Assembly (NCBI GenBank): GCA_002368155.1
Contig: AP018180.1
Coordinates: forward strand, 7,434,561 to 7,498,560
Origin: Nostoc carneum NIES-2107
GTDB taxonomy: Bacteria; Cyanobacteriota; Cyanobacteriia; Cyanobacteriales; Nostocaceae
Reading direction: 5' to 3'
DNA: 64,000 bases
Shown: piece after piece, positions 1-64,000 of the stretch
Layout: each line of letters begins with the position of its first letter
How positions within the stretch are numbered: position 1 is the first letter of the stretch
The notes under the pieces: generated by a model
What the model was told of the DNA's origin: nothing
Databases searched by the model: none
The model's input: the letters and a program-made list of their open reading frames with translations, nothing else
Position numbers and translations under genes: made by a program

Positions 1-2703
1 ACTCGTGACTTGATTCCATTTAGTGACAACTTTGTTGGGCCGGATGGAGTAGTTGATTTTTACAAAGACTTTTTCAATAACTTTGAAATAGTTTCCTTCA
101 TCACCAACACAGATGAGTACACTGCTGCTAAGGGTAAAACTTCGCCATATCCCTATGGAATAATTGCCAATGATGATAATTTGGCAGTATATGGGGAATT
201 TGAATTCCGCAATAAGTTTACCGGAAATACTGCTAGGTCGCCTTTCCGTATTGATATTGAGTTTGAAGATGGTCTAGAAGGCAAAATTAAGACCTATCAC
301 TTCTGGACAGATCCTCATACCTTAGCCGCATCTATGCGTGAAGGTGGAACTTTTAGAGAACAATATGGTTTGCAGGTCACACCAATAATTAAAACCGGGC
401 CAAACCCAGAAGATTTTCGTTTTCCGACGGTTCCAGAGTTAGACCCGAAGGACTATGTACAGCATCCCTTATTTGGTCGTCAATACGATCCCAAGGGCTA
501 TCTGATTGATGAAAATGGCAATCCTGTTAACAATAACCCCTTTCAACAAGGCAAAGTAGATGAACGACTATTTTTGCCACTTTATATTCAATGGGGTACT
601 GGTAAGGATGACCTCCTCACAGGCTTTGCAGATAAGACAAAGTACTACGACCCCAACTATCCCAACGACCAACTATATGGTTTACAAGGTAACGACACCT
701 TAATTGGTCTGGAGGGTGATGATGAGTTTTATGGGGGTAGTGGAAATGATGTTATAGATGGAGGTTCAGGTAATGATTTGATCAATGGTAATACAGGAAT
801 CAATACCCTTACAGGCGGTTCTGGAAGAGATACATTCATTCTCGATGACCTATTTGATCTGACATCGGAACCTACAACTTCTACAATTACCGACTTTTCT
901 ATTGCTGATGGTGACAAAATTGGTTTAGGGGGAACATTAACCTACAGTAAATTAACGATTTCTGATGGTGCTAATGGTGCAGAAATTAAACTGACTGGTT
1001 CAAATTTACCCACTTTAGCTATTGTTAAAAATGTGACTGCTGCTCAGTTGACAGCAGATAAGTTCCAAGATGTTAGACCAGATTTTCAAATTGGTGTGAC
1101 TACACCAGATAATGTGATTGGAGATGCAAATGAAAATAAATCCTTAGTACTTGGTTTCTTCCAATCTTTTTTTACTGGTGACATCTTCAAGTACATTAAA
1201 GAGAATTTCACTCAAAACTCTCGTTACATAGTTATTCAGGGAGAAAATAACACCTATACATCAGACGATGCATTTTCTGCTGAACGCTATCGCATCACAC
1301 CTACTACAAAAGAATGGACTGGTATTGATGGCGCTCAAGGTTTTATTTTCAATCTCTTCCAAGTTGTTGATGTACTAGGAACACGCTGGCCAGATCAAGC
1401 ACCAGCTACTAACTTTTATATTGAAAAAATTGTTCCTGATTCAGCAGACCCCGATAATGTCGCCATCTTTGGACGTTTCTTGTACAGGAATAATAGTACA
1501 GGGATTCTCACAGATGGGCCGTTTGCTTACAACTTCCACATTAAACATGAAGTAGATCAAGCTACAGGTCAACAAGTCGCCAAGATTGATACAGTTAGCT
1601 TCTTCGAGCAGTATAACGCCTTCGGTTATTCATCTCGTCAAGGTGGGACTTGGACAAGAAATTATAATGGCAAACTAACCAATATTTATTGGGGTACAAC
1701 CAACGGAGACACTATCGATGGTAGTGACATTGAAGATATCATCTCTGGATATCAAAGCAATGACACAATCAATGGTAAAGCTGGAGATGACACCATCTAT
1801 GGTGGTGAAGGTGATGATACGATCGCAGGCGGTTTAGGTAACGATAATATCTGGGGTAATCCTGGTAAAGATACTTTTGTATTTGCTGGAAATGATGGCA
1901 CTGACATCATTAATGACTTTGAAAAAGGTCAAGACAAAATCAAACTTTTAGATGATTTGTCTTTCGATCAGTTAACCATTACTCCCACTAGCGGAAATGT
2001 CGAAATCAAGGTAACTGACACTCAAAAAGTCTTAGCTGTAGTTAAGGGTGGAGTTCAGCTTGATGCATCTGACTTTATTGCTAACCCACAAAAACAAAAT
2101 TTTGGTACTCCTAACGCAGATACCTTAATTGCAGGACAACCAGAATTTAAAGGTAACCGGGAAATAGTTTTCACTGGCGCAGGTAATGACGAAATAGATC
2201 TTACTACTTCGCAAATTGGGCGCAATCGCATTTTTGCTGGTAGCAATGACGATATTATCTATGTCAGCAAGAGCGATCGCGTGTTTGGTGGTTCCGGTAA
2301 CGACACCTTTGATGCTACCGATGGTCAAGGCGGTAACCGCATTTCTGGTGGCGTTGGCGATGATACATTCTACCTAGGTGCAGGCGATCGCGCTTTGGGT
2401 GGTGAAGGTAACGACATCTTCTATGTTCAGAGTGGTGGTAATAACATCCTGACAGGTGGTGCTGGTACCGATCAGTTCTGGCTGGTGAATGCGGAAATCC
2501 CAACTGCTGCGAACACCATCACTGATTTTGTACTAGGCGCAGATGTCGTAGGAATTGGCGGTTATCAAAAAGCTGACCTCACCTTTAGCCAAGATGCTCA
2601 AAGCAACGCCATTCTAGCTGTTAAAGGTACTAATGTTGCCACATTCTTAGGGATTACCCAAGCTCAACTACAAGCCGAAAGCGCTAAATTTGTGTTTGCC
2701 TAA
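1..2703 (+). CDS. RTX/hemolysin-type calcium-binding repeat protein (5' truncated by window edge)
   Basis: The frame is open from base 1, so the first residues lie outside the window; the TTG at 10 is only the first possible start inside it. The protein is modular and internally duplicated. A globular domain of about 190 residues is followed by glycine/aspartate nonapeptides of the GGxGxDxUx type (residues about 225-275). A second, related globular domain follows (about 380-555) with the same ending (REGGTF versus RQGGTW), then two more RTX blocks (about 570-625 and 720-820). Each RTX block ends in a DTFxF/ITDF-like stretch, as usual for cyanobacterial RTX proteins. The globular units resemble SnoaL/NTF2-like folds in length and motif, but this is inference. 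Such proteins are normally secreted by type I systems through an uncleaved C-terminal signal and fold on binding Ca2+. No transporter gene is nearby. Confidence 0.85.
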   Translation, partial: TRDLIPFSDNFVGPDGVVDFYKDFFNNFEIVSFITNTDEYTAAKGKTSPYPYGIIANDDNLAVYGEFEFRNKFTGNTARSPFRIDIEFEDGLEGKIKTYHFWTDPHTLAASMREGGTFREQYGLQVTPIIKTGPNPEDFRFPTVPELDPKDYVQHPLFGRQYDPKGYLIDENGNPVNNNPFQQGKVDERLFLPLYIQWGTGKDDLLTGFADKTKYYDPNYPNDQLYGLQGNDTLIGLEGDDEFYGGSGNDVIDGGSGNDLINGNTGINTLTGGSGRDTFILDDLFDLTSEPTTSTITDFSIADGDKIGLGGTLTYSKLTISDGANGAEIKLTGSNLPTLAIVKNVTAAQLTADKFQDVRPDFQIGVTTPDNVIGDANENKSLVLGFFQSFFTGDIFKYIKENFTQNSRYIVIQGENNTYTSDDAFSAERYRITPTTKEWTGIDGAQGFIFNLFQVVDVLGTRWPDQAPATNFYIEKIVPDSADPDNVAIFGRFLYRNNSTGILTDGPFAYNFHIKHEVDQATGQQVAKIDTVSFFEQYNAFGYSSRQGGTWTRNYNGKLTNIYWGTTNGDTIDGSDIEDIISGYQSNDTINGKAGDDTIYGGEGDDTIAGGLGNDNIWGNPGKDTFVFAGNDGTDIINDFEKGQDKIKLLDDLSFDQLTITPTSGNVEIKVTDTQKVLAVVKGGVQLDASDFIANPQKQNFGTPNADTLIAGQPEFKGNREIVFTGAGNDEIDLTTSQIGRNRIFAGSNDDIIYVSKSDRVFGGSGNDTFDATDGQGGNRISGGVGDDTFYLGAGDRALGGEGNDIFYVQSGGNNILTGGAGTDQFWLVNAEIPTAANTITDFVLGADVVGIGGYQKADLTFSQDAQSNAILAVKGTNVATFLGITQAQLQAESAKFVFA

Positions 2704-2738
2704 TTTCAAACTTGATTGTAAATTTCAGTTAATTTTTT

Positions 2739-2756
2739 AGCCCGCATAAGCGGGCT
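2739..2756 (+). terminator. Hairpin after the RTX gene
   Basis: A 7-bp GC-rich stem AGCCCGC/GCGGGCT with an ATAA loop lies 36 bp after the RTX stop codon, with T-rich flanks on both sides. It probably ends the RTX transcript. The rest of 2757-3082 is AT-rich and shows no gene. Confidence 0.7.
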
Positions 2757-3082
2757 AGATTTATATCTATAACAACACTTTTTAGAGGGTCTAAAAAGGC
2801 CTTTTTAGTTTACCTTTTTACATCAATTTATCGCTATTTAGTTATTCATAAATGTAACAATTTATATTAACAACCTCATCTATTAGAAGAAAATTAATTG
2901 CAATGCGGACATCCCATAAGTTAGCTAGAGTCAAATTTTGCTAGCTTGAAATCTATTCATATCAAGCAAAATATCAAGATGCTAGAATGTCGCTAGCAAT
3001 GATTGAAAAATTTACATTCACGGGGAATGAATAGTGTTATATTACACTCGTCTAATCTCATTACTAGATCATTAAAAGTGAA

Positions 3083-3550
3083 ATGGCTTCCCAACGGGCA
3101 ATGGCCTCTCCGGAGAATCAGCGACACACTTTCGAGCAAGTAATTCAGGAACGCTCTAAAAAACCTAGGTATAGGGGTACAACAATCCCAGTTCATCGTT
3201 ATCACAAGTGTTCTAACCCCTATTGTGGCGACACTATCGAACTAACTTTAAAACTCAATCAAGCTAGCGACACTATTGAGGAGATTAAATTCCAAGGTGA
3301 AGGGTGTGCTATCTCAATTGCGTCAGCTGATTTAATGGCTGGTTATGTTCAAGGGAAAAGCATTAGCGAAGCCCTCAATATGATCGAATCTTTTCACAGC
3401 ATGATGCAAGGAGAAACTGAATTTCCCAGAGAATTACAAAAGCTCAATCTTCTTAAAGGAGTATCTCACTTTCCTTTGCGAGTTAAATGTGCAACATTGG
3501 GATGGAAAACGCTGAAAGCTGCAATAGAATCCTCAACGCCTATGACATAG
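3083..3550 (+). CDS. SufU/IscU-like Fe-S cluster scaffold or sulfur acceptor
   Basis: The 155-residue protein has the three conserved cysteines of the U-type scaffold family: NPYCGD (Cys48, with the family's Asp two residues on), GEGCAIS (Cys75) and RVKCATL (Cys136). The long spacing between the second and third cysteines fits SufU better than IscU. SufU-type proteins take persulfide sulfur from the cysteine desulfurase SufS or act in Fe-S assembly. No suf genes are adjacent, so it is a stand-alone copy. The first 30 residues are not conserved in the family; translation could instead start at the ATG at 3101. Confidence 0.85.
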   Translation: MASQRAMASPENQRHTFEQVIQERSKKPRYRGTTIPVHRYHKCSNPYCGDTIELTLKLNQASDTIEEIKFQGEGCAISIASADLMAGYVQGKSISEALNMIESFHSMMQGETEFPRELQKLNLLKGVSHFPLRVKCATLGWKTLKAAIESSTPMT

Positions 3551-3750
3551 TGATGATTTTTCTGGGCGTGACTTTCGTTTTCAAATCCCATGTAATAAAT
3601 AATACGGCAAGAGCATGAAAACCTTGCTTCTCTGGCTTCTATTTTCAAATTTAAAAAAGTTATATTCAAATACAGTTATGAACCTTTAAAGTAATTCAAA
3701 AAATAGCTAGATGACAAGAGAATATTGATTTATATCCTTTTAGTTATATA

Positions 3751-3862
3751 TAGGAATCCGATTTGATTTTTGAAAAAATCTCAGTAGGAGTAGGGTGCGT
3801 TATCACGAACCGTATTTTGGGCTTTGGGGCGTTGCGCTGCGCGACAACACACCCTACATATA
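3751..3862. repeat. Composite dispersed repeat (AT-rich leader plus REP-like palindrome)
   Basis: An AT-rich leader (TTTGATTTTTGAAAAAAT core) is followed by a palindromic part that begins GTAGGGTG and ends CACCCTAC. A related copy lies at 47871-47970 with the same leader and a comparable palindrome, so the two parts probably travel as one unit. The surrounding 3551-4224 interval holds no gene that I can support. Confidence 0.6.
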
Positions 3863-4224
3863 TAACTAGCCGGGGTCATGGAAAAAGTGCAAAGCTTTAA
3901 TTCAAGCTCATTAACTAAAAGTTAAATATTTGATAAATGAAATAGCATAAAATCTTAAATTGCGAATTTCGAGACCTGAATGTACAAATATTTTATTCGC
4001 ATACGAAATATAAAAGTATAGAAAATCTTAAGGTTTTCTAGCTAGAAATATTAACTCGAGAAACTGCATAATTTCTATTAAATTCTTATTAGAACTAAAA
4101 ACAAATATTAGCAGACACCTGATAAAATAATTACCCAGTACATAGATGGGGAAATTTATCGGTATCAAAATCATTTAGTTCGTCCCTGATGTTTAAACAG
4201 CCATAATCAAGAGAAAAAATTAAT

Positions 4225-5106
4225 ATGCTTCCCGTTCAATTTGACTATGTAGCGCCAGAAAGCCTGGAAGCTGCAGTAAACTTCTTGAAAGATAATGCAG
4301 AGGCTTTGATTTTAGCTGGTAGTCACAGCCTAATTGCAGAAATGAAGCGGGGTAGTATTTCTCCTTCCCTGCTGGTAGATTTAGGTAAAATTGACAGTTT
4401 GCGAGGAATTAACCATCAACCAGGTAATATCCTCCAAATTAATGCCATGACTACTTATGCTCAAGTAGCAGCATCCCGCGAAGTTCAGGAGAATTCTCCA
4501 GCGCTGTTTGAGGCTGTTAACAACATTGGAGACGCTCAAATCCGTAACTGGCAAACAATTGGTGATGTTTTTGCCTATCGCGACCTAGCTTGTGATTTCA
4601 CAGCAGTGGCTATAGCACTAGAGGCGACTTTTAATACTCTTGATACAGAAGGTAGCCATCAGATTGAAGCAGCACCATTGATTGCTAAAGCTTTTCAAAG
4701 TAATTGGCAGTTAAAAGAAATTGTCACAGCAATTAATTTACCGATTGATAGGTTTGGCCAGGGCAGTGCTTATCAAGCTTTTAAGCATCCTGCAACTGGT
4801 TATACTCTTTGTGGGATTGCCGTCGCTGTTGGTGAAATCAACAATGGTATAGTCGGGAAATGCCGTGTGGCGGTAACTGGTGCCACCCCTTATGCTGTGA
4901 GACTAACTGCAGTAGAGGCTGCTATAGAGGGTAAAGCACCCACAGCAGAAAATATCGCAGCAGCCTCTACATTGGCAAAAGCAAGTGTGGATTCTATATT
5001 AGGCGATCGCTATGCTTCTGCAGAATATCGTGCTCATTTGATGGAGGTCAACACCAAACGCACCCTGACTCGCGCTTTAGAAAGAGTTGGTATTGTAGTT
5101 GTTTAA
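4225..5106 (+). CDS. FAD-binding (medium) subunit of a molybdenum hydroxylase-type dehydrogenase
   Basis: The 293-residue protein has the two-domain plan of CoxM/CutM/XdhB-type subunits. An N-terminal FAD_binding_5 domain carries the LILAGSHSL loop (a variant of the AGGT FAD loop) and IRNWQTIGD (compare the IRNxGTIGG consensus). A CO dehydrogenase flavoprotein C-terminal domain covers about residues 175-285. In the family this subunit carries electrons from the Fe-S subunit to the acceptor through FAD. Neither a molybdopterin large subunit nor a 2Fe-2S small subunit is next to it, and the AGGT and TIGG motifs are altered (AGSH, TIGD). It may therefore work with distant partners or have another role. 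Confidence 0.75.
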   Translation: MLPVQFDYVAPESLEAAVNFLKDNAEALILAGSHSLIAEMKRGSISPSLLVDLGKIDSLRGINHQPGNILQINAMTTYAQVAASREVQENSPALFEAVNNIGDAQIRNWQTIGDVFAYRDLACDFTAVAIALEATFNTLDTEGSHQIEAAPLIAKAFQSNWQLKEIVTAINLPIDRFGQGSAYQAFKHPATGYTLCGIAVAVGEINNGIVGKCRVAVTGATPYAVRLTAVEAAIEGKAPTAENIAAASTLAKASVDSILGDRYASAEYRAHLMEVNTKRTLTRALERVGIVVV

Positions 5107-5297
5107 CTTCAATATTGATTTACAGCCTATTGGAGTTATAAACCAATACTAGACATATAGATAAAAACTGGACTTTCCGTAAAGTCAGACTGAGAAATTG
5201 TAGAGAAGAAAGAAAAACATTATTTACCAGAACTTGAGGATAGCGGTAACTGAATTGTCTACTAATCAAAAGGGTAGCTGAGGTGCAAGCAGATTTA

Positions 5298-6287
5298 ATG
5301 AAAGCACTGATTCTCGACCGACCAGGTTCTCCAGAAACCCTCCGCCTTGCCCAAGTACCTCAGCCTCAACCCAACGAGGGAGAAGTCAGAGTTAAAGTCA
5401 AGGCTGTCGGCTTAAATCCAGCAGATTATCAATTTATGGGGCGGGGATTTCCTAGTTGGAATTACCCTTTTATTCCTGGTCTAGATGTGGCTGGTACCAT
5501 AGATGCTATCGGTGGCAACGTCACTGGCTGGGAAATAGGCGATCGCATTTATTATCACGGCGATTTCTCTAAGCCAGGTGGGTTCGCCCAATGGGCCATC
5601 ACTACCGCCCATACTATTGCTTCTCTACCCAATAATCTCTCTTTTACTGCGGCTGCTGCTTTACCTTGTGCAGGTTTTACCGCCTACCAAGTTCTTTATC
5701 GCAAATTACATATCCAACCAGACCAAACTATCCTCATTCATGGAGGTGCGGGAGGGGTGGGAGGCTTTGCCGTGCAGTTAGCTGCCCTCGCCGGACTGAA
5801 AGTGATTTCTACCTGTTCTGCGCGTAACAAAGAATGGGTACGTCACCTAGGCGCTAGTGAAGTCATCGATTACAACAGTGAGGATGTTAGGGCTAGAGTC
5901 AGGGAAATTACTCAGGGACGAGGCGTTGATGCCATAATCGATACAGTCAGTTCTGCTAATGCCACCGCTGGACTTGATTTGCTAGCCTTTGGTGGTGGGA
6001 TTGCCTGTGTAGCGGGATTACCTGATTTCAGCCATTTACAATCCTTTGGCAAAGCCATTTCTGTGCACGACATCGCTTTAGGAATGGCTTATTTATTAGG
6101 TGATATGAAATCCCAAGCAGAACTTGCAGAAATTGGTAGAGAGTTAGCGAAATTAGTTACCCATCATCAAATTAATCCTATCCTCCAAGAAGTAATTTCT
6201 TTAGAAGAAATTCCTCAAGCATTAGTGCGTCTTTCTGGTCGCCATGTCAGAGGCAAAATAGTTGCTCAAATAGATCCTGAAGGTTAA
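5298..6287 (+). CDS. Zinc-independent MDR oxidoreductase (NADPH:quinone reductase-like)
   Basis: The 329-residue protein has a GroES-like N-terminal domain (VGLNPADYQ, PGLDVAGTI, GDRIYYHG) and a Rossmann domain with the nucleotide-binding loop HGGAGGVGGFAVQLA and the GVDAIIDTV motif. Structural-zinc cysteines are absent, as in the quinone reductase/enoyl reductase branch. A GTG at 5283 is in frame, but ATG 5298 begins at the conserved MKALIL motif and is preferred. The next gene starts 9 bp after the stop, so it heads an operon with the DJ-1/PfpI and VOC genes. Members of this family reduce quinones or reactive alkenals with NADPH; the substrate here is unknown. Confidence 0.85.
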   Translation: MKALILDRPGSPETLRLAQVPQPQPNEGEVRVKVKAVGLNPADYQFMGRGFPSWNYPFIPGLDVAGTIDAIGGNVTGWEIGDRIYYHGDFSKPGGFAQWAITTAHTIASLPNNLSFTAAAALPCAGFTAYQVLYRKLHIQPDQTILIHGGAGGVGGFAVQLAALAGLKVISTCSARNKEWVRHLGASEVIDYNSEDVRARVREITQGRGVDAIIDTVSSANATAGLDLLAFGGGIACVAGLPDFSHLQSFGKAISVHDIALGMAYLLGDMKSQAELAEIGRELAKLVTHHQINPILQEVISLEEIPQALVRLSGRHVRGKIVAQIDPEG

Positions 6288-6296
6288 GTCAAAATT

Positions 6297-6866
6297 ATGA
6301 AACTCAAAGGAAAAAAGATTGGTATCCTAATTGAAAGCGACTTTTATGAACATGAGATTTGGTATTACAATTACCGCTTTCCCGAAGAAGGTGCAGAACT
6401 GCATTTTCTCAGTCGCCTTTGGGGTCAATCATACCTAACTTTCAAAGGACATGAATATCATGCACCCTTTGAGTGTCACAAAAGTTTTGAAACTATAGAT
6501 GATGCAGAACTGAAAACCTATGCGGCAATCATAGTGCCATCTGCAATGGTTTCTGACCGCTTGCGATACACAGAAGATGTGACTCAACTTCCTCCTGCTT
6601 GCGATTTTCTCAAAAGAGCATTTGCTGACAAAAATATTCTTAAGGGAATTATTTGTCATGGTATGTGGTTAGTATCTCCCGTACCAGAATTAGTCAAGGG
6701 CCGCCCCGTAACTTGTCATAACAACCTGCATGGTGATGTAGTAAATATGGGCGCTATCTATACCAACGAAGATGTCGTTGTTGATGGTGATTTAGTCACA
6801 GGGCGTAGTGGCGGTCATGCTCACTTATTTGCCAAAAAAATCATTGAAATTCTAGCAGAACGTTAA
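6297..6866 (+). CDS. DJ-1/PfpI family protein
   Basis: The 189-residue protein has the class I glutamine amidotransferase-like fold of DJ-1/PfpI. IGILIESDF supplies the conserved acidic residue near the nucleophile, IICHGMWL the nucleophile elbow with its catalytic cysteine, and VTGRSGGHAH the C-terminal family motif. Relatives are glyoxalase III/deglycase-like enzymes, proteases or chaperones. It is the middle gene of the MDR-DJ-1-VOC operon, which favours a role in handling reactive carbonyls (inference). Confidence 0.85.
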   Translation: MKLKGKKIGILIESDFYEHEIWYYNYRFPEEGAELHFLSRLWGQSYLTFKGHEYHAPFECHKSFETIDDAELKTYAAIIVPSAMVSDRLRYTEDVTQLPPACDFLKRAFADKNILKGIICHGMWLVSPVPELVKGRPVTCHNNLHGDVVNMGAIYTNEDVVVDGDLVTGRSGGHAHLFAKKIIEILAER

Positions 6867-6890
6867 GAAAAATTAAGGATAAAAACAGTT

Positions 6891-7325
6891 ATGGGTTTAC
6901 AAATCTTTTCTCAGGTTGCACTTACTTGTAAAGATCCGATCGCCACCGAAAAATTTTACAGCAAATATTTTGGCTTTAAGCGCGCTAGAGTCGCAAAACT
7001 CCCAGATGGCGACCAGATAGTATTTATCAAAATGGCAGATAGTGCCTTTTATTTGGAACTATTTAAGGCTAAAGAAGAATCTCCTGTACCACCACCAATT
7101 AATGACGGCCCACAATACCCAGGAGTACGTCAATTAGCTTTTAAAGTTGATAGCGTAGATGGCAAACTCGCAGAAATGGGAGGCGATGCCAAAATTACCC
7201 TTGGCCCTCTCAATTTTGATGATTATATCCCCGGCTGGCGTACTGTTTGGGTAGCTGATCCAGATGGCAATATTGTGGAAATTAGCCAAGGTTTTACAGA
7301 TGAAGACAATCCTCCACCACTCTAA
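6891..7325 (+). CDS. VOC (glyoxalase/dioxygenase) superfamily protein
   Basis: This 144-residue single VOC protein shows the paired beta-alpha-beta-beta-beta modules. The first strand (IFSQVALTCKDP) leads to KFYSKYFGFKR, and the C-terminal half ends with the diagnostic WVADPDGNIVEISQ. The metal-ligand glutamate in NIVEI is kept. It is the third gene of the operon, 24 bp after the DJ-1 gene. Lactoylglutathione lyase-like, resistance-like or dioxygenase-like chemistry cannot be told apart from sequence alone. Confidence 0.85.
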   Translation: MGLQIFSQVALTCKDPIATEKFYSKYFGFKRARVAKLPDGDQIVFIKMADSAFYLELFKAKEESPVPPPINDGPQYPGVRQLAFKVDSVDGKLAEMGGDAKITLGPLNFDDYIPGWRTVWVADPDGNIVEISQGFTDEDNPPPL

Positions 7326-7449
7326 TTTTGTTGAGGCAATCATCAAAGTTTCAAAGTTTTGCGTAGGACTTGAATAATCTATACTTTCCCTACATTATGT
7401 ATGCCATACTGACACAACAGTAGGATGAAGATTACGGAGATCGCCACTA

Positions 7450-8127
7450 ATGTCTAACGAAGACAATACTGTTAAAAATGAAAAACCAGGGGCTGCTTTT
7501 CATGGAAATGAGCGAATAATAGCCTTAAGTGATGGCGTTTTTGCAATTGTTATCACCTTGTTAGTGCTAGAGATTAAAGTTCCCCATATCGAACCAGATT
7601 TGATAGATAAAGAACTGCCTCATGCACTAATGCATTTGTTACCAAAAATTATCGCTCATATCATCAGTTTTGTAGTCTTAGGCATTTATTGGATCAGTCA
7701 TCACAACACATTTATGCACATCAAACGCCATGATAGAGTCTTGTTATGGCTAAATATTCTCTTTTTGCTATGTGTTGCTTCGATGCCTTTCCCTACGGCT
7801 TTACTAAGCGAGTATCCTAATCAAAGAATTGCAATCATTGCCTACGCTTCAACTTTAGTCATGGCTGGCATAGCGATGGATGTAATGTGGTGGTATGCTT
7901 CAACTTATCGCCTCTTAGATGAGACTCAAGAGGATAAAAACTTTATTGCTTTTGTTCACCGTCGTAACTTAATTGCACCCCTAGCTTATTTATTTGCGAT
8001 CGCCATTTCTTTTGTCAGCCTCACATTAGCAAAATTAGTTTTTATCGTTGTTGCACTATACTACATACTGCCCAATCCTCTAGACCGCAAGCGTCTTCAA
8101 CAATTATCCCGTCGTTTTGATCGCTAA
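7450..8127 (+). CDS. TMEM175-like (DUF1211) potassium channel family membrane protein
   Basis: The 225-residue protein has about six hydrophobic helices. Helix 1 carries RIIALSDGVFAIVITLLVLE, which matches the bacterial form of the F/LSDG-x-x-A signature of TMEM175 channels. The later GIYWISHHNTFMHI stretch is also typical of DUF1211. Bacterial TMEM175 proteins form tetrameric K+-permeable pores in the cytoplasmic membrane. An RBS-like GGAG occurs shortly before the ATG. It stands alone between the detoxification operon and the icfG-type cluster. Confidence 0.85.
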   Translation: MSNEDNTVKNEKPGAAFHGNERIIALSDGVFAIVITLLVLEIKVPHIEPDLIDKELPHALMHLLPKIIAHIISFVVLGIYWISHHNTFMHIKRHDRVLLWLNILFLLCVASMPFPTALLSEYPNQRIAIIAYASTLVMAGIAMDVMWWYASTYRLLDETQEDKNFIAFVHRRNLIAPLAYLFAIAISFVSLTLAKLVFIVVALYYILPNPLDRKRLQQLSRRFDR

Positions 8128-8246
8128 CTGAAGGATAAAGTCTAAAGGTTGAAGTATACATAACCAAATCCAGCCGAGTATAACGATTTTTTTCATCCTT
8201 TAGCCTTTCTCTCATCCTCCTCTAAAATTTCTTGGAGAAGACTACC

Positions 8247-10061
8247 ATGAGTATCGATTTCCCCTTCTCAGATTTGATCGCTGGCTACGTTACCCACTAT
8301 GACGCAAATGGCGATGTTTTTGGACTCAAAACCTCTGATGGTAGAGAGTTTAAAGCCAAACTGAGTCCGATGGCCTATGCCAAACTAATTCAGAATTTTG
8401 ACGAAGGCTACCCTGATGCCACTGGTAGCATGAAATCTATGCTGGCTCCAGGTAGATTTTTATTTGCCTACGGGGTATTTTATCCCGATAGCGATTTATT
8501 TGATGCTAAACAAATAGTATTTGCAGGCAGGCAAAAAGGCGATTACGTATTTGAAAAACAAGATTGGTGGATTAAGCAAGTTAATGCTTTGGGTAAGTTC
8601 TACCTTAAAGCCCAATTTGGCGACAAAGAATACGACTATCGTAACTATCGTACCACTCTCAGTTTGAGCGGAGTTCTATCAACTACCAATTTCCGTCAAG
8701 AAACCGATACGATTTCCCGCTTAGTATATGGTTTCGCCACAGCTTTCTTGATGACTGGTAATGATAGCTTCTTGAGGGCCGCCGAAAGAGGTACCGAATA
8801 CCTGCGCGAACATATGCGGTTTGTCGATTCAGATGAAGGCATCGTTTATTGGTATCACGGCATTGATGTGAATGGCGATCGCGAAGAAAAAATCTTTGCT
8901 TCGGAATTTGGGGATGACTACTACGCGATTCCCGCTTACGAACAAATTTATGCCTTAGCTGGCCCCATCCAAACCTATCGCTGTACTGGCGATCCCAAAA
9001 TTATGGATGATACCGAGAAGACGATTAAGTTGTTTAACAACTTCTTCTTGGATAAAGGCCCAGAAGGTGGATATTTCTCTCACCTCGATCCCTTTACCTT
9101 AGATCCTCTCAGCGATTCCCTAGGCCATAATAAAGGTAAAAAGAACTGGAACTCTGTTGGTGACCACGCCCCAGCTTATTTAATTAACCTGTGGTTGGCT
9201 ACAGGTAAGCAAGAATATGCCGATATGTTGGAGTATACCTTCGACACCATCGAGAAACGCTTCCCAGATTACGCCAACAGCCCATTTGTGCAAGAACGTT
9301 TTTATCAAGATTGGTCTGCTGATACCACTTGGGGTTGGCAGCAAAATCGGGCTGTAGTTGGTCATAACTTGAAGATTGCTTGGAACTTGATGCGGATGCA
9401 CAGCCTCAAAGCCAAGGAAGGCTATGCTAACTTAGCCCAAAAAATCGCTGATATCATGCCTGGTGTTGGTAGCGACCAACAACGTGGCGGTTGGTATGAC
9501 GTTGTAGAAAGATTGCTAGGGGAAGGCGAAAAACATTATCGCTTTGTGTGGCACGATCGCAAAGCTTGGTGGCAACAAGAACAAGCCATCTTAGCTTACC
9601 TAATCTTAACTGGTATTGTGGGCAACAAAGAATATCACCGTTTAGCCCGTGAATCCGCAGCCTTTTACAATGCTTGGTTCCTCGATTTAGAAGAAGGCGG
9701 CGTTTACTTTAACGTTCTCGCCAATGGTATTCCTTATCTAGCTGGTGGTAACGAACGGGGTAAAGGGTCGCACTCCATGAGTGGTTACCACTCCTTTGAG
9801 CTATGCTATTTAGCAGCAGTTTATACCAACCTGCTAATTACTAAACAGCCAATGGACTTTTACTTTAAGCCTGTGCCTGGTGGCTTCCCAGATAATATTC
9901 TCCGAGTATCACCGGATATTTTACCACCAGGAAGTATTAAAATTGGCAGATGTGAAATCGACGGAGAACCTTACAGCAACTTTGATGCTCAAGGTCTAAC
10001 TGTAACTTTACCCAAGACAAACGAACGGGTGAAAGTTAAGGTGCAGATTGTGCCTGTGTAG
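8247..10061 (+). CDS. AGE-domain (N-acylglucosamine 2-epimerase-like) protein of the icfG cluster
   Basis: The start is set at ATG 8247 because GGAG lies at the right distance upstream; the in-frame TTG at 8232 would sit on that site. The 604-residue protein has a unique N-terminal domain of about 110 residues, then an (alpha/alpha)6-barrel with AGE-type repeats (SEFGDDYYAIPAYEQ, RAVVGHNLKIAWNLM, RFVWHDRKAWWQQEQAI, SMSGYHSFELCYLA). The C-terminus is a short beta-rich tail. It is longer than true GlcNAc 2-epimerases (about 390 residues; compare the copy at 54022-55206). It appears equivalent to Synechocystis slr1855, which also precedes a STAS gene and glgX. The substrate is unknown; carbohydrate isomerisation or binding is likely. 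Confidence 0.8.
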   Translation: MSIDFPFSDLIAGYVTHYDANGDVFGLKTSDGREFKAKLSPMAYAKLIQNFDEGYPDATGSMKSMLAPGRFLFAYGVFYPDSDLFDAKQIVFAGRQKGDYVFEKQDWWIKQVNALGKFYLKAQFGDKEYDYRNYRTTLSLSGVLSTTNFRQETDTISRLVYGFATAFLMTGNDSFLRAAERGTEYLREHMRFVDSDEGIVYWYHGIDVNGDREEKIFASEFGDDYYAIPAYEQIYALAGPIQTYRCTGDPKIMDDTEKTIKLFNNFFLDKGPEGGYFSHLDPFTLDPLSDSLGHNKGKKNWNSVGDHAPAYLINLWLATGKQEYADMLEYTFDTIEKRFPDYANSPFVQERFYQDWSADTTWGWQQNRAVVGHNLKIAWNLMRMHSLKAKEGYANLAQKIADIMPGVGSDQQRGGWYDVVERLLGEGEKHYRFVWHDRKAWWQQEQAILAYLILTGIVGNKEYHRLARESAAFYNAWFLDLEEGGVYFNVLANGIPYLAGGNERGKGSHSMSGYHSFELCYLAAVYTNLLITKQPMDFYFKPVPGGFPDNILRVSPDILPPGSIKIGRCEIDGEPYSNFDAQGLTVTLPKTNERVKVKVQIVPV

Positions 10062-10149
10062 CCATAGATGAAACAATGGGAGTAAGAGAAAACCCTTCTC
10101 TTTATTCCCATTCCTTCATTACGAATTCAGTGGAACTTGGCAATAAATC

Positions 10150-10482
10150 ATGGAAATTAATATCAAGACAATTGAAGACGTAAAGGTAGCTGAGCTTACA
10201 GGTGATGTAGATGCAAGTACAGCACCATCTGTTACTAAAGAAGTTTTACCTTTGGCTGAACCAGAAAGTAAGATTCTTCTCGATATGACTGGGGTACCTT
10301 ATATGTCCAGCGCTGGCTTGCGGATGTTGCTGTCCCTATATCGCCAAGTAACTGCTAAAGAAGGCAAGCTAGTACTGGTGGGCTTAACTGAAGATATTAG
10401 AGATACTATGTCAGTCACCGGATTCCTCGACTTTTTTACGACTAGCGAAACTATCGATGAAGCATTAGCAATACTGACATAG
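10150..10482 (+). CDS. STAS-domain anti-sigma factor antagonist (first copy)
   Basis: This 110-residue single STAS domain is of the SpoIIAA/RsbV type. MTGVPYMSSAGLRMLL carries the serine phosphorylated by RsbW-type kinases, in the usual SSAGLR context. In partner switching, the unphosphorylated form binds the anti-sigma kinase, and a PP2C phosphatase restores that form. The gene lies between the AGE gene and glgX, as slr1856 does in Synechocystis. The kinase (13448) and phosphatase (14116) that probably act on it are downstream. Confidence 0.9.
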   Translation: MEINIKTIEDVKVAELTGDVDASTAPSVTKEVLPLAEPESKILLDMTGVPYMSSAGLRMLLSLYRQVTAKEGKLVLVGLTEDIRDTMSVTGFLDFFTTSETIDEALAILT

Positions 10483-10530
10483 GAGGATTGGCAGTGACTG
10501 CTGACAACGGGAAAATAAGGACAAGTAACA

Positions 10531-12651
10531 ATGGAAAGAATTGATATTCATCCAACGCATACTTATGAAGGTTTTAAATTACGTAACGGCAAACCATTCC
10601 CGTTTGGTGCAACTTTAGTACCGGGAGGGGTTAACTTCTCTATTTTTTCGAGTCAAGCTACATCCTGTACTTTAGTCCTGTTTAAGAAGCACGCCCAAAA
10701 ACCGTTGGTAGAAATTCCTTTTCCAGAGGAGTTTCGGATTGGTAATGTCTATTGCATGGTCGTATTTGACCTAGATTACGAAAATCTGGAATACGGCTAT
10801 CGCATGGACGGGCCAAAGAATTTCCGTGAAGGGCATTGGTTTGACAAAAGTAAAATATTGATGGATCCCTACGCCAAAATTATTGGTGGTCGGGATGTTT
10901 GGGGAGTTACTCCAGATTGGAATGATATCTATCACCATCGAGCTAGAATTGCCTTTGATGATTTTGATTGGGAAGATGACCGTCCGCTAGAAATCCCACC
11001 ATCAGATCAAATCATCTATGAAATGCACGTCCGCAGCTTTACCCGTCATCCTTCCTCGGGAGTCAAAGATAATCATAAAGGAACATTTGCCGGAATTCGG
11101 GAAAAAATTCCTTACTTAAAAGAATTGGGTGTCAATGCAGTGGAATTGATGCCCATTTATGAATTTGATGAGTTTGAAAACAGTCGCCCTAACCCGCAAA
11201 CAGGGGAAACTCTTTACAATTATTGGGGTTATAGTACAGTTGGTTTTTTTGCTCCCAAAGCTGGTTACGCAGCTACAGGTAAATTTGGGATGCAGGTTGA
11301 TGAGTTGAAATCTTTAGTCAAAGAATTACACAAAAACGGTATTGAAGTAATTTTAGACGTAGTATTCAACCACACTGCGGAAGGTAACGAACATGGGCCC
11401 ACTATTTCTTTCCGCGGCATTGACAATAAAACTTACTATATGCTGACCCCTGAAGGGTATTATTATAACTTCAGTGGTACTGGTAATACTCTCAATTGCA
11501 ACAACCCCGTAGTGCGGGGCATAGTACTAGATTGTCTGCGTTACTGGGCATCAGAATATCATATAGACGGTTTCCGGTTTGACTTAGCCGCCATTTTAGG
11601 GCGCGATCCTTGGGGCGCACCTCTAGCAAATCCACCACTGCTAGAATCTTTGGCCTTTGACCCGATTTTAGCTAAATGCAAACTGATTGCGGAAGCTTGG
11701 GATGCAGGCGGTTTATACCAAGTAGGTTCTTTCCCTGCTTATGGACGTTGGGCAGAATGGAATGGTAAATACCGTGATGGTATCCGTAAATTCTTAAAAG
11801 GAGATGGTAGCGTTGGCGATGCAGCTCAACGTTTACAAGGTTCTCCCGATTTATATGCTTGGTCTGGTCGCGCGCCAGCAACTTCTATTAATTTCATTAC
11901 TGCCCACGATGGTTTTACCATGATGGATTTGGTTTCCTATAACGGGAAACATAATGAAGCCAACGGTGAAAACAACAACGATGGCAGCAATGATAATGAT
12001 AGCTGGAATTGCGGTTGGGAAGGGCCAACCGACGATCCAGGAATTAATGCCTTACGTCATCGCCAGATTAAAAATGCTGTGGCGATGCTGATGGTGTCTC
12101 AAGGTGTGCCTATGATTCTCATGGGTGATGAAGTGGGACGCACTCAAAAGGGCAATAACAACACCTATTGCCACGATAATGACTTGAACTGGTTAGACTG
12201 GACATTGTTAGAAAAGAACGCAGATTTGTTTAAGTTTTTTAAACACTGCATCGCCTTCCGCAATGCCCATCCAGTCTTGAGAAACGAATGGCATTTCCAA
12301 AATCGGGATTATGTAGGTAGTGGCTATGCAGATATTACTTGGCATGGTACTCAAGCCTGGAATGCCGATTGGTCTGATTCCTGTAAGACTTTGGCGTTTA
12401 TGCTTTGTGGCAAACACGCCAAACAAGGAACAGTAGCAGATAACTACATTTATGTAGCGATGAATATGCATTGGGAATCTCTTTGGTTTGAAATTCCGCA
12501 ATTGCATCCGGGGATGAAGTGGCATATCTTTGCTAATACTGGTGCCAATCCAGCAGAAGCTAGCTGGGAACCAGGAAAAGAACCAGTACTAGAAAATCAA
12601 GCCGCATTGCTGATGGGCGATCGCTCTGTGGCAATTTTAGTAGGTAAATAG
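10531..12651 (+). CDS. glgX: Glycogen debranching enzyme GlgX (isoamylase type)
   Basis: The 706-residue protein starts with an isoamylase N-terminal (CBM48) domain (FPFGATLVPGGVNFSIFS). The GH13 barrel follows, with the nucleophile region DGFRFDLA, the acid/base region LIAEAWDAGG and the FITAHDGFT motif, and then a C-terminal beta domain. It hydrolyses alpha-1,6 branches in glycogen or limit dextrin. Its length is normal for the family. It is embedded among partner-switching regulators, 48 bp after the first STAS gene, which suggests that glycogen mobilisation is controlled together with that pathway. Confidence 0.93.
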   Translation: MERIDIHPTHTYEGFKLRNGKPFPFGATLVPGGVNFSIFSSQATSCTLVLFKKHAQKPLVEIPFPEEFRIGNVYCMVVFDLDYENLEYGYRMDGPKNFREGHWFDKSKILMDPYAKIIGGRDVWGVTPDWNDIYHHRARIAFDDFDWEDDRPLEIPPSDQIIYEMHVRSFTRHPSSGVKDNHKGTFAGIREKIPYLKELGVNAVELMPIYEFDEFENSRPNPQTGETLYNYWGYSTVGFFAPKAGYAATGKFGMQVDELKSLVKELHKNGIEVILDVVFNHTAEGNEHGPTISFRGIDNKTYYMLTPEGYYYNFSGTGNTLNCNNPVVRGIVLDCLRYWASEYHIDGFRFDLAAILGRDPWGAPLANPPLLESLAFDPILAKCKLIAEAWDAGGLYQVGSFPAYGRWAEWNGKYRDGIRKFLKGDGSVGDAAQRLQGSPDLYAWSGRAPATSINFITAHDGFTMMDLVSYNGKHNEANGENNNDGSNDNDSWNCGWEGPTDDPGINALRHRQIKNAVAMLMVSQGVPMILMGDEVGRTQKGNNNTYCHDNDLNWLDWTLLEKNADLFKFFKHCIAFRNAHPVLRNEWHFQNRDYVGSGYADITWHGTQAWNADWSDSCKTLAFMLCGKHAKQGTVADNYIYVAMNMHWESLWFEIPQLHPGMKWHIFANTGANPAEASWEPGKEPVLENQAALLMGDRSVAILVGK

Positions 12652-12660
12652 GTTAAAAGT

Positions 12661-12685
12661 TGGCAAAATTCAATTGCCATTTTTT
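12661..12685 (+). terminator. Rho-independent terminator after glgX
   Basis: The 6-bp stem TGGCAA/TTGCCA is followed directly by six T residues, and the outer flanks (TTAAAA/TTTTAA) extend the pairing. It begins 9 bp after the glgX stop and would separate AGE-STAS-glgX from the second STAS gene. Confidence 0.75.
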
Positions 12686-12743
12686 AACCTTTTATCTCTG
12701 GTTAATCAATCACAACTAAGAACTCATAACTCAAAAAAAGATC

Positions 12744-13082
12744 ATGGCTTTTTCAGCAACTCTCGAAACAGTTGGTAATGTCGCCAAAATCACCTTAGCT
12801 GGCGAACTAGATGCGAGTACCGCACCCGAATTTAAACAAAAAGTTGAGGAGGCCGCAGCACAAGAACCCAAACGGTTAGTGCTAATTCTCAACGAATTGG
12901 AATATATGGCCAGTGCAGGATTGCGGGTGTTAATCTTTGCTAAACAAAAGATGGGTAAAAATGTTGATATGTATGTGGTAGGAACTCAGGAAATGGTGAT
13001 GGATACTATCACCAAGACTGGCTTTCATCACAGCGTGATTGCGCTGGATGAATATGACGCAGCTGTGATAGAAAATGTCTAG
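12744..13082 (+). CDS. STAS-domain anti-sigma factor antagonist (second copy)
   Basis: This 112-residue SpoIIAA/RsbV-type protein has the phospho-acceptor serine in YMASAGLRVLIFA and the family's VDMYVVG strand. It differs clearly from the copy at 10150, as slr1859 differs from slr1856 in Synechocystis, so the two are not a recent duplication. It probably competes for, or is specific to, the kinase encoded at 13448. Confidence 0.9.
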   Translation: MAFSATLETVGNVAKITLAGELDASTAPEFKQKVEEAAAQEPKRLVLILNELEYMASAGLRVLIFAKQKMGKNVDMYVVGTQEMVMDTITKTGFHHSVIALDEYDAAVIENV

Positions 13083-13147
13083 ATGACAAAAACGAAGTGT
13101 GAAGTTGAATTTTTATCCTTTACACTTCAAACATTTTAAAATAAGCG

Positions 13148-13171
13148 ATACCAATTCTAGAGAATTGGTAT
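13148..13171. repeat. Palindrome with 11-bp arms
   Basis: The perfect arms ATACCAATTCT and AGAATTGGTAT are separated by AG. It resembles a dispersed cyanobacterial palindrome rather than a terminator, as no T-run follows. The remaining part of 13083-13447 shows no gene. Confidence 0.65.
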
Positions 13172-13447
13172 TATTGATGTTTCTTTTATTAATAACGGGT
13201 GGTGCGTCGGGGCGGCTTTTTCAGAAACATCGCACGCAACAGTGAAATTAATCATCAAAATTTTTGGCTTAGGCAGATTTAGACATCTGAGAAAACCAAG
13301 CAATATTTTGCTATTTCAAATATAAAATGCTAAGACTTTGTTGAAAATTGGGAATCTTAATTAAACAAAGCAAATAACTTCTCAACATTTCAGCCATTTG
13401 GGAAAAAAATTCATCTTTATGCTTATTCAGCAAAGGAAGTGCTAGGT

Positions 13448-13864
13448 ATGACAACTGTAACTTTACCAGGAACTCTCGACTCTTTAGGCGCGATCGCTAA
13501 ATATGTTATGGAAGCAGCACAAACAGCTGGTTTGGATAAAAAAGCCGCCTATAAGCTGCGTTTGGCAGTGGATGAAATTGCCTCTAATATTATTATTCAT
13601 GGCTATGAAGAAGCTCATTTAGAAGGTGAAATAGATCTGTCCGCTGACATTAATGAGTCAAGCCTAACCATTATTATTGAAGATACAGGTGCTAAATACG
13701 ATCCTTATGAAACTGTAGCTGTAGAAGAAGAACAATTGAAGAAACCCTTGGACGAGAGACCTATAGGTGGATTAGGAGTATATCTCGCAATTCAAGGTGT
13801 TGATAAGTATCTTTTTGAGCGCGTTGGCAACCGCAATCGCAATATTTTTGTGGTTAACTGTTGA
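13448..13864 (+). CDS. RsbW-like anti-sigma factor serine kinase
   Basis: The 138-residue protein is a compact GHKL (HATPase_c_2) domain. LAVDEIASNIIIHGY is the N-box, IEDTGAKYDP the G1 box and IGGLGVYLAIQGVD the G2 box. A GTG at 13439 is in frame, but AAGGAAG upstream is correctly spaced for ATG 13448. In partner switching it would phosphorylate the STAS proteins and sequester a sigma factor or other partner. The target is not encoded in the window. It corresponds to Synechocystis slr1861. Confidence 0.9.
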   Translation: MTTVTLPGTLDSLGAIAKYVMEAAQTAGLDKKAAYKLRLAVDEIASNIIIHGYEEAHLEGEIDLSADINESSLTIIIEDTGAKYDPYETVAVEEEQLKKPLDERPIGGLGVYLAIQGVDKYLFERVGNRNRNIFVVNC

Positions 13865-14115
13865 ATCAACTAAAACAACCAAAGTTACATTATTAACAAC
13901 CTGATATAGGCTATATTAAGGTATATATATCTTACATGGCTTGAATATCAGCACTTGAAGCTGTTGCCAAATTTTTCAGTAATAAGTATTATTGAAAACA
14001 TCAGCTATAAATACACTTGCTTATTTGTTAAAAAATTTACTTTACAATACCTTAAAAAATCATTCGAGTCAAATTTATTTTCAATTAACAATTTAAATTC
14101 CTGTGTAGGTACAAG

Positions 14116-15570
14116 ATGGGCGTGCAAAATCAATTCAAAGAATGTGATGAAGATGAATTAGAAGCACTGCGCCAAGAGGTAGCAGAACTGAAAACAGCAC
14201 TCAAAAATGAAGAAGCTGCATTTCAAGCTCAATCAAAACTACTCGAGAAGTTCGTGATGATGGCACGTTCTTCTACAGAGGAAGTGCTAAAAACAGCATT
14301 ACAAATGACATTAGATGTCGCCGCCGATCAAACAGCTTCAGAAAAAGGCAGTCTGTTTTTACTTGAGCCTTCAGGGAAAGTATCTGACGCAATTTTGTCA
14401 CGCACTGAAGTCACAGCAGAACAGAGAAAACGTCTCATTGGTACAGTCATAGACAAGGGTTTAGCTGGCTGGGTAATCCGCCATCGCGAGCTAGGATTAA
14501 TTGATGATACCGAAAATGATGATCGCTGGCTAACCTTACCCAATCAACCTTACGTTGTGCGTTCTGCTTTGGCTGTACCGATTCTTCGAGGAGATGAATT
14601 ACTCGGAATTATCACCTTACTACATTCTGAACCAGGACATTTTAGCCATGAAGCCGCTAACCTCATGCAGGTGACAGCCGATCAGATGTCCTTAGTTTTA
14701 GAAAATGCGCGGCTTTACTCAAAACTGGATAAGTATTCCAAAGCACTAGATGCAGAAATGGAAAAAGGGCGGCAAATTCAGATAGATTTTCTGCCCTATG
14801 AAATGGTGAAGCAGCCCAATTGCGAGATAACAGCTTGTTTCTACCCTGCACGTCAAGTAGCTGGCGACTTCTATGATGCCTTTGAGCTTGATGATAAACA
14901 GATAGGATTAGTGATTGCAGATGTCTGCGATAAAGGCGTAGGTGCAGCGCTATTTATGGCTCTAATGCGGAGCTTAATCCGGATTTTTTCTGCGGAAACT
15001 CAATTACGCGGTATCGCCCACGAAATTCTAGAACAGCATAAACCTATTCCAGAGGGGTGGATTGGCAAATCTATGTCTGCCAACCTAGCTCACCTGAATG
15101 CGCTGCAAGCAGTTACCCGGACTAATGAATATGTTGCCCAAAACCATTGGCAATTGAGTATGTTTGCCACCCTGTTTTTTGGAGTGTTAGAGCCGGATAC
15201 GGGGATACTCACTTATATTAATGGCGGACATGAACCCCTGTTTATTCTGGGTGAGTCTGGTATCAAGAAAACGCTTAAATCTACTGGGCCTGCTGTAGGG
15301 ATGATGGCGGGGATGAAATTTAAAATTCAGCAAGTGCAGCTGGAGCCGGGAGACATTTTAATTGGTTATACAGATGGCGTAACTGAAGGTAAAAACCCTG
15401 ATGGCGAGCTATTTACCGATAAAAGATTGCGATCGCTCTTAGAACAACCATGTTCCTCAGCTTGTGATTTGTTAGAGCGGATTAAAACCCATTTATTCGC
15501 CTTTATTGCCGATGCACCACAGTTTGATGATATTACTATGCTGTCTGTGCGTTGGAATCCGGTGAAGTGA
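14116..15570 (+). CDS. icfG: IcfG-like GAF-PP2C (SpoIIE/RsbU-type) serine phosphatase
   Basis: The 484-residue protein has an N-terminal coiled coil (about 10-45), a GAF domain (about 50-205), a helical linker and a SpoIIE-type PP2C domain (about 240-480). The metal-binding motifs are present: VIADVCDKGVGAALFMAL, YINGGHEPLF and IGYTDGVTEG. The GAF domain probably senses a small ligand and controls dephosphorylation of the STAS proteins at 10150 and 12744. The cluster content matches the Synechocystis icfG locus, which coordinates inorganic carbon and glucose use. A hormogonium-type partner-switching role, as for Nostoc Hmp proteins, is an alternative. Confidence 0.85.
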   Translation: MGVQNQFKECDEDELEALRQEVAELKTALKNEEAAFQAQSKLLEKFVMMARSSTEEVLKTALQMTLDVAADQTASEKGSLFLLEPSGKVSDAILSRTEVTAEQRKRLIGTVIDKGLAGWVIRHRELGLIDDTENDDRWLTLPNQPYVVRSALAVPILRGDELLGIITLLHSEPGHFSHEAANLMQVTADQMSLVLENARLYSKLDKYSKALDAEMEKGRQIQIDFLPYEMVKQPNCEITACFYPARQVAGDFYDAFELDDKQIGLVIADVCDKGVGAALFMALMRSLIRIFSAETQLRGIAHEILEQHKPIPEGWIGKSMSANLAHLNALQAVTRTNEYVAQNHWQLSMFATLFFGVLEPDTGILTYINGGHEPLFILGESGIKKTLKSTGPAVGMMAGMKFKIQQVQLEPGDILIGYTDGVTEGKNPDGELFTDKRLRSLLEQPCSSACDLLERIKTHLFAFIADAPQFDDITMLSVRWNPVK

Positions 15571-15633
15571 GTGCTGAGTAAGTTTATTCTGCTTGATATG
15601 GAAAGTGTCATAAGTAGGGAGGCATAATTATTT

Positions 15634-15724
15634 GTAGGATGGGTTAGCGATAGCGTAACCCATGCGGGTGTTGGGTTACCCTACGGGAAGCCGCTGCGCG
15701 TCTACGTTCCACAACCCAACCTAC
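15634..15724. repeat. REP-like palindromic repeat
   Basis: The segment starts GTAGGATGGGTTAGCG and ends AACCCAACCTAC, with nested complementary arms and a GCGCGTCTAC-type inner part. It is intergenic, in the 15571-15854 gap, and belongs to the GTAGGRTG...CACCCTAC style of repeats also seen near 3788, 47937, 51844, 58813 and 63489. Confidence 0.65.
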
Positions 15725-15821
15725 GTCCATCTTATATTTAATTCCCACCAGCTACTTAGTTAGCGATTAGCGATCGCAGTAGACTAAATACAGCTACCTA
15801 TCTAGTTAACACAGTGTATGC

Positions 15822-15849
15822 TTGTCATTGCGAGCCTTCGCAATGACAA
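15822..15849. repeat. Perfect 12-bp-arm palindrome just before the COQ4-like gene
   Basis: The arms TTGTCATTGCGA and TCGCAATGACAA are separated by GCCT. It creates an open frame with TTG and ATG codons that runs into the next gene and could mislead start prediction. It is better read as a mobile or structural palindrome. Confidence 0.75.
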
Positions 15850-15854
15850 ATTTT

Positions 15855-16469
15855 ATGATGTTAAGCAAACTCAAAGCTATTTTTGCTGCCAAAAACTCGG
15901 GGAATTTAGGCGATTTTGCGATTCTCAAGTCGGATTTCTTGGGTGCAAAAGTTACTCCCGAAGTCGCTGAAAAATTGCGATCGCTTGCAGGATATCATCC
16001 GCCAATCGATTTAGCAAAATTAAGCCAGTACCCTCAAGGCTCCTTTGGGCGAGAATACGCCGAACACATGAATGCTAACCATCTCCAGCCATTAAATGTT
16101 AGTCCTGAACTTGATGAGGTAGCTAATCGCAATGTTTTTGCTTTGCGCTATGTCGTCACTCACGATATTTTTCATGTTTTACTCGGCTTTGATACTACCT
16201 ATGCTGGAGAAATTGGCGTTTTGGCTTTTGCGGCTGCTCAGAACTACAGCAAATCGCTAAAAATTAGTTTGTGGTTAGCAAGCTTACTCTATCCAATTTT
16301 GGCTCCTCAACAATTTTCAGAAATTTTTGTTAACCTGCAAAAAGGATATCAATTAGGTAAAAAAGCTGAGTTTCTCCTCAGTTACCGCTTTGAAGAGCAT
16401 TGGGAAGAGCCAATTATTGAGGTGAGAAAACATTTAGATTTATCTCCAAATTTCTCAATCTCACCTTAA
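15855..16469 (+). CDS. COQ4 family protein
   Basis: The 204-residue protein contains the COQ4 zinc-ligand signature HDIFHVLLGF followed by GEIG, i.e. HDxxH-x11-E. Length and the SFGREYAEHM and RFEEHWEEP blocks fit the family. In mitochondria and some proteobacteria Coq4 acts in ubiquinone ring modification. Cyanobacteria make plastoquinone, so the role here is uncertain. I chose ATG 15855 (or 15858) because the upstream in-frame codons come from the 15822-15849 palindrome. Confidence 0.8.
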   Translation: MMLSKLKAIFAAKNSGNLGDFAILKSDFLGAKVTPEVAEKLRSLAGYHPPIDLAKLSQYPQGSFGREYAEHMNANHLQPLNVSPELDEVANRNVFALRYVVTHDIFHVLLGFDTTYAGEIGVLAFAAAQNYSKSLKISLWLASLLYPILAPQQFSEIFVNLQKGYQLGKKAEFLLSYRFEEHWEEPIIEVRKHLDLSPNFSISP

Positions 16470-16521
16470 ATTTAGCCCAAATTGTAGCTGAAGCTTGTTA
16501 ATAAATATCAGGGGAAAAGTC

Positions 16522-17913
16522 ATGATTAAACTTCAAGAAAATTCTGCTGAAACAACTGTTGCTAAACTCCCAGACGGGAGGCAAAAATCTCAATTATTGC
16601 AAACCATCAAAATAATTTTACAACCGATTCAAAATCTGGAAAATCTGCGCCAGCGGTATGGAGATATTTTTTATAGTGAATTTGCTAGCTTTCCACCGCA
16701 ATTAATTATCAGTGATCCAAAAGCTATTCAGGAAATTTTTACTGCTGATTCTCAGCTATTTGAATCGGGTGCAGGAAATGAAATTATTCAACCCTTGGTA
16801 GGAGCAAATTCGCTAATTTTATTAGATGGCGATCGCCACGTACAACAGCGTAAGCTTTTAATGCCTCCTTTTCACGGCGAACGGATGCGAGCTTACGGTC
16901 AAATTATCCGCGATATTACAGCGCAAGTTACTAGTCAATGGGTAATTGGCAAACCTTTTGTAGCGCGTTCTAGTATGCAGGATATTTCCTTGCAAGTGAT
17001 TTTGCGGTCTGTTTTTGGGCTGGAAGAAGGAGAACGTTATCAACAAATTAAGCAGCTTTTAGTTGCAATGTTGAATACTTTTAATACGCCATTAAGTGCG
17101 ATTTTACTATTTTTCAAATCGCTACAAAAAGATTTAGGCCCTTGGAGCCCTTGGGGACAATTTGTCCGGCGCAGACAGTTACTCGATAAACTGCTTTACC
17201 AAGAAATCCAAGAGCGTCGAGAGCAAGGTAAAACTGACGGTGAAGATATCCTCAGCTTATTAATGTCTGCGCGTGATGAAGCTGGCCAGCCAATGAGTGA
17301 TGTAGAGTTACGCGATGAGTTGATGACGATGTTATTTGCAGGTCATGAAACAACTGCGATCGCACTGGCTTGGGCTTTATATTGGATTCATTATCTCCCC
17401 GAAGTCCGCGAGAAATTACTACAGGAACTCAATTCTATTGATATCGCTAACGCAGACCCAATGGCGATCGCCCAATTGCCATATTTAAATGCTGTTTGTT
17501 CAGAAACTCTGCGAATTTATCCAGTGGCTTTCTTTGCTTTCCCCCGCATTCTGCGGCATGATATGCAATTCATAGGCTACGATTTACCAAAAGGAATGTA
17601 CCTATCAATCTGCATTTATTTAACTCACCAGCGTTCTGATATTTATCCTGAACCTAAGCGTTTTCGACCAGAACGTTTTTTAGAAAGGCAATTTTCACCC
17701 TACGAATTTATACCCTTTGGCGGTGCTAATCGTCGCTGTCTGGGTGCAGCTTTTGCCATGTTTGAAATGAAACTGGTACTGGCAAATATCCTATCGCACT
17801 ACTCCCTAGAATTGCTGGATAAAGTTCCCTTGCAACCTGTGCGTCGCGGTATAGTATTTGCGCCTCCTGGGGGTGTGCGTTTGGTGGTGAGGGAGAAGGT
17901 GGGGAAGGGGTAA
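16522..17913 (+). CDS. Cytochrome P450 (CYP110-like)
   Basis: The 463-residue P450 shows the I-helix oxygen-binding motif FAGHETTAIAL, the K-helix ETLR, the PERF motif (FRPERFLE) and the heme loop FIPFGGANRRCLGAAFA with the proximal cysteine. AGGGGAAAAG precedes ATG 16522, so that start is chosen over the TTG at 16495. CYP110 enzymes of filamentous cyanobacteria oxidise fatty acids, alkanes or terpenes. There is no terpene synthase or redox partner next to it. The hydrophobic anchor is weak, so it may be soluble or peripheral. Confidence 0.9.
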   Translation: MIKLQENSAETTVAKLPDGRQKSQLLQTIKIILQPIQNLENLRQRYGDIFYSEFASFPPQLIISDPKAIQEIFTADSQLFESGAGNEIIQPLVGANSLILLDGDRHVQQRKLLMPPFHGERMRAYGQIIRDITAQVTSQWVIGKPFVARSSMQDISLQVILRSVFGLEEGERYQQIKQLLVAMLNTFNTPLSAILLFFKSLQKDLGPWSPWGQFVRRRQLLDKLLYQEIQERREQGKTDGEDILSLLMSARDEAGQPMSDVELRDELMTMLFAGHETTAIALAWALYWIHYLPEVREKLLQELNSIDIANADPMAIAQLPYLNAVCSETLRIYPVAFFAFPRILRHDMQFIGYDLPKGMYLSICIYLTHQRSDIYPEPKRFRPERFLERQFSPYEFIPFGGANRRCLGAAFAMFEMKLVLANILSHYSLELLDKVPLQPVRRGIVFAPPGGVRLVVREKVGKG

Positions 17914-17958
17914 TGAGTAATGAGTAATGGGTAATGGGTAATGGGTAATGGGTAATGG
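17911..17958. repeat. Short tandem heptamer repeat (TAATGGG/TAATGAG)
   Basis: Consecutive heptamers TAATGAG and TAATGGG begin at the stop codon of the P450 gene. Heptameric tandem repeats of this kind are characteristic of filamentous cyanobacterial genomes. The stop codon itself is the first TAA of the repeat. Confidence 0.85.
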
Positions 17959-17986
17959 GGAAGGGGTAATGGGAAAACAAACACCG

Positions 17987-18195
17987 TTACTTTAATATTG
18001 CTTTGGTAGTTGCGATTGCATCTATTGCACTATTAACCAAATAAACATGGTCTGGCGAAAGTTTTTTAAAGAACGCTTTGCTTTCTGCATCGTCATTCAA
18101 TAAAATTACTGGCTGATTTGCTTTCACAGCCAAGGCGATTTCCGAAGCAGTTCCCGCACCCATTCCACAGGCAATAATTACATTACTGGAGAGAA
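17987..18195 (-). pseudogene. 3' half of a split SLOG/LOG-family (TIGR00725-like) gene
   Basis: The frame encodes LSSNVIIACGMGAGTASE, then PVILL and a C-terminal helix: the phosphate-binding glycine-rich motif and end of a TIGR00725-type Rossmann protein. The N-terminal half lies at 33429-33711 in the same orientation. Joining the halves at the shared GAA core restores NINVLSSNVIIACG in frame and gives 162 residues, the usual family size. Both halves are free of stop codons and frameshifts. Family members bind nucleotides or their derivatives; the exact function is unknown. As it stands the gene is interrupted by the 15.2 kb element, but it would be repaired by precise excision. Confidence 0.88.
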
Positions 18196-18218
18196 TCCCC
18201 AGAGAGTAAGTTAGTACT

Positions 18219-18539
18219 TTAGTACTCATCGTCACGGATCTGAAAGTCCGATTGTTTATTGAGGAATCCGCCAATCTGCCTCACCCAGTTAGCCAGGCGC
18301 TTAAATTTATGCTCAATCTTGGCATCAAGATTGTGTAGCAAGTATTCAGTAAATAACTTCTTCTCGCCATACTCGGTTAAATGAATATCTAATTTGTGTT
18401 CAATCCGAGTTGTAGTTTTTTCTGTTTCATCTCGCAATTTCTCAATTGCTGAAAATATTTCAGATTTAATTTGAGCCAGTCGCCAAATAATACCCACCAA
18501 AGCACAAATTGAAATAATTGTGTCTAGGTGTTGTTTCAT
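18219..18539 (-). CDS. Small membrane-anchored coiled-coil protein at the element's left end
   Basis: The 106-residue protein has one N-terminal transmembrane helix (TIISICALVGIIWRLA) followed by a long amphipathic or coiled-coil segment (IEKLRDETEKTTTRIEHKL). This plan is common in small phage accessory or holin-like proteins, but no family is recognised. It is the last gene of the minus-strand block, one base after the preceding gene, and its stop lies 23 bp inside the element boundary. Confidence 0.6.
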   Translation of the reverse strand: MKQHLDTIISICALVGIIWRLAQIKSEIFSAIEKLRDETEKTTTRIEHKLDIHLTEYGEKKLFTEYLLHNLDAKIEHKFKRLANWVRQIGGFLNKQSDFQIRDDEY

Positions 18540-18540
18540 A

Positions 18541-18906
18541 TTAATGTAAAGCTTCTAATTTAAAAGTCCATTGAGCAAAATTGCTATTAGGGGTCAACGG
18601 TAGATATCTTGATGCGCGAATAATTGCTGGAGTCCTAATAATATAGCCCTGATTTCTCAACTCATCGGGGACAGGAAAAACATAAATAATCGGAACATCT
18701 TGCACCCGAATATAATATCGATTCAAAGCACTACCATCTGCATAATAAAAACGTAAATAAGCAGCACTTCTAAATTTCCACTTGTCCCAATCATCTTGAT
18801 TGGTGATTGTGGTAGTAACGCGAAAAGTATCAGCTATTACGTCATTCGGGAAAAACTGCCAGCTATTGCTAACAGTTAATTCCCCTATCAAATCCCAACT
18901 AGCCAC
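18541..18906 (-). CDS. Beta-rich unknown protein of the element block
   Basis: The 121-residue protein is rich in aromatic and beta-forming residues (FRSAAYLRFYYADGSALN, VQDVPIIYVFPVPDELR) and has no signal peptide or membrane segment. Its start overlaps the stop of the upstream gene by 8 bp, which suggests translational coupling. I do not recognise a family. A structural subunit role is only inferred from its neighbours. Confidence 0.6.
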   Translation of the reverse strand: MASWDLIGELTVSNSWQFFPNDVIADTFRVTTTITNQDDWDKWKFRSAAYLRFYYADGSALNRYYIRVQDVPIIYVFPVPDELRNQGYIIRTPAIIRASRYLPLTPNSNFAQWTFKLEALH

Positions 18907-19264
18907 GGGACACTACACGACGCGCAAAGCCTACTGATTTAATAACGCCAGAAGTTCCGCCGGGAATTGTAACGGTATTATCAATTAAATCGTCTAAAGC
19001 TGTAGCTAGCTTATCCTTAGCAACAAGTAACTTTAGTGTGGTTCTCCTGTTGGTGCTTGAATTTAGAACAATTGCATTGACTCGGCGGAGAATACCTTTT
19101 AAAAGCAATTCTTTAACCGGATAATCTGGTAAATCAAGGTCTGCTTCATCTAGCGATTCAATTCCAGTAGAAGTAGCGTTAGCTCCAACATATAAACCAG
19201 AAGTACCTTTAAATGGATATTTGACAGTACCAATGGTTGCAACGAGTCTTGTTAACTTTGCCAT
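18899..19264 (-). CDS. Unknown structural-like protein, paralogue of the 19304-19660 product
   Basis: In this 121-residue protein the middle (LLKGILRRVNAIVL...RRTTLKLLVAKDK) aligns by eye with GLCRKIKVSYIDGTKRKTATLIVSADK of the next gene upstream, so the two look like diverged paralogues. Length, predicted beta structure and tandem arrangement would suit repeated subunits of a particle or fibre. No named family is recognised. Confidence 0.6.
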   Translation of the reverse strand: MAKLTRLVATIGTVKYPFKGTSGLYVGANATSTGIESLDEADLDLPDYPVKELLLKGILRRVNAIVLNSSTNRRTTLKLLVAKDKLATALDDLIDNTVTIPGGTSGVIKSVGFARRVVSRG

Positions 19265-19303
19265 TTTTTATTAAGTTTCCTGTGTGCTAAAAGATGAGAA
19301 GAA

Positions 19304-19660
19304 TTAACCCAGAGTGATACTGGTGGGATAGTATGCGGTGCGGATAACTTTTGTTCTGTAAGTTTTACCAGTGAGAGTGGCACGCGCTTGAGGGGCTTTG
19401 TCTGCACTAACAATTAAGGTGGCAGTCTTGCGCTTTGTGCCATCAATATATGAAACTTTTATCTTGCGGCATAAACCTTCAGCAATTGCTCGACCAACTG
19501 TAGTTGAGGGGACTCCCGCCGGAGCATCACCAGTAACTTTAGTGACCCCTAATGAAGTGCCAATTCCTTCATAGACATCGGGTAGTACAAGCAATACTGC
19601 ATTAGTCCCGGAACCAACTACATGAGGCGCATTTTCAACACCACGAACTCTAGAAGCCAT
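19304..19660 (-). CDS. Unknown structural-like protein, paralogue of the 18899-19264 product
   Basis: This 118-residue soluble protein has a disordered-looking N-terminus and a beta-rich C-terminal half with basic patches (RKIKVSYIDGTKRKTATL, TGKTYRTKVIRTAYYPTSIT). It is separated from the gene upstream by 126 bp that contain the hairpin GGAAACC-TATA-GGTTTCC (19734-19751). It may therefore have its own promoter or be expressed at a different level, as expected for a major subunit. That is inference. Confidence 0.6.
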   Translation of the reverse strand: MASRVRGVENAPHVVGSGTNAVLLVLPDVYEGIGTSLGVTKVTGDAPAGVPSTTVGRAIAEGLCRKIKVSYIDGTKRKTATLIVSADKAPQARATLTGKTYRTKVIRTAYYPTSITLG

Positions 19661-19786
19661 AAATTAAATTCAATTTTTTTACAACAATTGACTAATTAAT
19701 AGCTAACACGGGTTTAATGGTGTTCCGGGAGTTGGAAACCTATAGGTTTCCCTATGTCCTGGAATGTCGAATCTTTTTTACGTATT

Positions 19787-20629
19787 TTACGTAATTAGGG
19801 CTGTATTTCTATAAGTAGTATCTATCAGAAAAATTGGGGGTGCTGTACCGCCAAAAGACACATAAGCATACCTGAATCTTAAATTGGCAACTGGTCGATA
19901 TGCAGTTTGCTTGTATTGCTTATTTAAGATGGTGTCAGTTTGGCTAATAACTTGAGTTGTGCTGTCTTTTTCTGGGGTGTTGGCATTAATTTTATTAAGG
20001 TCAAATGGTCTATCTATAACGTTGCATAATTTTTGATATAAAGTGATTCCCTCTTGCTTGGAATTAACCAACCAATAATTACCACGTGGAAAACCATTAA
20101 CAGGGTCAGTGTAACTTACAGAAATTTTGCCAGCAGTGTAAACAATACCTTTATTTGCTGATACAAATTGAGCTTTAATTTCATGAGATAAATCTAATAA
20201 ATTAGCTTTAGTAATTGCTGGTAGTATCTCACCGGATTTTGATGCATAGCGAGTTAATCGGCATGATTTTTCATGGTCTAAGCGTTTGCCATTAGGCGGT
20301 ACAGCTTGCGAATCTTGGGAAAAATATAGAAATAGTTGGGGATGTCCAGCTACAGGCTGAATAATATCTAAATCGCTACCATAAAATATTGATAAGTTTT
20401 TACGACTGTAGCCAATGACATCAAAAAACAATGATGTTCTTAAGTTCCAAGTAGCAATATTATCATCATCTTTCAGCCTGCAAGCTAGTTTTAAGGAAGC
20501 ACGAACGTTGCTTAAATCACCATTACCTTGAACATCATTAAAAAACTTATCAACTCGCTTGTTGTATTCAAGCATATAAGTTTGTTGCAGATGTTCCCAA
20601 CTATCAAAGTTTGCGGGTAATTCTGTCAT
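19787..20629 (-). CDS. Unknown 280-residue protein of the element block
   Basis: The N-terminal third is helical (LQQTYMLEYNKRVDKFFND), and the rest appears alpha/beta with GFPRGNYWLVNSKQEG and AYVSFGGTAPPIFL motifs. It has no signal peptide or membrane helix. The start lies 2 bp after the stop of the 820-residue protein gene, so the two are coupled. No family is recognised. Confidence 0.6.
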   Translation of the reverse strand: MTELPANFDSWEHLQQTYMLEYNKRVDKFFNDVQGNGDLSNVRASLKLACRLKDDDNIATWNLRTSLFFDVIGYSRKNLSIFYGSDLDIIQPVAGHPQLFLYFSQDSQAVPPNGKRLDHEKSCRLTRYASKSGEILPAITKANLLDLSHEIKAQFVSANKGIVYTAGKISVSYTDPVNGFPRGNYWLVNSKQEGITLYQKLCNVIDRPFDLNKINANTPEKDSTTQVISQTDTILNKQYKQTAYRPVANLRFRYAYVSFGGTAPPIFLIDTTYRNTALIT

Positions 20630-20631
20630 AG

Positions 20632-23094
20632 TTAGTCATCCGCATCAAATAAATCTGTAATGTCAAAAGCCGGGACATAAGAAGCAATCTTTGCTGCATC
20701 TCTTTCAGTTTTAACTTTGGCTGCTTCTCCCACATCTAAGCCATCTTTAGTATCAGGTTCTTGTTTAACTGCTTTAACAAATTCTGTGGCTGAATTATTT
20801 AATTCAGTAACAGCGTTGACCGCATCAACAGGAATTTGAGCAACCATTGCAACGGTGTTTGCGCCTTCTTGCAACTGTTGGAGTTTGGTCATCCATTTAT
20901 TATCAAAGCTTGGTTGTGGATTCATCCATGAATAGGCTTTTTCTCCCACTACACCCCAAATCCTCAGAGCATTACCAATTTTCCCTGTGTAACTACCAAT
21001 AACTTCTAGAGCATTGGTAATGACACTATTTACATTCATCAAATTATTTAAAACGTTGGTTGTAGCTTGATAAATCCTATTAGCTTTCTGCCAAGCTGCA
21101 TTTATAGATTGATAATTTTCCTCACCTACAATACCTTTTACTAAATTCTCAACAGTGGAATTGATAATTTGCCCAATATCAATATTGCTTCCTGTATCAT
21201 CTTTTAACCCAATCAAACCAAGAATATTACTTAGGGCACTTCCTAAAGTCGTTGCAATATCATTTGAAAGTTGAAAGGCATTATGTACAGTGGTAGCGAA
21301 AATCATCATGTTGAGGAGTCGGTCAAGGTGCAACCATTTTGAGAAGCGGTCAAGCTTGCCACTGATACCACCGGGAACCTGATCGCCTAGTTTGTTGTTG
21401 ATCACGCCAAGTAATGCTAAGTCAGCCGTGTTTAAGCCAGCGTTGACCGCATCTAAAACAGAGTTGGCGTTGTTGTTGGCGTTGTTTTTGATGTTGCCCA
21501 CGGCATCATTAAGACTCCTGCCAGCACAGCCGCCGTTGAGACTTCTACAAATTGCGGTTCCCGTGGCCTGCTCGATTTGTCCGGTCGTGGGTAAGTCCGG
21601 CTTAATTGTTTTGGCTGTGAGCGCTGGGATAAGTCCCAACTTGGCAGAAATATCATCTAGTTTGGGTAAAGCAGCATCGTTCACTTTCTTTTGCTCTTTG
21701 ATATCTTTTTCTAATTGAGGTATTTTTTGACTAAGATTGCCAGTTTGAATTTTCAAACTATTAATCTCAGATGGTGAAGGTAAAGATTGCTTGGTTTTAT
21801 CTAAGTCAGTTCTTAGCTTCTCAAGTTCTTTGGTTTGTTGTCCCAAGTCAGCTTTAATTTCTGTTTTGAGCTTCTCAAGTTGCTGGGCAGTTTGCGCCGA
21901 TGATGTCGTGGTATTAGAAGATATTGTGACGCTTGTAGATTTAAGAATTTCTGCTTGGGCTGCTCTAATATCTTCATTCCATTTAGCAGCGCCAGCTTCA
22001 AAAGATAAACTGTAAGTATCTTTTAGGCTTTTAGTAACGCCCTCATAACTAGTGACAGTTACCCCACCAATATCTTTAATTTCTTTGCCTTGAGCATCAA
22101 TTTTAGGCTGAATATCTTTTTTGAGGATATCTTTAATTTCTGCTATCTTTCCATCAACATATTTGATAGTAGTACCTACTATTTCGTCAGGCTTGATTTT
22201 AGCAAGCTCTTTTTGAATGTTAATGATAGTGGGAGGAATATTATCTACTTTGTTTGATAAAGATTCATTTTTTTTGATAGCTTCATTAACAGTAGTGGTG
22301 ACCTTGACAATCTCAGCTTTTAAATTGGTAATTGCAGTAGTGCCAGTATTAGAGACTTGAGATTTTAAGGTATCTAGTTGGGTTTTAATAGTTACAATTT
22401 GATTATCAATTCTAGTTCTAATATCAGCTATCTTGGCTTCTACTATTTCTCTACCTTTTCTGGTTTCATACAGTGCATCATTAGCTTGTTTTTTGGCTTC
22501 AACTATTTTACCTTCTAATATCTTTCTTCCGGATCTAACTTCGTAAAGTGCATTATTGGCGTTCTCTTTAATTTTTGTATTATTGCGGTTGAGTTCACCA
22601 ACTTGGGAGTTAATACGACTGACATCTTTATTATTAATATCAAGTCGCTTATTTGTATTATCAATACGAGTTTTTAGTAATTGCAGTAAAGAAAGATTTT
22701 TTGATAAATCAGTTGCCATTCTATCAAAACGCACCTCATTAGCTGCTTGCACAAGTTCATTGAGCTTAAGCATAAATGTTGCTATCCCCAATGAGATTGC
22801 TAAAGCATACAAAGCTCCCATGACACGACCAGACCCCGCCGCTTTTTGTGTTTGGGTTCCGCCTGGTACTTTTTTTAAAAAAGTATCCCAAAGGGTTTTA
22901 GTTTCTTTGGCACTTTTTTTTAACAGTTTCATGCGTTTGGCTGCTGCCCTAGCACCACCCCTACTCATGAATTGAGAAGTGGCACGACTAGCGCGTTTAG
23001 CTTCCAGCAACATTTTTTGAGGGTTGCCGTTCATATACCTAGTAGCTTTGTAAGCTCTTAAGGCACTTGGCGATATTTGCTGAAATACAGTCAT
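20632..23094 (-). CDS. Large coiled-coil membrane protein (tape-measure- or scaffold-like)
   Basis: This 820-residue protein is the largest in the element. It has a basic N-terminal region (1-85, many Arg/Lys), one transmembrane helix (about 91-109), and a very long coiled coil (about 125-490) with repeated units such as NALYEVRSGRKILEGKI and DALYETRKGREIVEAKI. A region with CRSLNGGC follows, then a hydrophobic helical C-terminal half. The length of coiled coil is typical of tape-measure, scaffold or spanning proteins. Its start overlaps the stop of the next gene upstream by 1 bp. The identity is open. Confidence 0.65.
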   Translation of the reverse strand: MTVFQQISPSALRAYKATRYMNGNPQKMLLEAKRASRATSQFMSRGGARAAAKRMKLLKKSAKETKTLWDTFLKKVPGGTQTQKAAGSGRVMGALYALAISLGIATFMLKLNELVQAANEVRFDRMATDLSKNLSLLQLLKTRIDNTNKRLDINNKDVSRINSQVGELNRNNTKIKENANNALYEVRSGRKILEGKIVEAKKQANDALYETRKGREIVEAKIADIRTRIDNQIVTIKTQLDTLKSQVSNTGTTAITNLKAEIVKVTTTVNEAIKKNESLSNKVDNIPPTIINIQKELAKIKPDEIVGTTIKYVDGKIAEIKDILKKDIQPKIDAQGKEIKDIGGVTVTSYEGVTKSLKDTYSLSFEAGAAKWNEDIRAAQAEILKSTSVTISSNTTTSSAQTAQQLEKLKTEIKADLGQQTKELEKLRTDLDKTKQSLPSPSEINSLKIQTGNLSQKIPQLEKDIKEQKKVNDAALPKLDDISAKLGLIPALTAKTIKPDLPTTGQIEQATGTAICRSLNGGCAGRSLNDAVGNIKNNANNNANSVLDAVNAGLNTADLALLGVINNKLGDQVPGGISGKLDRFSKWLHLDRLLNMMIFATTVHNAFQLSNDIATTLGSALSNILGLIGLKDDTGSNIDIGQIINSTVENLVKGIVGEENYQSINAAWQKANRIYQATTNVLNNLMNVNSVITNALEVIGSYTGKIGNALRIWGVVGEKAYSWMNPQPSFDNKWMTKLQQLQEGANTVAMVAQIPVDAVNAVTELNNSATEFVKAVKQEPDTKDGLDVGEAAKVKTERDAAKIASYVPAFDITDLFDADD

Positions 23095-23348
23095 TATTCC
23101 TCTATAAAAGCTTGAATAATTGATTGGAAAATATTGCGGTTATTACTAGCAGTTTTATTGTGTTCTCCGACAGCTTCGGTTAAGTGACCAACATCATCAA
23201 TAAGACTTTGAATAATTCCACCTAAATCTAAAATATCTTTTTCAGCCTTGGCTAATCTCTCGTTGATTTTGGCTAACTTATCAACTTTATTTTCTAACTC
23301 TTGAATTCTTCTATATAGCTTTAAGACCTCATCATCTGTTTGCGCCAT
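23094..23348 (-). CDS. Short coiled-coil protein
   Basis: The 84-residue protein is almost entirely heptad-like (VLKLYRRIQELENKVDKLA, INERLAKAEKDILDL). It overlaps the upstream gene by 17 bp and the large coiled-coil gene by 1 bp. It could be a partner or chaperone of the 820-residue protein (inference from position and coil). Confidence 0.6.
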   Translation of the reverse strand: MAQTDDEVLKLYRRIQELENKVDKLAKINERLAKAEKDILDLGGIIQSLIDDVGHLTEAVGEHNKTASNNRNIFQSIIQAFIEE

Positions 23349-23913
23349 CGAGCTTATCTCCTACTCTTCTTAATCTGCTATCGATGGCTTCACAATCAAG
23401 ACAGTAATAGCCTGGATATGTAGCTTTATTTACTCGCGTTTCGTGGGGAAGACAACCATCGCATTTAACAACATAGGCTGATGTATCGTATACCTCCCAC
23501 CCATAAAAAGAAGTGGCAGTGTATGCACATATCATTTTATTAGCGCTTAGTTCTACTTCGTAATTGTATTTTCTAACAAGATAGGTAGCGTATTCCTCAC
23601 TATGATATTCATCAAAAAATACAGTATATATAAGAATATCATCACTCTGATATCCTCCTTTAAAATATCTCCAGCCGCCCTCAGAAAAATAATATAAATT
23701 CCTATCTCTTACATCGCCATACCAATTACCAGGAATAACATTTACTAGTTGCCGGATATTCTCCCATTGATTCTTGAGATATACCTTTTTTGATGAATTG
23801 TATACATCTACTTTAACAGGAGGGTCATCAAAAACTGCTGTTTTACTGCCGTTGATGGTTTCAACAGTAATACTCGCTTTGGAGTTGTTTGTGCTACAAA
23901 ATTGCTTTGTCAT
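23332..23913 (-). CDS. Unknown protein with C-terminal zinc-ribbon-like cysteines
   Basis: The 193-residue protein has an aromatic-rich beta-like body (NWYGDVRDRNLYYFSEGGW) and ends with two CxxC pairs (CDGC and CLDC about 20 residues apart), a likely structural zinc site. Its ATG overlaps the stop of the upstream gene by 4 bp (ATGA type). No family is recognised. Confidence 0.6.
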   Translation of the reverse strand: MTKQFCSTNNSKASITVETINGSKTAVFDDPPVKVDVYNSSKKVYLKNQWENIRQLVNVIPGNWYGDVRDRNLYYFSEGGWRYFKGGYQSDDILIYTVFFDEYHSEEYATYLVRKYNYEVELSANKMICAYTATSFYGWEVYDTSAYVVKCDGCLPHETRVNKATYPGYYCLDCEAIDSRLRRVGDKLDGANR

Positions 23914-24608
23914 TCTAGCTCTGTTTTTGTAATGACAATTGCTGCATACTTCGTATCATTAATAATTTTTATCCCCCATAGTTCAGCCTTCATTGTTTTA
24001 GAGAACATAAAAGCACCTAAAGCATTGAATATGATTGCAACTAGGATATTCTGTGGTTTACTGGTATCTGATAGAAATAAATCGGAAGTTTTAATTCTGA
24101 TTTCGTTGGCATCCTGTGAGTAATTTAGCCCTAATAATTCAGCTAAGTTATCAATTAATCCAACAGGCTTAAAAGATAAATATCTTAAATTAAATGCTTG
24201 TGATGCACTCTCAGAATAATTTGACTCATACTCCAACCACTCATTAAAACCTACAAAGTATTGAATAGTTGGTACTGTGAACACATCTATTAAGTTGATA
24301 GGTGCTAAGCTATCAAGACTTTGATAGGTGATTGATTGATTAAAGCCGACTCCAATAGGAGCAAAAGGTAGTGTTAAACCACCGAATATTGCTGAAGCAA
24401 TACCAGCGCTATAGCTATTGAAAGTAAGGCTTGGTGATATCTGAAATGCGACTAACGGACTACCAAAACTGATGGAGAGGCTGCTTGTAAAACCACTCTG
24501 AACAGGCAAATAAAATGAATAGAAAGCAAGAGAAGTATTAATACTTCTACTCATTCCAGCCGGATAGGAATTAAAGCTAATGGTTGGTGTAATTCCTATA
24601 TCTGGCAT
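23910..24608 (-). CDS. Unknown beta-repeat protein with internal duplication
   Basis: The 232-residue protein contains two similar halves in its first 100 residues (PTISFNSYPAGMSRSINTSL and SLTFNSYSAGIASAIFGGL), both ending in a Ser/Gly-rich strand. The C-terminal half is more hydrophobic (ILVAIIFNALGAFMFSKTM). The pattern fits a beta-sandwich or fibre-like protein with a membrane-proximal end, but I recognise no family. Confidence 0.6.
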   Translation of the reverse strand: MPDIGITPTISFNSYPAGMSRSINTSLAFYSFYLPVQSGFTSSLSISFGSPLVAFQISPSLTFNSYSAGIASAIFGGLTLPFAPIGVGFNQSITYQSLDSLAPINLIDVFTVPTIQYFVGFNEWLEYESNYSESASQAFNLRYLSFKPVGLIDNLAELLGLNYSQDANEIRIKTSDLFLSDTSKPQNILVAIIFNALGAFMFSKTMKAELWGIKIINDTKYAAIVITKTELE

Positions 24609-24609
24609 A

Positions 24610-25365
24610 TTATTTTAAAAATATGCTTGAGTAAGTGGAACCACCGTTATAAACTTTAATCCAGTCTCCCACTGTTGCAAACAAACCTAGCCCGTTACCC
24701 GCACCAAAAGCAATATCATCCGACGTAATACCTAATACTGATTTGGCGTTGCCATAGACTATCAATCTGGGAATGATATCGTTTTTGTTGTAGTGATTCG
24801 TTAATGGGATATTGCAGGTTAAAACATCCCAAACTGTCGTTCCTAAAAGAGATGCACTAGAGCCAACGCTTCTTAATGTTGGCGGGTTCTGGAAAGCACC
24901 AAATTCAAGGAAAGCGCAATAAAAATTTTCATCAACATTATTAAGGGTAGCTGGTCTTACCCACCCCAGAATGTGAGACGTTAGATTCTGGTAGACCACG
25001 AGAAAGTCAAACTCACCACTATTGTTTCTGAATGTTTTCATGCTAACTGGTGAGGTATTTACAAATGTGATACCAATTCCAGTACTACCGGAATTAGTAC
25101 CAACGTGAGTACTCGCATTCCAGCCAGTATGAAGTGTTTGAGAAACAACCAAGCCACTGGTGACAGATATTTGAAAGTAAACATTGTCATAAGTTTTTCC
25201 CAGTCCCAAAGATTTTTGAAAGACTAGGTTTCTAGTTGTTGACACTGTGTAGTCGTCAATTGCCGTATACCCCAATGTACTCACCCAAGCAGCTTTGATT
25301 GCATCAGCAAGAGAAGTTTGGGTGACTGGAGAAACATCGCTTAAAGCTGTAACTGTGCTTGTCAT
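24610..25365 (-). CDS. Unknown 251-residue protein of the element block
   Basis: The frame is open further upstream, but ATG 25365 lies 4 bp after the stop of the previous gene and starts a plausible N-terminus (MTSTVTALSDVSPVTQTSL). The earlier start would overlap that gene by 86 bp. The body is beta-rich with Gly/Ser/Thr (HTGWNASTHVGTNSGSTG). Adhesin, fibre or virion-surface roles are possible; no family is recognised. Confidence 0.6.
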   Translation of the reverse strand: MTSTVTALSDVSPVTQTSLADAIKAAWVSTLGYTAIDDYTVSTTRNLVFQKSLGLGKTYDNVYFQISVTSGLVVSQTLHTGWNASTHVGTNSGSTGIGITFVNTSPVSMKTFRNNSGEFDFLVVYQNLTSHILGWVRPATLNNVDENFYCAFLEFGAFQNPPTLRSVGSSASLLGTTVWDVLTCNIPLTNHYNKNDIIPRLIVYGNAKSVLGITSDDIAFGAGNGLGLFATVGDWIKVYNGGSTYSSIFLK

Positions 25366-25369
25366 TTGA

Positions 25370-25699
25370 TTAATAATCCATAGGATTAGTTGTGCTTGCG
25401 GGTTCCTCTTTGTAAAGCTCAACCGTGTAAGAGGTAACGCGATAGCGAATTGCATTTTGGGTTAATAGACTTTCACTCGGTTCGCTGATCACCACAGAGA
25501 CATCAGAACTTGCAGTTCTTGATGTCTCGTTGAGAACAGTTGAACCTTGAAGCAGAAATGCTACGAAAAGTGATTCAGCATTATTTGTTGATGAGGCGAT
25601 TAGTCCCACACCAGTTAAACCTGATTTAGGAATGACAACTTCATCAGCATCTTGAGTTGTGCCTGTTCCAAAAACTTGAGCTAAGGTTGGCTCCGCCAT
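25370..25699 (-). CDS. Unknown 109-residue protein, first gene of the element block
   Basis: This Thr/Ser-rich protein has alternating hydrophobic residues (LFVAFLLQGSTVLNETS, YRVTSYTVELYKEEP), which suggests beta structure. It opens the eleven-gene minus-strand block. The 217 bp between it and the divergent tyrosine recombinase gene hold two strong palindromes and presumably the promoters of both units. Confidence 0.6.
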   Translation of the reverse strand: MAEPTLAQVFGTGTTQDADEVVIPKSGLTGVGLIASSTNNAESLFVAFLLQGSTVLNETSRTASSDVSVVISEPSESLLTQNAIRYRVTSYTVELYKEEPASTTNPMDY

Positions 25700-25759
25700 A
25701 AAACTGGATTTTTTATTGAAGTGAATAAATCCGTTCTAAAGCCCAATTGAAAAATAGTA

Positions 25760-25791
25760 AATCTTCCACTTTTATGTAGAAGTGGAAGATT
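25760..25791. promoter_or_regulatory. Perfect 12-bp-arm palindrome in the divergent promoter region
   Basis: The arms AATCTTCCACTT and AAGTGGAAGATT enclose an 8-base loop. It lies between two divergent genes, so it does not terminate a coding transcript. It could be an operator, a recombination site or a single-strand hairpin signal. Confidence 0.6.
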
Positions 25792-25861
25792 CACGGATGG
25801 CGCGTAACTATTGCCAGTATTAGGATTGAGCAAATATTTACTAATAGTACTTATCTACAAA

Positions 25862-25898
25862 ATTCCGCTTTTACCACTTTTTCAGGTAAAAGCGGAAT
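25862..25898. promoter_or_regulatory. Perfect 14-bp-arm palindrome in the divergent promoter region
   Basis: The arms ATTCCGCTTTTACC and GGTAAAAGCGGAAT enclose a 9-base loop and end 19 bp before the tyrosine recombinase ATG. Together with the palindrome at 25760 it forms a pair of similar size about 70 bp apart. Autoregulation by the recombinase or binding of an element regulator is plausible. Confidence 0.6.
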
Positions 25899-25916
25899 AT
25901 CAAAAACAATGCTTAT

Positions 25917-26498
25917 ATGCCTAAAAATAACAGAAGTGGAAAAGCTGCGGTTATCTCCGATAGTGATTTTGTAAAAATCCGTAAACAAGTCCGGACGGAA
26001 AAATATAAATTACTTTTGGATTTAGCCTGGTACACCGGGGAAAGGTGGGGGGCACTGATTCAGCTAAAGGTGAGTGATGTTTATGACGAGAAAGGCCGCC
26101 CCAAAGATACGCTCGTTTTTCAGGGAATCATTAGGAAACATCGACCGGACGGGACAGCTGACACGATAGAAATTCCCGTTCATGAAAATTTAAAAGATTC
26201 GCTTTCTCGCTTCTGTCCGGGAGAGTCGATTTGGTTATTTCCTTCGCGGTGTGGTACTAAGCCGATTACTTGGCGCAATGCCTATGACATCTTGAAGCGG
26301 GCAACTGACCGGGCCGGAATGGGGGTGAAGGGCATCTCAACACATACTACCCGCCGGAGTTTGGTGAATCGGCTGCGAAAAAACGGGACTGCTAAATCTG
26401 TGATTCGCAAGATTACCGGACATCGGGACGAGAAAGGGCTTGACCCTTACATAGATATTGACATCGATGAAGTGAGGGGAGCAATAGCAACTTTATGA
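25917..26498 (+). CDS. Short tyrosine recombinase (catalytic domain only)
   Basis: The 193-residue protein carries the full catalytic set: Arg in TGERWGALIQL, HxxR in HTTRRSLVNRL, His in ITGHRDEKG and the nucleophile Tyr in DPYIDID. The usual N-terminal SAM-like core-binding domain is missing, as in FimB-type invertases and some short integrases. It lies mid-element, 7 kb from either end, not beside an attachment site. Resolution of dimers, inversion or replication control therefore seems more likely than integration. ATG 25917 is the only reasonable start. Confidence 0.85.
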   Translation: MPKNNRSGKAAVISDSDFVKIRKQVRTEKYKLLLDLAWYTGERWGALIQLKVSDVYDEKGRPKDTLVFQGIIRKHRPDGTADTIEIPVHENLKDSLSRFCPGESIWLFPSRCGTKPITWRNAYDILKRATDRAGMGVKGISTHTTRRSLVNRLRKNGTAKSVIRKITGHRDEKGLDPYIDIDIDEVRGAIATL

Positions 26499-26656
26499 AT
26501 CCAGTCTTTTTACAAATTGAAACTTTCTATCAACGCCTGCAAGCTGGGGATTTTGACAACCCCTTAAGCCTGGCTCAAGAACTTGAGAAACTGGCGGATC
26601 TGGCTTGGAATGAGATTGACGAGTTATATCAGCCATCGCTTAGGATTGAGCCTTAA
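26495..26656 (+). CDS. 53-residue acidic helical protein coupled to the recombinase
   Basis: The ATG overlaps the recombinase stop codon (ATGA). The product is acidic and helical (LSLAQELEKLADLAWNEIDEL) and ends in IEP. The tight coupling suggests a partner of the recombinase, for example a directionality or accessory factor, but no family is recognised. Confidence 0.5.
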   Translation: MNPVFLQIETFYQRLQAGDFDNPLSLAQELEKLADLAWNEIDELYQPSLRIEP

Positions 26657-26719
26657 CTTATTGTTGATTGTTATGTACGCGTACTAACTAGCGCGATCGC
26701 AATTCGAGTTGCACCTTAC

Positions 26720-27013
26720 TCAAGAATTTTTGCGATCGCGTTTTTTATGGGCATTGGGCATTGGGCATTGGGCATGGGGGATAGGGAAAAAGGTGTACCC
26801 CGTAATCCAAATTGCTGGGTCGATGTTTGTGATTGGCAATTTTTTAAGAGCAAGCTTCGCTTCTTCAAGCTTAATTAGCGCTTCCTGCAGCTCGTCTCGT
26901 GCTTGTTGAGCCATAATTATGGCTTGCCAACGCTGCTGCCGTGCTATTTCAATGATAATTAGCGCTTCCTGCCTTTGCTGGAGTGCTTCCTCTAAAAACT
27001 TTGATTCATCCAT
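26720..27013 (-). CDS. Possible coiled-coil protein with repeat-derived C-terminus
   Basis: The first 60 residues form a convincing Ala/Gln/Glu-rich coiled coil (RQQRWQAIIMAQQARDELQ). The C-terminal 25 residues are translated from a GGGCATT tandem repeat on the opposite strand (HAQCPMPNAH), so the natural stop was probably displaced by repeat insertion. Coding is likely for the N-terminal part only. Confidence 0.4.
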   Translation of the reverse strand: MDESKFLEEALQQRQEALIIIEIARQQRWQAIIMAQQARDELQEALIKLEEAKLALKKLPITNIDPAIWITGYTFFPIPHAQCPMPNAHKKRDRKNS

Positions 27014-27143
27014 TTTTAGTTATTTAACCAAAGCCTATTCAATTATTTAAATTAAAAAATTTAATCTATCTTGCTGTAGAACTTAATATTTCAAATTATT
27101 GTGATTATTGCTACATTCAAATGTTCTTCTACAGTCATGCACA

Positions 27144-27662
27144 TTATTGATTACTCCAACTTTTGATTAACTGCTTAATCTCAGTTGGTGTTTGATCGTC
27201 TGCGATCGCACTCTCCACTTGAGACTTTCTACTTTTTGCGATCGCACTTTCAATATTGCCGCCGGGAATATGTACATGGTGAATTTTCCGGCCGGACATC
27301 CACAGGTAGCGGTAATAGTAATGTTCTTTGCCGTAGCGGGTGACTGGGTACTTTTCAATCCAGTGAGACTGTTCTGGAGCAGATTTAGTTGTGTTAGTTG
27401 TTGCTTGCTCCAGAACACTAAAATGAGGGTTTGAGCGTTCTGGGGTATCGCTTGTTACTTGCTCCAGAACAGTCATACCCTGAACTTGGGAAACTAACTC
27501 TGGGTATCTTCTCTCCCATTGATTCCACGCTGTTTCATACTCAGCAATGGTTGGGTAATCATCCGGTTCTGGTGGTTCCGCATCCCAAGCTGGATCGTAT
27601 TGGGGACTGGGGACTGGGGATTGGGTGAACTGTTGCAAGTCAAATAGAGTTAGCTGGTTCAT
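27144..27662 (-). CDS. Unknown element protein with a C-terminal basic aromatic domain
   Basis: The 172-residue protein has a Pro/Asp/Glu-rich N-terminal half and a C-terminal segment, YYYRYLWMSGRKIHHVHIPG, that looks like a small beta-hairpin nucleic-acid-binding module. I recognise no named family. It is coupled to the following gene (their ends overlap by 4 bp) and belongs to the minus-strand maintenance genes. Confidence 0.55.
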   Translation of the reverse strand: MNQLTLFDLQQFTQSPVPSPQYDPAWDAEPPEPDDYPTIAEYETAWNQWERRYPELVSQVQGMTVLEQVTSDTPERSNPHFSVLEQATTNTTKSAPEQSHWIEKYPVTRYGKEHYYYRYLWMSGRKIHHVHIPGGNIESAIAKSRKSQVESAIADDQTPTEIKQLIKSWSNQ

Positions 27663-27859
27663 GACTCACCATCCCGCCGCCTAAAGGGGACTACCTGGTG
27701 AGAGACTTGCTCAGATAATTCCTTTAATGCAGCTGACCAAGCCAGGGCAAATCCTACTGGCATTTCCTCAAAATCAGCTTCATTAATGAAACGCCGACGA
27801 ATCCAGTTTTTAAAAATCTCAATCTGCTGATGGTCGAATAAAAATTGTGAATCTGTCAT
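27659..27859 (-). CDS. Small unknown protein of the maintenance cluster
   Basis: The 66-residue protein is helical (QIEIFKNWIRRRFINEADF) with a basic tail (VVPFRRRDGES). Its stop overlaps the start of the next gene (ATGA type), which supports translation. It may be a small DNA-binding or regulatory protein; no family is recognised. Confidence 0.5.
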   Translation of the reverse strand: MTDSQFLFDHQQIEIFKNWIRRRFINEADFEEMPVGFALAWSAALKELSEQVSHQVVPFRRRDGES

Positions 27860-27921
27860 AATTTGATTTCCTTGATATAGTTGCGCCGCAATTTGCGGTT
27901 ATTTTTTTATACGTACAGTTA

Positions 27922-28599
27922 TCAACTGTTAGGAAATAAATCATCCCAATCAGTAGAGTTCCCATACATTTGAAGTAAAACACTGTAATTACGTGGGTGT
28001 TCCCAATAACGTTGACGCAAACAATCACGTATCCAACCTTCGGGATTGGGGATTTTTTCAAAACCACCACGCAAGTTAAACATGATTAAAGCTAATTTAA
28101 TTTCGTTGGTAGGACGATGTAATACTTCGGTTACGTTGTCGTCATAATAAATACCGTTATCTTCGAGCAACTGCCTATTATCACAATGCTGCTGCTGTAT
28201 ATTACTCCCGTCAGCACAACTGTCATTTGAGGGGGGTAAATTGTAACTAGAGTTATGGTTTTGTAAGTTTTTTTTCTTAGGTGGATTTAACCATTCCAGT
28301 GGTCTAACTAATAACTTAAAAACTTTCCAACTGTACTGTTTAACTACTTGCACTACACGATGGTTTAGCAGTAGTTCAAACATCTGCTTGAGGTAATTAT
28401 GCGAATATCCTTTACCTCTTGATTTGGCTACTGTGGCGTTAAATTCTGATAAGTCTGGCTCTATCTCTGCTGATATTTCACCTTGCCTCATGAGCCACTG
28501 CCAAAGTGATTTGGCAGCAGGAGGAATATGATTTTGATAGCAGAATGCTTCGTGTTCTTCTGTCCAAGGAAGTGGTTTTTTGTAGCGATTTTCTGTCAT
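27922..28599 (-). CDS. Winged-helix, replication-initiator-like protein
   Basis: The 225-residue protein begins with a helical segment that looks like a winged helix (PPAAKSLWQWLMRQGEISAE; YSHNYLKQMFELLLNHRVVQVV). A polar linker follows, then a conserved C-terminal block (NPEGWIRDCLRQRYWE) reminiscent of plasmid or phage replication and DnaD-like proteins. With iteron-like repeats 0.8 kb upstream and an RHH gene beside it, a role in starting replication of the excised element is plausible but not proven. Confidence 0.5.
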   Translation of the reverse strand: MTENRYKKPLPWTEEHEAFCYQNHIPPAAKSLWQWLMRQGEISAEIEPDLSEFNATVAKSRGKGYSHNYLKQMFELLLNHRVVQVVKQYSWKVFKLLVRPLEWLNPPKKKNLQNHNSSYNLPPSNDSCADGSNIQQQHCDNRQLLEDNGIYYDDNVTEVLHRPTNEIKLALIMFNLRGGFEKIPNPEGWIRDCLRQRYWEHPRNYSVLLQMYGNSTDWDDLFPNS

Positions 28600-28749
28600 A
28601 ATATTGATAGGAATTTTTCGTTTTTAGCTTCCTGGTAGCTCTAACTACTAGGAGGCTTTCAAGTTTTTAAGTATTAAAAATCAGGCTATTAGCTGTTAGT
28701 TATTCGCGGCGATCGCACTTTTGAAGTGAGGCACGATCACATTAAAAAT

Positions 28750-28773
28750 CCGTCCTCACCAATGGCGGGACGG
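28750..28773 (-). terminator. Terminator of the RHH gene (minus strand)
   Basis: Read on the minus strand, CCGTCC and GGACGG form a 6-bp stem followed by ATTTTTA. It starts 2 bp after the stop of the RHH/coiled-coil frame at 28776. Confidence 0.7.
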
Positions 28774-28775
28774 TT

Positions 28776-29170
28776 TTATTGCTGGTCTGGGATATTTTTC
28801 TCAGACATCAATTTGTAAATTTGTGCCTCAAGCTCTTGTATGGCTTTTTTAAAGTCGCTTTCACTTTCTTTGCTTTCGTCAAGTCTAGTGATCAGACGCT
28901 GCTGGTGCGATTTGACATAAGAAAGGTGCTTCTCTTCAAGTAACTTGACGGCTTCTAGTATTTTCCCAAGATCTGAACTTCTGGAGTAGCTAGGCTTATG
29001 CCCAGTTCCCCCTCGGCTAGTCCCCTGATCATCTGAGATGTGTCTTTGTACCCCAGAGACTTGGCTTTGTTTAGTAGAGCTTCCCTTTGTTCCAGAGAAA
29101 GCCGTACTGACAGCCTTGCCTCTTGTTCCGGTAGTATTTTTGGTCTTCCGGGCTTTTGTGGCGTTGTCAT
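28776..29170 (-). CDS. Ribbon-helix-helix DNA-binding protein with coiled-coil extension in the -1 frame
   Basis: From ATG 29170 the zero frame gives a 71-residue protein with a typical RHH domain (ARLSVRLSLEQREALLNKA, GYKDTSQMIRGLAEGEL) that ends at a stop at 28955. The -1 frame continues into a good coiled coil (ILEAVKLLEEKHLSYVKSH ... AIQELEAQIYKLM) to 28776. The slippery heptamer G GGA AAA (28967-28961) lies in the correct frame just two codons before the stop. A -1 shift would give a 131-residue RHH-coil protein. The long -1 frame open from 29186 has a low-complexity N-terminus and looks like a shadow of the RHH frame. RHH proteins of this size usually act in partition or repression. Confidence 0.65.
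28961..28967 (-). other. Canonical -1 frameshift slippery site
   Basis: On the minus strand the heptamer GGGAAAA reads as G GGA AAA in the RHH frame (X XXY YYZ). After a -1 slip it reads GGG AAA and then enters the coiled-coil frame. The zero-frame stop follows after one more codon. No stimulatory stem was verified. Confidence 0.6.
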
Positions 29171-29398
29171 CGCTGTTATTACTCATAACCTTTTTTCTAT
29201 TTTAATTTTGTCTGCACAAAAAGTTTTGTGTTCACGCTTGACTGATACTTTTGGGTGTACGATTATGTTAACAGAGTTTTGTGAAAACAAAATTATTTTA
29301 GCTCCCCCCTCACCCATGCCACTGTGCCTGTGAGGGCCAATTCAGGAGCAAGCACCCGCGCACTGCCAAAGAGCCAGCGCGGAAACAACCTCAAATGA

Positions 29399-29470
29399 TC
29401 AGAGCTGACTGCGTAATCATCGGAGTTGACTGTGCAATGCTCGCAGTTAACTGTGTAATGCTCGGAGTTC
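29399..29470. repeat. 21-bp iteron-like tandem repeats
   Basis: Three tandem 21-bp copies of TCGGAGTTGACTGTGTAATGC type (29399-29419, 29420-29440, 29441-29461) are followed by a partial fourth. The unit length and directness fit replication iterons or a centromere-like site bound by an RHH protein; the RHH gene starts 230 bp away. Confidence 0.7.
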
Positions 29471-29591
29471 ATAAAAGTCATAAGCGCCACAGCTACACCC
29501 GGCGCTGCAAACCTTGCTGTCTCGCAATGGAGGTATAAATTTAGACGTTAATCTCTTCTCTAGCCAACGTAGTATGTACTTAACCATGATT

Positions 29592-29612
29592 CGCCAGCAT
29601 TCTTTGCTGGCG
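29592..29612. other. Strong hairpin in the 29187-29727 non-coding interval
   Basis: CGCCAGCA and TGCTGGCG form an 8-bp stem with a 5-base loop, followed by CTTTCCTCC. The interval from 29187 to 29727 has no gene that I support. It holds the iterons, this hairpin and the terminator at 29670, which together resemble an origin or small-RNA region. Confidence 0.6.
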
Positions 29613-29669
29613 CTTTCCTCCCCCTGGAGGCGCTGATTTTCTGTCAGAACAACATATATCGGAAAAACA

Positions 29670-29706
29670 CCAGCGTCAGTTTGGTGAAGCTTGACGCTGG
29701 CATTTT
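29670..29706 (+). terminator. Rho-independent terminator
   Basis: CCAGCGTCA and TGACGCTGG form a 9-bp stem followed by CATTTTTT on the plus strand. No plus-strand gene lies immediately upstream, so it may end a non-coding transcript from the 29500-29670 region. Confidence 0.7.
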
Positions 29707-29727
29707 TTGAAAATGGGAAATTAAATT

Positions 29728-29913
29728 ATGACTTACCGCGCCGATTTAAGACCGTGGGCTATTTTCAGATGTCGTATCACTGGTAATCTCTGCGTTGCTC
29801 GTTTTCGCTCGCGTGGCGATGCCTATGCTTATATGAGCATTCTGCGCGCCAATAATCCCGGCGCAATTTATGAAGTGGTTTTTGATAAGCAACCGGCTGA
29901 GATTCAAAACTAG
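29728..29913 (+). CDS. Small unknown protein (61 residues)
   Basis: It starts shortly after the terminator, with GGGAAATTAA before the ATG. The protein is compact and aromatic (AIFRCRITGNLCVARFRSRG, AYAYMSILRANNPGAIYEV), with an alpha/beta look and no membrane helix. It resembles the kind of short conserved protein found on cyanobacterial plasmids, but I cannot name it. Confidence 0.5.
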   Translation: MTYRADLRPWAIFRCRITGNLCVARFRSRGDAYAYMSILRANNPGAIYEVVFDKQPAEIQN

Positions 29914-29997
29914 AAATTTTGCGATCGCACAGCTTTAGAGGAGGAGTGCGATCGCTTGTGAGTCGTCATCTACTTATGTAAAAAATATCACAATGTT

Positions 29998-30360
29998 ATG
30001 CAAGTTAAAACCATCAGTTACAAACGGGTTTTAAACCTGGGTAATTACGAAAATAAGCACCTAGAACTACTGGCTGAAGTTCATGAGGGAGACAATCTTG
30101 ACGCTGAAATCTCTCACCTGATGGAAACAGTTGAGCGCAAAATCCGAGAACACGAAGAACAAAAAATTGAAGCTGAACTAGAAAACCTCAGACAACACAG
30201 AAGTGACCTTAGAAAGCAGATAAGGGACTTAAAACAAGAGTTAGGACAACTACAACAAGGGGCAATCGCTAATCCAGCAGATCTGGAACCCAGCATAGAC
30301 GATATCCCTTTTGAGGCTGGGGATACTGCTCAATCAAGCGGTATCCCTGACGGATTTTAG
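29998..30360 (+). CDS. Unknown protein with beta N-terminus and coiled coil
   Basis: Residues 1-40 alternate as beta strands (VKTISYKRVLNLGNYENKHL). Residues 45-95 form a charged coiled coil (ETVERKIREHEEQKIEAEL), and the C-terminal tail is acidic and proline-containing. The acidic tail after a possible nucleic-acid-binding start recalls accessory replication proteins, but this is speculation. Confidence 0.55.
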   Translation: MQVKTISYKRVLNLGNYENKHLELLAEVHEGDNLDAEISHLMETVERKIREHEEQKIEAELENLRQHRSDLRKQIRDLKQELGQLQQGAIANPADLEPSIDDIPFEAGDTAQSSGIPDGF

Positions 30361-30439
30361 TCAAAGTTTTGAAGTGCGATCGCGCTACTTGGAATGGAAC
30401 GCGATCGCAATAATTTGGAACCTACAGCCACGTAGATTT

Positions 30440-30694
30440 ATGCAAATCATATCAGTTCCTACCGTGTTCACTTGCAAAACCCCGGGTTCTGGTTGGCTGA
30501 ACTTAGCCCAAGTTCGCCAGCTGCAACATTCACCATCAGGTAACTCTTTCAAAGATGACTTAGTTGTGATCACCTGGCAAAACGGCGATAGCCAACCATT
30601 TACAGGTGAAGATGCTTTGGCCATACTCCAAGCTTGGGATGAAGCACAACAGCGTTGTAATTGTCTCCAATCGAAAAATCATGAATCAAGATGA
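30440..30694 (+). CDS. Small unknown protein (84 residues)
   Basis: ATG 30440 is chosen over the open upstream frame because the conserved-looking part (LNLAQVRQLQHSP, DLVVITWQNGDSQPFTGED) starts there and the upstream part overlaps the previous gene. It is probably a small beta-barrel-like protein. Its 3' end overlaps the next gene by 14 bp, which suggests co-translation. Confidence 0.5.
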   Translation: MQIISVPTVFTCKTPGSGWLNLAQVRQLQHSPSGNSFKDDLVVITWQNGDSQPFTGEDALAILQAWDEAQQRCNCLQSKNHESR

Positions 30695-31343
30695 ACTATT
30701 AGCCAAGTTTGGCGACGATTTTAAACAGCTATCAAATGAGCCAATTATTCAGCTAAGTATTTCACCGTTGATGGCTTGGCAGATAATTTCTCAACTGCAA
30801 TTAGCGCTAAGACATCCCGAAAACTCCGGAGCATCAAGTAAGTCTACGAGACATTTTGTAGATACACTAGCCTCACAAATGCCCATGACAGACTCACTCA
30901 AAGAGTTATTTAACATGGGATGGAACCCGGATTACGATCAGCCACAGACTAAAAAACCAACTACTGAAGTTCATAACGCTGTAGCCATCTACGGAGTAAA
31001 TGAAGATGGCACATTAGCAAATACTCCAATTGCAGAATTTGCCCGCCCTCAAGATTGGGGAGATAAAGAGCGCTGGCATTATGAATTTTTTAGGCTTGAA
31101 TGGCACACAGACAAAGAACTTTTTATCAATAATTGTCACTGCTGGACTGACATAAAAAACCCTGAAACTGGTTATGCTCAACTGTTCGCGCCAGGCATTT
31201 GCATGATTTTAATTCCAGGTAACAAGCCTCAATTATGCGGACGTGATTATTTAGATGAGGATGATTTTTGGAGTGAAGAATGGGGAGAAATGCCACCTTA
31301 TTATTTAGGTGACGATGAAGATGAGGAAGATATTTATTTATGA
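30681..31343 (+). CDS. Unknown acidic protein (220 residues)
   Basis: The start is set at ATG 30681, overlapping the previous gene by 14 bp. The N-terminal 70 residues are helical, and the central part is rich in Trp/Tyr/Phe (HYEFFRLEWHTDKELFINN). The last 30 residues are strongly acidic (YLGDDEDEEDIYL). No family is recognised. It overlaps the next start (ATGA). Confidence 0.55.
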   Translation: MNQDELLAKFGDDFKQLSNEPIIQLSISPLMAWQIISQLQLALRHPENSGASSKSTRHFVDTLASQMPMTDSLKELFNMGWNPDYDQPQTKKPTTEVHNAVAIYGVNEDGTLANTPIAEFARPQDWGDKERWHYEFFRLEWHTDKELFINNCHCWTDIKNPETGYAQLFAPGICMILIPGNKPQLCGRDYLDEDDFWSEEWGEMPPYYLGDDEDEEDIYL

Positions 31344-31555
31344 GTGAAGAAAGCTTACCACAACCAGATCCAAGTTGGGACTATTACACTTACTGGAATG
31401 ATTTAGAACGTATCAAAGACACAATTAATACAGCTTTAAAATTGATGGCACAGCATGAGGAATCTAATACTGAGGCTAATAAAGATATCAAACAATTATT
31501 AAACAAAGCCTCAGAAAAATTGATAGAAGTCATCACCCAGATTGAATCCGCCTGA
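31340..31555 (+). CDS. Small coiled-coil protein upstream of the bridge-RNA candidate
   Basis: The 71-residue protein is mostly one helix (LERIKDTINTALKLMAQHE, DIKQLLNKASEKLIEVITQ). Its ATG overlaps the stop of the preceding gene. It is the last protein gene before the non-coding RNA region. Confidence 0.5.
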   Translation: MSEESLPQPDPSWDYYTYWNDLERIKDTINTALKLMAQHEESNTEANKDIKQLLNKASEKLIEVITQIESA

Positions 31556-31572
31556 TGAGCCAATTGGCTATA

Positions 31573-31813
31573 GGCTACCTGACACAGTAGCCGAAACTCT
31601 GGCGATTGCCAGAGTCGCGGATTGTGTCCAAAGCAGTTCGCACCATTACACATAGGAAGTGCGGCGTTAGGAGAGAATAGCGCTCTATTGTGAGGCGTTT
31701 TAATGTTCAAGCGCAGCCCCCAAGTGTTGATGGTTCCCCAGTTCGTTTAGGAGTGAATCGCGCCCCTGCTTTGATGTGGGGCGTTAGGGTGATTCTTGCG
31801 CTTTCATACTGGG
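31573..31813 (+). ncRNA. Candidate bridge RNA of the IS110-type recombinase, with four guides
   Basis: There is no ORF here; the interval is full of stems. Two 5' hairpins occur first (GGCTAC/GTAGCC, 31573-31592; ACTCTGGC/GCCAGAGT, 31596-31615). Four units follow, each built as [GG/TT]CGTT, a 9-10 base guide, two bases, then GCGC. Guides: 31669-31677 AGGAGAGAA (left target; matches 18187-18195 in 8 of 9); 31700-31708 TTAATGTTC (right target; complementary to 33429-33437, 9 of 9); 31748-31757 TAGGAGTGAA (left donor; matches 33422-33431 in 8 of 10); 31786-31795 AGGGTGATTC (right donor; complementary to 18193-18202 in 7 of 10). All end in the core GAA or TTC. An apical stem CGCCCC/GGGGCG (31761-31766, 31778-31783) and an outer stem CCCAGT/ACTGGG (31737-31742, 31808-31813) form the donor loop. 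The order and polarity are those known for IS621-like bridge RNAs. The exact 5' and 3' ends are not known. Confidence 0.85.
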
Positions 31814-31875
31814 TTTTAAACACAAATTAAACAGTGTTGCCTCACTGTTATCACACCCTTACTGTTAGCTGAACC

Positions 31876-33246
31876 ATGACAATTGAATTAAAAACCCTCG
31901 GAATTGATGTTTCTAAATCATCAGTCACAGTTCATATTTTATCATCCTATCCAAAAGGAGGTTTAAAAGGTTATTGGGATAAAACCAGGAATAAATCATC
32001 AAGTTTTTATCCAGTTTTTTACAGCAATCCTGACCCAAGAAAAAAACAAAAATCAGCATTTGATTTTGCTGATTTTATCAAGGAACATCAACCAGACGTT
32101 GCTATTTTAGAGCCAACTGGCAATCATTATTCTCGTCTTTGGGCGAAAATACTTGATAGCTTAAGTATCAAAATTCTCTGGGTAGGTCACATTGAATTGC
32201 GGCGTTACCGTGGGGGTAAAAATCTACCCAATAAATCAGATGCAGCTGACGCGCTAGCTATGGCTGCTTACCCATTGGATGTAGAACACCATACCGAAAA
32301 CGGAGAACTTAACCAGCGTTACTTTCTCATGCATCGCCCCCAAGCAATCAACCAAATCAGGGAACTCTGCCAGCAGCTTGAACACCTTAACCGTGTTCAG
32401 TCTCCGATCATCAACTATGCTCGTCAACTCCTGGCTTGGCAGTTTCCCGAAGTGGCTCATACTAAATCCCAAAGTACCAAGCTTGGGAATCTCCCGCCGT
32501 TGTGGGGTTGGTTAGCCGGGAGACAATTTGAGGTGTCCGCGCAGTCCTGGAAAGCAATGGAGAATAAATACATTGCATCCGCCGCTAAGCATTACGGATT
32601 GACCATTGACCCAATTCTTAGACAACACGCCGATTGGCTGTGTGATATCGAATTAACCGAGCAGCGCCTTGAAAGCGAACTTCAAGAACTCTTAGCTTTG
32701 GAGTGTTTCAAAACTTACAACCAGATTTTTTCTAATTTTGGTTTTGGTCTTCGAGTCAAAGCCCGGTTACTCAGTCGCATCTACCCATTTGAGGCATTTT
32801 TGCACAATGGTAAACCCTTGATTGAGTATGAGGTAAGAGAAGTCAAACGGGTAGAGAAAGAACGCCGTGATGGTCAAACTGTGGTGAAACGCTTACCAGG
32901 TGACATCAAACGCACCAAACGCAACCGCAGCCGGGATGCTTTTAAGATGCGGCTGGGTATGGGTACAGTCCTGGAGCAGTCCGGAGATGAATTACTGGAA
33001 AAGCCTAGCGGTTCAGCATTGTGTCGAATGTCATTTTGGCAATATGTACTTTGCCAGGTCGAAACTGGGAAGCTACCAGAAAATGATATCAGCACTACCT
33101 TGCTAGATGCCAAAGATAACCTCAAAGGTATTACTGACAATTCTGGTAAACAGATGCTCAATGGTAAACACTTGCAAGGTAAGTTGATGGCTAAGGTTGC
33201 AAATCTACTTTTCAATCAGTTAGTTGAGGCGATCGCTAACAATTGA
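31876..33246 (+). CDS. DEDD recombinase (IS110/Piv family) of the element
   Basis: The 456-residue protein has a RuvC-like N-terminal DEDD domain: Asp11 in LGIDVSKSS, Glu79 in AILEPTGNHY, and Asp122/Asp125 in SDAADALAMA. A helical linker leads to the C-terminal transposase_20 domain (FGFGLRVKARLLSRIYPF, then VLEQSGDELL with a candidate catalytic serine at 368). It is longer than most IS110 transposases (about 330-420 residues) because of insertions near residues 25-60 and 315-350. It ends 0.2 kb from the element's right junction, directly downstream of the bridge-RNA candidate. IS110-type enzymes cut and join DNA using a bridge RNA that pairs with target and donor. It is therefore the probable integrase of the whole element. 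Confidence 0.88.
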   Translation: MTIELKTLGIDVSKSSVTVHILSSYPKGGLKGYWDKTRNKSSSFYPVFYSNPDPRKKQKSAFDFADFIKEHQPDVAILEPTGNHYSRLWAKILDSLSIKILWVGHIELRRYRGGKNLPNKSDAADALAMAAYPLDVEHHTENGELNQRYFLMHRPQAINQIRELCQQLEHLNRVQSPIINYARQLLAWQFPEVAHTKSQSTKLGNLPPLWGWLAGRQFEVSAQSWKAMENKYIASAAKHYGLTIDPILRQHADWLCDIELTEQRLESELQELLALECFKTYNQIFSNFGFGLRVKARLLSRIYPFEAFLHNGKPLIEYEVREVKRVEKERRDGQTVVKRLPGDIKRTKRNRSRDAFKMRLGMGTVLEQSGDELLEKPSGSALCRMSFWQYVLCQVETGKLPENDISTTLLDAKDNLKGITDNSGKQMLNGKHLQGKLMAKVANLLFNQLVEAIANN

Positions 33247-33261
33247 CCCATCCCTGATGCT

Positions 33262-33288
33262 CAACCCCCAAGTTAAATTTGGGGGTTG
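33262..33288 (+). terminator. Terminator after the DEDD recombinase
   Basis: A perfect 10-bp stem CAACCCCCAA/TTGGGGGTTG with a 7-base loop begins 15 bp after the recombinase stop. It would insulate the chromosome from transcription out of the element's right end. Confidence 0.75.
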
Positions 33289-33428
33289 TTAAGTTTCCAA
33301 AGGCATAGGCTGAACTTGCACCAGCATTCGATCAGGTTACTACCCTGGAAGGTCGAGCATGAAGCACAAACCTGCAATTACTTTTCTGCCATTATGCCAA
33401 GCTCTAGTATATTGCAGGTTATTAGAGT

Positions 33429-33711
33429 GAACATTAATATTGTTGCGAGCGTTTCCCATGTCTGTGAAAATGGCAATATCTACCTCATCAGAAATGCTAT
33501 CTTGTTCATTTCTCGGTAAGATTCCCAGCGTTAAACCATTCGCAGATTTTGCACCCTTATTTGCTGCATCCATCACCCCTGCATTTCTCCCGCCAGTAAG
33601 CAAAATCCATTTTTCCTGAGCAATGAGGCTACCTAATTGATAGGCATTTTGCAAATCCCTTGCTTTCGCCTTCTCTCCCGGCCCCATTACTCCTACAATA
33701 ATTTTTCTCAT
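33429..33711 (-). pseudogene. 5' half of the split SLOG/LOG-family (TIGR00725-like) gene
   Basis: From ATG 33711 the frame encodes RKIIVGVMGPGEKA, then LGSLIAQEKWILLTGGRNAG and FTDMGNARNNINV: the N-terminal Rossmann half of a TIGR00725-type protein. Beyond the core at 33429 the frame runs into element sequence (out to 33340) and loses family similarity. The other half is at 17987-18195. The intact upstream part still has its own start and probably promoter, so a 96-residue or longer truncated product could be made from this half. Confidence 0.88.
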
Positions 33712-33855
33712 GGCGGTATCAATTTTTTAAGAGTCAAGAGTTGGAGAGACGCGATTAATCGCGTCTGTACTCAAAAGTTATTTGATATCTCCTATACTTC
33801 GCCATCCTATTACCCAGTTCCCAATCCCCAATCCCCAATCCCCAATCCCAAATCC

Positions 33856-34434
33856 TTACCATTGCTCCGCCCAATATACAATTTCCGAAGCTGAACTATC
33901 AATTGCTACACCATAGCTACTACCATGATTCCACTTGAAGCCTGGGGTACCTCTATCTTCAGCATTTAAAACTAAGATTTCATAACTAGGTGGGAAGGAT
34001 TCTTCAGATTCGTCACCTGTATAAAAAAACGTTGTTGGCACTCCGTTTTCAAGATTAATGTGTTCATTAGTGTTACCACCTCTAAACTCACGTTTAGCAA
34101 TAGGTTTATATTGCGAAAGGATTTTTTTTACCTCTTGTGGTGACTGTTTCATCCGTACCTGAAAAAAACTACCACCTTGTAAAACGCCTGGTGAGTAAGC
34201 AATCCGAACATCTTTTGCGTCAGTAGGAACCTGAATTGGAAAATGTTTTATCTTGTAATCTTTAGATAATAATGTATTAAGTATTTCCGTGTAACGTGAC
34301 GCATCAGTAACTACTTCAGGTTCGCCAGAACTACTAAAAGCTTTTCTGAGAAAAAAACTTCCCCCAACAACACCCAGACTGCCAAGGGAAAATAAAACTA
34401 TCATGGCGATTTTGACAAGATATGATCGCTTCAT
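33856..34434 (-). CDS. Membrane-anchored protein of unknown function
   Basis: The 192-residue protein has one N-terminal transmembrane helix (VKIAMIVLFSLGSLGVVGG) and a periplasmic or lumenal alpha/beta domain (YKIKHFPIQVPTDAKDVRIA, GSFFQVRMKQSPQEVKKIL). No catalytic motif is visible and I do not recognise a family. It lies between the split SLOG gene and the exoD-like gene, all on the minus strand. Confidence 0.7.
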   Translation of the reverse strand: MKRSYLVKIAMIVLFSLGSLGVVGGSFFLRKAFSSSGEPEVVTDASRYTEILNTLLSKDYKIKHFPIQVPTDAKDVRIAYSPGVLQGGSFFQVRMKQSPQEVKKILSQYKPIAKREFRGGNTNEHINLENGVPTTFFYTGDESEESFPPSYEILVLNAEDRGTPGFKWNHGSSYGVAIDSSASEIVYWAEQW

Positions 34435-34723
34435 GGAGTTGGATAAGGAGAAAATTTAGAGTTATATATCCAACTACTAAACTAAACTCGTACTATTTCG
34501 GATATCACAAGAGCAAGATTGATGAAATCTTTGTGAATTCAGGGACAATACGGTTTATTTGTAAAAGTTTGATGAAGGCAATTAGAGTAAATTGTGCAAA
34601 ATCGCAGGTAAGTATACTGAGCTTCTATTAATACTTTTATTTTTCCTTCAGTGTTACGGAAAAAATACCAGGCTAAATAACTCAGAACTCATGAGAATTT
34701 ATTAAACAGACCCTAAAATTTAC

Positions 34724-35347
34724 TTAACGACCCAGCCATGTTTTGATAATATCAAGCAGACTAGAACCACCCCACATCAATGCAAACAGAATCGATGCAG
34801 TCAAAATACCTCCCATTAAACACAAAACTAAACCGCCTAAGCTAATAGCACCATCATCTTCTAACAAGCCAAAGCCAGTCACAAAAATACCCATAGCAGG
34901 TAAGGTATTCGTCCCTGGAATTGGAATCATCATGGAAATTGCCATTAATGCGATCGCACTACCAATTGTGATTCTACCTGGCAATGTCGTACAGATATAA
35001 GTAAGTCTTGGGCGAGCGATCGCTTCAATTCTTCTTAACCAAGGAATTCCGCCTTTCAAAAATCCTTGAACTGTTTCTAATTTCAGAGGATGATTCATCA
35101 TTCGTTGCGGTAACCAAGGGCTTTTAGCACCTGTAATTAGCTGTATTGCTAGTAGAAAAATCAAGATTCCAAAAGGAGTTGAGTAACCAGGAGCCGGAAT
35201 TGGTAAAGCAGAAGGTAAAGATAAGATAACTAGTAGAAAGCCAAAAATTCTTTCCTGTGCTAGCTTCAAAATATCTGCCAAAGTTACTTGTGGTGGTCGC
35301 TCTTCTTCTAAAAAGTAGCGATGCAATTCCTGAGAAAGTTTAGCCAT
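34724..35347 (-). CDS. ExoD family membrane protein
   Basis: The 207-residue protein matches ExoD: a cytoplasmic N-terminus (TLADILKLAQERIFGFLLV), the signature LSLPSALPIPAPGYSTPFG, and later IPIPGTNTLPAMGIFVTGF within several transmembrane helices. ExoD proteins are linked to exopolysaccharide synthesis in rhizobia, with unclear biochemistry. AGGAGG-like sequence precedes the ATG. Confidence 0.88.
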   Translation of the reverse strand: MAKLSQELHRYFLEEERPPQVTLADILKLAQERIFGFLLVILSLPSALPIPAPGYSTPFGILIFLLAIQLITGAKSPWLPQRMMNHPLKLETVQGFLKGGIPWLRRIEAIARPRLTYICTTLPGRITIGSAIALMAISMMIPIPGTNTLPAMGIFVTGFGLLEDDGAISLGGLVLCLMGGILTASILFALMWGGSSLLDIIKTWLGR

Positions 35348-35489
35348 AAAATCCTCCTGAATATTAATTTTTGCCAGTTATGAAATGTCATTATTCCTGA
35401 GTTAAGCACAACATAAAATAGCCAGCCTACCACCAGAATTTTGTCAAGGCAGGCTTTGCTTATATAAAGATATTTTTAGAGTATAAAAA

Positions 35490-36101
35490 CTATTTGTTGT
35501 TCGCTCTACTTTCTTGGATGATATGAATAATTGATGGCAGTAGAGAAACAACAATAATTAATCCAATAATGGGTAACAAATATTTATCTACTTGTTCGGC
35601 TGGTAAAGATTTTCCTAAAAAGAATCCGAGAAAAGTAATTCCAAATGTCCAAACAAAGCCACCTACTAAGTTATAAGACATGAATGTCTTATAATGCATA
35701 GCACCAACACCAGCCACAATGGGAGCAAAAGTGCGTACAATCGGTACAAAACGCGCTAAGACAATAGTTTTTTTCCCATGTTTTTGATAGAATTTCTGAG
35801 TTTTAACAATATGTTTTTTATGAAATAACCAGGAATCTTCTTTGCTAAATAACTTCCGCCCAAATCTATAGCCAGTGGTGTAACCGACATTATCACCAAG
35901 GACTGCACAAATAAAAGCACCAATAATCAAAATCCAAATATTGAGTAATTGCTGAGAAGCAACAAATCCAGCTGTAAACAGCAAGCTATCACCAGGCAGA
36001 AAAAAACCAATTAGTAAGCCAGACTCAGCAAAGATAATTCCCCATACACCAAAATAGCCAAGTGATTTAATCAGCGCTGGTAAATCAAAATGCATAGACA
36101 T
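35490..36101 (-). CDS. DedA family membrane protein
   Basis: The start is set at ATG 36101, which has AAAGGT just upstream; the frame is open to 36122. The 203-residue protein has the DedA/VTT motifs: ESGLLIGFFLPGDSLLF, GDNVGYTTGYRFG, KHGKKTIVLARFVPIVRTF and GVGAMHYKTFMSYN. DedA proteins are membrane-potential-related lipid scramblases or transporters needed for envelope homeostasis. It sits 142 bp upstream of exoD in the same direction. Confidence 0.9.
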   Translation of the reverse strand: MSMHFDLPALIKSLGYFGVWGIIFAESGLLIGFFLPGDSLLFTAGFVASQQLLNIWILIIGAFICAVLGDNVGYTTGYRFGRKLFSKEDSWLFHKKHIVKTQKFYQKHGKKTIVLARFVPIVRTFAPIVAGVGAMHYKTFMSYNLVGGFVWTFGITFLGFFLGKSLPAEQVDKYLLPIIGLIIVVSLLPSIIHIIQESRANNK

Positions 36102-36242
36102 CTTACCTTTAAGCAGAAACATACAACATATTAACGTTCAGCAAATTTTCGGAGAGGAAAATACGATTAATTTTACGAAAATTTATTGCTTAGTATAGAA
36201 AATATTCATGAAAAACAGTAGATTTTGGTTTAAGGGTACAAA

Positions 36243-37025
36243 ATGCAAAGATACTGGAAAGTACTCAGACTATTTTGGAGTACTGCGATCGCAGCTGAGA
36301 TGGAATATCGCGTTAACTTTATCGTCGCTACCATCACCAGTGTAGGAAATTTAGCAGGTAGTCTGTTTGGACTGTTCTTGTTTTACCGCACTGGCTATAC
36401 TTTCGCTGGTTGGTCATGGGAAGCAGCTTTAGTTGTTCTCGGTGTTTTTACGCTCTTGCAAGGTTATTCTTCAACTTTTTTAGCTCCTAACCTCAATCGC
36501 ATTGTCCGTCATGTGCAAGAAGGTACGTTAGACTTTGTCCTACTGAAACCTATCCGCAGTCAATTTTGGCTTTCTACCCACACCATTTCACCTTGGGGTA
36601 TGCCAGATTTAGTTTTTGGTACAGCGATTATTGCTTATGCAGGTAAGCGCCTTGGCTTGAGTCTCAACAATTATTTAGTCAGTGCATTACCTCTAGCTTT
36701 AGGCTTGGTGATTCTTTACAGCCTGTGGTTTATTTTAGGGGCAACTAGTATTTGGTTTGTCAAAATATACAACGTTACTGAAGTACTACGAGGTTTATTA
36801 GAAGCTGGCAGATATCCAATGACAGCATATCCTGCGGCTTACCGCTTTTTCTTTACCTTCGTTGTGCCCGTAGCTTTTTTAACTACCGTTCCAGCAGAAG
36901 CTATGTTAGGGCGAGGGCAAATTACCTGGTTAATAGGTGCAATAGTATTGGCATTAGGGCTATTTTTACTTTCTACTTGGTTTTGGCGCTTTGCCTTGCG
37001 TTTTTATACTAGTGCTTCTAGTTAA
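36243..37025 (+). CDS. ABC-2 type transporter permease (DUF990 family)
   Basis: The 260-residue protein has six predicted transmembrane helices. The N-terminus (KVLRLFWSTAIAAEMEYRVNF) and HVQEGTLDFVLLKPI are typical of DUF990 ABC permeases, as is the C-terminal WFWRFALRFYTSASS. Such permeases usually work with another DUF990 subunit and an ATPase; neither is adjacent. The substrate is unknown. Confidence 0.85.
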   Translation: MQRYWKVLRLFWSTAIAAEMEYRVNFIVATITSVGNLAGSLFGLFLFYRTGYTFAGWSWEAALVVLGVFTLLQGYSSTFLAPNLNRIVRHVQEGTLDFVLLKPIRSQFWLSTHTISPWGMPDLVFGTAIIAYAGKRLGLSLNNYLVSALPLALGLVILYSLWFILGATSIWFVKIYNVTEVLRGLLEAGRYPMTAYPAAYRFFFTFVVPVAFLTTVPAEAMLGRGQITWLIGAIVLALGLFLLSTWFWRFALRFYTSASS

Positions 37026-37140
37026 ACACACAAGCGAAGCGATATTGAATTTTGCTTTGTATAGCGTAATTTATGAGTGCAAGACGCTTTTACTGTACTT
37101 CTAATCCTCCCACACTTCTCTGATAGTAGTGTTGAAAACT

Positions 37141-37170
37141 ATACGCAATTGGGCATATTAAATTGCGTAT
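37141..37170 (+). promoter_or_regulatory. 10-bp inverted repeat directly upstream of the TpsA gene RBS
   Basis: The perfect arms ATACGCAATT and AATTGCGTAT, 10 bases apart, end right where the AAAAGGAGGT Shine-Dalgarno region begins. In RNA this could form a hairpin next to the ribosome site; in DNA it could be an operator. Confidence 0.6.
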
Positions 37171-37186
37171 AAAAGGAGGTAGGAAA

Positions 37187-39931
37187 ATGCGATCGCTCTT
37201 TGTTGTCTCAAGTTTAGTGAATCGCGCATTGGTAAGTTTGATGTTGCCATTAGGAATGATTTGTTTTGGTAACAGCTATGCTCATGCTCAGGTGACATCT
37301 GATGGCACCACAAACTCAAATATTAGCTCTAGTGATAATAATTTTACAATTCTTAATGGTATAGCTAAAGGAAATAATCTATTTCATAGCTTCAGTAATT
37401 TTTCTGTTCCTACTGGTGGTACAGCAACCTTTGATTTAGTTAACACACCAAATATTACAAACATATTTAGTCGGGTGACAGGTGGGAATGTTTCCCATAT
37501 TGACGGGTTGATTAGCACAATCAATCATAATAACTCAGTCAGTTTATTTTTACTGAATCCAGCAGGGATTGTATTTGGGCCGAATGCCAGCCTAAATATT
37601 GGTGGTGCGTTTGTAGGGACAACAGCGAATAGCATCAAATTTGCTGATGGGGTGGAATTTAGTGCAGTAAACTCCGCGACACCACCATTATTAACGATGA
37701 GTGTGCCTGTGGGATTGCAACTAGGAGCGAATGCTGGAGCGATTCGCACTCAAGGTAACTCACCACCGAACTTTCTATATGCTTCTCCCCAAATATTCAA
37801 GGCGGAAACTGTAGCGTTAATAGGTAGTGATATCGATATTAATCAGACTTATGTGACTAATCCTGATGGCAGAGTTCAATTATGGGCATTGCGAAATGCA
37901 GAAGTAGGTTTGAATAATCAAGCAGGATTACAACTAATTAGCCCTGCTGCGGCTGATTGGGGAAATATTTTGCTCAGACAGTCCTCATATATCCAAACTA
38001 ACGGCATGAATGGCGGAGCAATCAACATTCGAGGGCGGGGTTTGACACTTCAGGACGGTTCGCAAATCAGTTCCAGCACTGGGACTTTAGGAAAAGGGCA
38101 AGGAATCAACATCAAAACTACAGAGTTTGTAGATTTGTTAGGCGCATCTGCTGCAAACCAATATTCTACCCCCGGTTTACACACTAGCGTTGTGGGGAAT
38201 CAAGGTAGAGCCGGAGATATTACAGTCGAAACAGGGCGTTTACGTTTAGCCAATGGAGCTTGGATAGAGTCTACTCTGAGTTCTCCCTTCGACTTTATAT
38301 CCTTTAGCCCCATCCCCAGTAATGACTCGAGAACGGGAGATATTAATATTAAAGCAGCAGTTGTGGAAGTGACTGGTTACAATCGATTTCCATATTTCTT
38401 TCTAGGTTCTGATTTAGGTCTATACTTTGCTAGTGCTATTACTACTTTAATTAGCGGTGGTCACTCCAATGAAAGTGGCAAGATAACTGTTGATGCTCAA
38501 AGGGTGAGTCTGCTTGATGGTGGTTTTATTAGTGCAGATGTGATCGGCTTTTATATCCCTGGTTTTTCTGAGTCTCCCACCATTGGTAAGTCTGGAGACA
38601 TTGTGATTCGAGCCTCCGAGAAACTAGAAATTTCGGGATTGGGTGCTAATAACTCAAACAGTTCCGTGATTAGTTCAATGCAACCTTTTACAGTAGGGGA
38701 AGCTGGCAATATTTTAATTAATACTGCTCACCTGACGCTGTCAAAGGGTGGCTCTGTGGCTAGTGATGTCACAGGAAGTGGTCAAGCGGGAAATATAGAG
38801 ATTCATGCTCAGGATGTAGAAGTTAGCGACCCAGTAATCGATGATTTTAACCAAGCTGTTAGCGGTATTACTGTGGGATTGGGTAAGGATGCTGTCGGTC
38901 AAGGTGGGACAATTAAACTGACAGCAGATAGTTTGCGTGTGTTTAACGGTGGACAGATAACTTCCTCCAGCTTGGGTCAGGGATCTGCTGGTAGTGTTAA
39001 CCTCAACGTGAAAAATATTGAGGTACAAGGAACTTCCCAAAGCCTAATTAATGGTGGCTATCTGCCCAGTGCGATCGCTGCATCCTCCGCTAATAGCTTG
39101 GCTGCGGGGTCTATAAATATCACATCAGATAGGGTGAGTGTTAAAGATAATGCAGTAATTACTGTAAGTAATACAGGCAATGGCGATGCAGGTAACCTCA
39201 ATATTACAGCTAAGAACCTTTTCCTAGACAATTCTGCTAGCCTACGTTCTGAGGTAAATGGCGGTGGTCAGGGGAACATCCAGCTTAATGTCAATGATGT
39301 GTTGTTATTACGTCACGGTAGTAAAATTATTACAAATGCTTTGGGTGCTTCCACAGGGGGCAACATTAATATTAATGTGGGGTCGATGGTAGCTGTACCC
39401 AGCGAAAACAGCGATATTTCAGCCAATGCTGTCTTAGGAAGTGGTGGCAATATCCAAATTACCACTCAAGGTATCTTTGGGTTAGAGTTTCAAGCCCAAC
39501 CCACACTCAATAGTGATATCACTGCTAGTTCACAATTTGGGCTGAGTGGTAATGTACAAGTGGATACCATTGGTGTTGACCCAAATTCTGGTTTACTTGA
39601 ACTACCAGAGAATGTCACCGATTCATCGCAGCAAATTGCTTCCGGTTGTGCAGCAAATACAGGTAGCACATTTGTAGCTACAGGTCGGGGTGGAGTACCT
39701 CAAAATCCGATGCAGGAAGTTAGGAGCGATCGCACTTGGTCTGATACTCGTGATATCTCTATATATCAGAAAAATAGTGGTGTGACAGCACAAATACCCC
39801 AATTGCCCAAAACTGTCGTGCAAGCTACTGCTTGGCATCGTCGCAGTGATGGCAAAATTGAGTTAGTCGCAGCGCCATATCCCGGAAATATCCAGCCGCA
39901 GTTAACTTGTGCTGCACTTCCTCAAATTTAA
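37187..39931 (+). CDS. Two-partner secretion exoprotein (filamentous hemagglutinin N-terminal domain)
   Basis: The start is set at ATG 37187, 7 bp after a strong AGGAGGT. The 914-residue protein has a signal peptide (ends near NSYAHA), then a TPS domain with NGIAKGNNLFHSFSNFSV and SLFLLNPAGIVFGPNASLN, the NPxGIxFG signature recognised by a TpsB transporter. A long beta-helix region follows with repeated GNINI/SGNIQI-type strands, then a short Cys-containing C-terminal part typical of cyanobacterial members. It is presumably exported to the cell surface through an Omp85-type TpsB that is not in the window. Confidence 0.88.
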   Translation: MRSLFVVSSLVNRALVSLMLPLGMICFGNSYAHAQVTSDGTTNSNISSSDNNFTILNGIAKGNNLFHSFSNFSVPTGGTATFDLVNTPNITNIFSRVTGGNVSHIDGLISTINHNNSVSLFLLNPAGIVFGPNASLNIGGAFVGTTANSIKFADGVEFSAVNSATPPLLTMSVPVGLQLGANAGAIRTQGNSPPNFLYASPQIFKAETVALIGSDIDINQTYVTNPDGRVQLWALRNAEVGLNNQAGLQLISPAAADWGNILLRQSSYIQTNGMNGGAINIRGRGLTLQDGSQISSSTGTLGKGQGINIKTTEFVDLLGASAANQYSTPGLHTSVVGNQGRAGDITVETGRLRLANGAWIESTLSSPFDFISFSPIPSNDSRTGDINIKAAVVEVTGYNRFPYFFLGSDLGLYFASAITTLISGGHSNESGKITVDAQRVSLLDGGFISADVIGFYIPGFSESPTIGKSGDIVIRASEKLEISGLGANNSNSSVISSMQPFTVGEAGNILINTAHLTLSKGGSVASDVTGSGQAGNIEIHAQDVEVSDPVIDDFNQAVSGITVGLGKDAVGQGGTIKLTADSLRVFNGGQITSSSLGQGSAGSVNLNVKNIEVQGTSQSLINGGYLPSAIAASSANSLAAGSINITSDRVSVKDNAVITVSNTGNGDAGNLNITAKNLFLDNSASLRSEVNGGGQGNIQLNVNDVLLLRHGSKIITNALGASTGGNININVGSMVAVPSENSDISANAVLGSGGNIQITTQGIFGLEFQAQPTLNSDITASSQFGLSGNVQVDTIGVDPNSGLLELPENVTDSSQQIASGCAANTGSTFVATGRGGVPQNPMQEVRSDRTWSDTRDISIYQKNSGVTAQIPQLPKTVVQATAWHRRSDGKIELVAAPYPGNIQPQLTCAALPQI

Positions 39932-39983
39932 TTGCCTGAATCAATTACATTTGAGAAAGTCGATATCAATTTAAAAAAAGAAA

Positions 39984-40016
39984 AAGGGGAAAGGTTTTAA
40001 TTTACTCTTTCCCCTT
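39984..40016. terminator. Bidirectional terminator between convergent genes
   Basis: AAGGGGAAAG and CTTTCCCCTT form a 10-bp stem between the TpsA gene (plus) and the DUF2231 gene (minus), with A- and T-rich flanks on the left side. Confidence 0.7.
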
Positions 40017-40069
40017 AGCTGTCTCTACGCTCTTCAATTTATGTATGAGGCTTCGCCCTTAGGCTTTAA

Positions 40070-40621
40070 CTAAGGGTATCTTTTACTACCAGCCCCTACG
40101 ACTCCAATTTTGTGGCGATAGGAAAGTTCTGCACCGAACCACCCAGAAAGGCTAGTTAGTGTCCCTACAATCACCGAGATTAACAATCCCCAAGGTAGTA
40201 CGCGTGACTCTACATCACCCAGACGAATCAGGAAATTAACAAGAGTTAAAACGAGGACGGAAACATTTAGTATCAAATGTGCCCAGCCAGCCTGACGCTT
40301 GCGAACTCGCTCTATTTTCATAAAGTCGCTGAGACCGATGAGTGCGGCTAAGACACCTCCTGCTAATCCCAGTCCGATTAACCAGAAGGAAGCCCTAGCC
40401 CAGAAGAAATCTTTGGTTAACCAATAACCGAAATCGCTTCCCAAAGCTGCGGCTAAAAACGCTATGGGAAAGATGACACTTAGAGGGTGTAGAGGATGAC
40501 CTGCGATCGCAACTGTACTGGGTACACCGCTATCATGATATTCGCGATCGTCACTTTCAATAATTGGTGGCAGATTAGGAAATGGTGTCGAGGTAGTTTG
40601 TGTATTCTCTGTAGTTTCCAT
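40070..40621 (-). CDS. DUF2231 membrane protein
   Basis: The 183-residue protein has a polar N-terminus and four hydrophobic helices. The signature GHPLHPLSVIFPIAF is diagnostic for DUF2231, with a further conserved histidine in AGWAHLILNVSVLVL. The fold resembles small heme- or quinone-type four-helix membrane proteins, but no function is established. It lies 12 bp after the DUF2993 gene, probably in the same operon. Confidence 0.85.
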   Translation of the reverse strand: METTENTQTTSTPFPNLPPIIESDDREYHDSGVPSTVAIAGHPLHPLSVIFPIAFLAAALGSDFGYWLTKDFFWARASFWLIGLGLAGGVLAALIGLSDFMKIERVRKRQAGWAHLILNVSVLVLTLVNFLIRLGDVESRVLPWGLLISVIVGTLTSLSGWFGAELSYRHKIGVVGAGSKRYP

Positions 40622-40633
40622 TATTTTAGTACC

Positions 40634-41377
40634 TTAATTTGAAGAAGGAATTTGCTCAACATAAGCTTGAGCTTGAAGTATCAGTTTCCCTGGTTCTACC
40701 TTTAAACTGTTAACTTGTAAGGTCATTCCTTCCAAGTCAAAGTTGCTCAAGTTCAAAAGTTCGCTGGTTTGATTTACCAAAGCTTTTGTCAGTTCTGGTG
40801 ATATTTCTTCACTTTGTCCATACTCAACATTCTCTAAAGAAACAGTTTTTCCACTAGCACTAACACGGGGTACTGCTTTAAAAGCAACTTTGTGTGTTTC
40901 GCCAGTTTCTACTAATAGGATGTTGGCATTGATGGCAACTTTCCCATCACCTAGTAGGCGAAACTCTACATTTTGTGGGTTAATTGTTCTCACTTCTCCA
41001 TTGACTTGTATTTTCTGACTTTGAAGTTGAGAACGAACATAATCTGAGTTAAAAGCGCGGTTAATATCTGCTTCATTTAAAACGACTCGCGCACTTCCCA
41101 CAGTAGGTTTTGTGAGTTCAATTTTACCAAAAGCAACACTTAAAGGATTGATGGCAACGCTTTGGATTTGCATATCCATTTCCTCCACTCGGAGGTCTTT
41201 TTGCATCACCATACCCTCTCCTTCAATGGAGACTGAATCTACCTGTCCTTGAACCAATTTGAGCGGATCGGTTTTAATATCAACATCCAAATTTTCTACT
41301 TCATCTAACTGGCTAGATAAACCGACTTCTGCCGCTTTATTCAGCGCTTGCTCTCCTAGCCCAGGACTTTCAGCCAT
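40634..41377 (-). CDS. DUF2993 (LmeA-like) lipid-binding family protein
   Basis: The 247-residue protein has the DUF2993 plan: LGEQALNKAAEVGLSSQLDEVENLDVDI at the start, repeated beta-alpha units (GEGMVMQKDLRVEEMDMQI) and a C-terminal LQVNSLKVEPGKLILQAQA strand set. Relatives bind phospholipids in a tubular SMP-like domain. No clear signal peptide is visible. It forms an operon with the DUF2231 gene. Confidence 0.8.
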   Translation of the reverse strand: MAESPGLGEQALNKAAEVGLSSQLDEVENLDVDIKTDPLKLVQGQVDSVSIEGEGMVMQKDLRVEEMDMQIQSVAINPLSVAFGKIELTKPTVGSARVVLNEADINRAFNSDYVRSQLQSQKIQVNGEVRTINPQNVEFRLLGDGKVAINANILLVETGETHKVAFKAVPRVSASGKTVSLENVEYGQSEEISPELTKALVNQTSELLNLSNFDLEGMTLQVNSLKVEPGKLILQAQAYVEQIPSSN

Positions 41378-41801
41378 GATAATTTAATCTCCAAATTTGA
41401 CCATAAAAATGAATTCCAAAGAATAAAAAATGATAAAAATTTGTATTTCTTACGCCTGCAAGTTAAGTAAATAAATATCTATTTTCAGGATTTATAAACT
41501 ATTTATAGACGTAGAGCGTAATTTTATACATCATCTTTCATCCTTTATCCTTCATTCTTCAATTGACTACCTTTGAGTCAATCTAGAAAATTGGCGCAGA
41601 AAAATTATCTATCTAGCGGTGGAGTAAATATTGAATCTCTCTATATCTAAAAGTAGAAGTATTTATTTATGAGTAAAAATCTTTATTTTTCTATCCGAAG
41701 TTATTAAAGTAATCACTCAAAAGAAAGAGGGAAGGATTCTCAGCAGTAGGCAAACTTGGTATTAGTGACAAATAAGAATTCTTTCTGAGGAGAACTGAAT
41801 A

Positions 41802-42854
41802 ATGGTAGCTAGTTTAGATGATACTAAACGGAATGCAATTGCCGTTAAATTGGCAGATATGAAAGCTCTGCAAGAGTTGGTTCTACAAAATGAACAACAA
41901 CTTTTACAGCAAGGTCTAGATTCCGAAATTTCTGACCGCATTCGGGATTTTATCAAAGACGATCAAAAGAATTTAGGGATTTTGGAAACTGTAATTGGTC
42001 AGTATGGTATCCAAGCTCAACCCAGACAAACAGTTCAACAATTTATTGATAGAGCCCGCGAATTATTCCAAGGTTCTGAACTCAGCTTGTATGATAAAGT
42101 GTCTCAGCATGAATTGTTGAAGCATCAAATAGTAATGAGTGGCTTAATTGTTCACAAGGCTGCTCAAAAAGTTGGTGCTGACGTAATGGTTGCGATCGGC
42201 CCTTTGAATGCAGTTAACTTTGAAAACCGCGCTCACCAAGAACAACTAAAAGGCGTTCTAGAAATTCTAGGTGTTCGCGAACTCACTGGCCAAGAAGCAG
42301 ATCAAGGTATTTGGGCACGTGTTCAGGATGCTATGGCTGCAGTTAGTGGTGCAGTAGGTAGCGCCGTTACCCAAGGTAGTGACAAAAAGGATATGAATAT
42401 CCAAGATGTCATTCGTTCAGATCATGCCAAGGTAAATACTCTATTTACTGAACTGTTGCAAAGCAACAATCCCCAAAAGATTCAAGAGTACTTCGGTCAA
42501 ATCTACAAGGATTTAACCGCCCACGCTGAAGCAGAAGAAGAAGTAGTTTACCCACGTGTACGCGCTTTCTACGGTGAGGGTGACACCCAAGAATTGTATG
42601 ACGAGCAAGCTGAAATGAAGCGGGTTTTGGAAGAAATTAAAGCAATTAGCCCCTCTTCAGATCAATTCAAAGATAAAGTCAGACAGTTGATGAATGACGT
42701 TGGCGATCATATCCGCCAAGAAGAAAGCACAATGTTTGCTGCTATTCGCAACAACCTCAGCAGCGAACAAACCGAACAATGGGCTACTGAATTCAAAGCC
42801 GCTAAGAAGAAAATTCAAGAAAGACTTGGCGTTGTCAGCGAAGCTAACGTCTAG
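41802..42854 (+). CDS. Hemerythrin/HHE domain protein with N-terminal four-helix domain
   Basis: The 350-residue protein has an N-terminal ferritin-like helical domain (about 1-165, with YDKVSQHELLKHQIVMSG) and a C-terminal HHE domain (about 200-335). DVIRSDHAKVNTLF, LTAHAEAEEEVVYPRV and HIRQEESTMFAAIRNN supply His/Glu ligands for a diiron site. GGAG precedes the ATG. Such proteins bind oxygen, NO or iron, or act in stress protection. It is monocistronic, with its own 420 bp upstream region (41378-41801), which contains no other gene. Confidence 0.85.
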   Translation: MVASLDDTKRNAIAVKLADMKALQELVLQNEQQLLQQGLDSEISDRIRDFIKDDQKNLGILETVIGQYGIQAQPRQTVQQFIDRARELFQGSELSLYDKVSQHELLKHQIVMSGLIVHKAAQKVGADVMVAIGPLNAVNFENRAHQEQLKGVLEILGVRELTGQEADQGIWARVQDAMAAVSGAVGSAVTQGSDKKDMNIQDVIRSDHAKVNTLFTELLQSNNPQKIQEYFGQIYKDLTAHAEAEEEVVYPRVRAFYGEGDTQELYDEQAEMKRVLEEIKAISPSSDQFKDKVRQLMNDVGDHIRQEESTMFAAIRNNLSSEQTEQWATEFKAAKKKIQERLGVVSEANV

Positions 42855-42879
42855 GATATCTTCAAGCTTTCTTTGGAAG

Positions 42880-43016
42880 CTAGAACACCGATTCACTAAT
42901 AAAATACGAGACTGAAAACCTCTGTTTTAAAGTCTCCTACAAGGAAACATTCCTTGTTACAACTCATGAAACCTGGTTTTTTCGTCATGATTCTGAATAC
43001 TGAATCGGTGTTCTAG
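42880..43016. repeat. MITE-like 137-bp element with 16-bp terminal inverted repeats
   Basis: The ends CTAGAACACCGATTCA and TGAATCGGTGTTCTAG are perfect inverse copies. Inside lie a second hairpin (ACAAGGAA/TTCCTTGT) and CATGA/TCATG arms. There is no coding capacity, and it begins 26 bp after the hemerythrin stop. Confidence 0.7.
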
Positions 43017-43116
43017 TAAAGGTTAGTTAGAAGCTACTCCCAGCACCTCGGTGTTGGGAGTATTATTTACATAGGACTTACGCAAGTGTCATATTTTTTC
43101 GTTTAGGTTTGTCCAG

Positions 43117-43248
43117 GGGAGCCAGTCACGTGCGGTGAGACCAGCGCTGCAGGAGGGTTTCCCTCCGCAGGCGACTGGCGCTCGCGTAGCGTATCCGAAG
43201 GATTCACCCGAAGGGAGGTTCCCTCCGTTGAGTGAACTGGCGTTCAAA
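43117..43248. repeat. Highly structured GC-rich dispersed repeat
   Basis: The segment has nested inverted arms (GCCAGTC ... GACTGGC, GAGGG/CCCTC, GGGAGG/CCTCC) and the GCGCTCGCGTAGCG core often seen in Nostocales repeats. It is intergenic. A short tandem TTGACTC run follows at about 43275-43300. No gene is visible in 42855-43360. Confidence 0.6.
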
Positions 43249-43360
43249 TGTCAAGAGTCCAAAAAACCTATATTTTTGACCCTTGACTCTTGACTCTTGA
43301 CTCTTATGCCAGATGATCAATGTGCCAGTTGCGTAAGCCCTATTACAAATAAACAAGATT

Positions 43361-44584
43361 TTAGGCAATTTGCGGAGACTGCCAGTATTTATAGGCTGTG
43401 TAAGCCATAGTCACTACCCCAGTGATAATTGCAGATTCATCAACCTCAAATTCTGGATGGTGTAGGGGGTGATTAATAATTCTGTCTTTGTAGCCTACAC
43501 CCAAGCGGAACATGGCACCAGGAGCGTGTTCTAAATAAACAGAAAAATCTTCAGCACCCAGGGAAGATTCAGGTAAGACTTGGACGCGATCGCTACTCCA
43601 AGCTTCTTCTGCTGATGATTGCAATAATTGGGTCAGGGCATAATCATTTTGGACGCTGGGTACACCCTGGTGATAATTGACTTGATACTTGGCCCCAAAG
43701 GAATGGCAAACATTAGCCACAATTTTTTCAATCCAGTTGGGGAGACTAGCACGAGTTTCGGGGTGAAGCGATCGCACAGTTCCCAACAAACGTACTTTAT
43801 CAGCAATGACATTGGGCGCTCTGCCACCAGTAATCTGCCCAATGCTTAATACTACGGGACGTAGGGGATTTTGTGTCCGGCTAATGGCTTGTTGCAATGC
43901 AGTAATTACCTGCGCTGCAATCCAAATTGCATCTATCGCCTCATGGGGACGGGCACCATGTCCGGATTCGCCAACAATGATAATCTCTAAATCGTCAGCC
44001 GCAGCAGTTAACGCACCATAACGCACGCCAATGGAACCTGCAGGTATAGAAGGGAAAACATGAACCCCCAAGATGGCTGAAACTTTTTCCATTGCCCCAT
44101 CTTGTACCATCCAGCTTGCACCCTGGGCAATTTCCTCGGCTGGCTGAAATAAGAATCGGGTTTTACCACCTAATTCTTCTGCTATTTGGGATAATACCAT
44201 TGCTGTCCCCAAACCCACAGTAGTGTGGACATCATGACCACAAGCGTGCATCACACCTTCAGCACGAGAGGCGTATTCCAAACCTGTGCGTTCTTGAATG
44301 GGTAAAGCGTCCATATCGGTACGAATTGCCAATAAACGCTCATCACTACCATTACCTTGTAGTTCTCCAATCACACCGGTTTTTCCCACACCTTCTTGCA
44401 CATGAAGTCCACTAGAAGAAAGCACACCTGCAACAAAAGCAGATGTTTGGTATTCCTGACCGCTGAGTTCAGGGTGAGAGTGAATATGACGGCGAATTTC
44501 AATCAGACGAGGTGCTAGTTTTTTGGATAAATCTTTAATCTGGGTAAGCATGAATTGATCGCAAGTGACAGGCTTTGTTCCCAT
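43361..44584 (-). CDS. M20 family amidohydrolase/peptidase (IAA-amino acid hydrolase-like)
   Basis: The 407-residue protein has metal and catalytic motifs HACGHDVHTTVGLG, FLFQPAEEIAQGA and the dimerisation lid region (GESGHGARPHEAIDAI). SLGAEDFSVYLEHAPGAMF near the C-terminus is typical of the M20D/AmhX group. It probably hydrolyses N-acyl amino acids (for example IAA conjugates or N-acetyl amino acids) with two metal ions. ATG 44584 is used; ATG 44551 (MLTQIKDL) is equally possible because the frame upstream overlaps repeats. Confidence 0.88.
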   Translation of the reverse strand: MGTKPVTCDQFMLTQIKDLSKKLAPRLIEIRRHIHSHPELSGQEYQTSAFVAGVLSSSGLHVQEGVGKTGVIGELQGNGSDERLLAIRTDMDALPIQERTGLEYASRAEGVMHACGHDVHTTVGLGTAMVLSQIAEELGGKTRFLFQPAEEIAQGASWMVQDGAMEKVSAILGVHVFPSIPAGSIGVRYGALTAAADDLEIIIVGESGHGARPHEAIDAIWIAAQVITALQQAISRTQNPLRPVVLSIGQITGGRAPNVIADKVRLLGTVRSLHPETRASLPNWIEKIVANVCHSFGAKYQVNYHQGVPSVQNDYALTQLLQSSAEEAWSSDRVQVLPESSLGAEDFSVYLEHAPGAMFRLGVGYKDRIINHPLHHPEFEVDESAIITGVVTMAYTAYKYWQSPQIA

Positions 44585-44655
44585 GATAAAGAAAGGGTTA
44601 AGGGTCAAGAGCCAAAGGTCAACAGTTAAGGGTCAAAATTCAAGAGTTATTTCTC

Positions 44656-44704
44656 CCCATTACCCATTACCCATTACCCATTACCCATTACCCATTACCC
44701 ATTA
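44656..44704. repeat. Short tandem heptamer repeat (CCCATTA)7
   Basis: Seven uninterrupted CCCATTA heptamers are followed by CCCCAGT units up to about 44740. It is the same repeat class as at 17911 on the other strand. Confidence 0.9.
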
Positions 44705-44740
44705 CCCAGTCCCCAGTCCCCAGTCCCCAATCCCCATTCC

Positions 44741-45271
44741 CTATTTCTTCTTCTGATTCGCTTGTGCGTCTTGCCCTTCTTGTAAAGACCAACCATAGGG
44801 TTTATCAGAAGTGACCACTCCATTAGCCATAGTTGTCAGCCGGAAATTTGCCGCCCGGAAGTTAGTAAACAGCAATGTAGCACCTTTGAGGTTAGCTGCT
44901 TCTAAATTGGCACTGATAAAACCGGCATAGGAAAGATTGGCATTTTCTAAAGTTGCTGATTTTAAATTGGTACCTGTTAAAGAAGCACCAGTAAGATTTG
45001 CAGAAGTCAGAACTGCAGCTTCCAAATCCGCACCAGTGAGGTCAGCATTTGTCAGGTTCACTTGAGAGAAATTAGTTGATTTCAGGTTAGACCCTCGTAA
45101 GTTTGCACCAGCTAAATTCAGCTGAGTGAGGTCAGCACCACTTAAATCGCACCGGGGACAGGCACCAGAAGCTTTTAACTGATCCACGTCTTGCTGATTG
45201 AAGGCTAAAGCTTGTTCTGCTAACCCAAAACAAGCTAACAGGCTAAGGATAGCAACAATCTTGAATTTCAT
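44741..45271 (-). CDS. Secreted pentapeptide-repeat protein
   Basis: The 176-residue protein has a signal peptide (IVAILSLLACFGLAEQALA) and about 18 A(D/N)LxG-type pentapeptides from LSGADLTQLNLAGANLRG on, which form a right-handed quadrilateral beta helix. A CPRCDLSG pair precedes the repeats. It is probably periplasmic or thylakoid-lumenal. The function of most such proteins is unknown. Confidence 0.9.
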   Translation of the reverse strand: MKFKIVAILSLLACFGLAEQALAFNQQDVDQLKASGACPRCDLSGADLTQLNLAGANLRGSNLKSTNFSQVNLTNADLTGADLEAAVLTSANLTGASLTGTNLKSATLENANLSYAGFISANLEAANLKGATLLFTNFRAANFRLTTMANGVVTSDKPYGWSLQEGQDAQANQKKK

Positions 45272-45601
45272 ATTTTTTACGGATATTCACTAACTAGATG
45301 ATATGTAATATCTTGTACTATTGGAAGTCCATAATACTTACATTGTTCCCTTGCCTTGCAGGCGAGGCAGCGTGACAGATTACAGTTTATTCGCGGATAC
45401 AAGATGTAGTATCACAACTATAGCCGTTGTCATACCAAACATATCCGAATTTTTCGCTAAATTACAGCTAATGAAGCGTCAATGAAGAAGTTATAAAATT
45501 AGTATAAATTCTCGTGGTTATACTACCCAAATGCAAGTCTAGGGTTTAGAATCGTCTCGTAACCAACTATACTGAACCTCTTATAGACTACCACATATTG
45601 C

Positions 45602-45650
45602 GATCCCCCAAGCTCACGCGAAAGAGCAGCTTGGGGGATCTTAAATTTTT
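45602..45650 (+). terminator. Very strong terminator-like hairpin with no upstream gene
   Basis: GATCCCCCAAGCT and AGCTTGGGGGATC form a perfect 13-bp stem followed by TTAAATTTTTT. No plus-strand gene precedes it within 300 bp; the 45272-45601 interval is otherwise empty of ORFs. It may end a small RNA transcribed from about 45490-45600 (TATAAAAT-like boxes occur near 45493). Confidence 0.6.
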
Positions 45651-45684
45651 TAGAGGAAAAGCAATCAAGAACATTGAGAATATA

Positions 45685-47541
45685 CCCGGATTTCTCACAA
45701 GTCAGAAAAAAACGCTTAGGTTAGCCAAATTTAGGATAATTTAATTAATACATTATTAAAATACTCCAGAGCTTAGGGAACTCAAAGTAAAAGCCGAAGC
45801 ATTTAAAGATATATAAAATACATAACAATTGCTCAATACTGATACAAAAAACTTTTAATAATCAAAATTCACATGACAATTGATGGGTTAAATCAAGGAA
45901 AATAACCCAAAAAATTAGTTATTAAAAATCAGATTCAGCTATTACTTGTGGATTAAATTAGGTCATTATTAACAATTGATTTGGTATTTGAGATAAACAC
46001 TTGTAAACCGTTGCAAAACTCTCTTTATAAGGACAAGCACTACTAATCGCGATTAAAACTCGTCGTTTAGTAATAGTAATAACTGCTCCTAGCTTCAAGA
46101 GTTTGGTGCGGATAGTCTCAACAGTTGCATTTTTGAATTCCGTATTTACTAAACATTGCTCTCGCAGAAGATTCATCAAAACATAAGCGATAGATGCCAA
46201 CCACAAACGTAATTGATTTCCTCCAAATGTATGAGTACTAGTCCTGTCACTTTTTAGCCCTAATTTTTGCTCTTTTAAGCAATTCTCCATGTTGCCTCTT
46301 GGGCAATATTTTTGAGTATAAAGTCGTCCTGGAGGGATTTTATTAATAGGCAGTGAAGTCACTACAAAGCGAGTATCAACTTCTTGGTGGCTATACTCAA
46401 CTTTGGCGACAACACGACGATTACGACTCCAACTATCTAACGTTTGATAGTCTAGAGAACAATACCACACTGAGTTATCAACAAATGCTGCTGCGTCTTT
46501 CATTACATCTGCTGATGGAGAAAACAAGGTTTCAAAAAACTCTACTACAGGTTTAATTTTCCTTGAATATTCTTGGGATGCACGATACTGTATTGTCTTA
46601 GTTGCCTGGAGTAGTCGATTATTTGGTGCGAGTCCAAACACATAATCAATTTCAGTTTGAGATTCACACCATGCCATAATATCTTCTCTGGAATAAGCGC
46701 TATCTCCCCGAATAATAATTTTTACATTCTGCCAGCGTGAGCGGATTATTTTTATGACTCGTTGTAATTCTTCTAGTCCCCCTGATGCTGGGTCTACATT
46801 AGATGCGCGAAGTTTTGCTGCCAGTAAATTTTTACCACAAAAAATATAAAGTGGCGCATAACAATATCCTCTATAATAAGGATTAAAGAATGTTTCTTCT
46901 TGATGACCATGTACCGGGTCATCGGTAACATCTAAATCTAAAATTATTTGTCGTGGTGGTTTTCGATAGGATTCTAAAAATAGTTCAACTAAGAGTGTTT
47001 CTATAGCTGATGCATCATGTTCAATCCGGTGATATCTACTATCTACCCTTGAAGATACATCTTCTGGGCAATGCTCGATCCGATTTAAGGTACTTTTTCC
47101 GGCCAATCTAATTGATTCAGGTGAGGAATTAATTACTTTTCCCACACAGAGCGCAAATATCGCATCGTGACGTAGAGTTTCATGGTCATTTATATCTTCA
47201 TAGCCCATGATTAAGCCGTATATTCTTTGTGCAATTAAGCTATTAACTCGATGCAGAATTTTATTTGGCTCTCGGTAATCTTTAAAACATGCTGCCAGCC
47301 GTGATGTTATTCCTCTTTTTCTATCTAGTTCCGCAATTAATGTTAATCCGGCATCAGATGTTACAGGCTCACCCTGGAAATTAACTACAACTGGACATGA
47401 ATTTACTTGTTCAAATATAAACTGTTCCGGTATACAATCGTTTTTATTTGGGGTCATACTTCAAACTGCTGGAATTGTTGTCCAATATGCATTTTGGCAG
47501 TTTTTGACCCCTATTTCTTTAAGCTTTGTGAGAAATCCGGG
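45685..47541 (-). mobile_element. Intact IS1380-type insertion sequence with TATA target duplication
   Basis: The ends are perfect inverted copies of CCCGGATTTCTCACAA (45685-45700 and 47526-47541). They are flanked by the direct repeat TATA (45681-45684, 47542-47545), giving a 1857-bp element. One transposase gene fills it. The clean ends and duplication indicate a recent or still mobile insertion. Confidence 0.88.
45958..47457 (-). CDS. IS1380 family transposase
   Basis: The 499-residue DDE transposase is full length for the family. The first Asp is in IILDLDVTDDPVHGHQ, the second in IIIRGDSAYSRED, and the late Glu in the family motif CPRGNMENCLKEQK. No frameshift or stop is seen. Confidence 0.93.
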   Translation of the reverse strand: MTPNKNDCIPEQFIFEQVNSCPVVVNFQGEPVTSDAGLTLIAELDRKRGITSRLAACFKDYREPNKILHRVNSLIAQRIYGLIMGYEDINDHETLRHDAIFALCVGKVINSSPESIRLAGKSTLNRIEHCPEDVSSRVDSRYHRIEHDASAIETLLVELFLESYRKPPRQIILDLDVTDDPVHGHQEETFFNPYYRGYCYAPLYIFCGKNLLAAKLRASNVDPASGGLEELQRVIKIIRSRWQNVKIIIRGDSAYSREDIMAWCESQTEIDYVFGLAPNNRLLQATKTIQYRASQEYSRKIKPVVEFFETLFSPSADVMKDAAAFVDNSVWYCSLDYQTLDSWSRNRRVVAKVEYSHQEVDTRFVVTSLPINKIPPGRLYTQKYCPRGNMENCLKEQKLGLKSDRTSTHTFGGNQLRLWLASIAYVLMNLLREQCLVNTEFKNATVETIRTKLLKLGAVITITKRRVLIAISSACPYKESFATVYKCLSQIPNQLLIMT

Positions 47542-47870
47542 TATAGCGTTCTGAACAATCAGGGCTAGCAGCGGGAAAGTCAAACAACAGAACTCCCTAA
47601 AAACTGACACATAAAAGATATTCTTCTTGCTAAAATCTCAGCAGGCTAGGAAAAGTAGTCAATAAGAATCTGATACCCAGATTAGAAGTAATAATTTTGC
47701 CATCATATCAATAAAATTTCTTAGAGGAATCATACATTTTTAGTAATAAAAAAATTGCATATTTAAACTTGAAAAATATAAGTATTACGTAGGATGTGTT
47801 AGGCGGAAGCTGTAACACATCAAAACAGTTATAAAAGATGCCTCACCCTGAAAATCACATACTCCACCTA

Positions 47871-47970
47871 TAGAAATCCAATTTGATTTTTGAAAAAATT
47901 TTAGTAAGCTTTAACGCACAAAAAGCTTTGGGAATGATGCGTTACGCTATCGCTAACGCATCCTACATGA
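47871..47970. repeat. Second copy of the composite repeat seen at 3751
   Basis: The leader TTTGATTTTTGAAAAAAT is followed by a palindrome GATGCGTTACGCTATCGC...GCATCCTAC. The 47542-48040 gap also holds a related GTAGGATGTGTTAGGC segment near 47790. No gene is visible there. Confidence 0.6.
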
Positions 47971-48040
47971 ACTATATCTTCTAGATTAAACCTATAGATA
48001 GATGTTGAATATTTGCTAGCTTTGTTATCACAAAACAATT

Positions 48041-49117
48041 ATGAACTTCCATAAAATATTTGCTCAACAACCCGAAACCGAAGCCAGCGCGCCAGGAAGG
48101 GTAAACCTTCTAGGAGAACATACAGATTATAATGATGGCTTCGTTTTACCAACAGCTATTCCACAAAAAACAACGGTACAGTTAGCTTTTAGTAGTGATG
48201 GAAAACATCACTTGTACTCGGAAAATTTAGATGAGATAGTTACCATCTTAGAAACCAACCATACGCCATCAGGATTTGCAAGTTATATATTTGGTTGTAT
48301 CCAGGTTTTACAACAAAAAGGATATACAATTCCACCACTTAATTTGTATGTAAAGTCATTGGTACCAATAGGTTCGGGTTTGTCTAGTAGTGCGGCTTTA
48401 GAGGTTAGCACTCTCAAAGCATTGCGCCAACTTCTCGACCTCCCAATTAATGATGTAGAAATTGCCCAACTAGCACAGCAAGCGGAAATTCATTATGCAG
48501 GTGTGCAATGCGGGATTATGGATCAGATGGCTTCCAGCCTAGCCGATACTGAGCATATGCTATTTTTAGATACTCGTACTTTAGAACAGCGTGTGTTACC
48601 TTTACCTTCAGATGCAGAGATTGTAGTGATAGATAGCGGTGCGCCTCGAAGTTTAGCTAGTAGCGGATATAACCAAAGACGCGCAGAATGTGAGGCGGCG
48701 GCGCGATCGCTAGGAGTTAAAGCACTGCGCGACATTAGCGATGCTAGTGCGGTGGAAGATTTACCCGAACCCTTAAAACGGCGTGCGCGTCACGTAGTTA
48801 CAGAAAATAACCGCGTTTTGGAAGTGTTGCAAGGTGTCTCATCTCAGCGTTTTGGTGAATTGATGAATGCATCCCATGCTAGCTTGCGGGATGATTACGA
48901 AGTTTCTGTACCAGCATTGGATACATTAGTTGATATTTTGCAGAAAACCCCAGGCGTTTTAGGCGCAAGGCTAACGGGTGCTGGTTTTGGAGGCGCTTGT
49001 GTTGCTTTAGTTTCCGGGCAAGGCAAAGCTTCGGCTTATGCAAATCAAGCCCTAAAAGCATACAATCAATCTGGTTACACTGGAAAAATTTTGGTGCCAG
49101 AAACTTTCGCCACATAA
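48041..49117 (+). CDS. galK: Galactokinase
   Basis: The 358-residue GHMP kinase has all galactokinase marks: substrate motif GRVNLLGEHTDYNDGFVLP, ATP loop PIGSGLSSSAALEVS, the catalytic Asp in GVQCGIMDQMASSL and the third GHMP motif RLTGAGFGGACVAL. It phosphorylates galactose at C1. No galT or galE is near; the cupin gene follows after 3 bp. Confidence 0.93.
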   Translation: MNFHKIFAQQPETEASAPGRVNLLGEHTDYNDGFVLPTAIPQKTTVQLAFSSDGKHHLYSENLDEIVTILETNHTPSGFASYIFGCIQVLQQKGYTIPPLNLYVKSLVPIGSGLSSSAALEVSTLKALRQLLDLPINDVEIAQLAQQAEIHYAGVQCGIMDQMASSLADTEHMLFLDTRTLEQRVLPLPSDAEIVVIDSGAPRSLASSGYNQRRAECEAAARSLGVKALRDISDASAVEDLPEPLKRRARHVVTENNRVLEVLQGVSSQRFGELMNASHASLRDDYEVSVPALDTLVDILQKTPGVLGARLTGAGFGGACVALVSGQGKASAYANQALKAYNQSGYTGKILVPETFAT

Positions 49118-49120
49118 CAA

Positions 49121-49501
49121 ATGACAGATAAAAAAGTTGTTTTCGGTAACGCACAACAAGAAGGCGCAAATCGCTGGGGATGGTTCATGGGACACTTTAT
49201 TAACCCTGTGGACGATCCGCGTTCTACAGAAGAGTTAGAAGTTAAATGGGGTGTTCACAAAGCTGGTGATAGTAGAACTCAATGGGCAGTAAATAACCAA
49301 GCTGCTACGATTTCAATTCTGATTAATGGAAAATTCCGTTTGCAATTTGAAGACAGAGAAATTGTATTATCCCGTGAGGGTGATTACGTTCTCTGGTGTG
49401 CAGGTGTACCTCATACTTGGATAGCTGAATCTGATTGTACAATTTTAACTATTAGATGGCCTTCTAAACCTGGTGATAGTGTTGGAATTACAAACAAGTA
49501 G
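49121..49501 (+). CDS. Small cupin-domain protein
   Basis: The 126-residue protein is a single cupin barrel (SILINGKFRLQFEDREIVLSREGDYVLW, then GVPHTWIAESDCTIL). The metal-binding histidines are partly lost: one conserved His remains in VPHTW. It is coupled to galK (3 bp gap), so a sugar-related role is possible but not shown. Confidence 0.75.
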   Translation: MTDKKVVFGNAQQEGANRWGWFMGHFINPVDDPRSTEELEVKWGVHKAGDSRTQWAVNNQAATISILINGKFRLQFEDREIVLSREGDYVLWCAGVPHTWIAESDCTILTIRWPSKPGDSVGITNK

Positions 49502-49553
49502 GGACGCAAAGCTTTGCTTCTTTAAATCATTATTTACTAGATAATTTTATATT

Positions 49554-50822
49554 TTAAAACTGTAAGCCCTTGTTTTGTAAATTCTGCTCAATCTGCTGTA
49601 TATTTTCTACCGTTTCTCCCGCTAATATCCCATAAATTTCGGTGTAGATTTTGCCGTATTTAACTTTCTCTAAAGCCGACAAAATTATCAAGTCTTTGCG
49701 TTCTAACTCTGGTTCTAAACTTAATAAAATAGAGTCTAGTGTTCCATCTATGCGGTAGTCAGTAGAATATTTAGCTACTGTTTTCCCTAGATTTAACAGA
49801 GTATGGCGCTGCAAGCAAAGTGGAGTTGAGCCATTAACGCGGAAATTAGCATCTATCACATAAAACTGTCCGTCTTTATCTTCCAAAACATCAAAGCCAA
49901 TCACCCCGAAGTAGCCCTGTTTGTGAGCATACTGACCAATTGCCGCAATCATGTTATAAAATCGGCTCATGTCAGTATTGCGGTAATCAATTAATCCACC
50001 TAAATAGTCACCTTGTGGGGTCACTACTTGACTTGTAGTACCAATGAGGGTGATATCTCCTAATTTATTGACATAGAATTGGACACACCAATTCTGGACA
50101 GCATTTTTGACAAACTCGGAAACAATAATTGTTGTGAGTAACTTAATATCGAGATATTTTTTAATTTCTGTAAGGCAATAATTTAAATCGCTAGTACTTT
50201 TAATAATATAAGTACCTTCGCCAGAAAGCCCGTGAGATGTTTTGATGAGATAGGGGAATTTTTCTGGTAATTGAATATCTTCAAGATTGACAGATTGTAG
50301 ATTGTAGCTTTTGTATTTAGGACATTGCACTCCTAATTCAGCTAAGCTGACTTTGCTGAGTAAACGGTAATGGGTATCGGGTGCGATCGCGTGTTTTTCT
50401 GCCTTCAGATGATCGAAGGGAAATAGAGTAATAATTTTGTCAAAATCATCACTATTGCTGAGTTGATCTAAATACACCGAGCAATCTCTCATTTCCATAT
50501 TGCTATATTTACAGGGAAAATGCGATCGCCAGTATTCAAGCAGCAACTTGTGGGGTGGAATAATCACAATTCCCGGAATAGCATCACCTAAAACAGCTAG
50601 ATTTTTCCAAGGTTCCTTTTGACAAATTTTGTCGAAGGAGGTTTTACTAGCTTCGCTACTACCATCTTGAATAAAATATTTCTGTGTGTTAGGGTAAGCC
50701 GCCCAACTAGCAGTTGCTGGATAGTTTAATTGGAATGCATACCCTGCATTGGTGATGTCTTGAGCAAATAGATCGGACAAAAAACTCCCTTGAAAATATT
50801 GAAAATTATATGTAGATTTCAT
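49554..50822 (-). CDS. ATP-grasp domain protein
   Basis: ATG 50822 is chosen; the frame extends to a TTG at 50852 without an RBS. The 422-residue protein has a pre-ATP-grasp N-terminal half, then FPYLIKTSHGLSGEGTYII (ATP-lid glycine-rich loop), the GFDVLEDKDGQFYVIDAN metal-binding strand and FRVNGSTPL. Such enzymes join a carboxylate to an amine or similar nucleophile. It is not next to a peptide gene; the substrate is unknown. Divergent 260-bp gaps flank it. Confidence 0.8.
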   Translation of the reverse strand: MKSTYNFQYFQGSFLSDLFAQDITNAGYAFQLNYPATASWAAYPNTQKYFIQDGSSEASKTSFDKICQKEPWKNLAVLGDAIPGIVIIPPHKLLLEYWRSHFPCKYSNMEMRDCSVYLDQLSNSDDFDKIITLFPFDHLKAEKHAIAPDTHYRLLSKVSLAELGVQCPKYKSYNLQSVNLEDIQLPEKFPYLIKTSHGLSGEGTYIIKSTSDLNYCLTEIKKYLDIKLLTTIIVSEFVKNAVQNWCVQFYVNKLGDITLIGTTSQVVTPQGDYLGGLIDYRNTDMSRFYNMIAAIGQYAHKQGYFGVIGFDVLEDKDGQFYVIDANFRVNGSTPLCLQRHTLLNLGKTVAKYSTDYRIDGTLDSILLSLEPELERKDLIILSALEKVKYGKIYTEIYGILAGETVENIQQIEQNLQNKGLQF

Positions 50823-51082
50823 AAGCAAACTTTTCAAGACATACTTCTGCAATTACCTGATAAACAGGGTATTAATTGTAGAGTTATGAATCTTCTATCT
50901 GTAAGTATAAAAAAAGCCGCTATAAGGATTAAAAAATATTTTATATCTCTAACTTTTGTCTTAGACACATGAATAATATTCTAGAGGGCAAGGCAGTGCC
51001 TTGCCCCTACAATCTGTCGCATTCTTTTTTCAAATTTGTATAACTGCAAAGGCAATTACTAATACTGAATTATCCTGTTATT

Positions 51083-51715
51083 TCATACCTGAGAGTCATT
51101 ATCTTCTCGAATCCACAACGCCAATCCGCCGCCACGACCACGAGCCGCGATAAAATCTTCTGTAGCTAAGAAGAAGGCGAAAAAGGCTTGCTTTGCGATT
51201 GTTTGGGTGTAAAAATCTTGATTCTCAACTTTACCAGAGCGAATTTGTCCGTTGTACACAACACGATTAAATACGCTAATTTGCATTTGCGTAAAGTCAA
51301 ACGCCAAGAGATTTTTCTTACCTAAATATTTGGCTGGCCCTGTCAGCTTCAATAATACTGGGCCGACTTGCACCTGATTACCAATTTCACCTTTACCTAA
51401 ATCTGCTTCAGAAGTTTGACTAAAAGAAATATGTGCTGCAGCAAATTTGGGCATATATACACCCTTACCTAAAACAATTCCCCCGCGCTGTCGGACTTTC
51501 CGAGTACCCGTAGCAAAGCACAGCCGCCATTTACCCACAAGCGACTCAAAGTTATAAGTTAATCGTTCCTGCTTGGCTGCTTTTTCTGCTGCTAGCAACG
51601 CATCCACCACCAAAGCAGCAGTTGGAAGTTTACCACCTTCACCGCGATAAGCAGCCGCAGCTTGCAATAATATCGCCAAATCAGGTGTAGCCGTAGGTGT
51701 TACTTCAGCAGTCAT
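51083..51715 (-). CDS. PAP/fibrillin-like protein
   Basis: The 210-residue protein contains GKWRLCFATGTRKVRQ and LTGPAKYLGKKNLLAFDF, which resemble the lipocalin-like barrel of plastid-lipid-associated proteins (fibrillins). It has no signal peptide. Fibrillins bind lipids in plastids and cyanobacterial thylakoids; the assignment here is tentative. Confidence 0.6.
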   Translation of the reverse strand: MTAEVTPTATPDLAILLQAAAAYRGEGGKLPTAALVVDALLAAEKAAKQERLTYNFESLVGKWRLCFATGTRKVRQRGGIVLGKGVYMPKFAAAHISFSQTSEADLGKGEIGNQVQVGPVLLKLTGPAKYLGKKNLLAFDFTQMQISVFNRVVYNGQIRSGKVENQDFYTQTIAKQAFFAFFLATEDFIAARGRGGGLALWIREDNDSQV

Positions 51716-51843
51716 AAATACACTCTTGAAATTCTCTGATTGTATGGTAAATCAACACGTTAGAAGGGGAAGGGTGAAAGGGGAAGGGGGAAAGGGAAAA
51801 ACCTTTAACCTTTCCCCATATAATTGCAAAAAGCTTTGGTGCT

Positions 51844-51874
51844 GATGCGTTACGCTATCGCTAACGCATCCTAC
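51844..51874. repeat. REP-like palindrome (GATGCGTTACGC family)
   Basis: GATGCGTTA and TAACGCATC arms flank a CGCTATCGC centre. It is the same as the palindrome part of the composite repeat at 47937 and lies in the gap between the fibrillin-like gene and the amidase gene. Confidence 0.65.
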
Positions 51875-51933
51875 GCGAACTAATATTTTATTTCTCTCCC
51901 CTGCACCCTGCCCCCTGCCCCCTGCACCCTTCT

Positions 51934-53307
51934 TCAAACCACTGGCGCTGAGACTATACCCTGTGCTTCGAGGAAAGATGCGACTTTTAAAATTAATGCT
52001 TCATTATAGGGTGCAGCGATTAATTGCACGCCTAAAGGTAAAGCGTTGGGGCGTTGAATTGGGACTGAGATTACAGGTAAGCCAATGAAAGATAATGGTT
52101 GCGTAAATAATCCTAGATGGGGACGAATGATAATTTCTTGCCCATCTAAAATCATGGTTGTTTGCCCAATTAATGGCGCTACCATTGGCGTAGTTGGTGC
52201 CAGAATTATATCGACATTTTGAAAGATTTCTCGCACGCGATCGCGGTACCATCTTCTAAATCTCTGGGCTTGTAAGTACCATTGACTGGGGATTAATGCC
52301 CCGGCTAAAAAGCGATCGCGTGTGGCAAAATCAAAGTCTTGGGGACGCGATCGCAATCTCTCTATATGCAGATTTGCGCCTTCGCTGGCGGTAATCACAA
52401 AGGCTGCAGCCCTGGCGCGATGGGATTCTGGTAGCGTTACATACTCAGTTACATTCAAAGCCCGCGCAACTTGTTCTACTGCTAACAAAGCTTCCGGTTC
52501 TGCACCCTGAGTATAATAATCCCCGGCAATGGCAAATTTAATACCAGATATATCTTCGTGAATTTGAGGTAAACATAATTCCGGTGGGCGTTTTGTACAT
52601 ACCGGATCGCGATCGTCTTCTCCTTGGAGAATATCAAAAGTCGTCGCAATATCCCGCACTGAACGAGCAAAGGGGCCAACGTGGTCAAAACTGGTAGAAA
52701 ATAAAGCTACCCCAGCCCGCGATAATCTGCCATAAGTCGGTTTTAAACCAAAAATTCCACAAAAAGCAGCGGGAACGCGAATCGAACCGTTAGTATCAGA
52801 ACCCAGCGTTAACGGAACTAACCCTGCAGCTACAGCCGCCGCCGAACCACCCGAAGAACCGCCAGTAACGCGCTGTAAATCATGAGGATTATGAGTAGCG
52901 CCGTAATGGGCATTTTCTGTCATAAACCCATAGGCGTACTCATCCATATTTAACGCCCCAACCAACACCGCACCAGCTTGTTTCAACCTGGCTACTAAGG
53001 TTGCATCTTGGGTAGCTGGGGGATTTTCGGCATTAATTTTCGCACCTGCGAGAGTTGTTAACCCAGCGACATCGAAGAGATTTTTCACGGCAAAAGGTAC
53101 ACCAGCCAAAGCACCAGGATTATTACCTTGGGCAATTTCTTTGTCGATGCGTGCTGCATCAGTCAAAGCTGTTTCCGCAATTACCGCCGTAAAAGCATTA
53201 ATTTCGCGATCGCGTGCTGCAATTGTGGCTAAAGCATCCTTGGTAACTTCCACAGCGCTAACCTTACCCGCACGTATAGCCGCCGCTATTGATACAGCAT
53301 CATTCAT
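51934..53307 (-). CDS. AtzE-like amidase (amidase signature family)
   Basis: The 457-residue protein has the Ser-cisSer-Lys triad of the family: Lys in PFAVKNLFDVAG, GGSSGGSAAAVAAG, and Ser in LGSDTNGSIRVPA. HYGATHNPHDLQRVTG and the C-terminal block support the AtzE branch (1-carboxybiuret hydrolase) over GatA. Its ATG overlaps the stop of the AtzG-like gene by 4 bp, as in atzGE pairs, where the small subunit is needed for stability. It hydrolyses an amide in nitrogen scavenging (inference from family). Confidence 0.85.
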   Translation of the reverse strand: MNDAVSIAAAIRAGKVSAVEVTKDALATIAARDREINAFTAVIAETALTDAARIDKEIAQGNNPGALAGVPFAVKNLFDVAGLTTLAGAKINAENPPATQDATLVARLKQAGAVLVGALNMDEYAYGFMTENAHYGATHNPHDLQRVTGGSSGGSAAAVAAGLVPLTLGSDTNGSIRVPAAFCGIFGLKPTYGRLSRAGVALFSTSFDHVGPFARSVRDIATTFDILQGEDDRDPVCTKRPPELCLPQIHEDISGIKFAIAGDYYTQGAEPEALLAVEQVARALNVTEYVTLPESHRARAAAFVITASEGANLHIERLRSRPQDFDFATRDRFLAGALIPSQWYLQAQRFRRWYRDRVREIFQNVDIILAPTTPMVAPLIGQTTMILDGQEIIIRPHLGLFTQPLSFIGLPVISVPIQRPNALPLGVQLIAAPYNEALILKVASFLEAQGIVSAPVV

Positions 53308-53492
53308 GGTTCAAACACAGGTGCAACTTCAACTTCTTCAGCTATAGGAAACTCATTCACGAGTTGAGCGATCGCTTTGATTCTCTCAAAGTTTGCTACC
53401 ACTCCATCACGATACTCATCCCGCAGTTGTAAATTTACCAACAATGCCATCTGCTCAACATACTCACCCACATCGAATTCTCGATTTTCCAT
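53304..53492 (-). CDS. AtzG-like small subunit (DUF4089-type)
   Basis: The start is at ATG 53492, with GAGGAAAT before it. The 62-residue protein is helical (DVGEYVEQMALLVNLQLRD, GVVANFERIKAIAQLV) and ends in a short beta/Pro tail, as expected for a GatC/AtzG-like partner. It overlaps the amidase start. Confidence 0.8.
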   Translation of the reverse strand: MENREFDVGEYVEQMALLVNLQLRDEYRDGVVANFERIKAIAQLVNEFPIAEEVEVAPVFEP

Positions 53493-53777
53493 ATTTCCTC
53501 TTCGCAATTGTTTCAGCTACATTTACAGCTATTTGCCCCTGATGCCAAATTAATCACCTGAAACAAAATTTACCAAATTATGACTCCAAAGCTTTAAAGT
53601 TGAGGCTAGCTTCTGGTCAACAACAGGAAAAGGGGCAGGGAGCAGAGGGGCATACAGGAACAGAGCTTGGACTTCGCCCTGTATCAGCCAATACAGTTCA
53701 GTTAAGAAAATAAATTGACAACAAAACAATAATTTTGGAGGGGGTTTGGGGGACGCAACCGTCACCCAATCGGGGGT

Positions 53778-53796
53778 TTGGGGGAGAATCCCCCAA
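53778..53796. other. Strong GC hairpin in the 53493-54021 intergenic region
   Basis: TTGGGGGA and TCCCCCAA form an 8-bp stem with a 3-base loop. Repeated TTTGGGGG tracts precede it (53740-53780). The rest of the interval shows no gene. Confidence 0.55.
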
Positions 53797-54021
53797 TTGT
53801 GCTAGCTGTTTCCACAAGTGACAAATCAATCACTAATGAGCATATCTGGACTGTATTGCCGTATAAGCGCTATTTATTCTTCTTACCTCTTCTGGTAACG
53901 CTACGCGAACAAACCTGTGGAAATTTTAAATTTTCAATCGTCAATCCAACATTCAAAATCTCAAATCTAAAATTCGGTAATAATTAACGCTGTTAGTTTT
54001 AGTACAAGGCTAGGGGGATTT

Positions 54022-55206
54022 ATGGGGCAGGATTTTCAAGAACTAGCTGAACTTTACAAAAACACATTGCTGCACGATGTACTCCCATTTTGGGAAACAT
54101 ACTCGATTGATTGGGAACAAGGTGGCTATTTCACTTGTCTGGATCGTGAGGGTAAAGTTTATGACACAGATAAATTTATCTGGTTGCAAAATCGTCAGGT
54201 GTGGACTTTCTCGATGCTGTATAACCAGCTAGAGAAACGTGACAATTGGCTAAAAATTGCTACTAATGGCGCAAATTTCCTTTCTCAACATGGCAGAGAT
54301 GGCGATGGTAACTGGTATTTCGCCTTAACTCGTGAAGGTCAGCCTTTAGTCCAACCTTACAATATTTTTTCTGATTGCTTTGCAGCAATGGCTTTTAGCC
54401 AATACGCCCGCGCCTGTGGTGAAGATTGGGCAAGGGATATCGCTATGCAAGCTTACAATAATGTTTTGCGCCGCAAGGATAACCCCAAGGGCAAATATAC
54501 CAAGGCTTACCCAGGTACACGTCCGATGAAATCCTTGGCTGTACCGATGATTTTAGCTAACCTGACTTTGGAAATGGCATGGTTACTACCCAGCGAAACC
54601 TTAGAGAAAGTTCTGGATATGACTGTTGAGGAAGTGATGAACGATTTTCTCGACAAAGAACGAGGGCTGATGTACGAAAGCGTTGCTCCGGATGGTTCTC
54701 ACGTTGATTGTTTTGAAGGAAGATTAATCAACCCCGGTCACGGTATCGAAGCGATGTGGTTCATTATGGATATTGCCAAGCGTCGCAATGATACCAAAAC
54801 AATTAACCAAGCTGTAGATGTGGTGTTAAATATCCTCAATTTTGCTTGGGATGATGAATATGGCGGATTGTATTACTTCATGGATGCGGCGGGACATCCT
54901 CCCCAACAACTGGAATGGGATCAAAAGCTGTGGTGGGTGCATTTAGAATCTTTGGTGGCGTTGGCAATGGGCGATCGCTTAACAGGTCGTGCGGAATGTC
55001 GCGAATGGTATAATAAGATGCACAATTATACTTGGTCACACTTTGCCGATCCTGAATATGGTGAGTGGTTTGGGTATTTAAATCGGCGTGGGGAAGTATT
55101 GTTAAATCTTAAAGGTGGCAAATGGAAAGGCTGTTTCCATGTCCCCCGCGCGTTGTATCTTTGTTGGCAACAATTTGAGGCGTTGAGTTCGCAATCAGTG
55201 GGATAA
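54022..55206 (+). CDS. N-acylglucosamine 2-epimerase (AGE)
   Basis: The 394-residue protein is very close to the structurally known Anabaena AGE, with [15 protein letters not shown] (catalytic Arg58, equivalent to Arg57 there), [17 protein letters not shown] (active-site His), [15 protein letters not shown] (Glu) and [15 protein letters not shown] (His). It interconverts GlcNAc and ManNAc in the (alpha/alpha)6 barrel. GGGGG lies just before the ATG. It is monocistronic. Confidence 0.92.
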
Positions 55207-55342
55207 TTAACCGCCGAGAAACCCCGATAAAATTAACCTGATGTGATGCTGGATTTTTCTGATAGATAAATTGCACAGGTAGGGGCAAGGCACTGCCCAG
55301 TGGTGTCAACTTAATGTGAAACCCGCTTGGTTGCAAGGTTTT

Positions 55343-55435
55343 GCCCTCACCCCCAACCCCTCTCCCACAGGGAGAAGGGAGCAAGAGATTCAATTCCCCT
55401 TCTCCCTGAGGGAGAAGGGGTTAGGGGATGAGGGC
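55343..55435. repeat. Long imperfect palindrome (GCCCTCACCCC ... GGGATGAGGGC)
   Basis: The arms of about 25 bases (CCCTCACCCCCAACCCC and GGGGTTAGGGGATGAGGG) enclose smaller CTTCTCCC/GGGAGAAGG stems. It is a common type of dispersed cyanobacterial palindrome, here downstream of the AGE gene. Confidence 0.65.
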
Positions 55436-55590
55436 GAGGGTTTTTGTACAACACCCGCCATAGCTTTTAGCTTAAGTTTACACCTCTGGGCACTGCCTTG
55501 CCCCTACAATCTGTTGCATTCTTTTTTCAAATTGGCATAACTTCTGGTTTGATGTTTTCTTGTTTTGTAAAAGCTGTAGCAGCTTCCGTT

Positions 55591-55780
55591 CAAGTTGCAG
55601 CAGCTTCAGCTTTAACATTTCCGTGTTCCGCGCAAGTTGCAGGAACTTCAGCTTTAACGTTTCCGTGTTCCGCGCAAGTTGCAGGAACTTCAGCTTTAAC
55701 GTTTCCGTGTTCCGCGCAAGTTGTAGCAGCTTCAGCTTTAACGTTTCCGTATTCCGCGCAAGTTGTAGCAGCTTCTATTT
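55591..55780. repeat. 42-bp minisatellite (4.5 copies)
   Basis: Units start at 55591, 55633, 55675, 55717 and 55759 (partial), each of the CAAGTTGCAGGAACTTCAG type. Because 42 is a multiple of 3, several frames stay open, e.g. a 14-residue repeat QVAGTSALTFPCSA in the frame from 55498. No RBS or conserved protein supports expression. Confidence 0.85.
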
Positions 55781-55840
55781 TGATATTTTGAACTTAGGGA
55801 CTTCCAGAACAGAAATTAGCCAATTTATTCAGATGATATT

Positions 55841-57763
55841 TCATTGGATGAGGATGATTGCTTCTTGTACTTTGGTGGAAAGTGCAGCCTCTAATCCTTG
55901 CTCAACTTTGGCAATTAATTTGTCAAAAGCTTCTTGATTAGCTGTTAGCTGTTCTTGAAAAACTTGCTCTAACTCTGGCTTGATTCTCTCGCACATTTCG
56001 TCAATTTTTCTGTCATTTAAAAAACTAGAACGCAACCAGCCAGGAACATCTACATTGGCTTTGATTGCATCTTGTACACCTTTACGATTTAACTCCATTC
56101 CGGCTGCGATCGCGGAAGCACCATATACTAATGCAATTGGCCAGGTAAAATGTCCAGTTAAGACTAGGGTGATGATGCTAGCAAGAGTACCACCGCCAAT
56201 GATGACGTTAACAATTAACCCTACGGTTTCGGCAAGAATTGCATCGCCAATTCTTAATTCTGGGTTAACAAAAGCCGGGTCTATACTATCTTCAAATCTT
56301 AAACTACTTCTAGGGATTTGAAACTTACGACAGATAGGATCTGTTTCTGCGGCTAAGTCTGGTTGAATTTTTTTGTTAAACCAACTAATACATTGATTGT
56401 TAATTATTTGCTGGGCAATATTCCCTTGCAACCAATCCTCTGCCCGATTTTTCATTGAGGTTTCTAAATCGGCTAAGGTTTTGATTTTATTTTGCTGCCA
56501 ATCTTTGATTCCTGGGCGCACGGCATTTTCAATTAAACCATTAGCTAAAGGCTGGGTTAACAATTCAATTAATTCGGGAATATGTCGAGAAATTAATTCT
56601 TCTAGCTTGTTTGATTCTACCAGTTTGTTAACTTCTTGTTTAAAAGCGGTAGCCCTTAAATCCCATCTGCCAACGCGTGCTAAACCTAATGCAATGCAAC
56701 GTTCTGGTTCTGGATCGGGACGCAGGAGTGTTTCCGGTTCGGGAAATATGTCTTGACAAATTTGGTGAGTAAATTTCATCCGCGATGCACCACCAGTCAT
56801 CAGCAATATTTTTGGTATGATTCCTTGTTTATCTAGCTGTTCTTTTGCTTCTTTGACTGCTTCACTAAAGGCTTGCATCCAACTTTTTCCCCCTAATGCA
56901 GTTAAAGGTTGATGCAATATTTCCTCCATAATTAATTTATTAACTTGGGGGATAAAATAAATTTGTTCATTGATAGACTCAAAACCACGGGCAAATGATT
57001 GAGCATCGCTATATAGCTGTTCATTAGAAAAGTAATCTTCTTTAGTTTTGCGACAAGCTAGTTCACAACGCGCTTGATGATGGGGGTATTCAGCAAATAC
57101 TTTTTCGAGTAAGTTTCTTTGTTCGTGTTTGGCAAGAGTGCGTTCAAAAATCGCTTTGTCAATTAACGATGCACCTAAAATATTACTACCGAAATCTATA
57201 GGAATTTCCTGTAAGCTTTTCACCAAGGTAAAGTCTGTAGTTGAAGAACCAATATCAACAATTAACACCGATGAAAGCAGCTTTTCATACTCTAATTTAC
57301 CAGCTTCTTTGGCTTGCATAAAAGCAGCCCGTGATTCTGGAACCACATTTAATAAATCAATGCCGGCTGATTGCAGTAGCTTTTGATATTCGGCGCGATC
57401 GCTAACTGACCACCCTGAAGGACAACCCACATAAAAGTATGTAGTTTCCCCACCTTCAATTTGTTTACTTTCTTTTAACAGGCGGTAGTAAGTTGCCACA
57501 AATGTGCTAATAGTTTCCCGATATTTAGCATCATTTTTGGGTTTTTCTTTAAAGGAAATTTCTAGTTGAGTAACGCCAGCTTGAATTAAGGCTTGTTCTC
57601 CTACAAGATAACCCAATTTAGGATGCCAACCAAGCGCTGTAATTTGATTTTTTTTATTATTCACCTCCAGCATTTGTGGAGGTTCAATACTCTCGACTAT
57701 AGCTTTGGCTACAGCTGTTTCACCATGTCCCAAATCAAAACCGACTGTTTCTAAAATTTCCAT
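55841..57763 (-). CDS. Hsp70/actin-like ATPase with C-terminal membrane segment
   Basis: The 640-residue protein has an actin/Hsp70-type ATPase domain (about 1-400): phosphate 1 GFDLGHGETAVAKA, phosphate 2 VLIVDIGSSTTDFTL and adenosine motif LLMTGGASRMKF. A helical region with WF-rich segments follows, then two hydrophobic helices (about 520-570: VIIGGGTLASIITLVLTGH, WPIALVYGASAIAAGM) and a coiled C-terminus. The Hsp70 substrate-binding domain is lacking. ATG 57763 is preferred; earlier ATGs lie in a dispersed repeat. It is followed upstream by a second membrane protein, probably its partner. Confidence 0.8.
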   Translation of the reverse strand: MEILETVGFDLGHGETAVAKAIVESIEPPQMLEVNNKKNQITALGWHPKLGYLVGEQALIQAGVTQLEISFKEKPKNDAKYRETISTFVATYYRLLKESKQIEGGETTYFYVGCPSGWSVSDRAEYQKLLQSAGIDLLNVVPESRAAFMQAKEAGKLEYEKLLSSVLIVDIGSSTTDFTLVKSLQEIPIDFGSNILGASLIDKAIFERTLAKHEQRNLLEKVFAEYPHHQARCELACRKTKEDYFSNEQLYSDAQSFARGFESINEQIYFIPQVNKLIMEEILHQPLTALGGKSWMQAFSEAVKEAKEQLDKQGIIPKILLMTGGASRMKFTHQICQDIFPEPETLLRPDPEPERCIALGLARVGRWDLRATAFKQEVNKLVESNKLEELISRHIPELIELLTQPLANGLIENAVRPGIKDWQQNKIKTLADLETSMKNRAEDWLQGNIAQQIINNQCISWFNKKIQPDLAAETDPICRKFQIPRSSLRFEDSIDPAFVNPELRIGDAILAETVGLIVNVIIGGGTLASIITLVLTGHFTWPIALVYGASAIAAGMELNRKGVQDAIKANVDVPGWLRSSFLNDRKIDEMCERIKPELEQVFQEQLTANQEAFDKLIAKVEQGLEAALSTKVQEAIILIQ

Positions 57764-57841
57764 ATTATTATTTGTCATTTGTCCTTCGTCCTTTGTCATT
57801 TGTTATTTGCATTGACAAAGGACAACCTAATTTTTTGCTTA

Positions 57842-58750
57842 TCATTCTCTAGTCTGAGAATACGCTGGTTCAATGACTCTACCCCGTCGCAGCAAGCGAT
57901 CGCCTTTTAGCAGCGCTGGTGTTAAAGTAACGTAATCTTGGGTGTCAGGGTCAATACTCGGCTCAAAATCAAAATAATTGCGATCGCTTGTGGGGTCGTT
58001 GGCTTTGTAAATTTGCGCCCGAATGCCTTGTTCCATTAAAATTTGGGGGAGGAGTTGGGTGAGTGCGATCGCCATTTGGGGTTTATCCAAAAATGATGCA
58101 CCCATCAGCTTTTGCAAAAAACCCAACAACTCTGGGAGTTCTTCTATACCAGTTTCACCCGTTGGTTTGTTTCCTTCTGCAAATCTAGCAACTGCTAAGT
58201 CGATAGTGTTGAGTGCATCAGCTAGGTTATCTAACAAAATTTTGCTATCAACCCGCAGAGAAGGTTGAGATAATTTCAAAGTTTCTGCTGATGTTGAATT
58301 TTCTTCTGTATTGCTTTTATCGAGTTGTAGCACTACTTCCAATCCCAAAAGCACAGCAGTTAATAAAATCCCCATCCAAGCACCGGGTGTAGTTTTACTT
58401 AAATAAAATAACCAAGCGACAATTCCTAAATAAAGCAGCACTTTTAGTAGTTTGATAATTAATCTGTTGGCGGAAACTGTGCTAACTGGATTAATAATTT
58501 GCTGTGATTCTTTTGTAGTAATAGGCTGAAAATTTGCTGCTGCGAGATTGCTGATAGATTGTCTCAGCATATCTAGAAAAAATGCTGCCAATCGCACTTG
58601 TGTTAAATTTAGTTCACTAATGTAAACTCTTTCTAAATTATCTAATCGATTTTGAACTAGCTTGACTACAGCATCAATACCATTAGCATTTTCAATATCT
58701 ATCTGTAGTTGGTTGCGTTCTTCAGTAAAAAGCGTGGTAATTTTTTTCAT
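57842..58750 (-). CDS. Membrane protein paired with the Hsp70-like ATPase
   Basis: The 302-residue protein has a helical cytoplasmic N-terminus, two adjacent transmembrane helices (about 105-145: LLKVLLYLGIVAWLFYLS, AWMGILLTAVLLGLEVVL) and a soluble C-terminal domain (LADALNTIDLAVARFAEG). It ends 78 bp before the start of the Hsp70-like gene and is co-oriented, so an operon is likely. No family is recognised. Confidence 0.7.
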   Translation of the reverse strand: MKKITTLFTEERNQLQIDIENANGIDAVVKLVQNRLDNLERVYISELNLTQVRLAAFFLDMLRQSISNLAAANFQPITTKESQQIINPVSTVSANRLIIKLLKVLLYLGIVAWLFYLSKTTPGAWMGILLTAVLLGLEVVLQLDKSNTEENSTSAETLKLSQPSLRVDSKILLDNLADALNTIDLAVARFAEGNKPTGETGIEELPELLGFLQKLMGASFLDKPQMAIALTQLLPQILMEQGIRAQIYKANDPTSDRNYFDFEPSIDPDTQDYVTLTPALLKGDRLLRRGRVIEPAYSQTRE

Positions 58751-58812
58751 AGCTTTTAAATATACTTTAAATATTACTAATATTAGATTAATTCAATTAG
58801 CAATTAAATTGC

Positions 58813-58907
58813 TGTAGGATGCGTTGCAACGCATCCTACTCAATTTGCCGGATGTAATTCCCAAATGAAACTATCTCGAAGGTGAAAATCAGCCTCAGCA
58901 CCTCGAT
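58813..58907. repeat. Duplicated 3' end of the DOMON-like gene (left copy, flanking mrp)
   Basis: About 95 bp (a GTAGGATGCG palindrome plus 66 bp that match the end of the DOMON-like gene with about three differences) repeat in direct orientation at 63489-63586. A further REP (GTAGGATGCGTTACGC) follows at 58910-58945. The 58751-59475 interval holds these repeats and no other gene. Confidence 0.85.
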
Positions 58908-59475
58908 CAGTAGGATGCGTTACGCCAAAGGCTAACGCATCCTACGCTTTTGGGTTTCCAGCCTCTTCAACGCCCCAGCTTGTGTTTGTAACCTTATCCT
59001 CATAGCGAATCATTGTCTTAATATATGCAGTCCATAAAGACTACTGATGCCAAATTCTTGCTTTGAGTACCGCAAACGACATATTCTTGAGTTAAGAAGC
59101 GTGTCAAATCACTAAAAGCACTAAAGCCTAGTGTCAAAAATCATGGGTGTGTTCAAAACATTCTCCAAATTTGCTCAGTCCCAAAGGAAAACAAGAACTC
59201 CGTTTCTTGTCATCAGAGGTTGGGGAAATTACCTGATATCAAGAATTTCCTAAAATTTGCATATCCTGATTGTGGTTAAAGCTTTTTTTCATAGTAAGTA
59301 GTCAAGCAAAATCAACTACAAAATTTTATGGCGAATTGAGCGTTAGTATCTCTAACGTGCTGAAATTCGTCCAGCTTTTTCTTGACTAAAAGGCTGTCAT
59401 TGTCTTTCATATTTGGCTTTTCTACTTATCAGCATATTCCTGCAAAATTCATCAAGGTTAACCCTTACTCAACAG

Positions 59476-59820
59476 ATGATTCCTGTATTAGAAGCAAGTG
59501 TATTCGCCACTATATTATGTGGTTTTTTTGGCATCATTCTCAAGAAAAATCTGGTGATGAAAATCGTCTCAATGGATGTCATGAGTACGGGTGTGATTGC
59601 CTATTACGTGCTAATTGCATCACGGGAGGGTTTATTTACACCAATTTTATCAACTGTTAAAAAAGGCGCTTTTGCCGATCCAGTTCCCCAGGCTGTCATC
59701 TTGACGGCGATTGTCATCGGCTTTTCGATTCAAGCTTTAATGCTAGTCGGTGTCATGAAGTTGTCACGGGATAATCCCACCTTAGAAAGCAGCGAAATCG
59801 AGAAGAACAATACGCCATGA
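59476..59820 (+). CDS. mrpC: Mrp antiporter subunit C (MnhC/NuoK-like)
   Basis: The 114-residue NuoK-like membrane protein has three helices (ASVFATILCGFFGIIL, MDVMSTGVIAYYVLIAS, AVILTAIVIGFSIQALML), the last being the conserved DPVPQAVILTAIVI block of MrpC. ATG 59476 is chosen over the TTG at 59413. It opens the operon and overlaps mrpD by 4 bp. Confidence 0.9.
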   Translation: MIPVLEASVFATILCGFFGIILKKNLVMKIVSMDVMSTGVIAYYVLIASREGLFTPILSTVKKGAFADPVPQAVILTAIVIGFSIQALMLVGVMKLSRDNPTLESSEIEKNNTP

Positions 59821-61244
59821 CTATCATTACACTCGTCTGGATTACACTACCGTTTTTGGTGGGGTTCGTCATTTATTTACTACCCAAGCTGGACAAATAC
59901 CTAGCAATAGCGATGGGTTTGGCTTCGGCTGGCTATGCAGCGCAGTTATTTGTGCAGCGATCGCCACTGGAATTAAAACTGCTGGATAACTTCGGTGTTA
60001 CTTTAACACTGGATGAATTGACTGCTTACTTTATTCTAACAAATGCCCTGGTAACGGTTGCGGTCATCCTCTACTGTTGGCAAAGCGATAAGACAGCTTT
60101 TTTTTACGCCCAAACCATGATGCTGCATGGTAGCGTCAATGCTGCCTTTGCCTGTGCAGATTTTATCAGTTTATATGTGGCATTAGAGGTAAGTGGAATT
60201 GCTGCCTTTCTTTTAATAGCCTATCCCCGCACTGATAGGTCAATTTGGGTGGCTTTGCGCTATTTGTTTATCAGCAATGTCGCCATGTTATTTTACTTGG
60301 TCGGTGCGGTACTGGCTTATCAAACAAATCATTCTTTTGCTTTCTCTGCCTTACGTGGTTCGCCACCAGAAGCTTTTGCCTTGATTGGCTTGGGATTACT
60401 AGTCAAAGGTGGGGTGTTTGTATCGGGGTTATGGTTACCCCTAACGCACTCGGAATCGGAAACGCCAGTCTCAGCGTTACTATCAGGAGTTGTTGTCAAA
60501 ACCGGAGTTTATCCCTTAGTACGTTGTGCGCTGGCTTTGGATGAAATTGACCCAATCATCAGAATTTTTGGTGTAGGAACAGCACTTCTGGGAGTGTTCT
60601 ACGCCATGTTTGAGAAAGATACTAAGCGGATGCTGGCGTTTCACACTATTTCCCAGTTAGGTTTCATCTTAGCTGCCCCAGCAGTCGGGGGTTTTTATGC
60701 GCTGACACATGGCTTGGTAAAATCGGCATTGTTTTTGATTGCAGGTGTTTTACCCAGCCGCAACTTCAAGGAACTGCAACACAAACCAATTAATAATGCA
60801 GTCTGGATAGCCCTTGTTATTGCTAGCTTCTCCATATCCGGCTTTCCCTTATTATCTGGGTTTGGGGCAAAAGTTTTGACTATGAAAAATCTTGCACCTT
60901 GGCAAGTGATCGCCATGAATGTTGCAGCTTTGGGAACAGCAATATCTTTTGCCAAATTCATCTTTTTACCCCGTGGCGGTACAGGAGAAGTCAAACCCAG
61001 TTTTTGGCCTGGGGTAATACTGTTAATTGGTGGGCTGATTGTCGCAAATGTTGCCTATTACGATGCTTATACAGTTGCGAATATCATCAAACCCCTTGTA
61101 ACCATCGCTATTGGCTGGCTTGTCTATTTTTTCATCGTGCAAAAATTAGCAGTCAAGCTGCCTCGTGTACTTGAACAATTTGACCATCTTATCGGTTTTA
61201 TGAGTCTGATGTTAGTACTACTTTTCTGGATGGTATTCCCCTAA
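59817..61244 (+). CDS. mrpD: Mrp antiporter subunit D (MnhD/NuoN-like)
   Basis: The 475-residue proton-translocating subunit has about 14 helices. The conserved Glu is in LYVALEVSGIAAF (TM5), the Lys in GLGLLVKGGVFVSGLWLP (TM7), and KRMLAFHTISQLGF and HGLVKSALFLIAG carry further channel residues. Together with the other Mrp subunits it exchanges Na+ for H+. Confidence 0.92.
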   Translation: MTIITLVWITLPFLVGFVIYLLPKLDKYLAIAMGLASAGYAAQLFVQRSPLELKLLDNFGVTLTLDELTAYFILTNALVTVAVILYCWQSDKTAFFYAQTMMLHGSVNAAFACADFISLYVALEVSGIAAFLLIAYPRTDRSIWVALRYLFISNVAMLFYLVGAVLAYQTNHSFAFSALRGSPPEAFALIGLGLLVKGGVFVSGLWLPLTHSESETPVSALLSGVVVKTGVYPLVRCALALDEIDPIIRIFGVGTALLGVFYAMFEKDTKRMLAFHTISQLGFILAAPAVGGFYALTHGLVKSALFLIAGVLPSRNFKELQHKPINNAVWIALVIASFSISGFPLLSGFGAKVLTMKNLAPWQVIAMNVAALGTAISFAKFIFLPRGGTGEVKPSFWPGVILLIGGLIVANVAYYDAYTVANIIKPLVTIAIGWLVYFFIVQKLAVKLPRVLEQFDHLIGFMSLMLVLLFWMVFP

Positions 61245-61352
61245 TTTTTGTGCATTTTTAATAGATAAATCAATCAGAAAAAACTTGTTTTTGAATTTAA
61301 TAATTTTGGGTAAAAACCCACAAATTTATCTCTTGAATCAATCCAAAATTGT

Positions 61353-61739
61353 ATGACTGGATATCTAAATATATTATTGCGGCTGGCTATCTGGTTTCTG
61401 CTCACTGCTAATTTTAGTGTGGCAAATATCATTATTGGTATCAGTATTGCCCTGCTATTGCCACACAATCACCAATCACGAGAAAAATTAAAACATTGGC
61501 TGCGGGCTTTGTGGCAAGGATTAAAAGCAATTCCCACCGCCTATATCGAAGCATTGCAAATCATTTTCCAGCCCCATACAGAAGAAGAAATAGTCATGGA
61601 ACGTGTTCCCGCCAGAAGAACACCCGGACTCATCTTTTTAGATATTTTCATTATTACCTTTACACCCAAAACCATTGTCGTGAAATATCACGAAGATGGC
61701 TGGTATGAAGTCCACAGGATTCAACGGAGGAAAGCCTGA
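61353..61739 (+). CDS. mrpE: Mrp antiporter subunit E (MnhE)
   Basis: The 128-residue protein has two N-terminal membrane helices (LAIWFLLTANFSVANIIIG) and a cytoplasmic C-terminus with the MrpE block FLDIFIITFTPKTIVV. It lies 108 bp after mrpD, with no terminator in between; its last base overlaps mrpF. Confidence 0.9.
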   Translation: MTGYLNILLRLAIWFLLTANFSVANIIIGISIALLLPHNHQSREKLKHWLRALWQGLKAIPTAYIEALQIIFQPHTEEEIVMERVPARRTPGLIFLDIFIITFTPKTIVVKYHEDGWYEVHRIQRRKA

Positions 61740-61990
61740 TGAACCTGATAGTAATTGCCATGATTTTGGCTTTACTCATACCCATATATGAAGCATGGAA
61801 AAACGATCGCGTTTGGCAAAAGATGTTGGCATTTGCCAGTATCTCTTCCAAAGCTTCCGTAATGATTTTGGTTGTCTCAGTCTTACGTGATGATTGGATG
61901 ATTGGCATTGTTGGGGTAATCATCCTGAGTGTGGGGAATGCGGCGTTAATGCTACTGGCAAATGTACTAAAACGTATGGGTGATGTATGA
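61739..61990 (+). CDS. mrpF: Mrp antiporter subunit F (MnhF)
   Basis: The 83-residue protein has three helices: IVIAMILALLIPIYEAWK, KASVMILVVSVLRDD and GIVGVIILSVGNAALML. Its length and the conserved Asp after helix 2 fit MrpF. It overlaps mrpE by 1 bp and mrpG by 4 bp. Confidence 0.88.
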   Translation: MNLIVIAMILALLIPIYEAWKNDRVWQKMLAFASISSKASVMILVVSVLRDDWMIGIVGVIILSVGNAALMLLANVLKRMGDV

Positions 61991-62265
61991 TTACCGTTTT
62001 AAGTTATACCTGCATCATTATCGGTATTTGCTTCTGGTTTTGGGGAACATCATTTCTTTTGGGGAAGCGATCGCTTTTATTCAAGCTGCATACTCTTTCG
62101 GTTTCCGATACCTTGGGTTCGATGAGTATCGTCTTTGGTTTGCTGCTGAAAATACCCAGAGAATGGCCATTATTGATTCTTGGCATTATTTGCTTGGCAA
62201 TTTGGAACACAATGCTGGGTTACGTATTGGCTTACTGTTCTACAAGTGGAGGTAATGATGAGTAA
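61987..62265 (+). CDS. mrpG: Mrp antiporter subunit G (MnhG/PhaG)
   Basis: The 92-residue protein has three helices and the MrpG core KRSLLFKLHTLSVSDTLGSM (a variant of the K/R-LHxxSxxDTLG motif). It overlaps the following MrpA-like gene by 8 bp. Confidence 0.88.
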   Translation: MITVLSYTCIIIGICFWFWGTSFLLGKRSLLFKLHTLSVSDTLGSMSIVFGLLLKIPREWPLLILGIICLAIWNTMLGYVLAYCSTSGGNDE

Positions 62266-62824
62266 ATACGATTTGTTTATCTATTTCATCACTGCCTTGC
62301 TGCCCATGTCTGCTTGTATGCTGATCATGCAAGTCAATCCCTACAGTGCCTTAGTAATGCGGGGAATACTGGGAGCTGTAGCAGCATTATTATATGTGCT
62401 TTTGGGTGCTGCCGATGTAGCTTTAACTGAAGCATTAGTAGGTACAATGCTGGCGATTACACTGTATGCGATCGCAGTGCGTTCATCCCTAGTTATGCGT
62501 CTAGGTATCATCCAAGATGGCGATGCTTTACCAGACAGCCATTTTGGGCAAATTACCGATGAGTTACGCAGAATTTTTGGTAAACGCCATATGCGCCTAG
62601 AACTTGTTCCCTACCCAAATGAACAAGCATTAGAACGTGCGCTGCTAGATAAAGAAGTTCATGCTAGCTGTAGCAAACTAGAACAAAATGATGAAAACTT
62701 GCCCTATCAAACTGCTGTTAGGGTGAAACGAGTTTATGACATCATGCAAAGCGAACTTTCATCACCAGCAACCACCCTCACCTATGTAAATACACCAGAG
62801 TTAGGGGAGGGAAATAAATCATGA
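62258..62824 (+). CDS. MrpA C-terminal-like subunit (DUF4040)
   Basis: The start is at ATG 62258 (or 62255), with GGAGGT immediately upstream. The 188-residue protein has membrane helices that carry GAADVALTEALVGTML, the DUF4040/MbhD motif found at the C-terminal side of MrpA. The soluble tail (ITDELRRIFGKRHMRLELV) is an addition seen in cyanobacteria. In Anabaena the equivalent gene has been called mrpA. The full NuoL-like MrpA N-terminal part is absent, as is usual for this operon type. Confidence 0.85.
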   Translation: MSKYDLFIYFITALLPMSACMLIMQVNPYSALVMRGILGAVAALLYVLLGAADVALTEALVGTMLAITLYAIAVRSSLVMRLGIIQDGDALPDSHFGQITDELRRIFGKRHMRLELVPYPNEQALERALLDKEVHASCSKLEQNDENLPYQTAVRVKRVYDIMQSELSSPATTLTYVNTPELGEGNKS

Positions 62825-63486
62825 TGAAATGGATTTACATCGCCGCCGGGGTAGCGCTGTATATCAAAATGATTGTCTTACCCAATCCTGCACCACAACT
62901 TCCAGATTTTTCAATTGTGGAATCGATTGTCAAAGATGGTGGTATCCCCAATGCGGTAACAGTCATCATTCTCCGCAATCGACTGTATGACACGATTTTT
63001 GAAGTCATAGTATTTACAATCGCCATCATGGGCGCTTATTTTCTGTTGGCGAATGAAAGACCATCCTGCGCCATATATAATTTCACCGATAAACCCTCAA
63101 TTGTGCTAGCGCGCCTGGGTGCCACAATTACCTCATTAGTAAGTATCGAGTTAGCCATTCGCGGACATTTGACACCTGGTGGTGGTTTTGCTGCTGGTGT
63201 AGCCGGCGGAACTGCGATCGGACTTATAGCAATTACCTCATCCCCAGAGTGGATGCAAGCAATTTACCAACGCTGGCACGCTGCTAAATGGGAAAAAATT
63301 TCGGTACTGATTTTCATTGTACTGTCGGTAATTACCTTGTCAGGCTATGAATTACCCCACGGCGAAATGGGCGCACTTTTTAGCGGTGGGATTATACCTA
63401 TTCTCAATATCCTAGTTGCAATTAAAGTAGCCTTGGGTTCTTGGGCAGTGATTTTGGTGTTTATTCGTTATCGCGGATTGTTGTAA
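62821..63486 (+). CDS. mrpB: Mrp antiporter subunit B (MnhB) with N-terminal MbhE-like part
   Basis: The 221-residue protein has an N-terminal part (RNRLYDTIFEVIVFTIAIM) that resembles MbhE/MrpA C-terminal segments. The MnhB domain follows: ELAIRGHLTPGGGFAAGVAG, then GYELPHGEMGALFSGGIIP. It overlaps the previous gene by 4 bp and ends the operon; the REP palindrome at 63489 may act as its terminator. Confidence 0.88.
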   Translation: MMKWIYIAAGVALYIKMIVLPNPAPQLPDFSIVESIVKDGGIPNAVTVIILRNRLYDTIFEVIVFTIAIMGAYFLLANERPSCAIYNFTDKPSIVLARLGATITSLVSIELAIRGHLTPGGGFAAGVAGGTAIGLIAITSSPEWMQAIYQRWHAAKWEKISVLIFIVLSVITLSGYELPHGEMGALFSGGIIPILNILVAIKVALGSWAVILVFIRYRGLL

Positions 63487-63488
63487 TT

Positions 63489-63586
63489 TGTAGGATGCGT
63501 TGCAACGCATCCTACAGCTTAATTTGCCGGATGTAATTCCAAAATAAAACTATCTCGCAGGTGAAAATCAGCCTCAGCACCTCGAT
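63489..63586. repeat. Right copy of the mrp-flanking duplication
   Basis: A perfect palindrome GTAGGATGCG...CGCATCCTAC (63490-63515) is followed by the genuine 3' end of the DOMON-like gene. The left copy at 58813-58907 has the same palindrome and the gene fragment. Confidence 0.85.
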
Positions 63587-64000
63587 GAGTTAAAGCCCAA
63601 TAAGTTACATCACCATCTTGAGTTTTAATCACAGTGGTAATTGCAACTTCTAGCGCTTGTTCTGGGGCAATAATTTTATCCAAATCCAAATCTAAATTTA
63701 TTTCCACACTCTCCGGTTGCTGCTGCACCATAAACGGAAGTGTAGAAAAAGCTGTTTCCTCTTCCATTCCTTGACGATAATCATCAAAGCGGTAAATATT
63801 CCAATTGCCACTAGGGGACAGGTTAAATTCCCAATATTGGGGAGAATTCCTAACACCAATAAAGAACTCAAAGCAAGTATTTTGCCATAATCCGTGCTTT
63901 CGCAATGGTGTAGCTAATGGTGGGGTAATGGCAATTTCTTTAATATCCCCCAACAGCCTATATTGAATACTTAGTTTATTACCATTACGGGCGATATTAC
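63519..64000 (-). CDS. DOMON-like domain protein (5' end outside the window)
   Basis: The frame is open to the last base of the window (IARNGNKLSIQYRLLG...), so the start lies beyond 64000. The visible 160 residues form a beta-sandwich-like domain with WQNTCFEFFIGV, YWEFNLSPSGNWNIYRF and YWALTHRGAEADFHLR, the pattern of DOMON-like proteins in cyanobacteria. Such domains bind heme or sugars; the function is unknown. A fragment of its 3' end is duplicated at 58840-58907. Confidence 0.8.
   Translation of the reverse strand, partial: NIARNGNKLSIQYRLLGDIKEIAITPPLATPLRKHGLWQNTCFEFFIGVRNSPQYWEFNLSPSGNWNIYRFDDYRQGMEEETAFSTLPFMVQQQPESVEINLDLDLDKIIAPEQALEVAITTVIKTQDGDVTYWALTHRGAEADFHLRDSFILELHPAN

Follow-up and report, generated by a model that had tools for sequence, protein, structure and literature searches.

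The question raised by this locus is whether a putative guide RNA, encoded just upstream of a DEDD recombinase in Nostoc carneum NIES-2107, may direct the integration of the whole multigene element in which both lie. Bridge RNAs have so far been described for minimal insertion sequences, and a sequence-only reading of the locus had proposed that a bridge-RNA candidate with four guides serves an element of 15.2 kb. We followed this proposal through the whole stretch of DNA analysed, 64,000 nucleotides and hereafter called the window, and through homologous loci in related genomes.

The element occupies positions 18193-33431 of the window, which makes 15,239 bp with both GAA cores counted. About 20 genes are packed into these 15.2 kb, and the whole interrupts an LDcluster4/SLOG gene at a GAA core. 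Its limits follow from alignment of the joined site in relatives' loci, and the ends match the guides described below: the left end, GAATCCCCAG, begins with the left core (18193-18195), and the right end, TTAGAGTGAA, finishes with the right core (33429-33431). The N-terminal part of the split gene lies to the right (33432-33711, minus strand), where the ORF 33340-33711 matches Pfam PF18306 (LDcluster4) with an E value of 3.3e-37, covering only positions 1-94 of the 151 in the profile. The remainder of the protein is encoded left of 18193, in the C-terminal fragment at 17987-18192 (minus strand); on joining the flanks the frame continues from the right fragment into the left one, and the joined frame encodes an LDcluster4/SLOG protein.

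For the empty site, the left and right flanks were joined at one GAA and used as a query. The rejoined site was covered by 12 of the 15 relatives' loci, gapless in the 27 columns around the core, and the three loci that did not align over it (L021, L022 and L023) had been fetched for matches elsewhere. The core at this empty site is GAA in 10 of the 12 loci, GTA in L027 and GGA in L030. When positions 31500-33500 served as the query, six genomes of the same genus (G002-G007) matched only from 33419-33425 on, that is, over the right flank. An exact copy of the 13-nt joined target, GGAGAGAACATTA, is absent from the 9.36 Mb genome. With a shared core of just 3 nt, looking for the junctions as repeats in the window was of no use. 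Judged by these alignments, the insertion in the window is genuine: it is precise and it splits a host gene. Short-repeat arrays, made of CCCATTA-like units and their complement, are visible at 44642-44746 and at 17900-17976, the latter about 0.2 kb outside the left junction.

The DEDD recombinase gene (31876-33246, plus strand) encodes 456 aa and was placed in the IS110 family by NCBIfam, alignment and Foldseek. The NCBIfam model NF051857 (transpos_IS110_2), which names the protein only and is silent on RNA, guides and element size, was matched over its full length (E 6.3e-140, 466.7 bits vs a cut-off of 180). Pfam DEDD_Tnp_IS110 stayed below threshold for the window recombinase (24.9 bits, cut-off 29), PF01548 was found in 19 of 19 members at E values of up to 1 (best 2.4e-11), and Transposase_20 in 4 of 19. 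The residues D11, E79, D122, D125 and S369 are invariant in all 19 aligned recombinases, so that the RuvC-like domain with D-E-D-D residues that marks IS110 proteins is present, and S369 sits in an SGD motif. In IS621 a serine of the C-terminal transposase domain is catalytic, and S369 may be its counterpart. An AlphaFold model of the recombinase (pLDDT 86.5, pTM 0.70) was searched with Foldseek, and the first seven matches were six IS621 chains and one ISCro4 chain (best 8wt9, E 2.4e-9). Their TM-scores are 0.55-0.58 when normalised to the target and 0.41-0.43 when normalised to the query length; RuvC matches were also found. A profile search of PDB sequences with the recombinase gave no match. 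The recombinase is IS110-type, with a predicted IS621-like fold.

The 80 relatives of this protein kept of 92 confirmed in the named genome collection are cyanobacterial, judged by the titles of their records. Plasmids gave two distant recombinase relatives at 35-37% identity, and no relatives turned up in a phage collection or in IMG/VR, for which the queries were the recombinase profile and one cargo protein. A terminator-like hairpin lies 3' of the gene and inside the right end (33262-33288, plus strand); it comes from a consensus scan only, which returned 4 such sites vs 2.2 expected. Similar G-C-rich hairpins can also be seen before the right ends of some homologues.

Upstream of the recombinase lies the predicted bridge RNA (31573-31813, plus strand), recognised by its fold energy and by a covarying fold in homologues. 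The sequence-only reading had described four units here, each consisting of CGTT, a guide, two bases and GCGC, and all four were found in place on the plus strand: left-target guide 1, AGGAGAGAA (31669-31677); right-target guide 2, TTAATGTTC (31700-31708); left-donor guide 3, TAGGAGTGAA (31748-31757); and right-donor guide 4, AGGGTGATTC (31786-31795). Its counts were reproduced as well. Guide 1 agrees with the left junction TGGAGAGAA (18187-18195) in 8 of 9 bases, the reverse complement of guide 2 stands without a mismatch at 33429-33437, or at 10 of 10 when the stretch is extended by a base to 33428-33437, and guides 3 and 4 match the right and left ends of the element in 8 of 10 and 7 of 10 bases, respectively. 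The order of left-target, right-target, left-donor and right-donor guides and their strand logic agree with those published for the IS621 bridge RNA (PMC11208160).

Guide 1 by itself is weak evidence, because 14 sites in the window lie within one mismatch of it, counting guide 1 itself, guide 3 and the left junction. The 8 of 9 count stands, and its one mismatch, at position -6, proved to be systematic and to fall outside the working guide: T occupies this position in 18 of 18 complete targets, which were retained for matching the guide at -5 to -1, and in no guide. The working left guide is therefore 5 nt plus the GAA core, in the window GGAGA + GAA. The fixed T (18187, facing guide base 31669) may contact the protein or end the pairing.

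The RNA segment folds at -94.1 kcal/mol, with z = -4.07 against 200 shuffles, and in this single-sequence fold some guide bases are paired. The consensus fold was built from an alignment of 35 sequences, with G050, whose 5' part was not recognised, excluded; it comprises 42 pairs, of which 14 are altered on both sides, and 1,432 of the 1,466 cells are standard. The idea that the guides lie in internal loops was borne out for the target guides, which the consensus fold places on opposite sides of an internal loop. The donor part is less clear, as the core bases GAATC and GATTC pair together and the loop is only partly open. No Rfam family reached its gathering score in 31400-33500, where only matches below it occurred, and a scan for a sigma-70-like promoter before the RNA found none, which says little for cyanobacteria. 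The expected features of a bridge RNA, namely a structured RNA with a target and a donor loop and with guides that match target and donor, are present at the level of sequence.

One reading that is compatible with all of this holds that the system is what it seems to be and that the copy in the window has become an immobile remnant. We consider this a possibility of some weight, if not the favoured one: the genome holds a single copy of RNA plus recombinase, and among the relatives some recombinase genes are broken or the left end is missing. It is opposed by a recombinase frame that is intact with all key residues, by four guides that still match and by the conserved fold of the RNA.

Bridge-RNA-guided integration, mobile or not in this copy, makes a prediction for other loci, in which each RNA should match its own insertion site. 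Homologues were collected by DNA and protein searches of relatives (196 genomes, and 217 genomes of the family). The close clade, with recombinases of about 455 aa, was studied at 39 loci including the window, and further places, mostly partial genes, were left out. In the DNA available, the RNA was recognised in 36 of these 39 loci, the exceptions being G001, G236 and G278d. In five of the 36 (G050, G278a, G259, G223 and G278c) the guides were assigned manually on the RNA sequence; for G050 the right flank was already known at that time, and its score is only 4 of 6. Terminal motifs were learned from guide-found ends in 13 loci, and afterwards ends were called by motif alone, the right-end motif being [CT]TAGA[GC]T or GTTACCCT before GAA and the left-end motif GAATCCCCA.

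A right end was called exactly once in 35 of the 36 loci. Between the right-target guide and its own flank, 5-6 of 6 positions agree in 26 of these 35 (mean over the 35: 4.8 of 6), compared with 9 of 1,190 cross pairings. At least one left end lies upstream in 21 loci, and in 18 of them the left-target guide matches it 5 of 5, compared with 2 of 420 cross pairings. Loci outside the motif learning gave 17 of 22 on the right (cross 4 of 462) and 11 of 12 on the left (cross 2 of 132). None of 20,000 permutations of the guides reached the observed total on either side, for the full set or for the loci outside the learning, a result that is not a strict probability since the loci share ancestry. 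As the earlier reading required, the guides of the homologues track their own insertion sites, on both sides.

Close relatives nevertheless carry unlike target guides. In 23 pairs whose recombinase genes share at least 85% identity, the identity amounts to 53% for the left-target and 34% for the right-target guides, to 100% for the donor guides and to 89% for the remaining RNA. Donor guides are frozen, and target guides diverge among close relatives. The left-donor guide follows the subtype of the right end, the three bases before the core (AGT, CCT or ACT) agreeing in 18 of 18, an agreement of limited weight in that the subtypes are inherited by clade.

Some loci deviate. The right guide scores below 5 of 6 in 9 of 35: six loci are at 4, G268 is at 3, G223, whose left guide is also without the GAA core, is at 1, and G265a, in which a left end directly follows the right end, is for that reason at 0. 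On the left side, 22 loci have a left-end motif or upstream DNA uncut by a contig end, and 4 of them are without a guide-matched left end. The left ends of G261 (2/5), G083a (2/5) and G083b (2/5 and 0/5) are mismatched, and G080 has no left-end motif in 37 kb. In the remaining 14 loci without a left-end candidate, the upstream DNA is cut by a contig end.

Complete elements could be delimited in 18 cases, with lengths of 11,360-17,218 bp and a mean of 13.9 kb, and no two of them share left plus right site sequence. Empty sites were found in related genomes for seven elements besides the one in the window (G004, G005, G064, G242, G255a, G260 and G268). All 14 alignments read for these seven virtual empty sites cross the junction, with no gap in 27 columns except for one query gap 12 columns before the core (G255a against L136), and the core reads GAA in 10 of the 14 and AAA or GGA in the other four. 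The empty site of G004 also occurs in the genome of the window itself (L127). Precise, sequence-specific insertion at a short core is thus documented by the empty sites of eight of the 18 complete elements, the window plus these seven.

Of 15 distant recombinase loci (about 45% or 40% identity), 14 were listed, and each of these 14 has at least one cargo gene match upstream; six or more matches, up to about 15 kb away, are found in 12. A left end with the GAATCCCCA motif and a 5/5 left-guide match is present in 3 of 8 distant loci checked and absent from the other 5, and two of the matched elements have estimated sizes of about 15.5 and 13.1 kb. The right ends of these loci were located by their guides and are therefore not independent evidence. 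In the matched locus L112 a second left end scores 0/5, and in the most distant clade (L119-L123) the guides were not resolved. Near the start of L112 and in G214 (L091, at 2012 and 2066), a further left-end motif lies about 55 bp inward of the first; that of L112 is preceded by GTTACCCT, the right-end motif of another subtype.

In Nostoc sp. CHAB 5715, one contig (G265a, L092; 7,016 bp) reads recombinase, right end, GAA and left end in this order. The coverage stated in its title is 35, vs 13-17 for three other gene-bearing contigs of that genome. By its sequence, the junction of right end, GAA and left end would fit a circle or a tandem insertion, which look alike.

The cargo of the window element forms two arms. 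The left arm (18219-25699, minus strand) encodes small conserved proteins and an 820-aa coiled-coil protein, and the right arm (27144-31343) contains the backbone clusters C1, C4 and C9 on the minus strand, C10 and C11 on the plus strand and a 245-aa ORF. A backbone gene for a short tyrosine recombinase of 193 aa (cluster C0; 25917-26498, plus strand) matches Pfam PF00589 (E 6e-13) and PHROG 216 (E 4e-28). Upstream of it a palindrome at 25757-25794, with 18-nt arms that are 89% complementary, is a candidate recombination site, and its region could be aligned in seven elements. These seven elements were annotated by ORFs of at least 70 aa, 14-23 in each; C0, C1 and C2 (the DEDD gene) occur in 7 of 7, C3 and C4 in 6 of 7, and the shared backbone clusters keep their order and orientation. 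As an observation apart, the palindrome could be a dif-like site for multimer resolution.

Beyond integrase and transposase, no function could be assigned convincingly to the cargo from PHROGs, PADLOC and NCBIfam. Only weak matches of the coiled-coil type or matches under the cut-off were seen, among them, for the coiled-coil proteins, those to a PHROG 'hemolysin' (0.02), NCBIfam ASRP (2.8e-7; 29.5 bits, cut-off 300) and PADLOC LmuB (0.0016), and for a 225-aa protein to PADLOC PDC-S02 (0.0083). The structure model of a 118-aa cargo protein was too poor for use (pLDDT 44.9). The large protein, a coiled coil in the window, has collagen repeats in 3 of the 5 relatives scanned, one of them below the Pfam cut-off. 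Two small left-arm proteins encoded at 18899-19660 are 97.5% and 99.2% identical to those of L122, where they stand beside a recombinase of a distant clade, which suggests module swapping between elements.

The conserved tyrosine recombinase offers another agent for the integration of the island, with the DEDD gene and the RNA as passengers or acting elsewhere. Its presence in the backbone of all seven elements and the adjoining palindromic site in the window speak for it. We nevertheless judge it very improbable: beyond the GAA core and T at -6, the 18 complete insertion sites have no fixed position, and no common attachment site set by a tyrosine integrase was found, whereas the bridge-RNA guides match each site. 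The palindrome also lies inside the element, with about 7.6 kb to each end.

Still less credence is due to a pair of stacked insertions, in which an IS110 element of about 2 kb would stand beside, or have been split later by, an unrelated island of 13 kb. The sequence GAATCCGCCT at 31545, just before the RNA, resembles the left-end motif, and the left end is where IS110-group elements reportedly have their RNA (PMC11208160). Against this, 18 complete elements of 11.4-17.2 kb have the left end with its guide match, synteny of the backbone holds across the seven elements compared, and the empty sites are without the whole island. In addition, no guide-matched GAATCCCCA occurs within 5 kb of the RNA in the available DNA of the loci. 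The short left end at 31545 was tried as a candidate and rejected, as its flank agrees with guide 1 in only 5 of 9 bases and, again, the empty sites are without the whole island. That the guide matches are chance, or an artefact of picking ends by guides, can practically be dismissed: guides are short, one-mismatch copies of guide 1 are common and the motifs were first learned from guide-found ends, yet the motifs hold in the loci outside that learning and the permutations never reach the observed result.

We therefore arrive with high confidence, on the strength of the sequence comparisons, at bridge-RNA-guided integration of whole multigene islands by the DEDD recombinase. The claim of the sequence-only reading that the RNA directs integration of the entire element appears well supported by guide tracking, the consensus fold and the IS621-like order of the guides. 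With the mechanism transferred from IS621, the recombinase and the RNA, both encoded at the right end of the island, would be expressed, and the DEDD protein would bind the bridge RNA. The donor loop (guides 3 and 4) would pair with the joined ends of an excised circle, in which the right end AGAGTGAA is joined to TCCCCAG across the order right end, GAA, left end, and the partner of the target loop (guides 1 and 2) would be the site GGAGA-GAA-CATTA in the chromosome. Strands would then be exchanged at the GAA core, and the whole island with its cargo would be inserted with no gain or loss except one extra copy of the core.

Several traits are shared with IS621 and the IS110 group as these are described in PMC11208160: a structured RNA 5' of the gene, a DEDD recombinase of predicted IS621 fold, the same order of four guides, a short shared core and sequence-specific insertion. 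Unlike the minimal elements of that account, the islands measure 11-17 kb and hold 14-23 ORFs of at least 70 aa in the seven compared. The recombinase is also longer, with 456 aa vs 305-319 residues in the IS621 chains, and the island core is GAA. Moreover, the RNA (31573) lies 13.4 kb from the left end (18193) and not in a terminal left end. The same source describes a circular form of IS621 that drives RNA expression, and IS1111 elements with the RNA in the right end; at 13.4 kb a promoter at the circle junction could not act locally, and an internal promoter would therefore be needed. In the published search for IS110 boundaries (PMC11208160), the gene was extended by 1,000 bp to either side, which would miss such islands. 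The seekRNA systems of IS1111 and IS110 elements likewise combine DEDD transposases with RNA-guided target choice, and they are described for insertion sequences (PMC11187229), unlike the islands.

An IS110 insertion sequence is a minimal element with essentially only its recombinase and with the bridge RNA inside a terminal non-coding left end, and the island has neither property. The protein belongs to IS110 and the RNA is bridge-RNA-like, while the element is a large cargo-bearing variant and not a minimal IS110 insertion sequence. The elements excised in heterocysts of Nostoc and Anabaena are large, split host genes and use tyrosine or serine recombinases. The islands resemble them as large cyanobacterial elements in a split host gene and differ in having a guide RNA, which to our knowledge those elements lack. 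In the open-licence literature, with preprints and most subscription journals outside its scope and the sources seen in part, we found no large cargo-bearing bridge-RNA element, which is a weak negative.

It is conceivable, though we put it forward tentatively, that these elements form a distinct class, the RNA-programmed multigene islands of cyanobacteria. The target half of their RNA would be rewritten between insertions, perhaps by dedicated retargeting, with the donor half frozen, and the tyrosine recombinase with its own palindromic site would resolve or rearrange copies. Such a class would be a natural proof that bridge recombinases move payloads of 11-17 kb. If bridge-RNA-guided integration of whole islands is true, it would be relevant to genome engineering, both for the size of payloads and for specificity. 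The divergent recombinase, the GAA core and some thirty natural guide-site pairs provide a data set for pairing rules, for example on the fixed T at -6 that is matched by no guide. Frozen donor guides beside drifting target guides make the acquisition of new targets by bridge RNAs testable, and in these cyanobacteria nature would already be moving islands of 11-17 kb to programmed sites by bridge RNA.
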